In this document: positions 1 through 64,000 of the stretch, piece after piece
How positions within the stretch are numbered: position 1 is the first letter of the stretch
Layout of the letters: each line of letters starts with the position of its first letter
Assembly (NCBI GenBank): GCA_033807695.1
Contig: CM066306.1
Span: forward strand, 2,914,001 to 2,978,000
Reading direction: 5' to 3'
DNA: 64,000 bases
Source: Daedaleopsis sinensis
Taxonomy: Eukaryota > Basidiomycota > Agaricomycetes > Polyporales > Polyporaceae
Made by a program: the position numbers and the translations under genes
Notes under the pieces: generated by a model
Database searches by the model: none
Told to the model about the DNA's origin: nothing
Seen by the model: only the letters and a program-made list of their open reading frames with translations

Positions 1-784
1 CATCTGCGCCGCAAGCTCCGGCGACGTATATGGCTCGCTTCTGGGGGCGCCGCTGAACTGGCTAGAGAGCATAGACAAGGCAGGCGGCACTATCGTGGGG
101 CCGTGCATCTGTCTAGCGGGGAGCGCATTGTTCATCGGGGAAAGTGTAGCGGGGTCACGAAGAGAAGCAGGATCCGAAGCAGAATGTTGGTGAGTACGTT
201 GGAAGACTGCACCGTATTGCTGTCGAAGACGTGCCATGGTAGGGTTGTCGAGCGGTGATGTCGGCAGCATCATGTTGTACAAGTCTTGCTGAGGATTGGG
301 CATAGGCATCGCATCCGGGTGAACTGGCGCACGATAATCCCTGATAACCCCCGAAGTTAGTCAGGCTTGGGGACCACTGACGGAATAGTGCGATGGAACG
401 CTCTAGGTGGCGGCTGCAGATACGGTATATTCGTCGCGACGTTTGCGTTTGATGGCCGGTTGTGGACGTATGCAGGAGGTCCACCTGGATTGAGGTGATG
501 TTGCGGACCCTGGAAGTGCTGGTCTTTGAAACGCGTCGCGGATCCGTTGTGCGAAGTGGAAGCGAAGGGTACGTGGGCTGGTCAGCTTGTGCCTGCCTCT
601 CCGGAGTTCCGTATGGCGAGGACCAAGTGTCGGCATTACCTGGGCTTCTTGTAGCCGGACGAGGTCCGTACTGGACAGGCCACCGCTGTAGCAATGCGGG
701 GACACGGTCTTGAAACGAGGTATCAGCGCTCAGCTTCTGGGGACACGAGGGTCGGGAGGAGATAGCGACTGCGGATGATTGCAA
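1..784 (-). pseudogene. Partial Q/P/S-rich protein gene, frameshifted, runs off left edge
   Basis: Protein-like sequence rich in Gln, Pro, Ser and His reads leftward to the edge of the window, but passes through three minus-strand frames: roughly 780-530, 530-358 and 357-1. The middle frame ends in a stop near 358, while the next frame continues with the same composition (for example MARLRQQYGAVFQRTHQ). Two single-base losses, or unrecognised introns, would explain this. No domain is recognised; low-complexity Q/P/H-rich sequence is common in fungal transcription regulators, but that is only a hint. The 5' end is uncertain because the right-hand open frame has no ATG near 784. Either a decaying gene or assembly errors are possible. 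Confidence 0.4.
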
Positions 785-1337
785 CGTGAGTTTTCTCTAT
801 AACACTCTCACACCGGAAACATCGGAGAATAGAACTCAGACGTCCGGCAGTCTTTGGCAATCGTGTGGCAGGTGCATGCATCTAAACCAGTCGGAACGCT
901 CTTGCGGACGTCTAGGGAAGGATCGAGATGGCAAGCCAGATGGGCTCAGAGTGCACGAGCACCTAGGAGAAGCGGTTGTCGAACCAAGATAACGGGAAAC
1001 ACATACTTTTAACCGCAGGTACGGGCGCTCAGCGTGTCTTGTAAAGCCAGCCCTTCATGCACTAGACTATCGGCGATTTGCATGACCGGGATGAGGCCAA
1101 AGACATGAGACCGGGAGTCAATATGGATATGCATACCTGCTAGAGCTTGTTTGGAGGACATGCGACATGTCGTCCGAGCATTCTTGGGACGACACCGAGT
1201 CAACATAGATAACGAATAAGTTAACCCAGCGCCGCCGCTGACGGTGCTGTGGGACATGGAGAGCAAAAGACGATCCAGATGGGGGAAGACCGGTATCTGT
1301 GACTCTGTGAGTGCGAGTATTTACCATGCAATGATGC

Positions 1338-1373
1338 GAGGAGGAGGAGGAGGAGGAGGAGGAGGAGGAGGAG
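1338..1373. repeat. GAG trinucleotide microsatellite
   Basis: Twelve uninterrupted GAG units are seen directly. The poly-Gly and poly-Leu open frames across it are products of the repeat. Confidence 0.9.
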
Positions 1374-3170
1374 CCGGGCTACCGGGCGGCAGAGATTGCG
1401 CTTATCAGATGTTCGGCGACCGGCCGCGGCCCGCGTGGCCATCCGACTTTAGACTTCGCCTAGTATCGCGCAGCAACGGTGCTGTCCTTCCAACTTTCAA
1501 CGAGTCGACAGGCGGTTAGGCTCAGGCCTGAGTCAAATTCAGATTCGGATAGGCTGGCTGGGCTTGAGCTTGAAGCTTTGAAGCTTGCAGCGCCGCGGCT
1601 TCAAGTTGGAGACGCAGTGGAGACGCGCGCTTACTGTTCATCTGCCAGAATTTCTCTTCTTCCTCCTCGAGTCGGAGTCCTCCTTCTCAGAAGGCTACGG
1701 CACTCGGAGGCGCTTGGCACAGACACAACGAAACAACCAGCGCCCATCCTGCGCTCCCGTCATAGCCTTGTGAAGTTTCTCCTCGCAGGCTCTCTCACCC
1801 GGCACCCGATGTCTCATGTATCCAAAGAGCTGCCAGACAGCTTCATGTAGTGTGCGCATTCCCTCTTCGATTGCCCAAGATCACTGTGCGCCTCAGGCCT
1901 CATCCTGCAGCGCAAGAACACGAATCGCATGGCGCACCAGCGCTAGAGTAGCCTGACTGGCGACATAGATCCATGTCCACCGAAATTTCCTCTTATTAAG
2001 AAAAACTCAAACATATTCACGCACCTGCAATCTTTTGTCCTGCCCTTGTAGAACTCGACAATGGAGTAAAGCACGCCACTGGCGTGCTAAAAGTCCTCAC
2101 GCACCCGCGATGATGAGTTCAACGGGCCGTAGGCTGGTTTCGTATAAGTCGGCCACGAACCAACCATCGCGGCTTGTTCCACTATCGACGCATGTGGACT
2201 GAGAACGAAAGGAGGAGGATATGTGGATTGTTCTCAGAAACAACTTGGACAGGACGTGTGCGAGATGAATAGAGTGGGGCCTATGTGGAGTAACACTCAA
2301 CGATCAGAAACGATACCGTTGCGCGAACACACGCGGGATGCTACTTACGTTGAATGGCTTCTTTCACGATCTACATAGTCATAGACCACTAGCGGCGAGA
2401 GCTCATCGAAGGGGATTATGAAGGACCCATGCAGACGAGCGAATCAAAAAAAGGAGAAGCTGTGGCAGATCCATAGAACCTGCCCGCGGGTCGATTCTTC
2501 AAATACGCTGGTGAAAATGGCAGTAAGTTTGGATCCATGAGTAGCATCTCTAGCAAGGCACACCTTCAGACCAACAGGGATGTGCTAGCGACTGATGGGA
2601 CGGCGGTAGCTTTTAAGATAAGTGCCACAAGAGCGGACCTGCTGCAGAGTGGAGGATGCGAGCGGCCAAAAGTCCCGATAAGCGTAGATCACCGAAAGCG
2701 GCTCACGAGATCGTGCCGACTCTACGATCTTCGAGAGGGGAGGGTTGAAGGTGCGGCGTAGGAATTGACAAGGAGATCCTTGAACTGCTTGAGAGGCGTG
2801 CAGCGCGAGAGTGAGCCGGTAGCTCGAAAGTATTCCGGGGTCGACGTTTAACGTTGAACGTTGAGGCCTTGGCCCTTAAGCTTCAGGCCTCAGGTTGGAA
2901 AACACAAAGTATATGTAACAAGCGCGCGGGGGTGTGTACTACAGTACGTACAGTGCAGCGCACATCGCGCGACCAACAGCGGATGAATGATGGCGACCGA
3001 GGCTCGCGAAGGAGGATGTTGAGCTGATGATCGAGATGTGCAGCAGACGACGAACGACGGGTGGGGGGCAGAGGGCATCCGGAAACGGGCGGGCGATATC
3101 ATTAGCGAGGGAAGGGGTCCAGGACCCGTCGGGCTCAAGCAGGATATGTAAGCGTCGAGAGGCAGGAGTA

Positions 3171-3207
3171 GAAGAAAGAAAGAAAGAAAGAGAGGGAGAG
3201 AGAGAGA
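3171..3207. repeat. GAAA/GA-rich simple repeat
   Basis: An interrupted run of GAAA followed by GA units makes a purine tract on the plus strand. Confidence 0.75.
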
Positions 3208-3488
3208 ACGAGCTCAAGACAGAGGAAAGACCAAACAAACAACAGCAGACAGGATGTATACGTAGAGGGGAGAGGGGCACCGAGCTCAAAGCTGACGGGA
3301 ACTTTTAATATACAGCGAGGTGGAGGAGCTAGTACTTAGTAGCGAGCAAGCACAACACGGGACGTACGAGCACGCGCAGGGCGCACCGGGGGGAGGACAA
3401 CAGCAGAGGCCGAGGGTGTCGATGATAATTACTGCGATCATGTACGCGGCTTACGCGCGGGGTACCTCTACTTTTGTCGCGAAATCCT

Positions 3489-5581
3489 TCAAACAGCGGT
3501 GGTGTTTAGGGGGTAGCTCGGAGGAGACGATGACGACGACGACGACGGACGGACGAGCGGGGCCGCATACAACGCTCGCCGCTGCATGCCCATGACGTAC
3601 TGAGACGCCGGATGTGGTGCGGCGTACTGCGCGTACTGGCCAGGCTCGTACGAGTGACTCGGCAGATTCGCCGTGGCGATCTGGTAGGACGGTGGTGCGG
3701 CAAACGGCTGCGCGCTCTGGGTGTACGGCGTCGACGCACCGCTCGTCGTCGCCGACGACGGCGGCCGCAGCGTCTGGCTGGGCGAAGAGACCGAGTTCGA
3801 CGCGGAGTGCGAGGGCGTCGCGTGCCACAACTTATTGTGCTGTAGGTACTCGTGCTGTCCGCTCGCGTTGAGCGCGAGGCCGATGGCGCCGTGGTCCCCG
3901 GAATGCTGGTAGTGGTGACCTGAAGCCACATATGTATCAGCGCGCTGCGCGGGTGTCAGGTAAGAGTAGGGCACTTACGGAGACCGTTCATGTTCTTGTA
4001 CCGCCATTAGCAGTCGCCGACACCGCATGCATACGGCCGCGGCCGCCGCTCCGCTTCCTCCTCGACCTCGCGGAGCTCGGATTCGCTGAGGGTGACGTCG
4101 TCCTCGGCAGCCCCCGAATCCTTCGCCTTCTCGTACCGCTTGCTCAAAAGCAGCTCTTGAAGGTGTTTGAGATCCTTCGGGAGCGCGAAGTTGCACAAGC
4201 CGTGGGTCATGTGGTACTTGAAGCCGTTCGCCGGCTTGTACGACTTGTTGCAGTTCGGCTTCGGGCACTTGAACGGCTTCGCAGGAGCGAGTACGCCGGC
4301 CTCGAGAGCGTCGTCGACGCGCGCGGGGTGGAGCCACTGGCGGCGTTAGAATTCGAGGCGGCGCCAGATGTGGACGCGCTGGCGTTCGACGAGGCCGCCT
4401 GCGCGTTAGGCGCGACATTCCTGTATGTCGAATTGGAGCTGCCGCGAATCGGCGAAGCAACGCGCGAGGACGCTGGGGTGCTATCGGGCGTGTTTCCAGC
4501 GCTGGAACTGAGGAGAAGGGCCGCGGTGGGCGTGCATACAGTCTGCGTTCTGGCCATTCATGGGACCAAGGTTCATGATGTGCTGCTGCGTGAACATCAC
4601 GTTTGGGCCCGAGCTGATTGGCGCGCGAGTAATCGGAGTAGGCTGCGTACGAGTTGAACCGCGTCCTCGGTGGAGGGACCCGCTCCCACACTGGTGCCCG
4701 CGAGATGGAAGCAAGTACTATTGTCGTGTCAAATGCAGAAATAGGCGAATCTGGCTGGCTGCCATGCGGCGAAGGAGCGGCCGAGTACGTGGGCGATGGG
4801 TAGCCTGAAAGGGGCGTGGAGATGGGCGTGTCGGGCGGGGAAGGCGCTCCTGATGATGGTTCGCTCGGATTTTGGTCGACATCCAGCTCCGTGTCGTCTG
4901 CAGAGTCAAACCCCTGGTACGGGACCGAGTGCTGTTGGGACTGGACACGTGCAGATTGCTCATTTGATGAGGAAGGGACCCCGCAAGCGTCAGGGAAATA
5001 TGAAGCGACGGCGCGCAGGGCGTTGGACGGGGGAGCGGTGGTGGGGGCAAGAGATTGCTGAGGTGCGTAGGGATCGAGGACGACGACGTGACACTCTTCG
5101 AAGTGGTCGACTAGGGCGTGTAGATCGGTGAGGTTCACACTACAGCAGGTGTGGTCGCGATACTGCAATCCAACTGGCTGACGAATCGCGGACATTGGAA
5201 TGGATTGGGACTCACCAATTCGTCCTGTCGCTCGATTGTAGCAAGAGCGTTGACTGTTGAACCGCGATCACTCTCTATTGACGAAGACAATTTGCCGAAC
5301 TTGAACTCGTGGGGACTGCGAAAAGGATGGGTAAGTCGTAGATCATGAGGAAGGAACGGGCAGAATATGAGTATCGACATAAGAGTTTTGGCATGGCTAC
5401 TCCATCAGTTGATTAGCGTCTTTGGGAAGATCCGCAGGCAGCGTGCCAAAGGATGAGCGCGTACACAGAGAAAGGGACTCACTCTAATGGCCGAGTAGAT
5501 ATCTTGTCTTGTCAATGAGGACGGCGTGAAGGAGCCGTCCTGACTGGTGAATGAGCCAGAGCCTGGGGCGCTGGGCGGCAT
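3489..5581 (-). pseudogene. Sfp1-like C2H2 zinc-finger regulator, multiply disrupted
   Basis: Exon 1 (5581-5483) starts with ATG and ends at a GTGAGT donor. The central exon carries an N-terminal finger-like segment, CCSVNLTDLHALVDHFEE. Further on come a classical finger, CPKPNCNKSYKPANGFKYH (about 4210-4270), and a last finger ending RYKNMNGLR, split by a 59-nt intron (3920-3978); then a Ser/Pro/Tyr-rich tail. This layout is that of fungal Sfp1-type regulators, which in yeast control ribosome biogenesis and growth genes. The reading frame is broken near 4610 (extra A in an A run), near 4545 (extra A) and near 4290 (one base short), and an in-frame TAA falls in the last finger near 4008. Between 5320 and 5450 the expected exon also meets a stop and a frame change. 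Three frame changes plus nonsense codons indicate a decayed copy, unless the assembly is faulty here. Confidence 0.7.
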
Positions 5582-6623
5582 TCGGCGAATTTCAAAGGGT
5601 CACCTGACCGCACGCACGCGCCTGGGCCATGACGCACTCCGTTCAGCTCCGTCACGGTTCTCCTTGAAGTTGTCCCCACTGGGCATCCTCTCAGGCTCCT
5701 CACCCAGCCATCTATGTGTTCTGCTCCCCTCTAGGTCATCCATATATCATCACTAAAGGTTAGAACATTGTCAAGGCAAAAGCTCAGGACGCAAGAGACG
5801 GTGGGAACTCAAGAGTTCGTTCGACTCCTCTCTGGCGCAGGGAAAACGCAGCTGAAACGTACTCTGGAGGCGTTGTCATTCGATTGTATTATATGCAAGC
5901 ATCACATGGTCATGAGTAAGGAGGTGCGCCATTCACACTATGCATGCGTATACTGACAAATATATATACAACGATTCTCCTCTCCTCCAGATCTGGAACG
6001 CTCCCGGGCGGTCTAGTAAATCAGCCGGCAGACGCGACACCCTTTGCAGACGTCATCTCTTCAAGGTGCTTAACCGGGACGCACGGTAGTATTCTCCCTG
6101 CCGACTCACAATGCCATCGCCACGATGAGCGTAGCGGTTCGGCCTTCGCACGCGAGGATAACACCAGCACCTAGTGGGCTCTTCACCGCAGTTGGGGACA
6201 CGACAGTTCGCCTCCTCCCTGTGACAATGAGGAACGGAACTCCTTTCCCCGCCGCGATAATGAGCGAGGCAGCACTTCTAGTGGCCCAGCGTCTTGCTGA
6301 GAAATGGATGGCGACAGGGCCTTCCCTTCTCTTCGCGACGATGAGTGTGGCAGCCCTCCCTTTCTTTTCGGAGGATATGACAGCGGCTCGTCGTAACACC
6401 GCGATATTGGTTGCAAGCTGTGTAGTTACAATTAATGACATCGCATGTGAAGGTAGTGAAGCTCGACTAGCTATACATATACTCCCAAGCACGTTAGCCG
6501 GCTCTCAATGCACAGGGATATATAGTCCATCAAGATATACGAGAACTGAAATTGTACACATGGTCGCTGTCATCTACCAGGACCCGTCTTTAGAAGGCGA
6601 TACTCAAACACGAATACATGCAT
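5582..6623. other. Intergenic region, no gene recognised
   Basis: Overlapping open frames of up to 181 codons exist on both strands (6106-6670), but their composition is irregular and partly reflects loosely repeated 'atgag' blocks. Nothing could be assigned. Confidence 0.4.
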
Positions 6624-8073
6624 CTAGGCTTCCTTCCCCTTGCTCTTCTTCGTCGTCGAGGATGCAGTAGCACGATATTTGGTCTTCTTTGATCGAGAGC
6701 CGTCGCCAATGCAGGGGGTGCGGCCGACGTTTCCTCGCTTTCGTTTACCGCTTTGAGTCGTCCCCACAATCGAGTCTGCAGTACGGGCTAGTGTAGCATT
6801 CTCCATTCCCGTACGTACCATCTCAGCGAAGGTTTGAACGTCGCCTTTTATCCACATGTCGAAGATACCATCCCACCTGCTCGGTGGCGACGGGAAGTCT
6901 ATATTGAGCAATATGGACTGCACTGATTATTGTCTTGATGAGCGAGCGCAGGCTGAGTAGACGTGGAAGACGACGATTCACCTGGTTGCAATGGACTATC
7001 CTCCTGTCTACTAGCACGAATGGCCTTCGAGAACCGTCGAACAAGATCCTTTGCTCCGGGTACCTGTAGACTGGTCCCGACCACCAGGAGAAGGTCTGCG
7101 CCGGAGGACTTCTCTCGTTCGCACAAGCTGCTCCGAGTGGGAGGAAGATCATTCTTCACGATTTCAGCGATGAGATCTCCGTCTTTGTGATGTTCGTTGT
7201 AGAGGACGAGGGCTGGGCGAAGAGATCCAACGGCCCGAGCTCGCTTGTGCGCCGATCGCCTTGCTTCTTCCAGAGAAGCGCACTGTGGACAGGGAGGACA
7301 CTCTCCTGCAGCGAGAGATTTGATATGATCTCGCAAAGGAGAATGATAGGCACAGAGCTCGCAGCGCATCTCCTGAAGAGACCCATGAAGTGGGATGCAT
7401 CGTCGAATAGGCGACTGAGATGAGGTCGTGGATATCGATATGGTTTTCTCGTCGACTGTGATGGGGGAGAGTCCAAAAGAGAGCCCGGTCTTTTCTTCTA
7501 ACGCATCTACGTTTTGGGTATACACCCTGAGAAGACGATCATGTTCGTCGAGCGTCCGAAGGAGGCAATGGAATTTGGTGGGCTTTGCGGCGTGAGACAG
7601 GTCAGATAAGTAGGCCATCGTGCGACAGAAGGACGCTGTGCGAGCAGTAGACTGATAGTCGAGCATATCGGTTAATGAACTGCTGAATTATTGAACACTG
7701 ATGCTGCGAGCTTACTTGAAACACTGAGGCATCAAAAAGTTCCTTGCCCGAGCATCCTCCGGAATAGTCTCTCGCGACGTTTTTGAACAGTCCTTGTTCT
7801 GACCGAAAGTCAGGAATACCAGCATCTACGGATACTCCTGCGCCTTGGATCACACAGACAAGTTAGCAATATCGCTCGACTCGTCATTATATGGAACGAA
7901 CACTCACCACAGATGACCACGATCCTCTTTGCACTGAGTATCGCTGAAACGGCCCGCTCAAGCTGCAGTTCTGGATTGGAAGATCGCTGAAGATATGATG
8001 AAGGAAGCTGCGCCGTCGCCATACTCTGGCAGAGTGGGACGAAGGTCGTCATTTCGGCAGGTATAATGTCCAA
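6624..8073 (-). CDS. Sir2-family NAD-dependent deacetylase (Hst3/Hst4-like)
   Basis: Four exons (8073-7908, 7843-7716, 7651-6982, 6922-6624) joined by GT-AG introns of 64, 64 and 59 nt give 420 aa with consistent phases. Sirtuin hallmarks appear in order: GAGVSVDAGIPDFRS (residues 56-70, NAD binding), TQNVD (143-147), catalytic His in PLHG (His187), a zinc site built from Cys195/Cys198 and the CPPCPQC cluster (216-222), LVLYNEHHKDGD (about 247-258) and VVGTSLQVPGAK (about 288-299). The last motif and the C-terminal IDFPSPPSRWD block resemble the nuclear Hst3/Hst4 branch, which removes acetyl from histone H3 Lys56; this assignment is by motif only. The C-terminus is Lys/Arg-rich and could be a nuclear signal. 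The start at 8073 is the first ATG of the open exon; Met8 is an alternative. The gene appears intact, unlike its left neighbour, and is transcribed divergently from the gene at 8345. Confidence 0.88.
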
Positions 8074-8344
8074 GGTCGTTTGTGCGTAGAGATGAGCGAA
8101 ATGACTTAGACGATGGCGTAGTTGGTGAGACTACGGGTTGACTCGACTACCGATCGGTGCCGCATGTAGAAAGTAATAAGGGTCGCTTACCCGTTGACTC
8201 GATTGTGACCGTGGATTCTTAAATTTTCTCATCGACTATAAGACAATCCACACCTACGTTCTCTCCCTCATCACCCCGCACCCATCTCTATATCTCCACA
8301 CTCACGTCTCTCCCTCATCACCCGCACACATCTGTATCCTCGAC

Positions 8345-9317
8345 ATGGATTCTGAGGGCGACGACGATAGCTCTCGGAATCTCCCCCGCTATCCGACGAA
8401 CGTCCCCGATCCAGAAGATAACAGAGCACTATTTTCGCACTACCGCCGAGAGCAGGCTGCTCGCGATCCTTCCTCCTATTCACGGGAGCATCAAATGACT
8501 TCCCTTGGGCAGTTTGGCCGGGATAACATAGGAGTTCACGAGCAAGCGTATCAGACACCTCGGCTCACTCATCGGGCTCCCGCGTTGGAAGACGTCGACT
8601 ATCATAGACACCCAGGCCAGACTACGTGGACACAGGTTCGCGACAACAGGTCATCGAGCGCTTCCCCTTTTCCTGGTCGTGAGTCTCAGCCACGTCGAGA
8701 TGCCAAAGCCAATCAGCGTTTGTCCAGCGGACGCCGTGAAGTGACTGGTGAGTACTGTCAGCTTCGACTTGCTCGTAGCTGACCGTTTGATCTAGTCACA
8801 GCCCGAGGTAACCCACATGTTGTGGGACCCCCTCAGCCCACTTCTTCGGCTGTGACCATGTCCAACTCCGAATATGTTAGTGAGTATTGGATCGACCTAT
8901 CTGATCAACATGCAGTGGATGACTATCCTATTCTTTTAAGTCGAACGTAGGATGGACGGCTATCGATCTCCTTATCCTCACCGACACACGACTCCACAAG
9001 TCAGCGAGGCGGACACTTCAACCCGACCTCCACAGCATTCTCTTGCGCAACCGATGACCAAGACCAGTCAGTACCGTCTCCACGATCTTGAGCGTATGTG
9101 ATAGCTAATCATAACTGCAGCTACCGACGACTCCGATGTTAGGTCGGCCGACTCGAACTCATTGGGCATGGTGAAGTTACTGTCGCTTCCCAGCGAGGGC
9201 TTGACTGCGGCACAGCTCGAAGCTTTGCTGTGCCGCTGCGAGTTTTGCGGAAGGTACTTTACTAAGGATGCTTTCGTCAAGCTTCATCGGAAGAAGTGCA
9301 TCCAGAAAAACCTCTAG
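8345..9317 (+). CDS. Orphan protein with C-terminal C2HC-type zinc finger
   Basis: Four exons (8345-8747, 8796-8879, 8941-9066, 9121-9317) with introns of 48, 61 and 54 nt give 269 aa with consistent phases; the third donor is GTCAGT. The first 200 residues are hydrophilic and rich in Arg, His, Gln, Pro and Ser, probably disordered. The last 30 residues hold a single finger, CEFCGRYFTKDAFVKLHRKK, followed by Cys, so the pattern is C-x2-C-x12-H-x4-C. A single terminal finger suggests nucleic-acid or protein binding, but no specific function can be assigned. The ATG follows a pyrimidine-rich leader and is the first in frame. It is head-to-head with the sirtuin gene, about 270 bp apart, so the two may share a bidirectional promoter. 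Confidence 0.65.
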
Positions 9318-9503
9318 CTCCTGCTGTCGCCTGCGTCGCTGTAGTTGTTGCTGTCGTTTGTGTCGTTTTATTTCTTGCTGCCGTCCTTGCAATATGGTTC
9401 GAGTCTTGCCATCATCGATGTCGATGTACTTTATGCTGTTGTCTGCCTTAATAATGACTTGTGTTTTTGATCATGTCATTGTCGCTCGTTCATGACGGAG
9501 TAA

Positions 9504-9777
9504 CACCGGGGGAATCAAGCGATGTAACGAGTCGTTACATTTCGAACACATCGCGAGCAAAATCCAAATATGTCTTCGCATTGTCACAGCGTCACATTCT
9601 GGATACACGCTGTTTACACGCAACATTCAGAATGTATCCAGGCTGTGACGCAAAAATGTGTGGCATTTTGAATGTTTCCAACATATTTTTTGTACGAGAC
9701 ACCACGGTCTCATTTGGATTATGCTCACGGTGTGACTGAAATGTTGACCAGAGTTACCTCGATCAATTCCCCCGGTG
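9504..9777. mobile_element. MITE with TAA target duplication (PIF/Harbinger-like)
   Basis: The element starts CACCGGGGGAAT and ends ATTCCCCCGGTG, a perfect 12-bp terminal inverted repeat that continues imperfectly for about 15 more bases. It is flanked on both sides by TAA (9501-9503 and 9778-9780). A length of 274 bp, no coding capacity and a 3-bp TWA-type duplication fit a non-autonomous PIF/Harbinger element; the superfamily is inferred from the duplication only. Confidence 0.75.
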
Positions 9778-12127
9778 TAACTAAGACGATATTGTAGTAA
9801 GAGAACAACATGAGTGTCCCCCAATTCAAGTGATAGGATGAACAAGGAACGTATCGTGATGATAGTGCAGGGCCAAACGAATCGAGAGTGACTACAGACA
9901 CACGAACGTCAAAGTATGTGTGTGTGTAGTATCACTAGTCGATTGACTGCAGGGCAACCCAGTAGATAGGTCGACGACCGTGTAAGGATATCTGCGGAGA
10001 TCTACAGCACCCCCGCACACTTGATACATCCACCGGCTTTAGACGATGTCGACGCGCGTTTTGACACATCCGTCTTCATGGTAGTCTGTCAAGAGAGCAG
10101 GATGGATGTCACTGTGGCGCATGTATGAACGGACGGACGTAGCGCACCGTTTTGCGGTTTCACCGATGCTTGTGGTCTAAGTCTTCACGTTTGAGTGACC
10201 AGCATTTGCCGAGCTCGGACTCGTTCGCGTCGTTCGGCCGCTCGAAGCAGGTAACTTCGACAAAGCGTAAGTAAGCTGCTACTGCGCGTCGTGCAAGCTC
10301 TTTACATACCTCAGTCTGGACAACACTACTCCGGAAACACCGCAGCGCAGACTTCTCCGATTGAATATGACGCTGACACGGATTCTCGCAGATGAATGAA
10401 GACACACCTCATTCGAGTACCAGTGGCAAGAGTTTGAAAAGCAGCCGGATGAGAGGTCCGGATCCTATCTCTAGGGATGCGGCGCGGGACTATCATGTTA
10501 GCTTGAGAGGAAGAGGAGCGTGAGGGTCTAGCGCGACCCAAACTTTGAAATTTGAAATTTGAAATTTGCAGCTTAGGGACGGGCGTCAATGGTTGAACGC
10601 CTTACCCTTCGAGTCTCGTTCAACCAGACAGTCTCATCTCTTTGAAACTCATATTTCTCTAGAACACCCTCCGAGATAGAGAGGAAGTCGATCTTACAAT
10701 ATACGAGTAGTCGTGGCTCCTTCGTGCGCTGTCCATGATGGCTCCGGAACTCGACGCGTCATGAGGGGCACCTGCTCTCCCGCAAGACAGGAAGAGGCGT
10801 TCGCGGGCAGAGGATCCATTTTCCTCGTCACTCACGCGAACAGGCGAAAGCGCTGTGGCAGCTCTCCTGCTTGAACGCGGACTGCTACTCGCCTTTATGA
10901 GCACCCTTGATGAGCGACATCAAGTTGTTGCTGCTCGCGGAGGCTGGAGCACAATGTCAGCCTCGTCCGCGCTCACCGCAGCAGATGCTCACGCACGTAC
11001 CCATCCGCTTATAGGTACTGAAAACTTCCATGCCGTAGTCCCGTTGATGCTGGTGCGCCGCAGTGCGAATAACGAGAACATCATGCTTCACGACCCCTGC
11101 ACAGCCGACCAATATCCTTCCTACAAGTCATCTCGATCACCTTCAGCCTCTTCCTGGCGCACTCTACATCTACGACCAGGTAAGTTTCGCGCTCTCTCTT
11201 TGTGCAATGTTCGCAAAGCTTACAGCTCACCAGCAGACATCAGTTATCCTCCTCCGAAGCTCGCGCAGGAACCTGGAAATGCAGCCATTGAGCATGCGGG
11301 GGAGAAAGAATCCCCATAGAAGCGTCAGTGAATCCATCCCGGGTGCCACCTGCGAAGCGACGCCATCGGCATCTGTATCCGCAGTAACAACCTCGTACTG
11401 CGAGCCCGAGTGACCATGGAGAAAGATCAGGGCGCATGAACATGGGTGAACTCGTATTCATCGCATGTGTCGGTGTGCGCGAGGACAGCGTGTCCACCGT
11501 GCTCGTCCTCATCGAGCAAGAACATATCCTGGCTGAGCAAGTCACAAGCCGAGGGAGAGGCCACAAGGGTTTAGTCGGAGGGCCGAGGACGCAGCGTCCG
11601 GAGAGCCATTGGGGCAAAAGACCGGCGGGTTCTGAGCAGAGCGCGGGGCGCGTCTTGCCGGGGGCGCTGAGCGCGAAGACTTTGTCGATCTCCTGTTCGA
11701 AGGGGTCAATCGCATAGTTCTCCTTAGATCGAATGCTGATCACGGCACCTTGTGCACGGGAGCTCGAGACTGGAGGCCCTTCGACCGGACCCTGGCGGTC
11801 ACGGGCGGCGAGACGAATGGCGAGAAGGAGGGGATCTATAGTCGACTATTGCGAGTGTGAAGTCAGAAATTGTCGTCGGGGAGCGACTGAGGTGAGAGGG
11901 GTGACGGTAGGAGGAGTATCTTCTTGCCATGGGCGCTATGAGATAGCAGGCCCTGCTGCGGAATACCGCCTTGATGTATGGTGGCCGCCTTGATGTATGG
12001 TGGATGAGTTCGCGGCCGCAGCGCGCAAAGAGGGAGTCATACAACTGCACACGCGACGTCGGGTCTACCGCTTTGTTTGCCAGAGTGGTCTTAGAACGCG
12101 GTCAGGGGCGAGCAATAGAGGTCGCAC
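9778..12127. other. Intergenic or unassigned region
   Basis: Several open frames occur (10160-10405 minus, 10855-11319 plus, 11240-11743 minus), but none matches a family I recognise. A GT...AG pair around 11178-11237 on the plus strand hints at an exon end, without support on either side. A three-fold GAAATTT repeat lies near 10545-10568. Confidence 0.4.
11966..12003. repeat. 19-bp tandem duplication
   Basis: CCGCCTTGATGTATGGTGG occurs twice, back to back, without mismatch. Confidence 0.9.
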
Positions 12128-12445
12128 CCTTGTACGACGGCCGCCCGTCGCGCAGCGCTTGCACGACGATTTGCTCACGCGAGTGCACCCCGCGCTCGAG
12201 CGCAATGTATACCCCGTCGACGTGCGATGTCAGCCATAGTCGCTGTGCGACGCATTGAGGGCCCAGAGGCGGTTGCGGGGCATGCAGTCAGAGTCAGAGT
12301 AAGCGCGGACTCGGAGGGCTGGCAAGTGCACTATAAGTGCATAGAGATCCGGTGGTGGTCTAGATAGAAGGGACGAGACGGACGGTTGATGCGGCGGCGG
12401 GTTCGGATAGAAGCCGAGGAGGTCGAGCGAGAAGACTTCGTGCGC
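12128..12445 (-). pseudogene. Host gene fragment left of element 1
   Basis: Minus-strand coding-like sequence ends here; with the GCGC target duplication collapsed, one frame reads without a stop from the fragment right of element 1 (25139 onwards) into this one, ending with TGA at 12230. A second protein-like frame (about 12225-12110, including ALERGVHSREQIVVQALRDG) follows in another phase. No family was recognised. The reading suggests that element 1 landed in an exon or decayed exon of a host gene. Confidence 0.35.
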
Positions 12446-13352
12446 TGATGGGGTAACTCTGGGTCGCTGGGCGAAACACACACCCAAACGAGCACGAGAT
12501 CAGCTACCAAGTAGGGTGCGAGGTGGAGGACAGGTTCCCGGTGTAGTCGCTCTTCTTCACGTAGCTCGTCGACGATAGACAAGGAAGTTGAGCAACTTCA
12601 GATGGAAGTCAAGCAACTTCCGTGGGTGAGGCTAGTCTGCAAGAGGAGGTTTGAAGACGGACGGTCTTCAATTGAGTGTCGACTAGATGATTCTTGGACT
12701 CGGACTCGATCTCTGGAGCTACTGCGCTGCTTTGCTGGGCCGCAATCCCGCTGGCTTATATACTGTACAAATCGTCACCAAATAAACTACAACTATCCTA
12801 CCAATCGTCCAATCATAGGAAACCCTGCTCCTCCCACGCTCACGTCGCGATCCTCCTCTCCTGAACCCCTACGGCGCACTCCGGTGGTTAGGTAGGTGTT
12901 TGCACCGAGCCTATCACGTCGCCGCTCGACTTGCATCCGCGGTCACGAGAGCGCTTAGTCTTGTGGCGCGTCACCACGTGATCGCGTCTGAAGTCCATCC
13001 GCCCGTCTTCATAGGCCTCGGAAGGCCGTCCCCCTCACTCCCTTGTCTTCCGTGCCTCTTCCGACGACCTTCGTACCAATTGCTGGACTCCGTGGCGGTC
13101 GCCTAGACCAGACCCTCGATCGATCGCCTCCTCTGTCCTGGCTAGAGCTCTGGCGACCTCGGTCAGCCGCCGGCAGCTCGGCATCGGCTCCTTCGACCCT
13201 TGGAATGGCATGTCTCCGTACTCGCTCCTTCGGTAGTCGCTCGCCTTCCTTGTGAAGCCGCTCGTCTTCATACTGCGTGAATTGTCTGACGGGCGCGAAT
13301 AGTGATGGGCTGCGTGGTGTTTCCGGGGCTTAGCTGGTCCTGAGGCTCATCA
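12446..13352 (-). repeat. Element 1 3' LTR
   Basis: 907 bp, matching 24232-25138 with a single difference seen (C at 12875 versus T at 24661). Termini are TGATGAGCC...CCCCATCA in element orientation. Confidence 0.95.
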
Positions 13353-13366
13353 CCTCCCCCCCACTT
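13353..13366 (-). promoter_or_regulatory. Element 1 terminal polypurine tract
   Basis: AAGTGGGGGGGAGG on the minus strand directly abuts the 3' LTR, the position of the plus-strand DNA primer. The same 14-mer recurs at 17568-17581. Confidence 0.85.
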
Positions 13367-13393
13367 GCATTCGAACCGTCCTCGGTTTGCGCG

Positions 13394-13400
13394 TATATAA
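13394..13400 (+). promoter_or_regulatory. TATA box of first antisense gene
   Basis: TATATAA ends 36 nt before the ATG at 13437, on the strand opposite to gag-pol. Confidence 0.6.
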
Positions 13401-13436
13401 ACTCCCTCGTTCCATCCTCGGTTTTCATCCTTCGCA

Positions 13437-14007
13437 ATGTCTGCCTTCATTTTCCTCAACGTCCCCATCCTCACGGAGACTGTCCGTCAGCTTGAAGTCG
13501 CGATCTCTGAGTTCGAGGCTCTTGCTGCCGCTCGTACTGAAGAGGACGTTGGAATCATCTACGATTCCTACGACCATATCGCTGAACTGGTGGTACGTCG
13601 TCCTCCTTCCGCGTGTAGGCCCTCATCTTCGTGGCTGACTGTCTTCATGGCAGGACACTTTGATCACCTTGGGGGACGATGGCGAGGTTGCCGCGGACTT
13701 CGTGAAACGGACCGAGAATACGATCACCGAGGGCTGGCCTGCCTTGGCTGACCGTCAGCTCTTCCTTTTCCAAGAGCTTGTCGCCCGGTCCCGTCGGTGC
13801 GCTCGTCGGGCCGATCTCGATGCCCGTCGCATTGCCTGTCAGCAGCGGCTCCGGAAGCAACTCTGCGCGCGCCGCGTCCTCAACCGCGCCGGAGGGTCCT
13901 TGATCACGGAGTCTATTCTGGTTGATGCCCGGATCCGGAAGGTCGAAAAGGAAATGGAGGAGATAGATCAGGAGTTTGCCAGCCTCCGAGAGGACATCCA
14001 CTTTTGA
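13437..14007 (+). CDS. Element 1 antisense gene 1: small helical protein
   Basis: Exons 13437-13592 and 13654-14007 with a phase-0, 61-nt GT-AG intron give 169 aa. The protein is mostly charged and predicted helical by composition; the C-terminus (KVEKEMEEIDQEF) looks like a coiled coil. No known domain is recognised. It is the first of three consecutive genes on the strand opposite to gag-pol, lying between the terminal polypurine tract and pol. Its layout (helical N-terminal exon of about 52 residues, phase-0 intron, then a GDDGE-type start to exon 2) matches the gene at 49469-50046 in element 2, whose exon 2 has GDPED at the same place. It also resembles its neighbour at 14070, so the two probably arose by tandem duplication. 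A TATA box lies 37 nt upstream. Function is unknown. Confidence 0.72.
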
Positions 14008-14021
14008 GTAGCCGCTTGTCG

Positions 14022-14027
14022 TATAAA
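14022..14027 (+). promoter_or_regulatory. TATA box of second antisense gene
   Basis: TATAAA (context GTCGTATAAAG) ends 42 nt before the ATG at 14070. The same GTCGTATAAAG context precedes the element 2 gene at 50046. Confidence 0.6.
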
Positions 14028-14069
14028 GCCGCTGTAACTGCCTTCGAAGTTCATCAACTTCCATTCATC

Positions 14070-14724
14070 ATGTCGTCGACCGTCCTCCCGCGTACGCTCG
14101 CCCTCCAAGTCAGCTCGCACCGCGAGTTGGCCCTTGAACTCCTCTCCCCGCTTCGTGCGCACATTGTTGAGCAAATCGAGTTCTTCGAGACGGTATCCGT
14201 CGACCACGGCTGTCCCCGCGTTGTGTATGAACACGCGCTTTCCCGTTTAGGACAACTTTTGGTGAGCTTCTCGGCCTGCTGCTTCTCGCGCTTGATTGAC
14301 ACCTTCCCAGTATGGTTGGAGCATGCTTCATGACGGCCTTCTCGTCGGCGTTTCCGACCTACTTGCCCGCGTGTCCATCGCCATCGACCAGTGTTTCTTC
14401 TCCAACGGCCTTGAGGCGTTCCTTGTCGACCTGGTCCAGACGCACCGCCTGCCGTACCGCCTCCACTTCCTGGACTCAGTGCATGCCACTCTGCAACACG
14501 AACTTCAACTCCTGGAGGTCATGCGCGACCTGGCGCGCGACGACCGGTACCGCGTTCATTTTTCGGAAGTACTCGCGCGTCTGGAATTGGTCGCCGCTGA
14601 ACTGCGCGGGGTGCGTATTGAGCAGTCCGCCCTCCACGCGGCCATCAAGAAGCTGGAAAGGTCGCCGTCCTCTCTGTCAGACGAGGATGAAGTCTTCGGT
14701 TCTATTCCTTTGATGTGCGACTGA
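14070..14724 (+). CDS. Element 1 antisense gene 2: small helical protein
   Basis: Exons 14070-14261 and 14311-14724 with a phase-0, 49-nt intron give 201 aa. Rich in Leu, Glu, His and Arg; the second exon is one long predicted helical region (for example HATLQHELQLLEVMRDLARD) followed by a Ser/Asp/Glu tail. It shares the exon plan of antisense gene 1 and of the element 2 gene at 49469: short helical N-terminal exon, single phase-0 intron, helical C-terminal exon. No family recognised. It starts only 63 nt after the stop of gene 1 but has its own TATA box, so separate transcription is likely. Confidence 0.7.
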
Positions 14725-14897
14725 TTGGGGCCGCCCTCGATCGCCGTCGCGCGGAGAGCGCTTAGATTACCGCATTTGGACGTTGTACTTCACGGCTCCC
14801 TTCACGTTCTTCTGACTGCCGCCCTTAATAAACGTTTTGGCCTTCGGGTTGTCCGCCTTCGTGCATTCTCCTCTCGTCTTCTCATCCATCGCCCACC

Positions 14898-17161
14898 ATG
14901 TCCGCTTCCAACCGTCGCTCGTCTTCCAACGTCGCCGCCACTCGCTCGTCTTCCGATGCTCCTCGGCGACCGATCCCCAAGGAGCTGTTCAAGTGGCTCC
15001 CGTTGCAATTCACGCGTGAATCCGATCGACTTGGCTGTGAGGAGCCCGTTCCCACTACGCCTGACGAGCTTCGCGATCAGGACGCCGCTCCGCTGACGAT
15101 CAGCGACTTCCGGGCGATCTTGGAAGAGTACACCGACGACCAGCTCGCTACGTTCTCATATGGCACGTTCAAGGCCATGTTTGATCGTATCGTCATGGCT
15201 CTGGTACGCCGTCCCGGCCTTCCAAGTCTTGTCTCGCTGACACATTCCTTTTTCGCAGCACCGTCTCGTCCCGGAGTGGAATTGGTACCTGGATCCCCTG
15301 CTCCTCGCCGCGCTCCCGACGTTCGAGTTTTACGCGCCGCCCTCCCTAGTCTCGGAGTTCTTTCGCTCGTACGCGCTGACTTCTCGCCGGTTGCGGCTGT
15401 TCGCGGTTTCGAGCACCGTAGCGGAGTCCCCCCTGGAGATCGACATCGCCTTCCAGGCTCACCGCCTTCGGCTGGGCTTCTTCGAGCGTAAGTACTTACG
15501 TTCTTCGCCCTCACTGTTGCTTGACTAAGACCGCTCCTCCTTGCAGTGAACTGGTACCACGAGATCATCCAGCCACGCTGGATGGAGGTCGCCGATTACC
15601 CGCCCGACATGCGCGCCTCTCGGGAAACCATCGACACTCGCGTCGACCAGTTCTTGCCTCTGCTGTCCGGCATGCGTTACGTCCCGGTCCTCGACAAGAA
15701 GCGTCTCACGAGGATACTCGTCACACGCCCCACTTCCTCGTCGACCGCGCCTTCGTCTGACCCCGATGCCCTTCCTGGCGACGCCTTCCTGGCTGCGATG
15801 GTCACTGGTGTCGAGTACGTTCCCGAAGAGGAAGCTTCTGACGACGAGCCTCTGGCCGACGCTGCCCAGCGCGACTCTCCTCGTCGTTTCCGCACACGCT
15901 CCCCCCTCTCGCCTGACCAACCTCCTCCTCCTCCGCTGTCTCAGCTGCCGCTGAAGAGGAAGAAGACGCCCCTCTTCTTCAGCACCGATGAGAGCGAGCC
16001 GCCCAAGAAGCCCGTCGACAAGGGAAAGCGTAAGGCGGTGTCTCCTCCCGCGGACGATTCCGACCGCGATGCCGAGGGCGAGGTCGACGATGAAGGCGAA
16101 GAAGAAGTCGACCAACTCGAGGAGGAGGAGCCTCCTAAGAAGAAGTCCCGCACCTCGCCCCGCAAACGTCCGCCTCCCGTCGTCGAGTTGTCGCCTAGGG
16201 TCAAGAAGCGCGACAAGAAGCCTCCTTCCACTCGCCAAGGTTCCGTGGAGTTGTCCAGCGCCGTGCAGATCGAGGGCGACTGCGACGAGTGCCGTCGCGC
16301 CGGGGTCACCTGCAGACGTCCGGACCCTTCCGCGTTCCGCTGCAACTTCTGCAAGAAGAAGGGGAAAAGCTTCTCTTGCGCGTACGACCACCTGAGTGTC
16401 CAGGGGACGGTCAAAGGTCAGTACCTTCCCCCTTCTTCTCTTGGTCTTCTTGCTGACTTCTTGTCTTCTTTCTAGTGCACGCCCGCATCGGCGCGATGTA
16501 CAACGGCGTTGGGTTTTCCTTCCGGGAACCCTCGCAGCTGCCGCCCGCCGACCGTCTTCTCGCCGTCGACTTCGTCCGCCAGTTCGAGAGGAACTCGCAC
16601 AAATTCCTCTCCGTCGACAAGGCCGCGCTCCAGGAGCGTCTTCGTCCGAAGACCATCCGGAAGGACACCCCCGTCTACCCGTACCCGGAGGGTCCTACGC
16701 GTTATCCTTCGCTCGACGAGAAGGGCCGCCTGCTCGAGGACTATGGCAACAGCAAGGCCGAACCCGACGACTCTACGCCTCCTCCTCGTTCGTCTCGCGC
16801 TTCTGGCAGCGTCAAGAAGGAGAAGCCGAGTCCCTCCAAGTCGACTTCCCAACCGGCGACGCCCCTCAAGATCTCGATCAAGTCCTCATCTTCCAAGCGC
16901 AAGTCGCCGGAGCCGGTCAGCTTCTCGCCGGAGGTCGTCGCGAAGGTCAACCATCTTCGCTCGCAGGTCAGCCTCGCACGCGCGCGCATCGTCGAGGACC
17001 TAGTGTCCATTCGGCAGCTTTCCCGCCGCGAGACTCGACAGACCCAGCTCGATTTTGGCGTGAAGATCGAAGGGTGCGACGACGTGCGGTCCTTCAAGGA
17101 CTTGGTGGCGTCCAATGGCTATCGTGAGGATCTCCTCGAGCTTCTTCGCAATGCCGAGTAG
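14898..17161 (+). CDS. Element 1 antisense gene 3: zinc-cluster protein
   Basis: Four exons (14898-15203, 15259-15487, 15547-16416, 16476-17161) with introns of 55, 59 and 59 nt give 696 aa; phases are consistent. The N-terminal third is helical. Residues about 230-410 are Ser/Pro/Glu-rich with basic runs such as KKKSRTSPRKRP that look like nuclear signals. A cysteine cluster at residues 424-456 has spacing C-x2-C-x6-C-x9-C-x2-C-x8-C, which fits the Zn2Cys6 (Gal4-type) binuclear cluster, although it sits mid-protein rather than at the N-terminus. After it comes a conserved YNGVGFSF block shared in pattern with FNGHGFTF of the element 2 protein. DNA binding in the nucleus is a reasonable inference; targets are unknown. 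TTAATAAA lies about 66 nt upstream of the ATG. The gene is convergent with pol and ends about 450 nt from the pol stop. Confidence 0.75.
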
Positions 17162-17612
17162 GGACTTCTTCGACGCGCGCGCGTCCACGGACTTCTTGTT
17201 ATTAGCTTTTCTTGTCATCTCCTGCTTGGTCGTCGTCTCGTCCTGTCGTCGCGCGGCTCGCGCTGTTTTGTTTTTCTGTTTTTCGCATATATCCCCTCTG
17301 CTCTTCTCTGTCTCCCGCGGACTAGTCTCTCCGTCTCCCTCCTGTCGCTCTGGGCTTTGTAATGTCTCCTTCTGGTTTTCTTTCCCGTATCCCGTCGCGC
17401 TCAGCTTCTGTTGTCCGTCTTAATCTGTACTGTATCTAGTATCCCGAATGTATCGCATCGCCTTCTGCTCTTCTTCTTGTGTGATCTCCGAGATGACCGA
17501 CGCGCGAAGCGCCTCTTGAAGCGCTCTTCGGCCTGTAGAGGAATTGACTTCCGTAGTCAAGCGACTTCCTCCCCCCCACTTTTTCCATTTGACGTCCTCG
17601 TCAACGTGAGTG
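17162..17612. other. Spacer between convergent antisense gene 3 and pol
   Basis: Pyrimidine-rich on the plus strand. It holds the internal polypurine tract copy (17568-17581) and presumably the 3' untranslated regions of the converging transcripts. Confidence 0.5.
17568..17581 (-). promoter_or_regulatory. Internal copy of element 1 polypurine tract
   Basis: The 14-mer AAGTGGGGGGGAGG, identical to the terminal tract at 13353-13366, lies about 30 nt downstream of the pol stop. It could act as a second plus-strand priming site or mark the ancestral junction of pol with the LTR. Confidence 0.7.
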
Positions 17613-20600
17613 TCAGCCGTGTTCGTCGTCGTCTGCTAATCCTTCCTCTTCGTAGTTTTCTGTTGTGTTTTCTAATTCTTGCAGTCGGCTCTGTGGTGCG
17701 TCCAGTTCCTCAATATTGAAGTTGATTGGGTCCTCACGCGCTAGGTAGGGGATGATTCTGAAGGCCGCTATGGGTCGATCGAAGACGGTCCCATCGAGTT
17801 CTGCAATGATGTACGCGCCGCCTCTGTTGCGCGATATCACTACTAGAGGGCCTAGGTACCGTGGTCTCATCTTCCTGTTGAGCGACTTCTCAATTGCCGT
17901 GTTCCGCATCAGAACCAGCCTCCCTCGCTGGAAGTTGAAGTCTCGGATGGTTGCGCTGTGTTCCTTCTCGAATAGCTCCGCAGCTTGGACGCGTGTTCGG
18001 TAGACGGTTGACCGCAACCGCGCTATGTCCTCCGGTCTTTTCTGCAAGGCCATCGCCCTGTTGGTGATCAACTCCGTTGTGGACACGAGCTTCGTCGGTA
18101 TAGGCAGCAGGTACGTGGCTTCTGTGACGTCCATGGGCAGGATTGGATCCGTCCCAGTTACCGCGTAGTAGGGTGAGCAACCTAGTCTCCTGCGTACTGT
18201 GATTCGGTCCGCCCAGAGTACTGAATATACCCGCGCCACCCATTGCGTCGTATCACCTTCGCATGCTTTGAAGAGCGCGTCCCGGACGTGGAAATGAGGC
18301 CGCTCGACGATTCCGTTCGCTCGTGAGTTGTATCCTGAGATCCGTATATGCTTGACGTGGTATTGCTTTGCCAGGTACTCCAACGCTGCAACCCATGGAC
18401 TTCCGTTGTCTGACACGATCTCGGACAGCGCTCCCCATCTGCACAGCAGGTCTTGATAGATCCAGTCGCCGACCGCCTTCGCTGTTTGGACTGTACTTGC
18501 CCGCCCTTCAGCATAACTTGTGGTTGCACACCTCGCATGGAAGAAGTGCTTGTACGAGCCAGGCATGTCCATAGAGTCGACGTGAACTCGTACGAACGGC
18601 GCCGCAGGATAGGAAACTGAAGGTGGTATGTAGATCCGCGTAGTTTGTCGAATTTGGCATTGGTGGCAGCTTCTCACATACCAGGCCACATCCGCCTTCA
18701 TTTCTGGCCACCAGAACCGTTCGGCCACGAAGGAAATTGTCGCCTGTACGCCTCTGTGTCCTATGAAGTCGTGCATACTCACGAACGCTTTCGCTCGTAG
18801 TTCTGGGGGTAGTACTCTCCTGTGGTTCCCGTTCTTTGCTATCTTCCATAGTCGGCCATCCTTCACGAAGAATTGTCCTGCGTATTTGACGAACGCATCG
18901 AGCTCCTTCTGAACCAGCTTCGGTCTTCTCTTGGTGCACAGAAATTCGTAGACGTTCGCTATTCTGTAGTCAAACTTCTGGGCAACCTCCGTGCGCGGTA
19001 CGATTGCGTAGTCAATTTCTGGAATGTCCGGTAGCTTGCCCGCCGTCCCGCTTGTCTGCTGCATGAGCGCACTGAAGCCCATCGCTTCCGTCTTGAAGTT
19101 GCTCGTTTTCCGCTTAACCTCGTGTTGTAGAGGAGCGTCTCCCAAGTGTGGAGGTGGATTTATGAGGTGTGTAAAGCCGTACATGTTGTCCACCCAGTCA
19201 TCGAATTCTCCGTTGTCTGCTTCTTCTGGTTCGTCTTCAGGCTGCGCAGGTCGTCGGCTGAGACCGTCCGGTCCATGGGAGATTCCAGGTACGTGCCGCA
19301 TTTCGAAGTGGAACATATTGATGCTAATGATCCACCTATTCATGACCGCATTCGGCGCGACATCCGGATTCTGGATCATGGCTTTCGTAGATGTCGCATC
19401 CATTTCTACTATTAGGTTTCGCACACCGACCAGCCAGAAGCGGAGCGCCTTCAATGCTCGGTACAGACCATATAGCTCGAGCTTCGGTTGCGAGAATCTG
19501 GCTTCCCTTTCGTTCAAGGTAATGGATCCAAAGCGGTTGTAGTATCGTTTCCGCGGGTCTTCCGGATCCTCTTGACACAGCTGGTAGCCGACCGCGATAT
19601 AAGAGGTGTCCACCGCTAGAATTACCGGGGCCTTCGACTCGTAGTTGATCGACTTCAAGGCCGGGGATTCCACTAATGCGGTCTTTAGATCCTCCATGGC
19701 CTTGTCCTGTTCCTCTCCCCATTCGAACGGTACGTCCTTCCGCGTGAGCTTGACTAATGGCGCGGCCTTCTTCCCGAAGTTCTTGATGAAGATCCTCCCA
19801 ACGCCTACCGTTCCCAGGAACGACCGTACTTCGGAAACATTTTTACACGGTCCCCATTTGAGTACCGCATCCACGCAACCTCTCTCTGGAAGACGGCCTT
19901 CCGGTGTGCATCGATGTCCCACCGCTACGAAGTCGCGCGCCGCGCAGACGAACTTCTTGCCCGAGAAGGTACCTCCCGCATGTTTCATCCGCTGTACAAT
20001 CCTGTTGACGTCTTGCATGTGCTCCCAGATGTACCTCCTGATGCCTGGATTCCCCTTCATACACTCGAAAGAACCATCTTCCCGTTCGTAGGAAGACTCC
20101 GGTCCAATGACAGGTACGTCGTCGATGTAGGGAATCGTCGTATCCGGAATTTCAGGCTGCAATATGTAGGTCACGTCGTCATGGAAGATGGGTACTGAAT
20201 TTGTCCATCCCATTGGTAGCGTCGTCAGTCGCATGGCTCCGAAAGGCGTTTGGAAGGTCGTGAGGTCGCGCGACTCTTCGTCCAGGATCCTCTCGTCGTA
20301 TCCAACGTATAGATCCAAGGTCGTCCCGCACGCACGCCCTGCAAAGCGTTCCGCCATGTGGTCGGGTATCGGTGGTACACCGCTGTGTTGAATAGAGACT
20401 CTGTTGAGCGGCTCCAGACTATGGACGATCCTCAGACTCCCGTCCTTCTTCAGCACACAGAACCACCTGGATCGGTAAGACGCATTTGAGGGTTCGTATA
20501 CGCCTGATTCTATTTTCTTCTTCATGATCTCACAGATTTGTCGGTAGGTTCCGGGTGGAATGGGGAAATTCGTTTCAATCCACGGAGTGTGAGGCACAAC

Positions 20601-21383
20601 CGCAAACTTCACTGGTGGGAACATGTCCGTCCTGAAGTGGCCACGCTCGCTGTCTTCCCAAGCGAAACCCTGCTCCTGTTTGCACATCATGTCGTCTAGC
20701 AATGCTAGCTCTTCTTCTGATAGGTGAGCATTGACTTTGTGGAGCTTCTCGCGTCGTTCAGCGGTGTACCGCCCAGTTGGTTCAAAAGGCTTTGGATTGA
20801 GGTTAAGCGGCTTCATCCCTTCGAGAGGGTCGCCGATTATCTCCCGTACAATTCTGTACTGCTTGGGAAGCTCCCCAATCACTGGTCGTACTTTCTTATC
20901 CACTGGCTTGTACTTCTTCTTCGATTTCACGTAGCTGCGTACGCTCTCGGGGTCCTCGGTGGCTGCTTGCCGCTCGTCGTCTTCTGGAAGTTGCTCGCCT
21001 TCCGCCTCTTGTTCTTGCTCGCTCGGCTCAGTTTTCTCGCTCGCTCTTGCTGCTTCGCTGGACCTAGACCGGGTTCTGACTGCTCTTCTGCCTCTGGTTT
21101 TCGTAGCGTATACTGGGAGTGCTCGTCCTCGGAAGAGGGCTCGGTCGACTTCGCGATGTGGTTGTCGGCTCCGCATTCTATCCCCTTCCGATTCCTGGAT
21201 CGGTACTTTCGAGAACATGGTTTTGATTTTCTGCTTTGTCTCGGAGTCGTCACAGGCCGATAGATATGCTGACTGAATCGTGGAATTTTCTAGGTTTTCT
21301 AAGTCCTTGTACGCCGTCGTGAAAACTTGACCCGTTCTTGCGTCATAGTCGAGGACGAGAGCGACCTCTCCCTGACTGTTCAT
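17613..21383 (-). CDS. pol: Element 1 Pol: reverse transcriptase, RNase H, integrase
   Basis: 1256 aa if started at the ATG at 21383; the frame is open further upstream. The RT has YRSRWFCVLKKDGSLRIV, TLDLYVGYDE (Asp357) and the YIDD box (419-422). RNase H has Asp592 (LAVDTSY), Glu636 and Asp662. Integrase has the HHCC zinc finger (His871, His876, Cys906, Cys909) and catalytic Asp936, Asp992 and Glu1027, a D-x34-E spacing one shorter than the usual Ty3/gypsy 35. A GPY/F-like RYLGPLVVISRNRGG module follows; no chromodomain was seen. Protease is encoded at the end of gag. The pol frame is -1 relative to gag, and conserved residues encoded upstream of the ATG argue that Pol is made by -1 frameshifting rather than by new initiation. 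It copies the RNA and integrates the DNA. All catalytic residues appear intact. Confidence 0.95.
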   Translation of the reverse strand: MNSQGEVALVLDYDARTGQVFTTAYKDLENLENSTIQSAYLSACDDSETKQKIKTMFSKVPIQESEGDRMRSRQPHREVDRALFRGRALPVYATKTRGRRAVRTRSRSSEAARASEKTEPSEQEQEAEGEQLPEDDERQAATEDPESVRSYVKSKKKYKPVDKKVRPVIGELPKQYRIVREIIGDPLEGMKPLNLNPKPFEPTGRYTAERREKLHKVNAHLSEEELALLDDMMCKQEQGFAWEDSERGHFRTDMFPPVKFAVVPHTPWIETNFPIPPGTYRQICEIMKKKIESGVYEPSNASYRSRWFCVLKKDGSLRIVHSLEPLNRVSIQHSGVPPIPDHMAERFAGRACGTTLDLYVGYDERILDEESRDLTTFQTPFGAMRLTTLPMGWTNSVPIFHDDVTYILQPEIPDTTIPYIDDVPVIGPESSYEREDGSFECMKGNPGIRRYIWEHMQDVNRIVQRMKHAGGTFSGKKFVCAARDFVAVGHRCTPEGRLPERGCVDAVLKWGPCKNVSEVRSFLGTVGVGRIFIKNFGKKAAPLVKLTRKDVPFEWGEEQDKAMEDLKTALVESPALKSINYESKAPVILAVDTSYIAVGYQLCQEDPEDPRKRYYNRFGSITLNEREARFSQPKLELYGLYRALKALRFWLVGVRNLIVEMDATSTKAMIQNPDVAPNAVMNRWIISINMFHFEMRHVPGISHGPDGLSRRPAQPEDEPEEADNGEFDDWVDNMYGFTHLINPPPHLGDAPLQHEVKRKTSNFKTEAMGFSALMQQTSGTAGKLPDIPEIDYAIVPRTEVAQKFDYRIANVYEFLCTKRRPKLVQKELDAFVKYAGQFFVKDGRLWKIAKNGNHRRVLPPELRAKAFVSMHDFIGHRGVQATISFVAERFWWPEMKADVAWYVRSCHQCQIRQTTRIYIPPSVSYPAAPFVRVHVDSMDMPGSYKHFFHARCATTSYAEGRASTVQTAKAVGDWIYQDLLCRWGALSEIVSDNGSPWVAALEYLAKQYHVKHIRISGYNSRANGIVERPHFHVRDALFKACEGDTTQWVARVYSVLWADRITVRRRLGCSPYYAVTGTDPILPMDVTEATYLLPIPTKLVSTTELITNRAMALQKRPEDIARLRSTVYRTRVQAAELFEKEHSATIRDFNFQRGRLVLMRNTAIEKSLNRKMRPRYLGPLVVISRNRGGAYIIAELDGTVFDRPIAAFRIIPYLAREDPINFNIEELDAPQSRLQELENTTENYEEEGLADDDEHG

Positions 21384-21407
21384 CAGATCCTCGAAGCCCG
21401 AAAACCC
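21349..21407 (-). promoter_or_regulatory. Element 1 -1 ribosomal frameshift signal
   Basis: In gag frame the codons read G-GGT-TTT, the X-XXY-YYZ heptamer GGGTTTT (21407-21401). After a 6-nt spacer comes TCGAGGAT (21394-21387), which pairs with GTCCTCGA (21356-21349), an 8-bp stem with one G-U pair; the 30-nt loop can form an inner GAGAG/CTCTC hairpin. The gag TGA falls inside the structure. The same arrangement occurs in element 2. Confidence 0.8.
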
Positions 21408-24265
21408 TCGACTCTGAGTCCATAACTCGGAGAGTCTCCATGCGCGTAGGTCGGTAGCGTCAGTTCGCGGTTCGAGTTAGGGCAAGTGACGGTAATTGAC
21501 AATTGTCCATCCATAGAGTTGCTCGACCTCGCACGCATCACCGTCATGAACGGCCTTCCTAGGAGGATCTGGTAAGGCGCTGCCTTCACCACATGCATCT
21601 GGAGGTAGACCACGATCCCGCCACCTAATTCCACAGGCACGTTCTTTGCTAGACCGAGTGTCATGTCGACCGTCCCATTTGCGCTGATCATCCTCCTTCG
21701 CTTGGTAGGATCGTAGGGGATCTTCAACGCATAAGCAATTTGGTCGTTTATACCGACGATCTGGGACCCATCGTCGAGTGTACACTCTGTCGGCGTGTCC
21801 GTTCGAGCTACCCAGGTGAACAGCGACCTCAGCTTCTCCGATTCCGAGGCTACGATGGTTGACTTCCGCCGACTGCTCGCAGGATAGCCTTGTCCCGGAG
21901 CTACATACGGGGCATTGTGCGGCTTTGGCTCTTCGTCCTCGTCCTCGCTGCCTTCATAGTCCAGGTCTACAAATGCAAAGGATCCAAGCGTCGGCCTTCC
22001 AGTCCCTGAGGATGAACTTCCTGCTGTCTGGAGGTTGTCTTCCGGGAAGTCTTCGTCTTCAGCGACTTCGGTCAGTAGTACCTTGTTCCGAGGCCGCTCG
22101 CCTTCCCGGTTGGTCACTTCCTGCAGTTGCTCGTCTCTAACTTGCGTTCGCCTGAGAGCTGTGGCCTCATGCACTCGCTTCCTGAGTCCTGGAGAAATAC
22201 TGAGTAGCTCGGCTGGTGACACTGTGATACTCTGGCTGTCTCCGAAGCTTCGGTTGAAGACTCTTTCTTCCGCGGTTGGGTCGATGATCGCTGCGGTCCT
22301 TCTGACCGGTGGTTCGTCCTTCTTCGGCAGTTCCTGGCCTCTGGGTGCCACAGTCGGCGCATAGGGATGGAAGGTCTCTTCAGGCTCTTTTGCCCTCGTG
22401 TCCCAGGTAACGTGCTTCTCCTTCTCCTTCCCCTTCTCTCTCGTCGGCTGGTGAGGCGGCTGATCACGCTCGGGCGTCCCTGCCCGCGTGTCGTCCCTCC
22501 CTTTCTCCGAATTGCGCGTAATACGTCGAGGCCGCGTCTCTAGCTCGACTCCATCAAAAACCTGCCGTCCCGAGCGAGTGTTCATGCGCTCTTTAACCAT
22601 GTTTGCCTTGTGCATGAGGACTTCTAACTCCTCTTCCAAGGTACGCTCGTCTTCCTGCATCTCGAACTGATAGATGTTGCTCATGGTTCCTCGCGCTCGT
22701 TGGTTTGGGTTCTTTTCGTGCCAAGCATTGACTCTATCGCGCATACAGTTCCCTGGCAGACTACGAGGGATCACACCGCCTCCTGGTAGGATGATTTTGT
22801 CGTATACGTCCTTCCGGATGAGTCCCGCCGTCATGTCCTCTGCGACTTTCGGGCACGTCTTCAACCGACATCCCGGTAGGCCACAGTAGATGCATTCGTC
22901 GTTAGCGGGTGGATTACGTCCGTATAGGCCCCCTTGCTGCTGCTGGTACCTTCCCTGGGGAGGTTGTGGTGGTGGAGGGTATTGTTCCCCTTGTTGCGGT
23001 GGTTGCGTGGCTTGCATCCTCTGCTGGCTCACGAAGTCGCGCATGGTCGAACTCATCATGGAGATCATCTCCCGCTTGAAGGCCGATAGATCCGGCTCGG
23101 TTTTCACCGTAACCGTGGAGGCCATGGCTGGAGCCGGAGGATTGACTCGAGCGAGGTTACCGGACGTCGCAGTTGACCAACTTCCGATCCCGCCGAACGG
23201 GCCTCCGTCCGCCAGACAATAGGAAATTGCTTCATGAACTTGCGCGACCGTGTAAGCTTCTTCTTTGTGTTTGGCAGGCACCTGGTGTGCTAACCGCGCG
23301 GATACCGCCATTGTGTACTGCATAGGAACTAGCCGTAGCAAGGCTGTCGACGCGTCGCGCTCCGTTAGCTCTGGCTCGGTCTTCGCATGCAAGTACCGGT
23401 AGATGGGATAGAATTTGCCGTAGAACTTCATGTAGGTTTCGAGGCTGGATATCCCCGTACGTACGGCTTCCCCGATGACTTCATTGTATTCGCGCAGTGT
23501 CCAGGTGTACTGGGCATCCGTCCCGAGGTAGAAGGATAGAACCTCCGTCTTGAATTCTTCATACGTCTTCTGGGTGTCCGAGAACGTCGGCAGGGACTTC
23601 CATCGCTTGGCGACTCCCGCTGGTATGTAGTCGACCGCCGCCGCCTTGCAAGCTTGTTCATCAGTGATGCTATGCTTCTTCAGAAGTCGGGCAAGGTCGT
23701 CAAAGTACCGCTCGACGGTGTCCTTAGATTCCTCATCGAATTGGGGCGCACTCCTTTCCGTACGCAACGGTAGTTTCGATAGATCTGCGCTAGCCATTGA
23801 ATGGATTGTAGGTGGTACTACGGGTGGTAGAGCCGTAGGTAATATTTGAGCGGCGTAGGCTAGCAGTGAAGGAAGGGGGTTCCTAGGTAGGTTGAAGGCC
23901 CCTGCGGTATGTGATAGCGTAGGTCTTGGGTTACTAATTGATTCTGAAGTCAGGAAAGGATGGTCCGGAACTTCAATGTCCTTCTGCTCGTCTTCGGAAG
24001 CGTCCTCTAGTTCGGTAAGCGGAGAGTCTGCGAAAACCGCGAAGTTGTTCTCGATAACGGTAGTGATCTGCTCTGCTCTCTCGGGGTCTTCTGCTTCGAT
24101 TTCCTCTAAAGCCTGTTCGGTTTGTCGATGGAGGCGACGGATACGTTCGCTCCGCGTCGGCCGCAAACGTGGGATTCTTGAGCCGGAACCGGTGGAGACT
24201 GTTCTTGTACCCCTCGCGGTGGGCTCCAGAATGATGGGGTAACTCTGGGTCGCTGGGCGAAACAC
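21383..24265 (-). CDS. gag: Element 1 Gag with zinc knuckle and aspartic protease
   Basis: Open for 960 codons from a GTG at 24265; no in-frame ATG exists upstream, so the true start may be Met157 (MASADLSKLP), where elements 2 and 3 also have a Met, or an LTR-encoded start reached by a frame change. Retrotransposon Gag core spans about residues 170-350. A CCCC knuckle, CIYCGLPGCRLKTC (458-471), has Cys in place of the usual His. The C-terminal retropepsin has LDDGSQIVG (Asp831; the common form is D-S/T-G) and ILLGRPF. The stop TGA overlaps the pol ATG as TGATG. Gag forms the virus-like particle; the protease matures it. The frame extends across the primer-binding site into the LTR. Confidence 0.92.
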   Translation of the reverse strand: MFRPATQSYPIILEPTARGTRTVSTGSGSRIPRLRPTRSERIRRLHRQTEQALEEIEAEDPERAEQITTVIENNFAVFADSPLTELEDASEDEQKDIEVPDHPFLTSESISNPRPTLSHTAGAFNLPRNPLPSLLAYAAQILPTALPPVVPPTIHSMASADLSKLPLRTERSAPQFDEESKDTVERYFDDLARLLKKHSITDEQACKAAAVDYIPAGVAKRWKSLPTFSDTQKTYEEFKTEVLSFYLGTDAQYTWTLREYNEVIGEAVRTGISSLETYMKFYGKFYPIYRYLHAKTEPELTERDASTALLRLVPMQYTMAVSARLAHQVPAKHKEEAYTVAQVHEAISYCLADGGPFGGIGSWSTATSGNLARVNPPAPAMASTVTVKTEPDLSAFKREMISMMSSTMRDFVSQQRMQATQPPQQGEQYPPPPQPPQGRYQQQQGGLYGRNPPANDECIYCGLPGCRLKTCPKVAEDMTAGLIRKDVYDKIILPGGGVIPRSLPGNCMRDRVNAWHEKNPNQRARGTMSNIYQFEMQEDERTLEEELEVLMHKANMVKERMNTRSGRQVFDGVELETRPRRITRNSEKGRDDTRAGTPERDQPPHQPTREKGKEKEKHVTWDTRAKEPEETFHPYAPTVAPRGQELPKKDEPPVRRTAAIIDPTAEERVFNRSFGDSQSITVSPAELLSISPGLRKRVHEATALRRTQVRDEQLQEVTNREGERPRNKVLLTEVAEDEDFPEDNLQTAGSSSSGTGRPTLGSFAFVDLDYEGSEDEDEEPKPHNAPYVAPGQGYPASSRRKSTIVASESEKLRSLFTWVARTDTPTECTLDDGSQIVGINDQIAYALKIPYDPTKRRRMISANGTVDMTLGLAKNVPVELGGGIVVYLQMHVVKAAPYQILLGRPFMTVMRARSSNSMDGQLSITVTCPNSNRELTLPTYAHGDSPSYGLRVEGFRASRI
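24211..24228 (-). other. Element 1 primer-binding site
   Basis: TGGAGCCCACCGCGAGGG starts 3 nt inside the 5' LTR on the minus strand; TGG complements the CCA end of a tRNA. The same 18-mer follows the 5' LTRs of elements 2 and 3, and with one mismatch that of element 4. Confidence 0.85.
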
Positions 24266-25138
24266 ACACCCAAACGAGCACGAGATCAGCTACCAAGTAG
24301 GGTGCGAGGTGGAGGACAGGTTCCCGGTGTAGTCGCTCTTCTTCACGTAGCTCGTCGACGATAGACAAGGAAGTTGAGCAACTTCAGATGGAAGTCAAGC
24401 AACTTCCGTGGGTGAGGCTAGTCTGCAAGAGGAGGTTTGAAGACGGACGGTCTTCAATTGAGTGTCGACTAGATGATTCTTGGACTCGGACTCGATCTCT
24501 GGAGCTACTGCGCTGCTTTGCTGGGCCGCAATCCCGCTGGCTTATATACTGTACAAATCGTCACCAAATAAACTACAACTATCCTACCAATCGTCCAATC
24601 ATAGGAAACCCTGCTCCTCCCACGCTCACGTCGCGATCCTCCTCTCCTGAACCCCTACGGTGCACTCCGGTGGTTAGGTAGGTGTTTGCACCGAGCCTAT
24701 CACGTCGCCGCTCGACTTGCATCCGCGGTCACGAGAGCGCTTAGTCTTGTGGCGCGTCACCACGTGATCGCGTCTGAAGTCCATCCGCCCGTCTTCATAG
24801 GCCTCGGAAGGCCGTCCCCCTCACTCCCTTGTCTTCCGTGCCTCTTCCGACGACCTTCGTACCAATTGCTGGACTCCGTGGCGGTCGCCTAGACCAGACC
24901 CTCGATCGATCGCCTCCTCTGTCCTGGCTAGAGCTCTGGCGACCTCGGTCAGCCGCCGGCAGCTCGGCATCGGCTCCTTCGACCCTTGGAATGGCATGTC
25001 TCCGTACTCGCTCCTTCGGTAGTCGCTCGCCTTCCTTGTGAAGCCGCTCGTCTTCATACTGCGTGAATTGTCTGACGGGCGCGAATAGTGATGGGCTGCG
25101 TGGTGTTTCCGGGGCTTAGCTGGTCCTGAGGCTCATCA
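24232..25138 (-). repeat. Element 1 5' LTR (promoter side)
   Basis: 907 bp, one difference from the 3' LTR. A TATATAAG box (minus, 24548-24541) lies upstream of an ATG at 24368 whose frame encodes a hydrophobic stretch (YLVADLVLVWVCV) running toward gag. Confidence 0.95.
24541..24548 (-). promoter_or_regulatory. LTR TATA box of element 1
   Basis: TATATAAG on the minus strand, the only strong TATA match in the LTR, about 170 nt upstream of the first long-frame ATG at 24368. Confidence 0.5.
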
Positions 25139-25916
25139 GCGCGAGCGGCGCGGAGAGCTGGGCTTGCTGGTGCATGTCCACGAACCCACGCGTACTTGCT
25201 CGATTCTTGGACGATGTACGCGGGCACTTTAACAAAGGCGGAGAGTACAATGGCGCAGGGTGAGATGCGTGTGCAGGTTCGAGAGCCCCGTGAACTGGAA
25301 GGGCACGAGCGACGGAATCAGCGGGAGGGAGAGAGAGGTCGGACATAAATAAAGTAGGAAAGGGATGGGGATAGGGAAAGGCGGCAAGGCAAGTAAAGGA
25401 AATGCAAGGCAAGTAAAGAAAAGGCAAGACAACAGAGAGACGTACCAGGAAGACCCCGGGGCACGACTTAGGAAGGTCGGGTCTTCGCGGACGGCGCCAC
25501 GGATCCAAGGCGAGTTCGTCGCGAGCGTCGGGGCTGTACAGGGACCACGCGAGGAGCACGCCCAAGGGGATGTAATAGTGCACGGAGCTGTGGGGGCGCA
25601 TCGGCGCGCGTGTTGGGACGTCTGGGAGAGCGCGTGAGTGAGGGAGGAGGACGCACTTTCTGAAGATGTTGAACAAGGGCATGATCCCGCGGGACGAAGA
25701 CCGTCTCAAGCTCGCGCTTGGGCCCGGAGCTCACTTTTCAACAGGCTGTGTTAAACGGCGCCCCCGGGCCCCCAAAGAACACCCTCGGGAAGTGGTAGAA
25801 GAGCGGGTAGACGATGATCGATGAAGGGGTGACCACGTGTGCCACCCAGCTGGCGGGCGACGTGTTTCCTCGACGCTGAGTCTGATTCCGAGGTGGAGAA
25901 CGAAGAGTACACACGG
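25139..25916 (-). pseudogene. Host gene fragment right of element 1, ended by element 4
   Basis: A minus-strand frame is open from 25709 to the element 1 junction and, with GCGC collapsed, continues into 12445-12230. Blocks such as HYYIPLGVLLAWSLYSPD and SSIIVYPLFYHFPRVFFGG look membrane-like but fall in different frames, so introns or decay must be assumed. A likely intron (GTACGTCTC to CCTTCCAG) runs from about 25455 to 25285. Not recognised; element 4 cuts its 5' side. Confidence 0.3.
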
Positions 25917-26297
25917 TGATGTGTATGACATCTGCTCCGGGTGGTGCGTCGGTCGAAGGTGCGAGAGTCCGGCGAGGTGCTCGCAAGGAGAGTCGGAGAA
26001 GCGGAGGAGGGAACGAGTGCGCGGAGCGCGGTCGGTAGTCGTGTGCAGTGTCGTAAAACGAGAGGTCGAAAGTCGATACAAACGAGAGCCAGACGAGAAC
26101 GAGAGTGAAAGCGAGAACGAGAGTGAAAGCGAGAACGATACGAGAGAACGAGGACGAAAGATAGATCTATTGCGGACTAGGAGGTGGTGGCACTTGTATG
26201 AGAGCTAAACTAAGCGATGCGAAAGTACTCGAATTGTCCATCGGCGTCTAGGTTTCCTAATCTGTAAGTACACGCGAACTCTAAGATCTACTGTAAG
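25917..26297 (-). repeat. Element 4 3' LTR, outer part
   Basis: Aligns with 62467 onwards; interrupted at 26298 by element 3. It ends in GTAAG (26293-26297), the target duplication of element 3, and resumes at 53704. Confidence 0.88.
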
Positions 26298-27023
26298 TGT
26301 CACGGGTGCTGTGTCGTCCAGGCGCGGACAAGACGAGTCTAACCCTGCAGAGGAAGGTTCAAGGCACTACGCGACAGAGGCGAGGCGACGGATGGCACGA
26401 GGGACCTCATTTAAGGGTACGCAGCGCAATCGACGCGACGGAGCATAGTCTTCGACGCAAGAAAAGCGTTTCTACGCGACGAGCGGGCGGAGCAGGAGGT
26501 CTATGAGAGCACGAGATATCACGGTACGGGCGGGCGCTGGGGATAGGCGAGGCGTAGGCGAGGCAGGCGGGATTGGCCAACGCACGCTAGTCGGTCGGCA
26601 AGAATCGGCCCAGGCCCCTGGACGTGCGGGCGATAAGTATGCGCATAGACGACCATCGGACAGGACTACTCTTTCCACCCCCGCATTGTTTTCACTACGA
26701 GCTCAAAGCTCCATCCACAATCTTCTATTCCGTAGTCGAAGCCGGTCGAGGGCAGTCGTAGCCCACAGCGTGTCGATTCTCCGTCGAAGCCGTATCGACA
26801 AACTCTCTTCCCCTTTGACGTGTCATCGACGTGCCTACGGGCCATCGATTAGCGTGCACTAGGTGTTCGACTTCTCAATCGTCTCGCTCCCGTCCGTCTG
26901 CGGACACTGTCTGGTCCATTTCCTCGTCGAGAACCTCAATACTCGCTAGCCATCAGGCCACGAGTGTCGCGCCCGATCCGGTAGCTGTTTTCGACACTAC
27001 CGTAGAGCCCCGACAGCGTTACA
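26298..27023 (+). repeat. Element 3 5' LTR
   Basis: 726 bp, TGTCACGGG...GCGTTACA; about 4% different from 52973-53698, mostly transitions. Confidence 0.9.
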
Positions 27024-27025
27024 TT

Positions 27026-27043
27026 TGGAGCCCACCGCGAGGG
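27026..27043 (+). other. Element 3 primer-binding site
   Basis: TGGAGCCCACCGCGAGGG, 2 nt after the LTR, identical to elements 1 and 2. Confidence 0.85.
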
Positions 27044-27083
27044 GGCACTACCCGAGGCAACCATCGACGATTACCCTGGACCG

Positions 27084-28101
27084 TTGTCTCCTACTTCCAT
27101 TCCCAACCGATCTCGTCAGTCACCTGTCGACGCCAGTGTCGACACCACCCTCGAACACCTTTCCCGACTAGTAGGCAACTCTGCTCGCGAACTGGAAGAC
27201 CTCGAAGCCAGAATGTGCACGGCATATCCAAGAGTTGAAGGAGCAGTCGTATTCAATTCCAGGTTCGCTGTTCGCATCGCCACTTGATTCCCCGGCCAGT
27301 AGCTCTTCCCCTTTCCATTTCGTATCCACTCCTTCCTCGTACCTCGCAGGCTCCCCGGCTGAAGGAGATCCCACGGAACACGTCGACACGGACGAGCAAG
27401 CCATTGAAGAAGCCCTCTCATGCCCGCCATCTCATGCAACACGTGCCCGAGTCAAACAAGAACAATTGTCGCTAGCTCCTCTGTTGGCGGACCCAACCCC
27501 TCGAAAAAGCCGTCGCACCCGGTCTCTATCTCCTTCCGCGATGTCTGCGTCGACATCTACTAGCAGCAAGCATAAAGCAGCGACTATAGACCCCTCTTCC
27601 TATTTCACTATTCCGTCGATACCCTTGCCGACCACCGAGACAAAGATCCTCTTGCCGTCGAAGACTTCCCCTGCCACGTCACATCTGCAGCCCCAAACCC
27701 TGTCGACCACCGCCCCAGTAGCAGCGCCGACTACAGCGGTCGCAATCCACAACCCAATTACCGTATCTCCACAGCAACAGCCCCTCCGTGTCCCCGCAGC
27801 AATGGCAAACACTCTAACCAAGATGCCCTTCCGGGGGGAACACACAGCACCGAAGTTCGACAGCAATCAGCCGCATACCCTCGTCCGCTACTTCGAGGAT
27901 CTAGAAGAACTGTTTGGCGCGCTCGCCACCCCGCTTACTGAAGACGAAAAGAAGTTCAATGCCTGCAAGTTCATCGACATTGATGTCACAGACAGTTCGA
28001 AGAATCTGGTGTCATATGAAGACACAGCAAAGAATCTGGCGTCATATGAAGACACAGTGAAGAACTACACCACTATAGTTGTATGCAGTCGTAGTCGTTG
28101 A
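27084..28101 (+). pseudogene. gag: Element 3 gag, frameshifted and 3'-truncated
   Basis: A helical segment (LEHLSRLVGNSARELEDLEA) in one frame is followed after about 27235 by the rest of Gag in another, so one frameshift is present. The core begins MANTLTKMPFRG and continues with FDSNQPHTLVRYFEDLEELF, the same layout as the Gag cores of elements 1 and 2 and typical of Agaricomycete Ty3/gypsy Gag. The frame stops at 28101 after a duplicated KNLxSYEDT unit; knuckle, protease and pol are missing. Confidence 0.75.
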
Positions 28102-28244
28102 TCTGTAAACGATCAACGTATGTCCTCAGTACGAGCACACGGCGGTAGTGGGCAAGACTGAGTGTATTCTGTACCTGTAAACGATCAACATATATCTAAT
28201 ACAAATATCAAGTCAGCTATAGCTAGGGTGAATGTAAGCGAACA
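28102..28244. repeat. Junction with duplicated short blocks
   Basis: CTGTAAACGATCAAC and CTCAGTACGAGCACACGG each occur twice, the second pair belonging to the edge of the hAT relic, so this is a partly duplicated element edge. Confidence 0.5.
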
Positions 28245-29706
28245 GATGCTTACCCTCAGTACGAGCACACGGGGCCCTGGGAACACCGGGAGCAGGTCGA
28301 CGAGCTTGTTGACCATAGTCTCGTTGTTGCTCGTGTTGTCACAGGTCACCCCGAGCATCTAGAGACACAACAGTGAGTTCTATCTCCGATTCGATGTCAT
28401 TCTGCTCAGTACTAACCTTGTCAGATATATCAAAATCCTTCAAGATCCCCGCGAACACCTGTGCCAGATGAACTCCGGAATGCGATCGGTCGACCTCAAC
28501 AATGTCCAGAGGGAGCGCCAACGACTTGTCATGGTGCAGAAAATGCACCGTCAGCGCAACAAGGGTGTGGTGATTGGGGGAGGACCACGCATCGGTTGCG
28601 AAGTGCAGCTCACCGTCATAGTCCTGGCACTGATGAGTAATATAAGTATACATGTTAAGCTTATAACTGAACTTGCTATCGTACCTGAAGCATCTTAGCA
28701 ATGCGTGTTTGAGTCCGTGCGAAGACTACCTTCACATCTCGAGCAACTGTGGAAGGCGAGGGGAGGTAATATCTGGGGCGGCCCGTCTTCATCAAGGATT
28801 GGAACCCGCGATCTTGGACAATGTTGAACGGCTGCGAACTCTCGGAGATCCACCGGACGAGCTCCGTGCGAACCTCCGCGCGTGTGTGGGGACGATGAGA
28901 GTAAGTAACAGTACCCTTCTTCCGTTGAAAGGTGGCAGTGATGTTCCCATCTTTCAGGATCGAGCCGACTATCTTCTCGCAGGCCTCATCAATGTCTGCC
29001 ACGGCGGATGCGGCCTTCACCGCCTCCTCACCCCAGCACGATCGAGCGTGGCGGCGCAGGTTACCAGTCGAGGACCGGTCCTTGCTATCGAGGAAGCAGG
29101 CGATCTCGGTGCCACACCCACGTGCAGAGCACTTGAAAACATGGTGTCGGCGGTAGCCATCGACGTAGTCGATATGGGGAGTGGGCTCGAAGAATGCATA
29201 GATGGGTGAGTCCCACTTACTCATCATTGCCGCTAAATAGAAGTCACTAACCGTCGCACTGCAGAACAGCTGGATCACTCACTGAGCTCGTCTTCAGAGC
29301 CGACTTCCTCCTCCTCCTCGGGCTCCTCCTCCTCCTCCTCCGAGGCCTCGTGGTCCGTGGCACTGTGCTCGCCATCGCTTCCATCCTCAGCACCCTGACA
29401 CCGGGCAGGGCTCCCATCAGCCTCGATGACGGTGAACCCCTGAGCCTCGAGCTCGGCGAGGTCCTCCTCCTCGGTCTGAACCGTGCTGCGTCGCTTGGTC
29501 GAAGAAGTCGAACGGCCTGCAGCCGAGTTCTTCCCGGAGCTCACGACAGGTTTTGCCTTTGAAGCAGCGGTCTTCTTGCCTTGTTCAGCCTTCTTCCTGC
29601 CTCAGCTCTGTGCCTTCGAAGCCCCGGAGCTCTTAGCCTTCTTCCGGTTGCGGCTGGATGAAGGGCTAGCCGCACGGCGTTTGCACGAAGCTGTCTTAGC
29701 GGGCAT
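28245..29706 (-). pseudogene. Truncated hAT transposase relic
   Basis: Starting from an ATG at 29706, a Lys/Arg/Ser-rich segment meets an in-frame TGA at 29604-29602 and continues as an acidic domain. A BED-type finger (CSARGCGTE...GNLRRHARSC) follows, then FATDAWSSPNHHTLVALTVH, the first catalytic-Asp block of hAT transposases, and GVTCDNTSNNETMVN, the second. The sequence stops at PRVLVLR, so the C-terminal half with the catalytic Glu and dimerisation domain is absent. It is related to, but clearly diverged from, the two full-length hAT copies. Introns are recognisable between the blocks (for example near 28650 and 28420). Confidence 0.8.
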
Positions 29707-30971
29707 GAAGAGTGGTGTGGTGCAAGGGTTGTCGGACTAGATGCCGGCTGAAAATCGTATACAAGAACTCTTAAATACTACTCTAGGGCTGAGTTAGTCT
29801 CGTACTTGTTCCCTCGTGGCCTAAAAGGGTAACTAGATACTTATCGAGCATTTCGGGTGGCTGAAGGAGTTGGAATAAATGTAAAACTGTGTAGTTCTGA
29901 CTCAAAACGGCACAGTACGGGACTGGTCTCGCGGTTTAACAGACACGCCGGGCACTCACAGCCGTCGTGGATTAGATAGAGTTGATACAGCCTGCAGGTG
30001 GCTGTACACATAGTACGGGTGGCAGGTTAGACGTGGGTCTTGGTGTCCGGAACCCGCACCCACACCCACACTACAAACCCGCGCCTACCCGCTGATGCGC
30101 CCCGTAGTGGCGCCAGCCCCGCTTTTCGCGCCATCGTCGATATATGACGATGCCTACTACGACACACCGGCCAGTACAGAGCCTCTGCCCTCGGCCTTCC
30201 ACTCCAGGACCACCACATCCCCCCGACAAGGTGGTCGGACGGTACGCCTCATGCGGCCCATGCAGCGCGCGAGCCTCCGGCCTCCAACAGGCGTGACGCT
30301 CTTTCCTCCAACGGGCTGCGCCCGTAGGAGTCTTGCGAGTGTTCTCCGCGGCCCCGGCAGGAGGCTGGGTAGCAGCCTGAGGATTGCCCCGACACCCGAG
30401 ACCAGAGTGGGCTGCACTTTAGGTTACAGGCATGATGTGGGACCGATGACACGCTAGTCGCAGGCGTAGGCGGCGGTGCAGGGGTCCAGGCGTGTGGCCG
30501 TTCCTGACTGTTCTTCGAGACCAGGTGGTAGGATCCGACTAGCGCCCAGGCCGAGGGTTTAGCCACGGTTCCGCCTCCTTGCGAGACTGCGACAAGACGG
30601 GTTCGAGGTAGTTTCAGGAGGCACTGGAGAGTAGGGCAGAGGGTTGTGAGCGGGCGTACCACGCTGGAGGCTCCGGATTGGACGAGGTTCGAGGTACCGC
30701 ATGGGACGGTAGCAGTAGATAGGTTGCTTGTTCGCGAGACGGGCAAGCCAGATCCCCCATCCCCCATATCCATACAGACGTGAGCCCAGTGGTCCGACAC
30801 TCTCGACGACCTTGCTTTCGAGCCCGTCATTGGTGTGATCTCCTTCGAGCTCCGTCCTTCCACGTGTTCCACCTGTCGTAGTCCCTTGTCCCCCTTGTCG
30901 ATCCCTCGTTCTCCGTCCTTCGACATGCGCGTCTCGTCGTAGCTGTCCGTTCTGGCTGCTCGGGAACCAGA
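29707..30971. other. Unassigned sequence inside element 3
   Basis: The minus strand has two overlapping open frames (30249-30992 and 30559-30978) that run into the hAT copy 1 insertion site and continue beyond it from 37404; which, if either, is coding is unclear. Repeated ACCCGCACCCACACCC near 30050-30070 resembles the subterminal repeats of hAT elements and may be the outer end of the relic. Confidence 0.35.
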
Positions 30972-31332
30972 GGTCCACCTAAGGGTGAACACTAGGTCAG
31001 GTCAAACGCGGATAGACCCGTATCCGACCCGTGGAATTACCTGCAGGTCCAGGTCTCCCGGGTCCGGATATCCGTGCCGCGGATAGCGCCCGGGTCTAGA
31101 TCACGCTCTCAAAATTTGCCCGGATCTGCCCCGGATATAGTACAATTGGCACGCTCAGTGGACGACAGATAGTGCATAAAACATAGGCATTGATGGTATT
31201 GAACCTCGATAAGTACATGTGATACATACAGTCGCATACAGGGGGCATCATAGTATATAGAGGGTCAGTCCAGTGGTGTGCCATAAGACGAGTAAGCTAC
31301 TGGGGAGTCAGCGTGATCAAAGCACAGGGGCA

Positions 31333-32370
31333 TCAGACGTGCTCGAAGTCGTCCTCGACGTCTGATTCCTTGAGGTCATCGCCGTCGAGGTCGGACTTGC
31401 CACCTTCGCCGTCACTCGAGTCCACAGCGGTGATGAGACTAGGCAAAGACTCGTTGTCGGAGTCCACACCGTCACGATCAGCATCGACTTGGGACACGTC
31501 GGTGCAGATGGCGAGGGCCTCGCGGATGAAGGACTCTGACATCGGAAGGTACTCCGAGTGTGAGATCGTGTCGGAGGGAACACGAGACGGCGAGGTGGTG
31601 GGGTCGGATAGAGCGAACTCACGCTCGACGCAAACGGCAGACGGCAGGATGATGTCCGAGTCCGCAGTCTGGAGTGCGACGCGGAGGCGGGGGTCAAGCA
31701 TGGTGGCAAGGGTTCGAAGGAGCTCGGTCTTCTTGTCCTCGCTGTCGACGGCGAGGGGAGGCGCATTGTAGTCCTCCAGGACAGGTAAGAACACGGTCTA
31801 TATAGTACCACGTCAGTAACCAGTAGACTGTGGCGTGCTGTGGCAGAGCCTGAAAGGATTACGTACCGCAGGCAACGTCTCCTCGAGCCACTCCGTGAGC
31901 ACTTGTAGCTCCGGTTCCGCGTCATCGAGCGCACGGAGGTGCATCGCGGTATTGCAGAGCCGCTTGGCGAAGTGCTCCCAGTCTGTGTACTTGACACCAG
32001 CGGGCAGCTCGATGAAGGCGCTATAAGCACAAACAATCTTGAGGAGGATATCGCGCTGGCCGGTTGTCATGTCGGCGTGGCTGACTTCAGCACCGTTGAG
32101 AGCGGCAAGCCACCCTGACACGTCTATGGCTGTGGCGGGGCATGGGATGGTCGTTGGGAAGGTGATCTGCGGGAGCAATCAGCTAGAGCTCAGGCCGGCT
32201 GCCGTAGAGGGATGACGGGCGCATTGGAAATGCAAGTGTTCACGTACCACGAAAGGTTCCATGGCAGTAGGACCGTCGACGGTGACGATGACCTCGCGAA
32301 GAGGGACTCCTGGGAGATGCTGGCGTCCGGCGTCCTTGCGTACGTATAGAGTCGAATGGAAGTTCAACAT
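31333..32370 (-). CDS. hAT copy 1 accessory gene, 295-aa acidic-tailed protein
   Basis: Three exons (32370-32248, 32166-31867, 31797-31333), introns phase 0, total 888 nt. The N-terminal part (LYVRKDAGRQHLPGVPLREV) looks like a small beta-rich module; the middle is helical; the last 40 residues are strongly acidic with Ser/Asp repeats. No family recognised. It is transcribed away from the transposase, with about 670 bp between its ATG and that of the small gene. The identical exon structure in copy 2 supports that it is a real element gene. An acidic tail suggests interaction with a basic protein such as the transposase or histones; this is speculation. Confidence 0.7.
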
Positions 32371-33038
32371 GATGATGGGCCGGGGGAGTGCGTGCGACGG
32401 AGAGGGATGTAGCTTCGACGATAGAGAGAGTTCGGGGGGGATTCTGAAGCGGCAGAAAGAGTTGCTGTAGAATTATGAGGTCGTTTAGCAGGGTGGGGCA
32501 ACACCGAGTCGGAGGCCAGTGGGTGCTGCAGCTCGGAGTTGCTGGGCGCTCATACACGATGGTGAGACAACGGGATATCTAGTACAATCACCCTTGGGCG
32601 TGAGTATGCACGTTGCAGACAGAGAAGGGCACCTGGGTACACACCTGAACTTAGCGGGCCAATGGTGATGTGAAGGGGGGGTGGGCCGTCCAATGCATGC
32701 AGCGAGTTTGGGCACCAGATTGTCGGGATGATGCTCAGACGCTCTCGTACGATCCAGATCTGAGGTACGGAGGACCTAAGCGAGTCTCCCGCATCTACGC
32801 GCTGCTGCCTGCAGGATCAGCAGCGCAGCACTTGACGGAATCGCGAGACTGCAGGAAGAGCGTCGGGCAGAGCACGTTGTGGTTCACAGTAAGGTGAGTT
32901 TGTGGGTGTCGCGCGCTCCCTTTGCCAGTGCTTCTTCGTGGGTACTGACCTGTCAGTTGTGTCAACAAGTCATTTCTGACGCTGGTTTCGTGGCACGGTT
33001 GCCTTCTTACATCCTCCACTGCACAGATCTCCTCAGCT

Positions 33039-33556
33039 ATGGCTCCCGCATACTGCAACATCACGCCGTCATCAGGGGACCAGAAACCTATCAGACGCAT
33101 TCCGAGGTGAGTCATACTAGCATTGCATTAGTGCTCTCGCTTATGTGCCGCATGTCCTATAGCACTGACCACTGGTGGTGGTGCTCCAGGGGCCTGCCAA
33201 ACTACTGGCTCAAGAGACAAGCTATGAACTCCATGCAGAGGTGCACGAGGTGCTTTTACACAGGTGCTGAGGTACGAGGCTGTCCACGTTACCGTATTAG
33301 CACCCTCACTAACGTTCCCGGTTTCGTTTGCCTCTCACAGGTCCATGAACACGAGGAGAACTACTTCAAGGGGCCAATCCTCACGGCTACAAGGTTCCAA
33401 TGGGCCGACAAGACCCCCAGCAACTCTCGGGCCTCATTGCTCGGTCCGCGAGGAACAGCAGGAGTTTGGTGGGACTTGGGATCGTATAAGTACGCTCACT
33501 GTGGCTCTGAGGTAAGTCGTCGCTCTCGCACCTTGTCCTTGAACGACTCTAACTGA
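33039..33556 (+). CDS. hAT copy 1 possible small gene (121 aa)
   Basis: ATG at 33039; exons 33039-33106, 33190-33271 and 33341-33556 with GT-AG introns (83 and 69 nt) read through in one frame to TGA at 33554. The protein has a CTRC motif and a later YKYAHC, and Trp-rich stretches. It ends 45 nt before the transposase ATG. A further GTAAGT...AG pair (33512-33584) could instead make these exons the 5' leader of the transposase mRNA, so the coding status is uncertain. It is conserved in copy 2. Confidence 0.4.
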
Positions 33557-33601
33557 ACTCTTCGATCTTCTGCTCCCCTCTCAGCCCTTCCTCCCGCCAC
33601 C

Positions 33602-36600
33602 ATGTCTAGTCAGCCCACTCCATCTACCGCTGCCACTGCCGCCGACGCCGCTGCCCGTGCAAAACGCCGCCGTGACACCAGTTCCGCGGCCTCTCTCGCT
33701 GCTGCCACTGGGAACATGCCGGGCGGCGGTGAGCGCATCCCTCATGCTCTTCCCAAGCGTCGCCGCCATGGTGCCGACATGGAGGACTCGGAAGTTGAGG
33801 CTGAACCCGATGGGGCTACGGATCCCGACGACGATGCTGATGACCGCGGCGAGGCGGACGAGGCGGATTCCGGTGGCGAGGGGGTTGCCGCCGTCGCTGC
33901 TGTCGCACGTCGTGCCACCAAGGCGCGCGTTCTCTCCGCTCGAGCCAAGCGCGAACGGTTCCTCGCTAAGTACGAGGGGAAGACCCCGGAGGAAATCTTG
34001 GGTATGTCATTATAATTTTTCACTCCTGTACATCGGCTGAATGTTGTTATCATGTAGATACAATTGCCCGGGGGTGGCGCTCAAAGGTCTACGAGCATTA
34101 CCACACCCCCGAAGTCGTTCGTGTGCCGCCGGGGAACGTCATCATGCACCAGTTCGTGTGCAAACGGTGAGTCGCACATCTGGCCTGCTTTCCATCTCTG
34201 GTAGAGGCTGATGACGTGCTACCTAGCTATCCGTCGAAGTACGTCAACCGAGCCGACTACGAAGACTCAACCGGTAACCTCAAGCGGCATGTCAGGCTGT
34301 GCGATCCCGAGGTCACCCCAGAGAGCGAGTCCATCGCCGCTTTTGCAGCCGGGTCAACGTACTCCCCTGCTCGGCTTCGCTTTTTGCTGGCGATGTGGTG
34401 TGCATGTCGTCATCGCCCGTTCAAGGCCGTCGAGGACCCGGAGTTCCAAGCCATCCTTCGCATGCTATACGACAAGGTTGAAGTCCCTTCTCGCGTAACG
34501 GTCTCCCGAGACGTTCAGCTTATCTTGGACGAGACCCTCTCAAGGCTCATTGACCGATTCGCAGTGCGGTTCATTTGTCTCTAAGTACCCTGCTTGTAGT
34601 AATGCTCATTTATATAGAAATTGGACGGCAAGGTCCACCTCTGCGTCGATGGGTGGACCTCGCCCAACATCATGTCATTTCTTGGCGTGACAGCCCACTG
34701 GCACGAAGGCGGCGAGATCCGCCATGTGATCCTCGATTTCATCCGGTGCGTACATCTTGTACCCCTTCGGCCATGTTTTGACTTCCCCACTGTCATTCAG
34801 GCTCACCAAATCGCACACCGGGGAGTATCTTGCCCAGCAGCTGCTCGAATGCATGCAGAAGTTTGGCATCAAGTACAAGGTAGGCTCACTTGTTATGTGA
34901 TCCAATAGAGCACATACCTGAAAGTTTATTCTTAGGTTCTCGCTCTTGTTTGCGACAACGCGTCCAACAATGACACTATGTTGGACGCGATGCACGACGC
35001 GTACCCGCTGTTCCGGGGGCGCCAAGTGCGTGTACGCTGCTTCGGACATGTGCTCAATCTGGTTGTAAAGGTCCGTGACTTACCCTTACAGTTCTGTGCG
35101 AGCTCGAATACTGACATCGTATAATGTTGCACAGGCCATGCTATCCCAGTTCGAGCGCAAACGGAAAGCACGGGGCGAGCGCGCTGAGGACGTGGCAACG
35201 TCTGATCGTGACATTGACGCTCTGTCAGACCACGAAGCAGACGAAGTTGATGCCGAAGCTGCGGAAGAAGCCGATGAAGGCCGCGAGGCCGCCGACGATG
35301 AAATCCTCGACCAGATGGACGACGAGTACCCTGAGCTTGTGCTCACCCGCGAGGAAATCAAGGAGGGCCAGATCGCTCTGGAGAAGGTGCGCTCGCGTCA
35401 CACGGTCTTATTGCGATACATTCAGCTAATCCCTCATCGGCAGATCATCAAACTGTCCGCGAAGGTCTGGAACAACGTGACGATCAGGGAGGAGCTCGCA
35501 AAGCTTGCGAACGACGCCCAGCTGAATTCGGAAGTCCTCGTCCGGTCCGTCAAGACCCGATGGAACACCGTCGCCCATGTTCTAGAGCGTGCCCTAGATA
35601 TGCACGAAGTCCTTGATGCACTCTGCAACGAGCCTCAATTCAACAAGAGGACTGGTGCTCGACTACGCCGGTTCATTCTCTCCGAAGATGAGTGGAAACT
35701 CATCGAACAACTCCACCGTCTGCTAGATGCAAGTACCATCGTTGCAGTGCCCTTTGCAGCGCCATACTGACTTCGTTACACAACTTAGCCGTTCGCTTTC
35801 GCTACCAACTGCATCTCTACAAATAGCCGTGCACTCGTCCATGAGGTAATCCCATACATGGACGTGCTCACCGAGCACGTCGACCGCTTCATGCAAGATG
35901 CAAGCCTTGCACCGTGTGTCCGCGCAGCCGCTAAGCGAGGGCGTGTAATCCTTGACAAGTACTATGGATTCACGGACGAGACTTTTATTTATCGGATTGC
36001 GATGAGTAAGTGTTCAAACATACCTCACGGTGCACACTTACTGATGTTCAAGTATCATACTAGTTCTGAATCCGCGCTACAAATTGCAGTATTTCCGGTC
36101 GAAGGATTGGCCCGAGGAATGGATCGAGGAAGCCCTCAATCTCATCCGCGGGGAGTGGGTTGCTCGGTACAAGACGGCACCCCCAGTGAATGCCTCTGGC
36201 TCTGGTGCACGCACTTCGGGGGCCGTCCGTGGTGGTGCGGCTCGCGCCGCAAGCGGACGTCGCAGTGCGCAGGCAGCGTCTGGCCAGGTAAGCTCTGCTA
36301 TCCTTTTGCTTTCGCGCGACGACATTACTAATGCAGTGCCAGGGGACTCGAGCTCTCTTCGCGAAGCTCTCGGTCAGCAACATTGCCATCAACACCGATG
36401 CTCTGGAGGTCTACCTTGAGACTCCACCTCTCGCTACTGTCGATGATCCTCTCGCGTACTGGCGCCTGCGTGCCGATACCGAGAAGGACTCCGCCCTTCC
36501 CCGTATGGCTTTGGACTTTCTTTCTATCCCGGGTAAGTCACAATACTCGCACTCTATGGTCCTTAATGTAGCTTCTGACCTTACTACACCTCTAGCTACC

Positions 36601-36879
36601 TCCACAGATGTCGAACGCGCCTTCTCGCGCGGACGCCTCACCGTGAGTCGCCTTCGCCACTCACTGAGTGACGAGTCGGTGCGCTCCAGTACCCTTCTGG
36701 GATCCTGGGCGCGCATCCCCGATCTCATCGCCGAGAACGAGGTCATGGAGATTCTCCGTGCCGGACGGCGTCGTGCAGCGAAGGGCAGGGCTGCCGAGAA
36801 GGTGAGCACTGCTGAGGATGACGACAGCGAGGTTGAGATCCTGTCTGGGCCTTCGGGTGTGACGTCTGCCGCTGTGTAG
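33602..36879 (+). CDS. hAT transposase, copy 1 (12 exons, 881 aa)
   Basis: Exons: 33602-34001, 34058-34166, 34227-34563, 34618-34745, 34801-34879, 34936-35070, 35135-35386, 35444-35728, 35789-36005, 36064-36287, 36337-36532, 36596-36879; phases agree throughout. One intron (35729-35788) is GC-AG (GCAAGT donor). Features: basic/acidic N-terminus, a BED-like finger region (GNLKRHVRLC, one expected Cys not seen), catalytic Asp in VDGWTSPN (about 293), second Asp in CDNASNNDTM (about 358), RVRCFGHVLNLVVK, an acidic insertion, and the C-terminal dimerisation block with TSTDVERAFSRGRLTVSRLR (Glu about 794). It cuts and reinserts the element through its terminal repeats. No disabling change was seen, so it may be active. 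Confidence 0.92.
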
Positions 36880-37411
36880 GACCCTTCGAGCCTTGTAGTA
36901 GTATCCTGTGCGAGTCTGTTAGTTCATTAGCCTGCAATGTATGTGTATTATGATCCTCGAGCAGTGTACTTTGGACTTAGAATGATGACTAGCTCGTGAA
37001 TGTTGCACATAAGTTATAACATTCACAGAACATCCGCGAATGGACTTCGCTTTCAGCGACCGATTTACTACTATGGGACGAGTTTGGTAAGTCGTCTGTC
37101 AAAAGAAACTTGGAATTCTCGCTCCCATGATCTCCGACTCGACGTATCCGGGCTACAAGTACTTGTATATTATCTCACTACCTGTAACTGATCTGCATTA
37201 CCTGTAATTGATCTGTATTACCTGGCATTACCTGCGGATCCGGGTCGTTCTGCAGATTGACCTACAGGTATCAGGTCCGGATAGCCGGATCCGGGTCTAC
37301 CGCCGGGTCGGATCCTCCCGGGTCTAGGTGAAGGGTCGCTGAGGCACCCTGACCTGTGGATCCGGGTCCGGATAACCCGCGGATAGACCCATGTTCAGCC
37401 TTAGGTCCACC

Positions 37412-37784
37412 TCGCACCCTTCGGAGAGTCTGCCTGGTGTTTTATCTGCTGGGTTTTCCTAGTAGATTGCCGGTGCCCTCCCATCACCGCACGGGTTGGA
37501 CCCACCCATGACATTGCCTAGGAACAGGGGTCGACATGACAAGGCTATCAGTCGACGAGGGGGAGGGTGTACGTGCAATGTCCGCAGGAACAATCGATCA
37601 GCTTCTCTTAGGAGGAGCGACAACGAGGGCTATGTCGGAGCCGGTACTGGGAGCGGGTGAAGCAGGACCTGACGCTTCAATCGACATAGAAACATCGTGG
37701 ACCGATAGGGAGGCAAGAGCGGTAGAGGGCAAGAGTGTCGAGCTTGCGGTAGCAGTGGATGCAGTGGGGAGCGCGGCGGAGGAC
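37412..37784. other. Element 3 sequence between hAT copy 1 and the split antisense gene
   Basis: No gene recognised; minus-strand frames from 30971 continue here in the pre-insertion sequence. Confidence 0.4.
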
Positions 37785-40700
37785 TCAATCATGGGTAGAG
37801 GCAAGAGGTCGAAGGTGTTTAAGAAAATCAAGGTCGTACCGTTCGGTCGCAACCATCTCGGCACAAAGTTGCACAGCTTTCTCCATCTCGTTGCAGCACG
37901 ATATGGCTTCGAACACGACACTCGACATCCCAAGATCTGCACTCTCATCTGCCTCGATGACCCCATAGAGATCAGTCGCACGCAGGAAGGCCCGATGCCA
38001 AACCAGCTCCGCCATCTGACACCAGTAGGACTCCAGGCTGGTGGCGATGGACCGTTGGAGTGTAGCTGACAGCGCGCCACCGTGACGCTGTTGGGTGCCC
38101 CACAGGCCCAGCCCTGTATTTTCGAGCCTCAGCGGCCATCGCCGACAGCCTGACCGCCGACGCCACGGCGGTAGGACCAGCGCCGACTCGCCACCGACGG
38201 AGACGTGGACCGCGCGCCCCCGACGGCTAGCAGTACGGAACGAGGCTGGGACGGCGCGACGCGGAAGCACAGCCACCGTCACGACGAGAAGGTTGGTAAG
38301 CGCTGGGGCGAGGTTTAGGGCCAGGGGACGCAGGGTCTCAGATAGCGGCGGGTTGTTAGTCAGACGGCGGGTTGGATCACGCGGGACCGGCCGTTCGTCA
38401 CGGCGGTAGTACTTAGTTCGCGCAGTAGTGTCTCGGAATTCAGTTTTGGTTTTCCCCTCCAGAGTACGGATTTCGGCGATGTCGGAAACGCCGACTGTCG
38501 TCGTCGACGCACTTTTTGGCCTCTACGCTGCGTTCTCTTTAGTCTGGATCGTCCGTCCTGCTGTCGCTTACGCTTCGTCGCTCTACGTCCGTCTCCACTC
38601 GCACAAACTCGCCCGGCGCCCTGCCGTGACTCCCTCAGCGTCGTCCTACACGGTCGGCGCGACGCCGACTCTCGGCGGTCTCCTCGACGTAGTCGTCCGC
38701 CTCTTGTCCCTCCTTGACCCGTCGACGCTCTCTCGGCTCGCCGCTGTGATTGGGAATCGACTGGACTCCCCGCCTTTCTTGTTCTTCTGTGGTCTTCTGG
38801 TTGGTTTCAGCCTTAGATCTACGGTCGACGTATCATTTTGGAGCCCACCGCGAGGGTTTCTCAGTCGACTACCACCAATCAAGCTGGCGTCGCCGACGAG
38901 CCAGCCGTCGTCGGGGTCGGGGTCGCCGTCTCGGCCCTCGTCACCGCCTTTGCCCCAGCTGCCGGAAGACTGGACGGACCCCGAGGCAGTGAACCGATGG
39001 TTTGCCCAAAGTTTTGATCTGATTAATTTTTCGGAACAGCTCGCCGACGAGATTGAAGAAACCGGGACGCAATTGGCTGCACTCCGCGGGAGGCTGGATG
39101 AGACCTCGGGCATGAATCAAGAGAATTGTGCGACCGGCCGACCAGGGATCCCGCCAGGAACAGGACCAAGCGAACCTTCGGGAGCTACAAGTGCCCCGCG
39201 ACCTTTGACGAACCGCCGACGAACCCCCTCCCCCGAAAATCCCCCAACGTCCTTTCCCACCGTGACTCGCACACGCCGAGGCTACGAACAGAGCGGCGAA
39301 CAGCCCCTTGCGCCCATCGCCGACGTTAACCGCCTTACCTCGCGCCGAAACCCCCGTCCTACCGCCGACGTGCAGCGTCCCCCGCACTCTACCGCGTCGA
39401 CCCTCTCCTCCCTATCCAGTCTCTCAACCACGACCCCGAATCCCATCCCCGTGCCAGCGCCGACCCAGATCCTATTCAGAATGGCTCACCAAACCGGCTT
39501 TGCGGCGCTGCCCATGCGTAACCAGCGCGGAGCCCCGGTGTGGGAACCGTCGGCGAATCCCACCAAGACCTGGGCTCTCCGTTTCTTCGACCAGGTGGAC
39601 CGGGTCATCGCCAACTATCAGATCGCCGACGACACCGAGAAGAAGAAGACACTCGCGATGTACGCCGAGGTCGACTATGTGCGTATGATAGAATCCCACC
39701 CCCACTTTTCCGATGCGTCCAAGACCTACGCCGACCTCAAGAAGTCTCTACTGGAGTTCTTCCCGGGCCTAGAGGATAGCAAGCGCTGGACAGTCGACGA
39801 GTACAACGCCGTTGTCGGCGAGTACCTTCGGCGCTTTGGAGTCAGCACGCTGCCGGAATATCTAGCGTTCTACCGCCGGCTCTACCCTATCGCACTCTAC
39901 CTCGCTCGCGACAAGCCGACGAGGGATTTGACGGAACGGGAGGTCACCAGCACAATGATGAAGGTCCTCGACACCGACCTGGCCCAGCGGGTCCAAGCCA
40001 GGCTCAGCTACAAAGTCGCTAAGGACGTCAACGACTCCTACAAGATGGAGGACGTGCATGAGGCAATCTGCCACTGCTTCGGTAACGACAACCCGTTCCA
40101 TGCCGCCTACGAGCAGCCGACCAGGACCGCCGCCGACGCACCGCCGACGCAGACCCTCGGCGCCACGCCGAACACCGCGGCCGTGTGGACCCCGCAGACG
40201 GTTCGACCGGCCCCAGCCTCCGACGACGTCGTCATCAAAGCGGAAGTCTTTCAGAGTATCATCAGCAGCGCGGTCCGCGACGCCGTAGCCGCGATTCAGC
40301 CGGTCCTCCAGGCAGCGAACCAGCAAGCCTCGAACGGCCCGCCGATGAATAACCCCTACCAGAACGGCAACCAGTACCAGCAGGGGCCGCCGCCGAACGC
40401 CTATCCCCCGCCGTCGCAGAACGCCTACCAGCAGCAGCAGAACCGGCCCTGGCCAGCCAACGACTACCCGAGGCCTCCTAGAGAACCGTGCTACTACTGT
40501 GGAATCCCGGGCTGCCGGACCCGTACGTGCGGCGCCGTGGACCGGGACGTACGTGAGGGTCTGGTCCAACGCCACCCCGCTACTGGGCGAGTGCTCCTTC
40601 CCGGCGGCGTCGAAGTACCGAGGCACCTTCCTGGTCGCTGGCTTGTCGACCAAGTCCGGGCCTGGCACGAGCAGAACCCGAACCAGAAGGCAGGCGTCGG

Positions 40701-43700
40701 CGGACCCGTGGGCCAGATGATGTTCGCCATCGCCGACGGCTTCGGCGCCCTACAAAGACCTACTGCGGCGCCGGCCACGTACGTCAACAACCAACAGTCC
40801 GTCCTGGTCTCGGAGGAACGCAGTATGGAGGAACATGTAGAGTGCCTCGCTCAGCACCTGGCTCTAGCCAACGACATCCTGGAGAAGAAACGCGGCAACC
40901 AGAAGCCAAGGCAAGTGTTCGACGGCGTGGTAATCACGTCCTTACCGCCGAAGAAGACGACGAGGACGGTCCGGCTGAATCCCGAAGTGGTAGAACACGA
41001 GCCGGACGCGCAGGAGGATCCCGTCGAAGAAGGCCAGTCTCCCGAGGGGCCATCGGACGTCGCCGACGCAGACGCGAGTGTCAAGCCAGACCGCACGCGC
41101 GCCCGCTCCCCGACGACCGAAGACGACGACCCGACGTTCCCCCCCCTTCCGTTTGCGACGGCGCGAGATGCAACCCGCGCGGGTGATCCCCCGACGCACG
41201 AGTTCTCCTACCGCCCCGCGACGGCGCCGCCGCCACGTCCTGCGCGCTCCGCCGAGAGACAGGCAGCCCCGACGCCGGCGTATAAAGTCGCGGCGCCGAT
41301 CGCCGACGAGACCGCTGCGAAAAGAGTCTTCAGTGCCAACTTTGTAGAGAAAGAATCGGTCACCCTTACTCCCGCCGATCTTCTACGTATATCCCCCGAC
41401 GTCCGCAAGCTCATGCAGGAGGCCACGGCGTTGCGCCGTACCCCAGTGCCAGTAGTCGACTCGACGACCCCCGTCGGCGGTAGTCTGCGGTACGGGCCTG
41501 TCCGCCAGTCGCCCCGCGTCGAGGAGGTCCCCGACAGCGAGGACCGTTTGCACGCACCGTCGAACATCCCCCAGAACTACCTTCCGCCGGCGGACGCTCC
41601 CGCTGGGCAGCAACCGAGGCCTAAGGGAGTGTACCGAGTCAACTTGATCGGCGCCGTGGGTGCCCGGGTCTCCGCCGACGCGAACGCCGACAGGATCGTA
41701 GCCTCGAACAGCTTCAAGCTGCGGTCCATCGCCACCTGGGTCAACGACGCCGACATTGTAGAGTGTATCCTCGACAGCGGGTCGCAAATCGTGTCGTGTA
41801 GCGTCGACAAGGCACACGAGTTGGGGCTCAGTTGGGATCCGACGGCGCGCATCACGATGATGTCGGCCAACGGCGAGGAACAGAGCACGCTTGGTCTAGC
41901 CCGCGACGTGCCCGTGGCCATCGCCGGTGGAATCACGGTCTACCTCCAGATGCACATCGTCCAGAACGCCTCCTACGACGTCTTGCTGGGCCGACCATTC
42001 GAGGTACTGCTGTCCGCCGAAATTCGGAACGAGGCCGACGGTCGGCAGACGCTCGAAGTTACGTGCCCAAACACCGGGAAGAAGATAGCAATGCCTACGT
42101 ATGCGAAGGGGACGGCGCCGGCGGGAATGCGTGAGATGCCGATGGGTTTTCGGTGGTCGAGGATGTAGAGGCCGACGATGAGAACGTCGCTCTCGTCCTC
42201 GAGTATGACCATAGGACCGACGAGTTTTTCCTTGTTTCCCAGACCCCCTTGACCGATCTCTCTCCCAAAAATATACAAGAAACCTACGTTCGCATGTGCG
42301 ATGATCCCGACCTTTCTCCACGTCTCCAGCCCCTTTTGTCCGCTGTCTCGAATGGTGCCGTAGCCGGCGCCGCCCTACCCACACCCGATACCCTCTCGGC
42401 GGACCGCCGACCGATGCCCGCAGGTAGTCGGGCCACCAAGGCAGTACCAAAACCCGTCTATGCGACGAGATCCCTACCGCGACGCTCCGCCAAGCGTCGC
42501 CACACCACCCCTCCGGAGGCCACCGTGCCAAGTACGCCGACGTCGAAATCGCCGAAGGAGGCGGTGGTGAACGTTTTCACATATTTCCGTAGCCACGTCT
42601 CACCACCTGCGCCGTTGCAAGTCGAGACCGAGGCCGACACCGAAGCCTGCACGCCACTCCCGAACAGCGCGTCGGCGCCGCGCCGAAAAACGTCGGTCAC
42701 CGACGTGACCGAGACCGCCGAGGATGCCGAGGTGCCCGTGGACGTCTTCCTCAAAACCAAAAAGAAGTACAAGCCCGTGGCGAAGAAGGTCCGGCCAATT
42801 ATGACAGACCTGCCCGCCGAGTTTCGCATCGTTCGACAGATTATCGGCGACCCGCTCGAAGGACTGCCGGAGCTGAACCCGAACCCGCCACCGTTCGCGC
42901 CCGGCAAGCGGTACACGGCAGAGCGCCGACAAACCATGCGCGAGAAGCACAAGTGGCTCACGCCGGAGGAGCTCGACGTGCTCGACGCCTTTTTCCTAGC
43001 GCACGAGGACGCTTTCGCTTGGGAGGATTCGGAGCGGGGCACGCTCGACAAGGACATGTTTCCGCCGGTCAAGATTCCTGTGGTTCCGCACAAACCTTGG
43101 CGACAAACGAACTTCCCGCTGGCCCCCGGTGTCTATCGACCAGCAACCGAGCTCCTCCGAAGGAAGATCACCGCCGGAGTGTACGAGCCGTCGAACTCGT
43201 CCTACCGGTCCCGATGGTTTTGCGTGCTCAAGAAAGACGGCTCGGTTCGCATCGTACACAGCCTGGAGCCACTGAACGAAGTCACTATCCAGCACAGCGG
43301 CGTACCGCCGATACCCGACCACATCGCCGAGCAGTTCGCCGGAAACTCGTGCGGAACCGTGCTAGACCTCTACGTTGGCTACGACGAACGGCTACTCCAC
43401 GAAGACTCTCGGGACTTGACCACTTTCCAGACCCCCTTCGGCGCTATGCGCCTCACCACGCTCCCCATGGGGTGGTCCAACTCCGTACCTATCTTTCACG
43501 ACGACATCACCTTCATCCTCCAGCCCGAAATTCCGCACTGCGCGCTCACGTACATCGACGACGTGTTTGTCAAGGGGCCGAAAAGCAGTTACCAACGCAT
43601 TGACGGTTCCTACGAATGTATCCCGGCAAACCCTGGGGTCCGCAGGTATTTCTGGGAGCACCTCGGCGACCTCAACCGTGTGGTCCAGCGCATGAAACAC

Positions 43701-46700
43701 GCCGGCGGGACGTTTTCAGGACCAAAGTCGGAAGTCGCACCGCCGAAATTCACGGCGGCGGGCCACTATTGCACACCTCTCGGCCGCGCGCCGGAGCCCT
43801 CGAACGTCGCCGCCGTAGTGAACTGGCAGACCTGCTCCAACATCTCTGACGTCCGGGCCTTCCTGGGGACCGTAGGCGTGGGCCGGATCTTTATCCGCGA
43901 TTTCGCTAAGCGGGCCCATCCGCTCGTCAAGCTCACCCGGAAGGATGCCCCCTGGGAGTTCGGCGCCGAGCAGCTCCAGGCGATGGCCGACCTCAAGCAG
44001 GCCCTGCTCGACTCGCCGGCGCTGCGCCCGATCGACTACGATTCGGGCGCGCCAGTGATACTCGCCGTCGACACCTCCTTCATCGCCGTAGGTTACCAGC
44101 TGGGGCAGCAGGACGCCGACAACCCGCGAATTCGGTACTATAGTCGATTCGGGTCCATCACGCTCAACGAGCGCGAGGCACGATTCTCCCAGCCCAAGCT
44201 CGAGCTCTACGGCCTGTACCGATCACTGAAGGCGCTCCGTTTCTACCTCGTCGGCATCCGCAACCTCATCGTCGAGACTGACGCCAAGTACATCAAGGGG
44301 ATGCTGCAGAACCCCGACGTCGTCCCGTCCGCCTCCATGAACCGGTGGATCGTAGCCATTAACCTCTACCACTTCGAGCTGGTGCACGTTCCCGGCGCAA
44401 CACACGGGCCCGACGGCCTTTCACGTCGACCGCCGCAGGACGGAGACCAGCCCGCCGACGACGGCGACGACGACGAGTACCAGGACTGGGTCGACAAGAT
44501 GTACGGGTTCCTTCACCTCATCAACCCGCCGCCATCCCTCCCGCATGCACCGGTCGACGAGATGCTCTACTCCGACACGATGGTGCAAGTGCTGTTCCAA
44601 CAGACAAGCGGCACATCGGGGCGGCTGGACGCAGTGCTGCCCCCACCTTACGCAGACTTCCCCCGCACGACTCAGGCGAAGAAATTCGACTCACGCATCG
44701 ACGACGTCAAGAGCTGGCTGGCGACCGGGGCCCCTATACCGAACGACGACCGCGAGAAGCAAAGGTTCCTGCGGTACGCCGAACAGTTCTTTCTCGACGC
44801 CGACGGCAAGCTCTGGCGGATTGTGCCCAACGGGGCGTACCAGCTAGTACTCTTCGGCGACGAGCGATCCAAAGCTATCGTCGAGATGCACGACCACATC
44901 GGGCACCGGGGTATCCACGCGACGACGTCTTTCCTGTCGGAGCGAGCTTGGTGGCCAGACATTAAGGCTGACGCAGCCTGGTACGTGCGCACCTGCCACC
45001 AATGTCAAGTACGGCAAACTCGCAAGGTCAGCATACCGCCGACCATCACCTACCCCGCCGCGCCGATGGTCCGCGTTCACGTCGACTCCATGGACATGCC
45101 GGGGAGCTACAAGCACGTCCTGCACGCCCGCTGCGCGACGACGTCGTGGCCCGAGGCCCGTGCGGTCAAGTCCTGCACGGCGAAAACTGTCGGCGACTGG
45201 ATCTACCAAGACCTCCTCTGCCGGTGGGGCGCGCTCGCAGAGATCGTGTCCGACAACGGGACCCCGTTCATCGCCGCCCTAGAATACATGGAGCGTCAGT
45301 ACCATATCAAACACATCCGCATTTCGGGCTACAACTCACAGGCGAACGGCATCGTCGAGCGACCCCACTTCCACGTCCGCGACTCCCTGGTGAAGGCATG
45401 CGAGGGCGACACCGACCTCTGGGTCTCCCGAGTCTATTCTGTGCTGTGGGCCGACCGGGTCACGCACCGTCGAAGGATGGGCTGCTCACCCTATTTCGCA
45501 ATCACCGGCACGTCGCCGATTCTACCTTTCGACATCGCCGAAGCAACATACCTCATGCCCGTCCCAACGACACTCATCCCGACGCACGAGCTCGTCGCGC
45601 GCCGGGCCATCGCACTACAAAAACGCCCCGAACAACTGGCCCTCCTCAGGTCCACGGTATTCCAGAGTCGAGTCGAAGCAGCGCGGCAGTTTGAGGCAGA
45701 CCATCAAGCAACGATTCGGGACTACGATCTGCAGGCAGGCCGCCTGGTTCTGATGCGCAACACCGCCGTCGAGAAGTCCCTCAACAGGAAGATGCGGCCC
45801 CGGTACCTAGGCCCGTACGTCGTCGTCTCCCGCAACCGGGGGGGCGCGTACATCCTGTCGGAACTCAACGGCGCGGTTTTCGACCGGCCCACGGCGGCGT
45901 TTCGCGTCATCCCGTACTTGGCGAGAACGGAGCCCATTGTCCTCGCGCGCAACCTGCTCGACGTCGACGAGGACACCCTCGACGCGATGCAGGCCAGCGC
46001 CGATGCAGCAACAAACGACCATGCCGCCGAAGGCGCCGACGCGTCCGCCCTGAACGAGGAGGCTCGGGCGGTCGACTAGGGAGTCGACAGCTCAGTGGGG
46101 AGGAGGACCAGATGTAGGACAGTGCCTACACCATCGACATGACCCGAAGAAAACAAGCGCACGACGCCAAGCAAGAGGCCCACACAAAAAGTACAAGCGG
46201 CGGCAGACCGCCGAAGAAAGCAAGCCGCCGACGATACCACTGAACAAGATTCTTTTCCCCTTTCCTTCCTCGTTATTCAGCCCGGCCACACACTATACAG
46301 TGGTACACCATATATTTATTTTACCAGCACCAGAGAGATCAGGCACACGACGAGAGCAGCGGAGGGAGCACATTAAGACAGACCGACTACACTACGAACG
46401 ACGGAAAGCACAGCGTTGGAGGCGACAAGGACAAAGCGAGAAGGACGGCGTGCGAGGACGACAGACAAGACGGCAGCGAAGGACGAGAGGAGCGGAGCGA
46501 GTTGCAGGCGAAAGGGAAGGGGGCACGAACAACAACCAAGAAGGGACGACAGGGACAAGAAGCGACAGGCAAGAGACGACGGTACAGCGCAAAAAGTACG
46601 AGTCCACGAGATTAGTCCAGCAACATCACGTCTTCGGCGAACAGGTCCCCATCGGAGTCAGACTCGACGACGGCGCGTTCCTTCCCTTTCTTCGACGGGA

Positions 46701-49700
46701 CGACACCCGAGCCACCGCGCTTCACAGAGGAGCCGGGCTTAGAGGCACGGGCGCGAGACGACGACGAAGCATCGACGTCGAGAGCGCGCTCAACGGCGAC
46801 GGCGTCCGACGACGCGCCAGAGGGGCCGTCCTTCTTCGGCGCGCTGCCTGACGGCGGATTCCCCGTCGCCGAGCGTGTGGTGGAACCAGCGTCACCGGAA
46901 AAGACGAAGCCGGCGGGAACCTCGAAGAGCGGCAAGCAAGGCGAGGTGGTGTGGAAAGACGGCTCGAACGCGCAGTCGACGAACTCGGTGGGCAGGTCGA
47001 GCATAGTCAGGGGAGGCGCCGTGGCCACAAGGCGACCCCGCTGACCGACCGGACTCCCGAACACGGCGTTCGTAAGGGACTCCTCCATCGACACCAGATC
47101 CAACATGGTCCGGTACGTAGCGCCGAGCATCGCGATCTGCTCCGCCCACTGGCGGCGAATGGCGCGGACAGAGGCCATCGTAGCGTCGTTCAGGTACAGC
47201 GCCGAGGGAGAAACCGGAGGAACGTCCGCGCCCCGACGAGAGGACGACGTGGAGAGCGGAGCGACGACGGGCTCTACGGTGGGCGGCACGGAAGACTTGG
47301 ATCGTTTGATAGGAGGGGCGGTAGCCGGCGGTTTGCGGCCAGGCGACTCCTCCACCTTGCGCTTCTTCGACGACGAGGAGCCAGTCCCGCGAGGAGTCGC
47401 AGCGCCGGAAGGGCCTGCCCGGGTCAAATCAGTGCGCGTCCCGACGGCCGGCAGCACCTCCTTGGGCAAGCTCTTCGGGAACTGAGTCGGCGCCGCGAGC
47501 AGGGGGTCGAGGCCGACTCGGCGAGCCTCCGTATGCAAGACGTCGAGGTCGACGACCCGGACGACGAGGCCGCTCGCCAGGATGGCGGAGACGCGCCTGG
47601 CGCCCTCGGCGAGCTGCTCGGCGGTGAGCGGGGCCTTGGTGACCTTACCGCGCGAATCCTTCATAGGCCCACGGGGGAAGGTAAAGCCGTGGCCGTTGAA
47701 GACGGCGAGGACACGGGGGTTGTGGCTCGAGGGCCCACCGTACTCTTTGACGACGCCGCGGAGACTCAGACCGAGGTAATCGCACCTCTGGTCCTCCTCG
47801 GAGCACTTCTGGCAGCGGACGAGGCCGGCGGTCCGGACACAATCGACGTCGGACTTCCTGGAGCCACAACGCTCGCACACAGCCTGCGACACACACGTAC
47901 GGATTAGCAAGGAAGGGGAGTAACAGGGAGACAGAGGGGAAGGTCCTTACGGGACCCACAAGGGCGAGAGCGGCGGGAGGATTCCGGACGGCGCGCGGGG
48001 CCTTGGGCTTCGGCTCAGCGACCTTCTTACCGCGCTTGGACTTGAGCTTGGTAGGCGTCGGCGCGGCGCCGACGTCGGCGTCCCCCTCGTCGGGTTCGTC
48101 GGCGTCGTCGGCGTTCTCGGCGTCTTCGGCCTCAGAGGCGGCCTCCACGTCGGAGTCCTCGATAACGGCCTTCGACTTCGGCGCACGGGGGCGGGAACGC
48201 GTCTTAGGCGACTTCTTGACGGGAGGCGCCGCGTCGCTGGATTCGTCGCCAGAGGGAGCGTCGGCGGGAGGTGGAACCTCAGGCGCGGCGGAGGACGGGG
48301 ACCTCGCCTTTTGAAGCTCGCGGTAGTCCCCATGCTTCTGCAACTCCTCGACTGGGGCAGGTTAGCAAACAACAGGGCGAAGAGGGACCGCGACGTACGC
48401 TGTTCAGCGACCTGGGTCACCCTCCTCCTACAGGTCGCCAACTTCTCCTCGGACCTGGCCAACATGTTCGCTCCCCGGGCGAGCTCGTCCGAAGGTACGG
48501 TACCCTCCGGCTCGGCCTGCTGGGCACCGAGCCTGGCCTTGATGCCGGCGACTTGGGTGGAGATCTCCTCCTGCCGCGACTTCAGCTGAGCCAGACGCCG
48601 TTCCCGGCTCTCGAGCGAGTACCGACGGACGAACGCCTTCAGCGCCTTGGGCGTAAGGTCGTCGCGCACCAGGGCGAGGTAGCCGGAGAAGGCATCATCC
48701 AGGGAGTTCAGGGGTCCGAGGTAACCCGGCTACGACGGGGGTTAGCAGTCAGGCGCGCGGAGCGGGGCAGTAGCGACGCACCAGCTCCTCGAAGATCAGC
48801 GCGTAAGTCGTGTCGCGCTGGGCGGTGGACGGCGCCTCTCCGCGCTCGACGAGAGCCTCCAGCGTGTTGAGCGGCTCGCCATAGTTGGGGTCCGGAGCGA
48901 CGACGGACATGCCGGAAGTAGGGGCGGCGGAAGAAGCAGAGGGAAGGGGCGAACGAAAGAGGAGGCAAGCGCGAGAGCAGCGAAGAGGGAGAAGTAAGGG
49001 AGAGCGCAGCGAGGAGAAGCGGGGCCGGAGAAGAGGCGCGATCGCGCCCCCTTTTATGCGTAAGAGGGTCGCGCGAACGTTCGCGCCCACCCCGGGTTCG
49101 ACGAGGTCGCCGAGGCTGATAGAGGACGCGGTGACAGGCGACGAGTCGATCAGCGCAGCCCCGCCCGATATGGGCTTCGACCTACCGTACAAGGACGAGG
49201 TTGCCGCGCTGGAGGTGCTTCCCAGATCTGCCAGGGAATTCGCTGGGCGCTCCGCGCGCGCATCGAAGCCGCTCGAAGACCGGGGACTCCGGAGCCGTTC
49301 AGCCGTGGAGAAGAGCCCTAGTTGGGGATTAGGCTGCCGTGCTAGGTACATGCTACACAGGGGCCCCCGACGGTCGTGGCTACGACCGCCGAGCCCCCTT
49401 ACCCACTCCCAGCCACTCCTGGCCCCGACCGCGCGTCACCCCGACAACTCCACCTTCGGTCCGACACCCTACTCGTCGTTTTGCTCCAGAGCCGCGAGCG
49501 CGCGCTGTGCGACGTCCAGGTCGTCGGTGATACGCCGACGGAGAACGTCGTGCCGGAGGGCTAGCGTAGAGCGGGAGTTTCCGAGACGATCGACGGCGCA
49601 GCTAACTTCGCGGAGAGTGGCTAGCTCCAAGGAGAGCAAGCCGACTTCGGCGCGCAGCTCGGCGAGCCGGAAGCCCCGGCGCGTCCGCAACACGGCGGTG

Positions 49701-51281
49701 TCGACTCGGGCGTAGATCGCAGCGGCGTTCGGGACGCGGTTCGCGGCGTCCTTGATACGTTGGACGTAACGCACGGTGTCCTCCGGATCGCCTTGGAGCG
49801 TATAGACGGTGATCTACTCCCCCGTCGCCCTTAGGACGACACGAGCAGACGCTACGGACCACGCACCAGGGCATCTCCCAACTGCTCCGCGTACGCCGCC
49901 GAGTCGTCCTCGTCCGCGTTCCCGGAGCTCGCGAGGTCTTCCAGCTCGTTGATAAGGCGAAGGAGATGTGCCTCGGCGGGGACGGTCAGTTCGCCGGCGA
50001 GGCGCCGGGTTTCGGGCGAGAACTTGGCGGAGAGGGCGTGGGGCATGGTGAGATTTCGCTCGGGGACTCTCGAAGATCAGGCCGCCCTACTTTATACGAC
50101 GGCGCCTCCGTCCGACCCTCGGGTCGGGAGGAGCATCCACCGGCCGCCACCCGCCCTCCGAGACAAGACAGGGGACTGGGGACAGTCCAGGTTTCGGTGG
50201 GGAGGAGGTGTTGGGTGCCCCACAGGCCCAGCCCTGTATTTTCGAGCCTCAGCGGCCATCGCCGACAGCCTGACCGCCGACGCCACGGCGGTAGGACCAG
50301 CGCCGACTCGCCACCGACGGAGACGTGGACCGCGCGCCCCCGACGGCTAGCAGTACGGAACGAGGCTGGGACGGCGCGACGCGGAAGCACAGCCACCGTC
50401 ACGACGAGAAGGTTGGTAAGCGCTGGGGCGAGGTTTAGGGCCAGGGGACGCAGGGTCTCAGATAGCGGCGGGTTGTTAGTCAGACGGCGGGTTGGATCAC
50501 GCGGGACCGGCCGTTCGTCACGGCGGTAGTACTTAGTTCGCGCAGTAGTGTCTCGGAATTCAGTTTTGGTTTTCCCCTCCAGAGTACGGATTTCGGCGAT
50601 GTCGGAAACGCCGACTGTCGTCGTCGACGCACTTTTTGGCCTCTACGCTGCGTTCTCTTTAGTCTGGATCGTCCGTCCTGCTGTCGCTTACGCTTCGTCG
50701 CTCTACGTCCGTCTCCACTCGCACAAACTCGCCCGGCGCCCTGCCGTGACTCCCTCAGCGTCGTCCTACACGGTCGGCGCGACGCCGACTCTCGGCGGTC
50801 TCCTCGACGTAGTCGTCCGCCTCTTGTCCCTCCTTGACCCGTCGACGCTCTCTCGGCTCGCCGCTGTGATTGGGAATCGACTGGACTCCCCGCCTTTCTT
50901 GTTCTTCTGTGGTCTTCTGGTTGGTTTCAGCCTTAGATCTACGGTCGACGTATCAACGCGCACAAGCACACGTGAACCGGAAGATGGCATCGAGTACAGC
51001 AGCCTCGGGTACCAGAGAGCGGCTGATGTACCCACACCACACTAGACAGGACAATTAGCCATGGATGTACAGGAGGCATCGAGTCGACGCACCAGACACT
51101 GCACTGCGGTGTTCACCCGTGCATCGAACGAATCTTCGGAGGTCGTGCTCAGCCGCACGACCTCATCGATAGCAGCCACGCACTTTCTGCCGAAGATAGA
51201 AAGTGGGCCTGACTCCGAGACGATGAGATTCAGCGCAGGGGGAGCAGGAAGACTGGAGGAGGTGGACATGCTGAGGGACAA
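37785..51281 (-). CDS. Element 3 antisense gene split by element 2 (163 aa)
   Basis: Exon 1 (51281-51071) and exon 2 (38065-37785) are separated by element 2. With the element and one ACGC removed, a GTACAT donor and TCAG acceptor bound a 134-nt intron, and 211 plus 281 nt make 164 codons ending TGA. The helical N-terminal exon, intron at residue 70 and helical C-terminal exon follow the plan of the small antisense proteins of elements 1 and 2, although the intron is in phase 1. It lies on the strand opposite to element 3 gag. Element 2 inserted in the intron, so a very long intron would now be needed. Function unknown. Confidence 0.5.
38089..38835 (+). repeat. Element 2 5' LTR
   Basis: 747 bp, matching 50209-50955 without a difference seen. 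It contains the gag start codon at 38479. Confidence 0.95.
38479..42168 (+). CDS. gag: Element 2 Gag with LTR-encoded membrane-like N-terminus and protease
   Basis: 1229 aa from the ATG at 38479, inside the LTR. The first 119 codons are LTR sequence and include hydrophobic segments VVVDALFGLYAAFSLVWIVR (residues 7-26) and FLFFCGLLVGFSL (100-112). The frame then crosses the primer-binding site without a stop and enters a Ser/Pro linker and the Gag core, which begins at Met335 (MAHQTGFAALPMR). A CCCC knuckle, CYYCGIPGCRTRTC, lies near residue 670, and a retropepsin with LDSGSQIV and VLLGRPF near 1097. An alternative start at Met335 would give a conventional Gag. If the longer form is made, Gag could be anchored to a membrane. 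Gag ends 16 nt into the pol frame and is joined to it by a -1 frameshift signal. Confidence 0.9.
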   Translation: MSETPTVVVDALFGLYAAFSLVWIVRPAVAYASSLYVRLHSHKLARRPAVTPSASSYTVGATPTLGGLLDVVVRLLSLLDPSTLSRLAAVIGNRLDSPPFLFFCGLLVGFSLRSTVDVSFWSPPRGFLSRLPPIKLASPTSQPSSGSGSPSRPSSPPLPQLPEDWTDPEAVNRWFAQSFDLINFSEQLADEIEETGTQLAALRGRLDETSGMNQENCATGRPGIPPGTGPSEPSGATSAPRPLTNRRRTPSPENPPTSFPTVTRTRRGYEQSGEQPLAPIADVNRLTSRRNPRPTADVQRPPHSTASTLSSLSSLSTTTPNPIPVPAPTQILFRMAHQTGFAALPMRNQRGAPVWEPSANPTKTWALRFFDQVDRVIANYQIADDTEKKKTLAMYAEVDYVRMIESHPHFSDASKTYADLKKSLLEFFPGLEDSKRWTVDEYNAVVGEYLRRFGVSTLPEYLAFYRRLYPIALYLARDKPTRDLTEREVTSTMMKVLDTDLAQRVQARLSYKVAKDVNDSYKMEDVHEAICHCFGNDNPFHAAYEQPTRTAADAPPTQTLGATPNTAAVWTPQTVRPAPASDDVVIKAEVFQSIISSAVRDAVAAIQPVLQAANQQASNGPPMNNPYQNGNQYQQGPPPNAYPPPSQNAYQQQQNRPWPANDYPRPPREPCYYCGIPGCRTRTCGAVDRDVREGLVQRHPATGRVLLPGGVEVPRHLPGRWLVDQVRAWHEQNPNQKAGVGGPVGQMMFAIADGFGALQRPTAAPATYVNNQQSVLVSEERSMEEHVECLAQHLALANDILEKKRGNQKPRQVFDGVVITSLPPKKTTRTVRLNPEVVEHEPDAQEDPVEEGQSPEGPSDVADADASVKPDRTRARSPTTEDDDPTFPPLPFATARDATRAGDPPTHEFSYRPATAPPPRPARSAERQAAPTPAYKVAAPIADETAAKRVFSANFVEKESVTLTPADLLRISPDVRKLMQEATALRRTPVPVVDSTTPVGGSLRYGPVRQSPRVEEVPDSEDRLHAPSNIPQNYLPPADAPAGQQPRPKGVYRVNLIGAVGARVSADANADRIVASNSFKLRSIATWVNDADIVECILDSGSQIVSCSVDKAHELGLSWDPTARITMMSANGEEQSTLGLARDVPVAIAGGITVYLQMHIVQNASYDVLLGRPFEVLLSAEIRNEADGRQTLEVTCPNTGKKIAMPTYAKGTAPAGMREMPMGFRWSRM
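38839..38856 (+). other. Element 2 primer-binding site
   Basis: TGGAGCCCACCGCGAGGG, 3 nt after the LTR, identical to elements 1 and 3. Translated in the gag frame it gives W-S-P-P-R-G. Confidence 0.85.
42144..42202 (+). promoter_or_regulatory. Element 2 -1 ribosomal frameshift signal
   Basis: GGGTTTT (42144-42150) is in the G-GGT-TTT phase of gag, followed by a 6-nt spacer and TCGAGGAT (42157-42164) pairing with GTCCTCGA (42195-42202) across a 30-nt loop. Slippage gives the pol frame directly. The stem arms are identical to those of element 1 while the loop has diverged. Confidence 0.82.
42153..46079 (+). CDS. pol: Element 2 Pol: reverse transcriptase, RNase H, integrase
   Basis: 1308 codons, open from 42135 in the -1 frame relative to gag and without a usable ATG at its start, so expression by frameshifting is expected. 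RT has YRSRWFCVLKKDGSVRIV, VLDLYVGYDE and YIDD (467-470); RNase H has ILAVDTSF and LIVETDAKYI; integrase has the H-x4-H...CHQC zinc finger, VHVDSMDMPG, SDNGTPF and GIVERPHFH, again with D-x34-E spacing. The GPY/F-like RYLGPYVVVSRNRGG module is near the C-terminus. Closely related to element 1 Pol throughout. All catalytic residues are present and the frame is uninterrupted. The stop is 15 nt before the internal polypurine tract. Confidence 0.95.
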   Translation: MVEDVEADDENVALVLEYDHRTDEFFLVSQTPLTDLSPKNIQETYVRMCDDPDLSPRLQPLLSAVSNGAVAGAALPTPDTLSADRRPMPAGSRATKAVPKPVYATRSLPRRSAKRRHTTPPEATVPSTPTSKSPKEAVVNVFTYFRSHVSPPAPLQVETEADTEACTPLPNSASAPRRKTSVTDVTETAEDAEVPVDVFLKTKKKYKPVAKKVRPIMTDLPAEFRIVRQIIGDPLEGLPELNPNPPPFAPGKRYTAERRQTMREKHKWLTPEELDVLDAFFLAHEDAFAWEDSERGTLDKDMFPPVKIPVVPHKPWRQTNFPLAPGVYRPATELLRRKITAGVYEPSNSSYRSRWFCVLKKDGSVRIVHSLEPLNEVTIQHSGVPPIPDHIAEQFAGNSCGTVLDLYVGYDERLLHEDSRDLTTFQTPFGAMRLTTLPMGWSNSVPIFHDDITFILQPEIPHCALTYIDDVFVKGPKSSYQRIDGSYECIPANPGVRRYFWEHLGDLNRVVQRMKHAGGTFSGPKSEVAPPKFTAAGHYCTPLGRAPEPSNVAAVVNWQTCSNISDVRAFLGTVGVGRIFIRDFAKRAHPLVKLTRKDAPWEFGAEQLQAMADLKQALLDSPALRPIDYDSGAPVILAVDTSFIAVGYQLGQQDADNPRIRYYSRFGSITLNEREARFSQPKLELYGLYRSLKALRFYLVGIRNLIVETDAKYIKGMLQNPDVVPSASMNRWIVAINLYHFELVHVPGATHGPDGLSRRPPQDGDQPADDGDDDEYQDWVDKMYGFLHLINPPPSLPHAPVDEMLYSDTMVQVLFQQTSGTSGRLDAVLPPPYADFPRTTQAKKFDSRIDDVKSWLATGAPIPNDDREKQRFLRYAEQFFLDADGKLWRIVPNGAYQLVLFGDERSKAIVEMHDHIGHRGIHATTSFLSERAWWPDIKADAAWYVRTCHQCQVRQTRKVSIPPTITYPAAPMVRVHVDSMDMPGSYKHVLHARCATTSWPEARAVKSCTAKTVGDWIYQDLLCRWGALAEIVSDNGTPFIAALEYMERQYHIKHIRISGYNSQANGIVERPHFHVRDSLVKACEGDTDLWVSRVYSVLWADRVTHRRRMGCSPYFAITGTSPILPFDIAEATYLMPVPTTLIPTHELVARRAIALQKRPEQLALLRSTVFQSRVEAARQFEADHQATIRDYDLQAGRLVLMRNTAVEKSLNRKMRPRYLGPYVVVSRNRGGAYILSELNGAVFDRPTAAFRVIPYLARTEPIVLARNLLDVDEDTLDAMQASADAATNDHAAEGADASALNEEARAVD
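46080..46611. other. Spacer between convergent pol and antisense zinc-cluster gene
   Basis: Purine-rich plus strand with the internal polypurine tract at 46095-46106; no open frame of note. Confidence 0.5.
46095..46106 (+). promoter_or_regulatory. Internal copy of element 2 polypurine tract
   Basis: GTGGGGAGGAGG, identical to the terminal tract at 50197-50208, lies 16 nt after the pol stop. Element 1 has the same layout with its own tract sequence. Confidence 0.75.
46612..48910 (-). CDS. Element 2 antisense zinc-cluster protein (710 aa)
   Basis: Four exons (48910-48782, 48729-48399, 48351-47951, 47883-46612) with introns of 52, 47 and 67 nt; phases consistent. Residues about 70-150 are helical with coiled-coil character (RRLAQLKSRQEEISTQVAGI). 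A Ser/Pro/Asp/Glu-rich basic-acidic linker follows. A cysteine cluster at residues 290-321 is spaced C-x2-C-x8-C-x8-C-x2-C-x6-C, resembling a Zn2Cys6 cluster with a longer first loop. FNGHGFTF follows, as YNGVGFSF does in the element 1 protein. KKRKVEE and later basic runs are likely nuclear signals. The first two intron phases (0, then 1) match those of the element 1 gene, supporting common descent despite strong divergence. A nuclear DNA-binding role is inferred. Confidence 0.75.
48911..49468. other. Promoter region of the antisense zinc-cluster gene
   Basis: Contains ATAAAAGG (minus, 49057-49050), a TATA-like box about 140 nt upstream of the ATG at 48910, and the 3' end of the neighbouring antisense gene. 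Confidence 0.45.
49469..50046 (-). CDS. Element 2 antisense small helical protein (174 aa)
   Basis: Exons 50046-49867 and 49813-49469 with a phase-0, 53-nt intron. Exon 1 is a helical segment (AEAHLLRLINELEDLASSGN); exon 2 opens with GDPEDTVRYVQRIKD and is helical to the end. The intron position (after residue 60), phase and the start of exon 2 correspond to element 1 antisense gene 1. No known domain. A TATA box lies 45 nt upstream. It is tandem with, and upstream of, the zinc-cluster gene on the same strand. Confidence 0.72.
50091..50096 (-). promoter_or_regulatory. TATA box of element 2 antisense small gene
   Basis: TATAAA in the context GTCGTATAAAG, 45 nt upstream of the ATG at 50046; the 11-nt context equals that of element 1 antisense gene 2. 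Confidence 0.6.
50197..50208 (+). promoter_or_regulatory. Element 2 terminal polypurine tract
   Basis: GTGGGGAGGAGG directly precedes the 3' LTR. Confidence 0.85.
50209..50955 (+). repeat. Element 2 3' LTR
   Basis: 747 bp, no difference from the 5' LTR seen. It repeats the Gag N-terminal coding segment, which here runs out into flanking sequence without meaning. Confidence 0.95.
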
Positions 51282-51777
51282 GCAGATGGTGGGAGGAGAG
51301 AGCGAGGGGAGGAGCAGGAAGGAAGAGGCCTGCGACCTCTACCCACCTCGCAAGCACGCGGCGAGCATGAGGCGCAAGTGCGGCACACAAGCGCCGGTCA
51401 GGCATCGATAGAATCAAAACCTCGGACCGGAGATTAATCACAAGAGATTGATAGGCCGTACACCACGCACGCCGAGGGGAATCAAGACAGTTAGCAGGGG
51501 GTGCAGGGGTCGAAGCGAAGAGGACGTACGAGGAGGAGAAGGAATCGACAGAGTCGATGTACACTGCAGCGGCACACAAGGACTGGACGTTCCGCCGGCG
51601 GTTCAGGACCAACAGCTAGAGGAGTGTCCAAGCTCCAACCGCACGCAGCCGAGACCCGTGAAAGGGTGACGGACGTCACCAAGAAGCCGCGGGGATTTCT
51701 ATGAGACCAGATACTTCAATGCCATGGAGATACACAACTCGGGCTACCAAGCGACTATCTACACGTACAAGGATCAC
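51282..51777. other. Spacer between element 3 antisense genes
   Basis: Probably the promoter region of the split gene (ATG 51281) and the 3' end of the gene at 51778. Short overlapping frames on both strands are not supported. Confidence 0.4.
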
Positions 51778-52810
51778 TCAGCCCCGCCCACCCACCCCAA
51801 ATTCGTGAGCGGCAACACCATGCCGCAGGTGCAAAAGCTGCCGGTTCCAGTGCTGAGATAGCTTGTACAGGGTGCTGTCATCGATAACGTCCTTGGCGAC
51901 GTCACGGAGCAGGTGCCTGGCGACAGGAGAGCCAAACAGATGTTGGTGACCCAGAACAGCCTGCTCCTGTTCGACGCAGTCGAGCATGGTGGAGGCAGTG
52001 GCCAGCAGACAGACGCGCACGGTAAGATAGGAGTGGCGGATTCCATCGACCAGAGTGTGAATGCTCGTGTCGATTTCGGGTGGGGAGGGCAGGTTTTCTT
52101 CGTCATCGCCGGGTATCGGAGGGAAGGCGACAGGGTGGTCAACACCGGGTGCATCGCAGCTGCGACCGAGCGCGGTAAGTAATCCAGGAAGGAACGGGAT
52201 ACTCGGTATCGGAGTCATCGTACATAGCGGCTACCCAGTCTGGTGCAAACACCTCCACATTGGGGACATAGTAGAGCCGGACACAACACTCCACCTGGTT
52301 GTCGATAGCGAGAGCGCGCGAGTGCTCGGGCAGTTCAAGCTCGACGAGGGGGGAGTTTCGATCGACATCGGTGTTCTCGAGAAGTTCGTCGTATTCACGA
52401 CAAAGCTCTACCCATTGATACCAGGCGATCTCACGGATAAGCACACGGTGGACGCGCTGTACCATGGCAGTGTAGCTGGGGGCCCACATCCGTTTTTCGT
52501 GGAGGGCAGTGGCATGCGAGACAATCTCGCCGAACAGCTTTACAGCCTGGATGTCACGGTTCCCAAACGGTTCAGGTTCGCAGTACTCCGCCTGTCTCGG
52601 AGTCAGTGGCCCAGCAAGGAAGACGACAGGGTGACAGACACGCACAATCAGCTCGAGCACTCGCTCTGTCAGGCACATGTACAGGACATCGGTACGCAGC
52701 CCGGACCAGACCATGAGGAGGCTGTCGATTAGGGTCGAGGGGGCCATTGTGAAGATGTTATATTCGCGGGGAGGACGAAAGACGAGACGAGCACGAGCAA
52801 GGGTGGACAT
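51778..52810 (-). CDS. Element 3 antisense gene (293 aa, helical)
   Basis: A consistent model has exons 52810-52646, 52591-52203, 52159-52021 and 51966-51778, with introns of 54, 43 and 54 nt and phases 0, 2 and 0; the 54-nt introns are also open in frame, so retained forms are possible. The first exon is helical (55 residues) with a phase-0 intron, as in the small antisense genes of elements 1 and 2; the rest is acidic and helical with two copies of a similar plan (exons 1-2 and 3-4). It may therefore be a fusion of two small cassette proteins. GATAAAAGG (minus, about 52868-52860) lies 55 nt upstream. No known domain. Confidence 0.55.
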
Positions 52811-52960
52811 TGCGAAGTCGTGAACAGCCGAACCTGGACTTGGGGGCCCATACTCTGCGCCTTTTATCGAGGCAGGAATCGATGGAGGAGGCCTTCATCA
52901 AAGCACACGGTCGACACATTGGTGTCACGGAGTTCGGCGACCCAGGAGGGTCGGATTTCA

Positions 52961-52972
52961 GTCGGGGGGGGA
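52961..52972 (+). promoter_or_regulatory. Element 3 polypurine tract
   Basis: A G-rich tract (GTCGGGGGGGGA) directly precedes the 3' LTR at 52973. Confidence 0.75.
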
Positions 52973-53698
52973 TGTCATGGGTGCTGTGTTGTCCAGGCGT
53001 GGACAAGACGAGTCTAACCTTGCAGAGGAAGATTCAAGGCACTACGCGACAGAGGCGAGGCGACGGATGGCACGAGGGACCTCACCTAAGGGTACGCAGC
53101 GCAATCGACGCGACGGAGCATAGTCTTCGACGCAAGAAAAGAGTTTCTACGCGACGAGCGGGCGGAGCAGGAGGTCGATCAGAGCACGAGGTATCACGGT
53201 ACGGGCGGGCGCTGGGGATAAGCGAGGCGTAGGCGAGGCAGGCGGGATTGGCCAACACACACTAGTCGGTCAGCAAGAATCGGCCCAGGCCCCTGGACGT
53301 GCGGGCGATAAGTATGCGCATAGACGACCATCGGACAGGACTACTCTTTCCACCCCCGCATTGTTTTCACTACGAGCTCAAAGCTCCATCCACAATCTTC
53401 TATTCCGTAGTCGAAGCCGGTCGAGGGCAGTCGTAGCCCACAGCGTGTCGATTCCCCATCGAAGCCGTATCGACAAACTCTCTTCCCCTTCGATGTGTCG
53501 TCGACGTGCCTACAGGCCATCGATTAGCGTGCACTAGGTGTTCGACTTCTCAATCGTCTCGCTCCTGTCCGTCTGCGGACCCTGTCCGGTCCATTTCCTC
53601 GTCGAGAACCTCGATACCCGCTAGCCATCAGGCCACGAGTGTCGCGCCCGATTTGGTAGCTGTTTTTGACACTACCGTAGAGCCCGGACAGCGTTACA
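52973..53698 (+). repeat. Element 3 3' LTR
   Basis: 726 bp, TGTCATGGG...GCGTTACA, followed by GTAAG. Not a solo LTR: the matching GTAAG precedes 26298. Confidence 0.9.
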
Positions 53699-53703
53699 GT
53701 AAG

Positions 53704-53749
53704 TACTGTCGACTCTGAATACCCGCGCAGAGCCGTACCATGCTCATCA
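53704..53749 (-). repeat. Element 4 3' LTR, inner part
   Basis: Continues the LTR broken at 26297; aligns with the last bases of 62467-62870 and ends CTCATCA, followed by the purine tract of element 4 on the minus strand. Confidence 0.8.
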
Positions 53750-53759
53750 TCCCCTCTTT

Positions 53760-55715
53760 GCTGAGATCTGGACCATCCCCGGTCCAATCAATGCAGAGGA
53801 TAGCAAAAAGTACGCGAAGATGTAGTACTAGTCTGAGTCTAATGAAAATGTAACGATGCCAGTGGCAAGGAAGACAGATGTGATGGATGAGATCGACAGG
53901 AATGGATAGGACACGAGTCAGCTGTATTGTACTGTAGTAATGCCAAGGATATAGATGAACGAGAGCAAAGGACTGTGTCGCTTCAATCGTACACGTGGGT
54001 CATGCTCAAAGCGGATATATCGATGAACGCGGCAGCGAGGCCAGATAGATATGTCACTAGGACAACACACGAGGCGGGGAAGTGGTTGATGATGTTCGTC
54101 TTGAAGGGCGAGTGTATGAGGTGGAGGCGGAGGTGTGACTGGCGTGGGCTCGACACTGACAAGAATGGGGATAGAAAATGATGTGACATGAAGGAACAGA
54201 TGCACGATTGCGGGTGGCTAAGGGTAATCGATGATGGTGGGTGACTTTGGCGGAACTTGGACGACGGTGTCGGAAGGCGAGATGTCGACGATGAGAGGCG
54301 GCGGAGACGGAGGCGATGCAGACGGAGTAATTTGTGACGGGGTCGCGACAACGGATGACGAGGGCAGGGGAACAGAGGACAGAGGACAGGGATGCGGCAG
54401 AAGGCGATAACTTGGATGGCATGGCAGCGGGTGACAAAGAGTGTGTGATGGCGAAAGACAGCGGTGGGGATGTCATGTAAAGCAGCAAAGAGGGTGTGAG
54501 GTCCGGCCACAAGGTTTGCGTGATGGCAGGAGACAACGAGGCAACAACGGACATCATAATGGCGGGTGACGGGCATGTGGCGGCGGAAGGCAGCACAACG
54601 GAAGGCGACTCGGATGGGGGTGCAACAGCAGCAGGCAACAGAGACGTGGCGGGAGATGACAGGGACGCGACAACAGACAGCGTAATGGCAGGCGACAGAG
54701 TGTGCTGAAGGAGAATGGGCGTGGAGCCGGAGGATGTGGAGGCGGAGACGGGCGACAATGGCATAGTCGACTTCACAGAACGCGGGTTTGACTGCTCGGA
54801 CTGGACGACCAGGACTGGACGACCAGTGACTGTACCTGGATCACGCGAATTGTCGCTTCTTCAAGTTGATATGCTCGCTGACACTCATGCACAAAGATCT
54901 CCTTGTGCAAGCTTTCGATTTGCTCGTCTTCGTCGAGCTCGTGGATGTGCGTGTGATCGATGGTCGAGACCTCTCGGGGTGCAGGCTGCACGATGTGCTG
55001 AGGAGTTGGAAGGGGAGGACGGACAGCTGGGCAAGAAGACAGCACCTCGTGCAGCCTGCACCCCGGGGCGAGGGGACACGGCGGCGCGGATGTACTGACA
55101 GATGTCAGCATTGCGGTACGACTTGCGGGGTGATGCCGCTGGAACACTCATCGTTGCGGCGGGCTGGGGCTTGTATCCGACTGTTCTAAATGCTGCGGTT
55201 GCTGGTGGGATAGCTTGCAGCTGCTGCGTGAAGCTACTCACCATTGCCTTCAAAACACGCACAGTCTCCCAGCCTGAGATCAAACTGGACTGCGGGGGCA
55301 GGTGATGTCAGCATTAGGGCGAGGTGAAAGATGGATGTTTGAACGGATGGCCCACGACAGGTGCTGTTGCTGTAGCTTGCAGTACATAATGTGCGGTGTC
55401 GGTGACTTGAGCGATCAAATAAGGCTGTCAAGGAGCGAGGATGTGGGAATAAATGATACGTACACACTCGAGGACTTGCGCGTGTAGAGGCTCCTGTATG
55501 CCGTGGATGAACATGTAATTGCGATCGTCTGGATTGAGGTAGCCACTGTCTATGAGGGGTGTCGCAATATTGCGGAATCGAAGGCCGTACACGCCAAAAT
55601 CCTTGATCGACTTGATACCGGTACGTGATGCACTTGAATTCTTTGTAGGACTTGCGCATATCAGAGAATTCGGGATATCCTCGCCATAGTGTCTTCTCAG
55701 AGTCAAGAGCGTAAC
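53760..55715 (-). pseudogene. gag: Element 4 gag, 3' part (decayed)
   Basis: From the hAT copy 2 junction the minus strand reads LDSEKTLWRGYPEFSDMRKS and, past a probable gap or intron, FRNIATPLIDSGYLNPDDRN and MFIHGIQEPLHAQVLECV, typical of the Ty3/gypsy Gag core. Frames then change several times (IHELDEDEQIESLHKEIF near 54900). About 54490-54710 is a low-complexity stretch with repeated SPAI-x2-SVVASLS units. No knuckle, protease or RT follows. Confidence 0.65.
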
Positions 55716-56239
55716 TAAGGCTGAACACGGGTCTATCCGCGGGTTATCCGGACCCGGATCCACAGGTCAGGGTGCCTCAGCGACCCTTCACCTAGACCCG
55801 GGAGGATCCGACCCGGCGGTAGACCCGGATCCGGCTATCCGGACCTGATACCTGTAGGTCAATCTGCAGAACGACCCGGATCCGCAGGTAATGCCAGGTA
55901 ATACAGATCAATTACAGGTAATGCAGATCAGTTACAGGTAGTGAGATAATATACAAGTACTTGTAGCCCGGATACGTCGAGTCGGAGATCATGGGAGCGA
56001 GAATTCCAAGTTTCTTTTGACAGACGACTTACCAAACTCGTCCCATAGTAGTAAATCGGTCGCTGAAAGCGAAGTCCATTCGCGGATGTTCTGTGAATGT
56101 TATAACTTATGTGCAACATTCACGAGCTAGTCATCATTCTAAGTCCAAAGTACACTGCTCGAGGATCATAATACACATACATTGCAGGCTAATGAACTAA
56201 CAGACTCGCACAGGATACTACTACAAGGCTCGAAGGGTC

Positions 56240-59200
56240 CTACACAGCGGCAGACGTCACACCCGAAGGCCCAGACAGGATCTCAACCTCGCTGTCGTCA
56301 TCCTCAGCAGTGCTCACCTTCTCGGCAGCCCTGCCCTTCGCTGCACGACGCCGTCCGGCACGGAGAATCTCCATGACCTCGTTCTCGGCGATGAGATCGG
56401 GGATGCGCGCCCAGGATCCCAGAAGGGTACTGGAGCGCACCGACTCGTCACTCAGTGAGTGGCGAAGGCGACTCACGGTGAGGCGTCCGCGCGAGAAGGC
56501 GCGTTCGACATCTGTGGAGGTAGCTAGAGGTGTAGTAAGGTCAGAAGCTACATTAAGGACCATAGAGTGCGAGTATTGTGACTTACCCGGGATAGAAAGA
56601 AAGTCCAAAGCCATACGGGGAAGGGCGGAGTCCTTCTCGGTATCGGCACGCAGGCGCCAGTACGCGAGAGGATCATCGACAGTAGCGAGAGGTGGAGTCT
56701 CAAGGTAGACCTCCAGAGCATCGGTGTTGATGGCAATGTTGCTGACCGAGAGCTTCGCGAAGAGAGCTCGAGTCCCCTGGCACTGCATTAGTAATGTCGT
56801 CGCGCGAAAGCAAAAGGATAGCAGAGCTTACCTGGCCAGACGCTGCCTGCGCACTGCGACGTCCGCTTGCGGCGCGAGCCGCACCACCACGGACGGCCCC
56901 CGAAGTGCGTGCACCAGAGCCAGAGGCATTCACTGGGGGTGCCGTCTTGTACCGAGCAACCCACTCCCCGCGGATGAGATTGAGGGCTTCCTCGATCCAT
57001 TCCTCGGGCCAATCCTTCGACCGGAAATACTGCAATTTGTAGCGCGGATTCAGAACTAGTATGATACTTGAACATCAGTAAGTGTGCACCGTGAGGTATG
57101 TTTGAACACTTACTCATCGCAATCCGATAAATAAAAGTCTCGTCCGTGAATCCATAGTACTTGTCAAGGATTACACGCCCTCGCTTAGCGGCTGCGCGGA
57201 CACACGGTGCAAGGCTTGCATCTTGCATGAAGCGGTCGACGTGCTCGGTGAGCACGTCCATGTATGGGATTACCTCATGGACGAGTGCACGGCTATTTGT
57301 AGAGATGCAGTTGGTAGCGAAAGCGAACGGCTAAGTTGTGTAACGAAGTCAGTATGGCGCTGCAAAGGGCACTGCAACGATGGTACTTGCATCTAGCAGA
57401 CGGTGGAGTTGTTCGATGAGTTTCCACTCATCTTCGGAGAGAATGAACCGGCGTAGTCGAGCACCAGTCCTCTTGTTGAATTGAGGCTCGTTGCAGAGTG
57501 CATCAAGGACTTCGTGCATATCTAGGGCACGCTCTAGAACATGGGCGACGGTGTTCCATCGGGTCTTGACGGACCGGACGAGGACTTCCGAATTCAGCTG
57601 GGCGTCGTTCGCAAGCTTTGCGAGCTCCTCCCTGATCGTCACGTTGTTCCAGACCTTCGCGGACAGTTTGATGATCTGCCGATGAGGGATTAGCTGAATG
57701 TATCGCAATAAGACCGTGTGACGCGAGCGCACCTTCTCCAGAGCGATCTGGCCCTCCTTGATTTCCTCGCGGGTGAGCACAAGCTCAGGGTACTCGTCGT
57801 CCATCTGGTCGAGGATTTCATCGTCGGCGGCCTCGCGGCCTTCATCGGCTTCTTCCGCAGCTTCGGCATCAACTTCGTCTGCTTCGTGGTCTGACAGAGC
57901 GTCAATGTCACGATCAGACGTTGCCACGTCCTCAGCGCGCTCGCCCCGTGCTTTCCGTTTGCGCTCGAACTGGGATAGCATGGCCTGTGCAACATTATAC
58001 GATGTCAGTATTCGAGCTCGCACAGAACTGTAAGGGTAAGTCACGGACCTTTACAACCAGATTGAGCACATGTCCGAAGCAGCGTACACGCACTTGGCGC
58101 CCCCGGAACAGCGGGTACGCGTCGTGCATCGCGTCCAACATAGTGTCATTGTTGGACGCGTTGTCGCAAACAAGAGCGAGAACCTAAGAATAAACTTTCA
58201 GGTATGTGCTCTATTGGATCACATAACAAGTGAGCCTACCTTGTACTTGATGCCAAACTTCTGCATGCATTCGAGCAGCTGCTGGGCAAGATACTCCCCG
58301 GTGTGCGATTTGGTGAGCCTGAATGACAGTGGGGAAGTCAAAACATGGCCGAAGGGGTACAAGATGTACGCACCGGATGAAATCGAGGATCACATGGCGG
58401 ATCTCGCCGCCTTCGTGCCAGTGGGCTGTCACGCCAAGAAATGACATGATGTTGGGCGAGGTCCACCCATCGACGCAGAGGTGGACCTTGCCGTCCAATT
58501 TCTATATAAATGAGCATTACTACAAGCAGGGTACTTAGAGACAAATGAACCGCACTGCGAATCGGTCAATGAGCCTTGAGAGGGTCTCGTCCAAGATAAG
58601 CTGAACGTCTCGGGAGACCGTTACGCGAGAAGGGACTTCAACCTTGTCGTATAGCATGCGAAGGATGGCTTGGAACTCCGGGTCCTCGACGGCCTTGAAC
58701 GGGCGATGACGACATGCACACCACATCGCCAGCAAAAAGCGAAGCCGAGCAGGGGAGTACGTTGACCCGGCTGCAAAAGCGGCGATGGACTCGCTCTCTG
58801 GGGTGACCTCGGGATCGCACAGCCTGACATGCCGCTTGAGGTTACCGGTTGAGTCTTCGTAGTCGGCTCGGTTGACGTACTTCGACGGATAGCTAGGTAG
58901 CACGTCATCAGCCTCTACCAGAGATGGAAAGCAGGCCAGATGTGCGACTCACCGTTTGCACACGAACTGGTGCATGATGACGTTCCCCGGCGGCACACGA
59001 ACGACTTCGGGGGTGTGGTAATGCTCGTAGACCTTTGAGCGCCACCCCCGGGCAATTGTATCTACATGATAACAACATTCAGCCGATGTACAGGAGTGAA
59101 AAATTATAATGACATACCCAAGATTTCCTCCGGGGTCTTCCCCTCGTACTTAGCGAGGAACCGTTCGCGCTTGGCTCGAGCGGAGAGAACGCGCGCCTTG

Positions 59201-59517
59201 GTGGCACGACGTGCGACAGCAGCGACGGCGGCAACCCCCTCGCCACCGGAATCCGCCTCGTCCGCCTCGCCGCGGTCATCAGCATCGTCGTCGGGATCCG
59301 TAGCCCCATCGGGTTCAGCCTCAACTTCCGAGTCCTCCATGTCGGCACCATGGCGGCGACGCTTGGGAAGAGCATGAGGGATGCGCTCACCGCCGCCCGG
59401 CATGTTCCCAGTGGCAGCAGCGAGAGAGGCCGCGGAACTGGTGTCACGGTGGCGTTTTGCACGGGCAGCGGCGTCGGCGGCAGTGGCAGCGGTAGATGGA
59501 GTGGGCTGACTAGACAT
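56240..59517 (-). CDS. hAT transposase, copy 2
   Basis: Mirror image of 33602-36879 with the same 12 exons: a position x in copy 1 corresponds to 93119 minus x here. Residue 23 is His instead of Arg. All catalytic blocks (VDGWTSPN, CDNASNNDTM, TSTDVERAFS) and the GC-AG intron are retained, so both copies may be functional. Confidence 0.92.
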
Positions 59518-59562
59518 GGTGGCGGGAGGAAGGGCTGAGAGGGGAGCAGAAGATCGAAGAGT

Positions 59563-60080
59563 TCAGTTAGAGTCGTTCAAGGACAAGGTGCGAGAGCGAC
59601 GACTTACCTCAGAGCCACAGTGAGCGTACTTATACGATCCCAAGTCCCACCAAACTCCTGCTGTTCCTCGCGGACCGAGCAATGAGGCCCGAGAGTTGCT
59701 GGGGGTCTTGTCGGCCCATTGGAACCTTGTAGCCGTGAGGATTGGCCCCTTGAAGTAGTTCTCCTCGTGTTCATGGACCTGTGAGAGGCAAACGAAACCG
59801 GGAACGTTAGTGAGGGTGCTAATACGGTAACGTGGACAGCCTCGTACCTCAGCACCTGTGTAAAAGCACCTCGTGCACCTCTGCATGGAGTTCATAGCTT
59901 GTCTCTTGAGCCAGTAGTTTGGCAGGCCCCTGGAGCACCACCACCAGTGGTCAGTGCTATAGGACATGCGGCACATAAGCGAGAGCACTAATGCAATGCT
60001 AGTATGACTCACCTCGGAATGCGTCTGATAGGTTTCTGGTCCCCTGATGACGGCGTGATGTTGCAGTATGCGGGAGCCAT
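59563..60080 (-). CDS. hAT copy 2 possible small gene (121 aa)
   Basis: Same exons as 33039-33556, mirrored. Retained without change in the second copy, but the copies are too similar for that to test coding selection. Confidence 0.4.
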
Positions 60081-60748
60081 AGCTGAGGAGATCTGTGCAG
60101 TGGAGGATGTAAGAAGGCAACCGTGCCACGAAACCAGCGTCAGAAATGACTTGTTGACACAACTGACAGGTCAGTACCCACGAAGAAGCACTGGCAAAGG
60201 GAGCGCGCGACACCCACAAACTCACCTTACTGTGAACCACAACGTGCTCTGCCCGACGCTCTTCCTGCAGTCTCGCGATTCCGTCAAGTGCTGCGCTGCT
60301 GATCCTGCAGGCAGCAGCGCGTAGATGCGGGAGACTCGCTTAGGTCCTCCGTACCTCAGATCTGGATCGTACGAGAGCGTCTGAGCATCATCCCGACAAT
60401 CTGGTGCCCAAACTCGCTGCATGCATTGGACGGCCCACCCCCCCTTCACATCACCATTGGCCCGCTAAGTTCAGGTGTGTACCCAGGTGCCCTTCTCTGT
60501 CTGCAACGTGCATACTCACGCCCAAGGGTGATTGTACTAGATATCCCGTTGTCTCACCATCGTGTATGAGCGCCCAGCAACTCCGAGCTGCAGCACCCAC
60601 TGGCCTCCGACTCGGTGTTGCCCCACCCTGCTAAACGACCTCATAATTCTACAGCAACTCTTTCTGCCGCTTCAGAATCCCCCCCGAACTCTCTCTATCG
60701 TCGAAGCTACATCCCTCTCCGTCGCACGCACTCCCCCGGCCCATCATC

Positions 60749-61786
60749 ATGTTGAACTTCCATTCGACTCTATACGTACGCAAGGACGCCGGACGCCAGC
60801 ATCTCCCAGGAGTCCCTCTTCGCGAGGTCATCGTCACCGTCGACGGTCCTACTGCCATGGAACCTTTCGTGGTACGTGAACACTTGCATTTCCAATGCGC
60901 CCGTCATCCCTCTACGGCAGCCGGCCTGAGCTCTAGCTGATTGCTCCCGCAGATCACCTTCCCAACGACCATCCCATGCCCCGCCACAGCCATAGACGTG
61001 TCAGGGTGGCTTGCCGCTCTCAACGGTGCTGAAGTCAGCCACGCCGACATGACAACCGGCCAGCGCGATATCCTCCTCAAGATTGTTTGTGCTTATAGCG
61101 CCTTCATCGAGCTGCCCGCTGGTGTCAAGTACACAGACTGGGAGCACTTCGCCAAGCGGCTCTGCAATACCGCGATGCACCTCCGTGCGCTCGATGACGC
61201 GGAACCGGAGCTACAAGTGCTCACGGAGTGGCTCGAGGAGACGTTGCCTGCGGTACGTAATCCTTTCAGGCTCTGCCACAGCACGCCACAGTCTACTGGT
61301 TACTGACGTGGTACTATATAGACCGTGTTCTTACCTGTCCTGGAGGACTACAATGCGCCTCCCCTCGCCGTCGACAGCGAGGACAAGAAGACCGAGCTCC
61401 TTCGAACCCTTGCCACCATGCTTGACCCCCGCCTCCGCGTCGCACTCCAGACTGCGGACTCGGACATCATCCTGCCGTCTGCCGTTTGCGTCGAGCGTGA
61501 GTTCGCTCTATCCGACCCCACCACCTCGCCGTCTCGTGTTCCCTCCGACACGATCTCACACTCGGAGTACCTTCCGATGTCAGAGTCCTTCATCCGCGAG
61601 GCCCTCGCCATCTGCACCGACGTGTCCCAAGTCGATGCTGATCGTGACGGTGTGGACTCCGACAACGAGTCTTTGCCTAGTCTCATCACCGTTGTGGACT
61701 CGAGTGACGGCGAAGGTGGCAAGTCCGACCTCGACGGCGATGACCTCAAGGAATCAGACGTCGAGGACGACTTCGAGCACGTCTGA
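60749..61786 (+). CDS. hAT copy 2 accessory gene, 295-aa acidic-tailed protein
   Basis: Exons 60749-60871, 60953-61252 and 61322-61786. Identical to copy 1 except for one Ala-to-Val change before the acidic tail. Divergent from the transposase, which starts at 59517. Confidence 0.7.
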
Positions 61787-62139
61787 TGCCCCTGTGCTTT
61801 GATCACGCTGACTCCCCAGTAGCTTACTCGTCTTATGGCACACCACTGGACTGACCCTCTATATACTATGATGCCCCCTGTATGCGACTGTATGTATCAC
61901 ATGTACTTATCGAGGTTCAATACCATCAATGCCTATGTTTTATGCACTATCTGTCGTCCACTGAGCGTGCCAATTGTACTATATCCGGGGCAGATCCGGG
62001 CAAATTTTGAGAGCGTGATCTAGACCCGGGCGCTATCCGCGGCACGGATATCCGGACCCGGGAGACCTGGACCTGCAGGTAATTCCACGGGTCGGATACG
62101 GGTCTATCCGCGTTTGACCTGACCTAGTGTTCACCCTTA

Positions 62140-62421
62140 AGCGTAACGAACCGCGTGCTGCTCCTTCTCTTGCGAGTCAACAACGGCAGCTAGCTCGAAT
62201 AGATGCTCGAGTTTATCGAAGAAGCTGGTAATTGATTGCAAAACGTTGGGATCAAAGGTTGGGGTGCCGGGGTAGCCACACGGAGGCATATAAGATGTCA
62301 ACATGATCAAGGGACGGGCTTCGAGGGATGGGAAACGGAAGATGGGGGACAAGAGGAGTGACTGGATATGGAAGAGAAAGGAATGAGGGAAGGGAGAGAA
62401 GGGACTCGCCAGGTGATACAA
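62140..62421 (-). pseudogene. gag: Element 4 gag, 5' part
   Basis: Minus-strand frame with MPPCGYPGTPTFDPN and SITSFFDKLEHLFELAAVV, the start of the Gag core, broken by hAT copy 2 after HAVRYA. The frame is open back to 62421, close to the primer-binding site. Confidence 0.7.
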
Positions 62422-62446
62422 TCCTTGTCAATCCATCAGGATTTGA

Positions 62447-62464
62447 CCCTCGCAGTGGGCTCCA
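62447..62464 (-). other. Element 4 primer-binding site
   Basis: TGGAGCCCACTGCGAGGG on the minus strand, 2 nt inside the LTR; one mismatch from the site shared by elements 1-3. Confidence 0.8.
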
Positions 62465-62466
62465 AA

Positions 62467-62870
62467 TGATGTATATGACCTCTGCTCCAGGTGGTGCATC
62501 AGTCGAAGGTGCGACAGTCCTGCTCGCAAGGAGACTTGGAGAAGCGGAGGAGGGAACGAGTGCACGGGAGCGCAGAGCGCGGTCGGTAGTCGTGTGCAGT
62601 GTCGTAAAACGAGAGGTCGAAAGTCGATACAAAGGAGAGTCGGACAAGAACGAGAGCGAAAGTGAGAATGATACGAGAGAACAAGGACAAAAGATAGATC
62701 TATTGCGGACTAGGAGGTGGTGGTACTTGTATGAGAGCTAAACTAAGTGATGTGAAAGTACTCGAATTGTCCATCGGCATCTAAGTTTCCTAATCTGTAA
62801 GTACATGCGAACTCTAAGATCTACTGTAAGTACTGTCGAATACCGGTGCAGAGCTGTACCATGCTCATCA
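62467..62870 (-). repeat. Element 4 5' LTR
   Basis: 404 bp, TGATG...CTCATCA read on the plus strand; matches the split LTR at 25917-26297/53704-53749 with many substitutions and indels. ACGG follows. Confidence 0.85.
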
Positions 62871-64000
62871 ACGGATTTGTCGAGGGACGGTCCACCTCGT
62901 GCCCTTTTCGCCCCCTTCCATGCTGAGCTTTTGTCGTGAAGTGTAGAGCTGAGAGGGAAGTATCAGTATCTGTACTCCACTGTCTCGTATGCAAAAGACG
63001 TACCTTGGGGTTATTTGCAGGATAATTAGGATGGCCTTGTTAGGGATGATGAGAGGACTCGGGTGAGACCAGTGGGCCTTGCTGTCAATATGTGGATGGT
63101 AACCAGGATGAGAGAGAGTATAAGTTGAACAGGCGGAGGTTGGCCGAAGGAACAGGGAAGAGCTGGTGATGAGCGCTTCCAGTGATTGTTGTAATGTCCA
63201 AGTAAGACTGAATGAAACTGCACTGGGCCCAAGTGGTACAGTTTCATTCGGTCCTCTAGCCCGAACCCGATGGCTTAGTTCCACTTATCAGTACTAGTTT
63301 GTACTAGTGCCACCATCCGACAAAATGATGATCATGATGATATACCGGTATACCATCGAAATAACCTCAACGTTCAACAATCAAAGATCAACGCTCATCA
63401 TCTCTAGATCTTTAGCTTCTGTCTGTCGGCATTGAGCTTCTCGGTCGACTTCTAGGATATTCTATCTCATTCTGTGTGTGATTTTAGGCCCAATACTGGA
63501 GCCGTCTACACCAAGGCATGTTTGCCTTTGGTTAAAATACCGTGGGGACATTTTTCTCCTGTTCCCATCACCACTCATGACACCACATTATATTATCGGC
63601 CCCTGTGCCATCTGTGTGCCGTGGGTGCCGCACCTGCCCACATCCCCAATCGGGGTCAAGTCCGACCACCCGCCTGCTGTCCCGGATGCCCATGTACGAC
63701 ATGTATACCGAACGTGTTGTCGACCGCCCGCCCGCCATGCATGCCGCAGCCACCTCACCCATAGTAAGACAGAGCAGGCGGGCGGGCAGGACGGCGGGCA
63801 GGACGTGGGTATTCTGTGATAGTAAATGAACCGCCCGTCGGTTTAAATCTGTTCACGACAACCGCTGCATCGTCAGGGAGCGACGGGCAGAGTGAGCTCA
63901 GCGCGTGCTGGAGGACATGGGCGGGGGCGGCATGCAGTGTGCACGGCAGGCAGGTGAGTAGGATGGCAGGAGCGAAATTGAGGACACATCGGGTGTCCTA
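62871..64000. other. Unassigned right-flank sequence
   Basis: Minus frame 62868-63284 and overlapping plus frames 63474-63829 are open but show no family, splice logic or consistent composition. GC-rich CGGGCGGGCAGG-type repeats occur near 63776-63805. Confidence 0.4.

Follow-up and report, generated by a model that had tools for sequence, protein, structure and literature searches.

Element 1, a young Ty3/gypsy-type element of Daedaleopsis sinensis, carries between pol and its 3' LTR a cassette of three predicted spliced genes (A, B and C) on the strand opposite to gag-pol, which by their substitution pattern are protein-coding and under purifying selection. This cassette is a multi-gene form of the antisense genes known mainly from plants, and its sequence features suggest that it most likely encodes a putative nuclear protein that regulates how the LTR is transcribed or silenced. 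New here is the bracketing of the cassette by polypurine tracts, the inner copy of which lies where the sister family has its terminal tract. The analysis starts from a 64,000-nucleotide stretch of contig CM066306.1 (the window), which holds elements 1, 2 and 3 (Table 1), and extends to further copies in the genome.

Architecture of element 1 and its antisense genes

Element 1 spans 12446-25138 (≈12.7 kb). Paired LTRs, a target duplication, a primer binding site and a polypurine tract place elements 1 and 2 with the Ty3/gypsy elements (Metaviridae), as does the domain order gag, RT, RNase H and integrase (Pfam, element 1 pol). Element 2 has the same primer binding site, of which the first 15 nt are also present in element 3. 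In element 1 pol, RVT_1, RT_RNaseH, RT_RNaseH_2 and Integrase_H2C2 exceed the Pfam cut-off, and the integrase core is absent from the matches listed; the protease-like match falls slightly below its cut-off (26.4 of 28.2 bits). A chromodomain, as in chromovirus or Boty-like elements, is not among the Pfam matches of pol at E ≤ 1.

The initial annotation had described three antisense spliced genes in this region, and when rebuilt from sequence all three frames close exactly. The five introns are all GT-AG, measure 49 to 61 nt and harbor a YTGAC branch-like motif. ORF length, which we considered as evidence for genes, was dropped as being within chance: the longest open stretch in the cassette region on either strand is 389 codons, and the longest in 200 second-order Markov sequences has a median of 272, a 95% value of 388 and a maximum of 486 codons. 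Because open length is thus unremarkable, the evidence of the initial annotation is insufficient by itself, and the case for A, B and C as genes rests on the evolutionary pattern described below. None of the three proteins of element 1 matches a Pfam family at E ≤ 1, and the element 2 A protein has just a chance-level match (HetR_C at 0.7). An hhalign comparison of the gene A and gene B proteins, bearing on a common origin, returned a probability of 7.3 with an E of 0.005.

A TATA-like box had been proposed for each gene. This is firm for A, with TATAAA 41 to 50 nt upstream of the ATG in all four subfamilies, and fair for B of element 1, but weak for C. Gene B of subfamilies 3a and 3b has CATAAA only (at 78 and 83 nt); for gene C, the element 1 copy has AATAAA 71 nt upstream and the element 2 copy CATAAA 148 nt upstream, with no TATA-like box in 3a and 3b.

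Table 1. Features of elements 1 to 3 in the window
Feature	Position	Strand	Remarks
Element 1 3' LTR	12446..13352	-	907 nt, TG...CA; 1 mismatch/907 vs 24232-25138
Element 1 terminal polypurine tract	13353..13366	-	Abuts 3' LTR
TATAAA box of gene A	13396..13401	+	41 nt 5' of ATG
Element 1 gene A, 169 aa	13437..14007	+	One phase-0 intron, 13593-13653; relatives in families 2 and 3
TATAAA box of gene B	14022..14027	+	48 nt 5' of gene B
Element 1 gene B, 201 aa	14070..14724	+	One phase-0 intron, 14262-14310; relative in family 3
Element 1 gene C, 696 aa	14898..17161	+	Introns 15204-15258, 15488-15546, 16417-16475
Element 1 internal polypurine tract AAGTGGGGGGGAGG	17568..17581	-	31 nt past pol stop
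Element 1 pol ORF	17613..21383	-	RT, RNase H, integrase H2C2 (Pfam)
Element 1 gag ORF	21383..24265	-	Protease-like C-terminus; listed ORF extends into 5' LTR
Element 1 primer binding site TGGAGCCCACCGCGAG	24213..24228	-	3 nt inward of 5' LTR
Element 1 5' LTR	24232..25138	-	4-bp target duplication GCGC flanks both LTRs
Element 2 5' LTR	38089..38835	+	100% identity to 50209-50955; 4-bp target duplication ACGC
Element 2 pol	42153..46079	+	Ends 15 nt before internal tract
Element 2 internal polypurine tract GTGGGGAGGAGG	46095..46106	+	15 nt past pol stop
Element 2 gene C, 710 aa	46612..48910	-	Introns 48781-48730, 48398-48352, 47950-47884
Element 2 gene A, 174 aa	49469..50046	-	Intron 49866-49814
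Element 2 3' LTR	50209..50955	+	Pairs with 38089..38835
Element 3 antisense ORFs	51778..52810	-	Adjoin LTR 52973-53698; candidate genes

Purifying selection on the cassette genes

A comparison of dN/dS across copies had been named as a check on the gene models, and its outcome favors them. Between one 3a and one 3b copy, dN/dS is 0.116 for gene A (bootstrap 0.073-0.180), 0.147 for gene B (0.094-0.225) and 0.423 for gene C (0.340-0.515), all below the averages of 0.91 to 1.05 obtained from relocation nulls; pol gives 0.060 (0.042-0.083). Introns and spacers of 3a and 3b share 50 to 66% identity, and the first introns sit at the same codon in both. Exon 4 of gene C in family 2 has a dN/dS of 0.271. 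Ratios between families (A, 0.41-0.55; B, 0.45; C, 0.75-0.83) come from saturated divergence and are uninformative.

Gene C of family 1 was compared in 30 of at least 37 places; with codon 15000 as the starting point, 29 of these are open. Its three donors are GT in 29, 28 and 30 of the 30 copies, being changed in one and two copies, and its acceptors are AG in 30, 29 and 30. Among the 29 copies left after exclusion of the one that is not open (L019), variants number 56 nonsynonymous and 107 synonymous (0.52; expected 2.72).

Distribution of the cassette and its polypurine tracts

Of the 50 pol copies listed for families 1 to 3, 47 have a gene C downstream and in antisense orientation. The same 47 account for most of the 53 gene C places listed; of the rest, five lack a pol within 8 kb and one is paired with a same-strand pol. 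These listings score best candidates only, and the counts are lower bounds. The proposal of a heritable, intron-bearing multi-gene cassette is borne out by its presence in three families, by purifying selection on A, B and C, and by splice sites that are mostly intact. That elements 2 and 3 hold related cassettes stands for element 2, which carries A and C, but element 3 shows weak similarity, with best tblastn E values of 0.008 and 0.036 (against a 2-kb stretch). Gene B is not recognisable in element 2, and two gene B searches list no family 2 place. One of the antisense stretches of element 3 has an open relative of 75% identity at C6:3595234.

Two polypurine tract copies flank the cassette in all four subfamilies read. 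The internal tract of element 1 repeats the 14-nt terminal tract exactly, a match reached in 0 of 300 mononucleotide shuffles, and that of element 2 is a 12-nt copy of its terminal tract at 50197-50208 (1 of 300). For 3a and 3b, each read across the cassette in one copy, the match was read by eye with no shuffle statistic, and LTR starts were taken from the TGATG that follows the tract, not from LTR pairs. Sister family 4, of which 1.2 kb of one copy was read, is without the cassette in that copy (≈8.3 kb versus 12.7 kb). Only 167 nt separate its pol stop from the LTR, and its terminal tract occupies the position of the internal tract in families 1 to 3; place counts for family 4 take in fragments.

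From this arrangement we infer that the cassette was acquired between an ancestral polypurine tract and the 3' LTR; family 4 could instead have lost a cassette formerly present. A fuller version, which we put forward tentatively and with rather less than even confidence, is that the cassette is an island acquired once at this site, keeping a second working polypurine tract at its inner edge, with tract copies evolving in concert within each family and cassette plus LTR exchangeable between subfamilies by recombination. Lentiviruses and Ty1 have additional polypurine tracts within pol that serve as a second plus-strand start, whereas the second tract here, a putative start of this kind, lies at the boundary of pol and cassette. 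If the island reading is true, this is a retrotransposon-borne regulatory island, the intron-bearing genes of which could persist only because they are antisense.

Properties of protein C and possible roles of the cassette

The core of protein C follows the pattern CX2CX6-10CX8-9CX2CX6-9C, its six cysteines being invariant in all five aligned cores, and its two CX2C-anchored halves agree with the Zn2Cys6 cysteine pattern, for which the consensus of the known family served as comparison. The Pfam Zn_clus model matches two of the five C members below its gathering score (best E 0.13, 12.9 of 21 bits). A PDB search with C lists nine sequences at E ≤ 10; the top match (E 0.071) is unrelated, and six are what we take to be Zn2Cys6 factors (E 2.6-9.8). 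NLS-like runs are present in four of four C proteins and in none of seven A or B proteins, and an acidic stretch accompanies the Zn2Cys6-like cluster. AlphaFold predictions with three and four sequences reach mean pLDDT values of 66 and 50, too weak for a search by fold. In elements 1 and 2, no family-specific repeated motif of the LTR and spacers rises above the shuffle maxima, so no target site is visible there.

We lean slightly toward reading the cassette as a module of antisense accessory genes in a Ty3/gypsy-type lineage, in which C would be a putative nuclear Zn2Cys6-like regulator acting with A and B on the LTR or chromatin. A, B and C would be expressed from promoters of their own, that of gene A lying beside the LTR, where TATAAA precedes the gene. 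Retrotransposition would leave the introns in place, since they lie antisense in the genomic RNA that is copied and are not introns in it. Gene C would yield a nuclear Zn2Cys6-like DNA-binding protein, and C with the smaller A and B may then act on the element's own LTR or chromatin by activation or anti-silencing in a family-specific manner, which would fit the fast evolution of C around conserved blocks. Elements of this kind may, as this suggests, bring their own regulators.

The cassette proteins might instead act post-transcriptionally, like retroviral accessory proteins, in RNA export, in particle assembly or in bringing the pre-integration complex into the nucleus. We consider this unlikely, though a serious contender: A and B are small proteins under tighter constraint than C, exon 2 of B is predicted as helices with modest confidence, and such a role is discussed for plant antisense ORFs in PMC7264820, but the six-cysteine cluster, NLS-like runs and acidic stretch of C look nuclear and DNA-directed. 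It is improbable that the antisense transcript itself matters rather than the proteins, through dsRNA or transcription interference limiting copy number. The sense genomic RNA would be complementary to the antisense mRNAs for ≈4 kb, and PMC7264820 raises the possibility, yet dN/dS of 0.12 to 0.42 on three protein frames and conserved intron positions amid diverging introns and spacers are left unexplained, and frame-preserving selection speaks against it as the sole function.

Recent capture of host genes as passengers is very improbable, even with intron-bearing, host-like models and promoter-like boxes of their own, given that the cassette is maintained under constraint in three diverged families. 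Genome searches with A, B and C exons (best candidates) match element copies or partial copies without a nearby pol, and no separate intact host gene stood out among the matches listed, which include weak ones such as C11:2920299 (E 0.6). Least likely of all is that the models string together chance ORFs of GC-rich DNA through arbitrary splice choices. Open stretches this long are common by chance here, gene B admits several intron choices in 3a and 3b, and in 3b gene A stays open for 190 codons even unspliced; against this stand the codon-position pattern, dN/dS, the first-intron codon shared by 3a and 3b and the kept splice sites.

An Env-like or membrane role was rejected because high hydropathy is not common to the A proteins: the highest 19-residue mean is 2.19 (A_3a), and the other ten proteins are at or below 1.84, among them A_1, A_2 and A_3b at 1.08, 1.05 and 1.73. 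Relatives sought in IMG/VR viral contigs gave 347 pattern matches, none confirmed.

Relation to known antisense genes

The initial annotation could not place an antisense cassette in a fungal element, but brtn is an antisense gene of Boty-like elements in Botrytis cinerea (Zhao et al. 2011, Virology 417:248, as cited in PMC7264820, PMC8365987 and PMC4227169). Boty, too, is a Ty3/gypsy element of a fungus and has an additional gene on the strand opposite to gag-pol; compared by description only, it has one named gene versus two or three here, and its pol has a chromodomain (PMC4227169), whereas none is detected in element 1 pol. In the plant Retand, Grande and RIRE2 lineages, antisense ORFs lie where the cassette lies here, after pol and before the 3' LTR, and in the same orientation (PMC11963269, PMC7264820). 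The Grande ORF has its own promoter according to the same sources, as we propose for the cassette, and the plant product is described as putatively nuclear or DNA-binding, as we propose for C. Retand is a non-chromovirus, in keeping with the undetected chromodomain; TRP28 (PF04195) of its antisense ORF has no match in A, B or C of element 1 (Pfam, E ≤ 1). The main text of PMC11963269 does not use the word intron, in contrast to the five introns modelled here, and the accessible text of PMC11963269 and PMC7264820 does not mention polypurine bracketing, which is present here.

Both papers describe what antisense genes do in LTR retrotransposons as unknown. A single genome that combines numerous young, near-identical copies with three diverged cassette families and a sister family lacking the cassette makes such a role testable, and offers a natural case of multi-intron genes perhaps kept in a retroelement by strand choice. 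The polypurine signature may aid in finding further cassettes. HTLV-1 HBZ is also an antisense retroelement gene encoding a nuclear regulator, a single bZIP gene that starts in the 3' LTR; it belongs to an animal retrovirus versus a fungal element here, and the likeness is by description alone. An HTLV antisense promoter is mentioned in PMC7264820. For LTR elements of bdelloid rotifers, PMC5408684 as accessible does not describe antisense intron-bearing genes, in contrast to those present here, and reports a captured ORF3 and extra ORFs that are absent from the earliest branches and, as here, family-specific.

Antisense genes of element 1 and their distribution in the genome

Rebuilding the three antisense genes (A, B and C) that lie between pol and the 3' LTR of element 1 returned the models of the initial annotation at the same lengths, 169, 201 and 696 aa, with five introns in total. 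All five are GT-AG introns of 49 to 61 nt, with a YTGAC motif ahead of every acceptor. A Pfam search finds retroelement domains in gag and pol of this element, the target duplication of which is GCGC. The longest open stretch, 389 codons, compares with a median of 272 and a 95% value of 388 codons in 200 second-order Markov sequences; ORF length by itself is no evidence beyond chance, and the evolutionary evidence is.

The same genome harbors at least 34 pol copies of family 1 (that of element 1), at least six of family 2 (element 2 among them) and at least 10 of family 3, together with at least six pol matches of family 4, part of them fragments, that are 55 to 72% identical across the matched part. 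Gene C is found in at least 37, six and 10 places in families 1, 2 and 3, respectively, and none of the gene C places listed in the genome search adjoins a family 4 pol. That the cassette is a heritable part of the family, as had been proposed, is borne out by the presence of gene C at 47 of 50 pol copies of families 1 to 3 and by its position antisense to and downstream of the adjoining pol in 47 of 53 places; of the other six places, five lack a pol within 8 kb, and in one the paired pol is on the same strand. In 33 of 37 family 1 places, gene C exon 4 is stop-free. Gene A matches number at least 34 in family 1 and at least 11 in family 3, and all six family 2 copies have one. For gene B, family 1 yields at least 35 matches, of which 32 are nearly full-length, two are fragments of a single copy and one is a short relic; family 3 yields at least 10 in addition to two relics, and no family 2 place is among the matches listed by either gene B search. 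Relics of gene B on C12 and C3 carry one stop each, and one sits 16.6 kb from a contig end.

Coordinates of features in the window and elsewhere in the genome
Feature	Position	Context	Observation
Window	G000:C7:2914001-2978000	genome of 51.6 Mb, 24 contigs	
Element 1 LTRs	12446-13352 and 24232-25138	element on minus strand	1/907 sites differ between LTRs
Internal polypurine tract, element 1	17568-17581	pol/cassette boundary	14 nt identical to terminal tract; 0/300 mononucleotide shuffles (12-nt match: 6/300)
Internal polypurine tract, element 2	46095-46106	pol/cassette boundary	12-nt match to terminal tract; 1/300 shuffles
Gene A exon 2, family 2	49470-49813		97-100% DNA, 100% protein identity over 6/6 copies
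Element 2	38089-50955	nested within element 3	
Element 3 LTRs	26298-27023 and 52973-53698		95.9% identical
DNA transposon copies	30980-37404 and 55715-62139	opposite orientation	99.95% identical
Gene B relics	C12:16587-16895 and C3:4683699-4684007		
Recurrence of L078 LTR	C8:3640104-3640765	family 4	100% identical
Relative of element 3 antisense stretch	C6:3595234-3595590		open, 75% identical

Selection on the cassette proteins

Subfamilies 3a and 3b of family 3 were compared through a single copy each (L076 and L077), read across the cassette and modeled. Genes A and B encode 189 and 215 aa in both, and in the models used the first introns of A, B and C fall at identical codons in phase 0; the gene B models were picked from several fitting ones, no strict YTNAY motif is present in the 3a intron of that gene, and the spliced form of 3b gene A, which is also open for 190 codons without splicing, was selected on the basis of homology. 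Synonymous divergence is near 1 in all four genes including pol (0.95-1.12), and thus cassette and pol diverged together. The dN/dS check across copies suggested in the initial annotation came out in favor of the genes, with ratios of 0.116 (A), 0.147 (B) and 0.423 (C) against relocation nulls near 1 (bootstrap ranges were also computed); pol gives 0.060. Introns are 50 to 61% identical and spacers 53 to 66%. The low-ratio windows of gene C cover residues ≈100 to 200, the cysteine cluster plus the following part, and the C-terminus, and the linkers between them reach 1.33.

Within family 1, gene C is open from codon 15000 in 29 of 30 copies, its donors are GT in 29, 28 and 30 and its acceptors AG in 30, 29 and 30 of 30 copies, and its variants comprise 56 nonsynonymous and 107 synonymous changes (expected ratio, 2.72). 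Exon 4 of gene C in family 2 gives a dN/dS of 0.271; between-family comparisons are saturated. We regard it as virtually certain that the cassette is coding and heritable.

One family 2 copy (C6:3217027) has just 74% protein identity in gene C exon 4 (pS 0.44), and another (C1:1515866) differs from it there by 8 nt. This mosaic of a near-identical A exon 2 and a diverged C exon 4 suggests recombination between subfamilies.

Intron turnover and origin of the cassette

The first gene C intron is in phase 0 in all four proteins (elements 1 and 2, 3a and 3b). Element 1, 3a and 3b share its alignment column; in element 2, within a gappy part of the alignment, it sits in a different one. Two further introns are present in element 1 and in element 2 and absent from 3a and 3b, and neither occupies a column common to both elements; the third follows the cysteine cluster in element 1 and precedes it in element 2.

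In elements 1 and 2 and in 3a and 3b, the polypurine tract abutting the 3' LTR has a second copy shortly after the pol stop, with a match, judged by eye, of 18 nt in 3a and 15 nt in 3b. The tract varies among families 1, 2 and 3, yet both copies agree inside each element. In the family 4 copy L078, the pol stop is followed by a 167-nt spacer with one tract at its end and then by the LTR start, TGATG; a DNA search with this LTR finds it again on C8, which delimits an element of ≈8.3 kb, and finds an LTR pair of similar spacing on C11. The terminal tract of the sister lineage thus lies at the position of the internal tract in families 1 to 3. This layout could also have arisen had family 4 lost the cassette; since family 4 is more distant in pol (≈61% versus 68-70%), the simplest reading is that the ancestor of families 1 to 3 gained the cassette between the tract and the LTR.

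Protein features and a proposed role

At E ≤ 1, Pfam assigns no family to any of the three antisense proteins of element 1. The gene C core, 29 to 35% identical to element 1 in the other sequences, has six cysteines and an NGxGF motif invariant in five of five sequences; Pfam Zn_clus matches two of these five, below cut-off. A PDB search (E ≤ 10) lists nine sequences, of which six are Zn2Cys6 factors without a significant match among them; the best-scoring sequence is unrelated. NLS-like runs, by an ad hoc pattern (K[KR]x[KR] or four basic residues), occur in four of four C proteins and in zero of seven A/B proteins. Exon 2 of gene B is predicted, with modest confidence, to be helical.

Transcription from promoters of their own would make expression of the antisense genes independent of the LTR promoter. 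By the general rules of splicing and reverse transcription, their introns, being reverse-complemented in genomic RNA, should escape removal; we propose that spliced genes can for this reason persist in a retroelement. Most likely, the gene C product would work in the nucleus to regulate the element that encodes it, and A and B would be its partners. To this explanation as a whole we give slightly better than even credence.

The plant elements Retand, Grande and RIRE2 carry antisense ORFs between pol and the 3' LTR, according to PMC7264820 and PMC11963269, and brtn of Botrytis Boty is a fungal precedent (as cited in PMC7264820, PMC8365987 and PMC4227169). The initial annotation could place no multi-gene, intron-bearing antisense cassette in a fungal element; none of the titles and abstract openings listed in the literature searches, drawn largely from outside the subscription journals, reports such a cassette for a basidiomycete element. 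The word "antisense" is absent from PMC3248453, on LTR retrotransposons in fungi.

Other elements

The third element of the window is older, with a target duplication GTAAG, a gag-like ORF, the same primer binding site as elements 1 and 2, and no pol seen in the window. Partial family 1-like gene C copies (C6:3610411 and C6:3622907) lie within 30 kb of the open relative of its antisense stretch. Element 3 also encloses one of two DNA transposon copies of ≈6.4 kb, presumably hAT-like given their 8-bp target duplications (GGTCCACC and AGCGTAAC) and short terminal inverted repeats.
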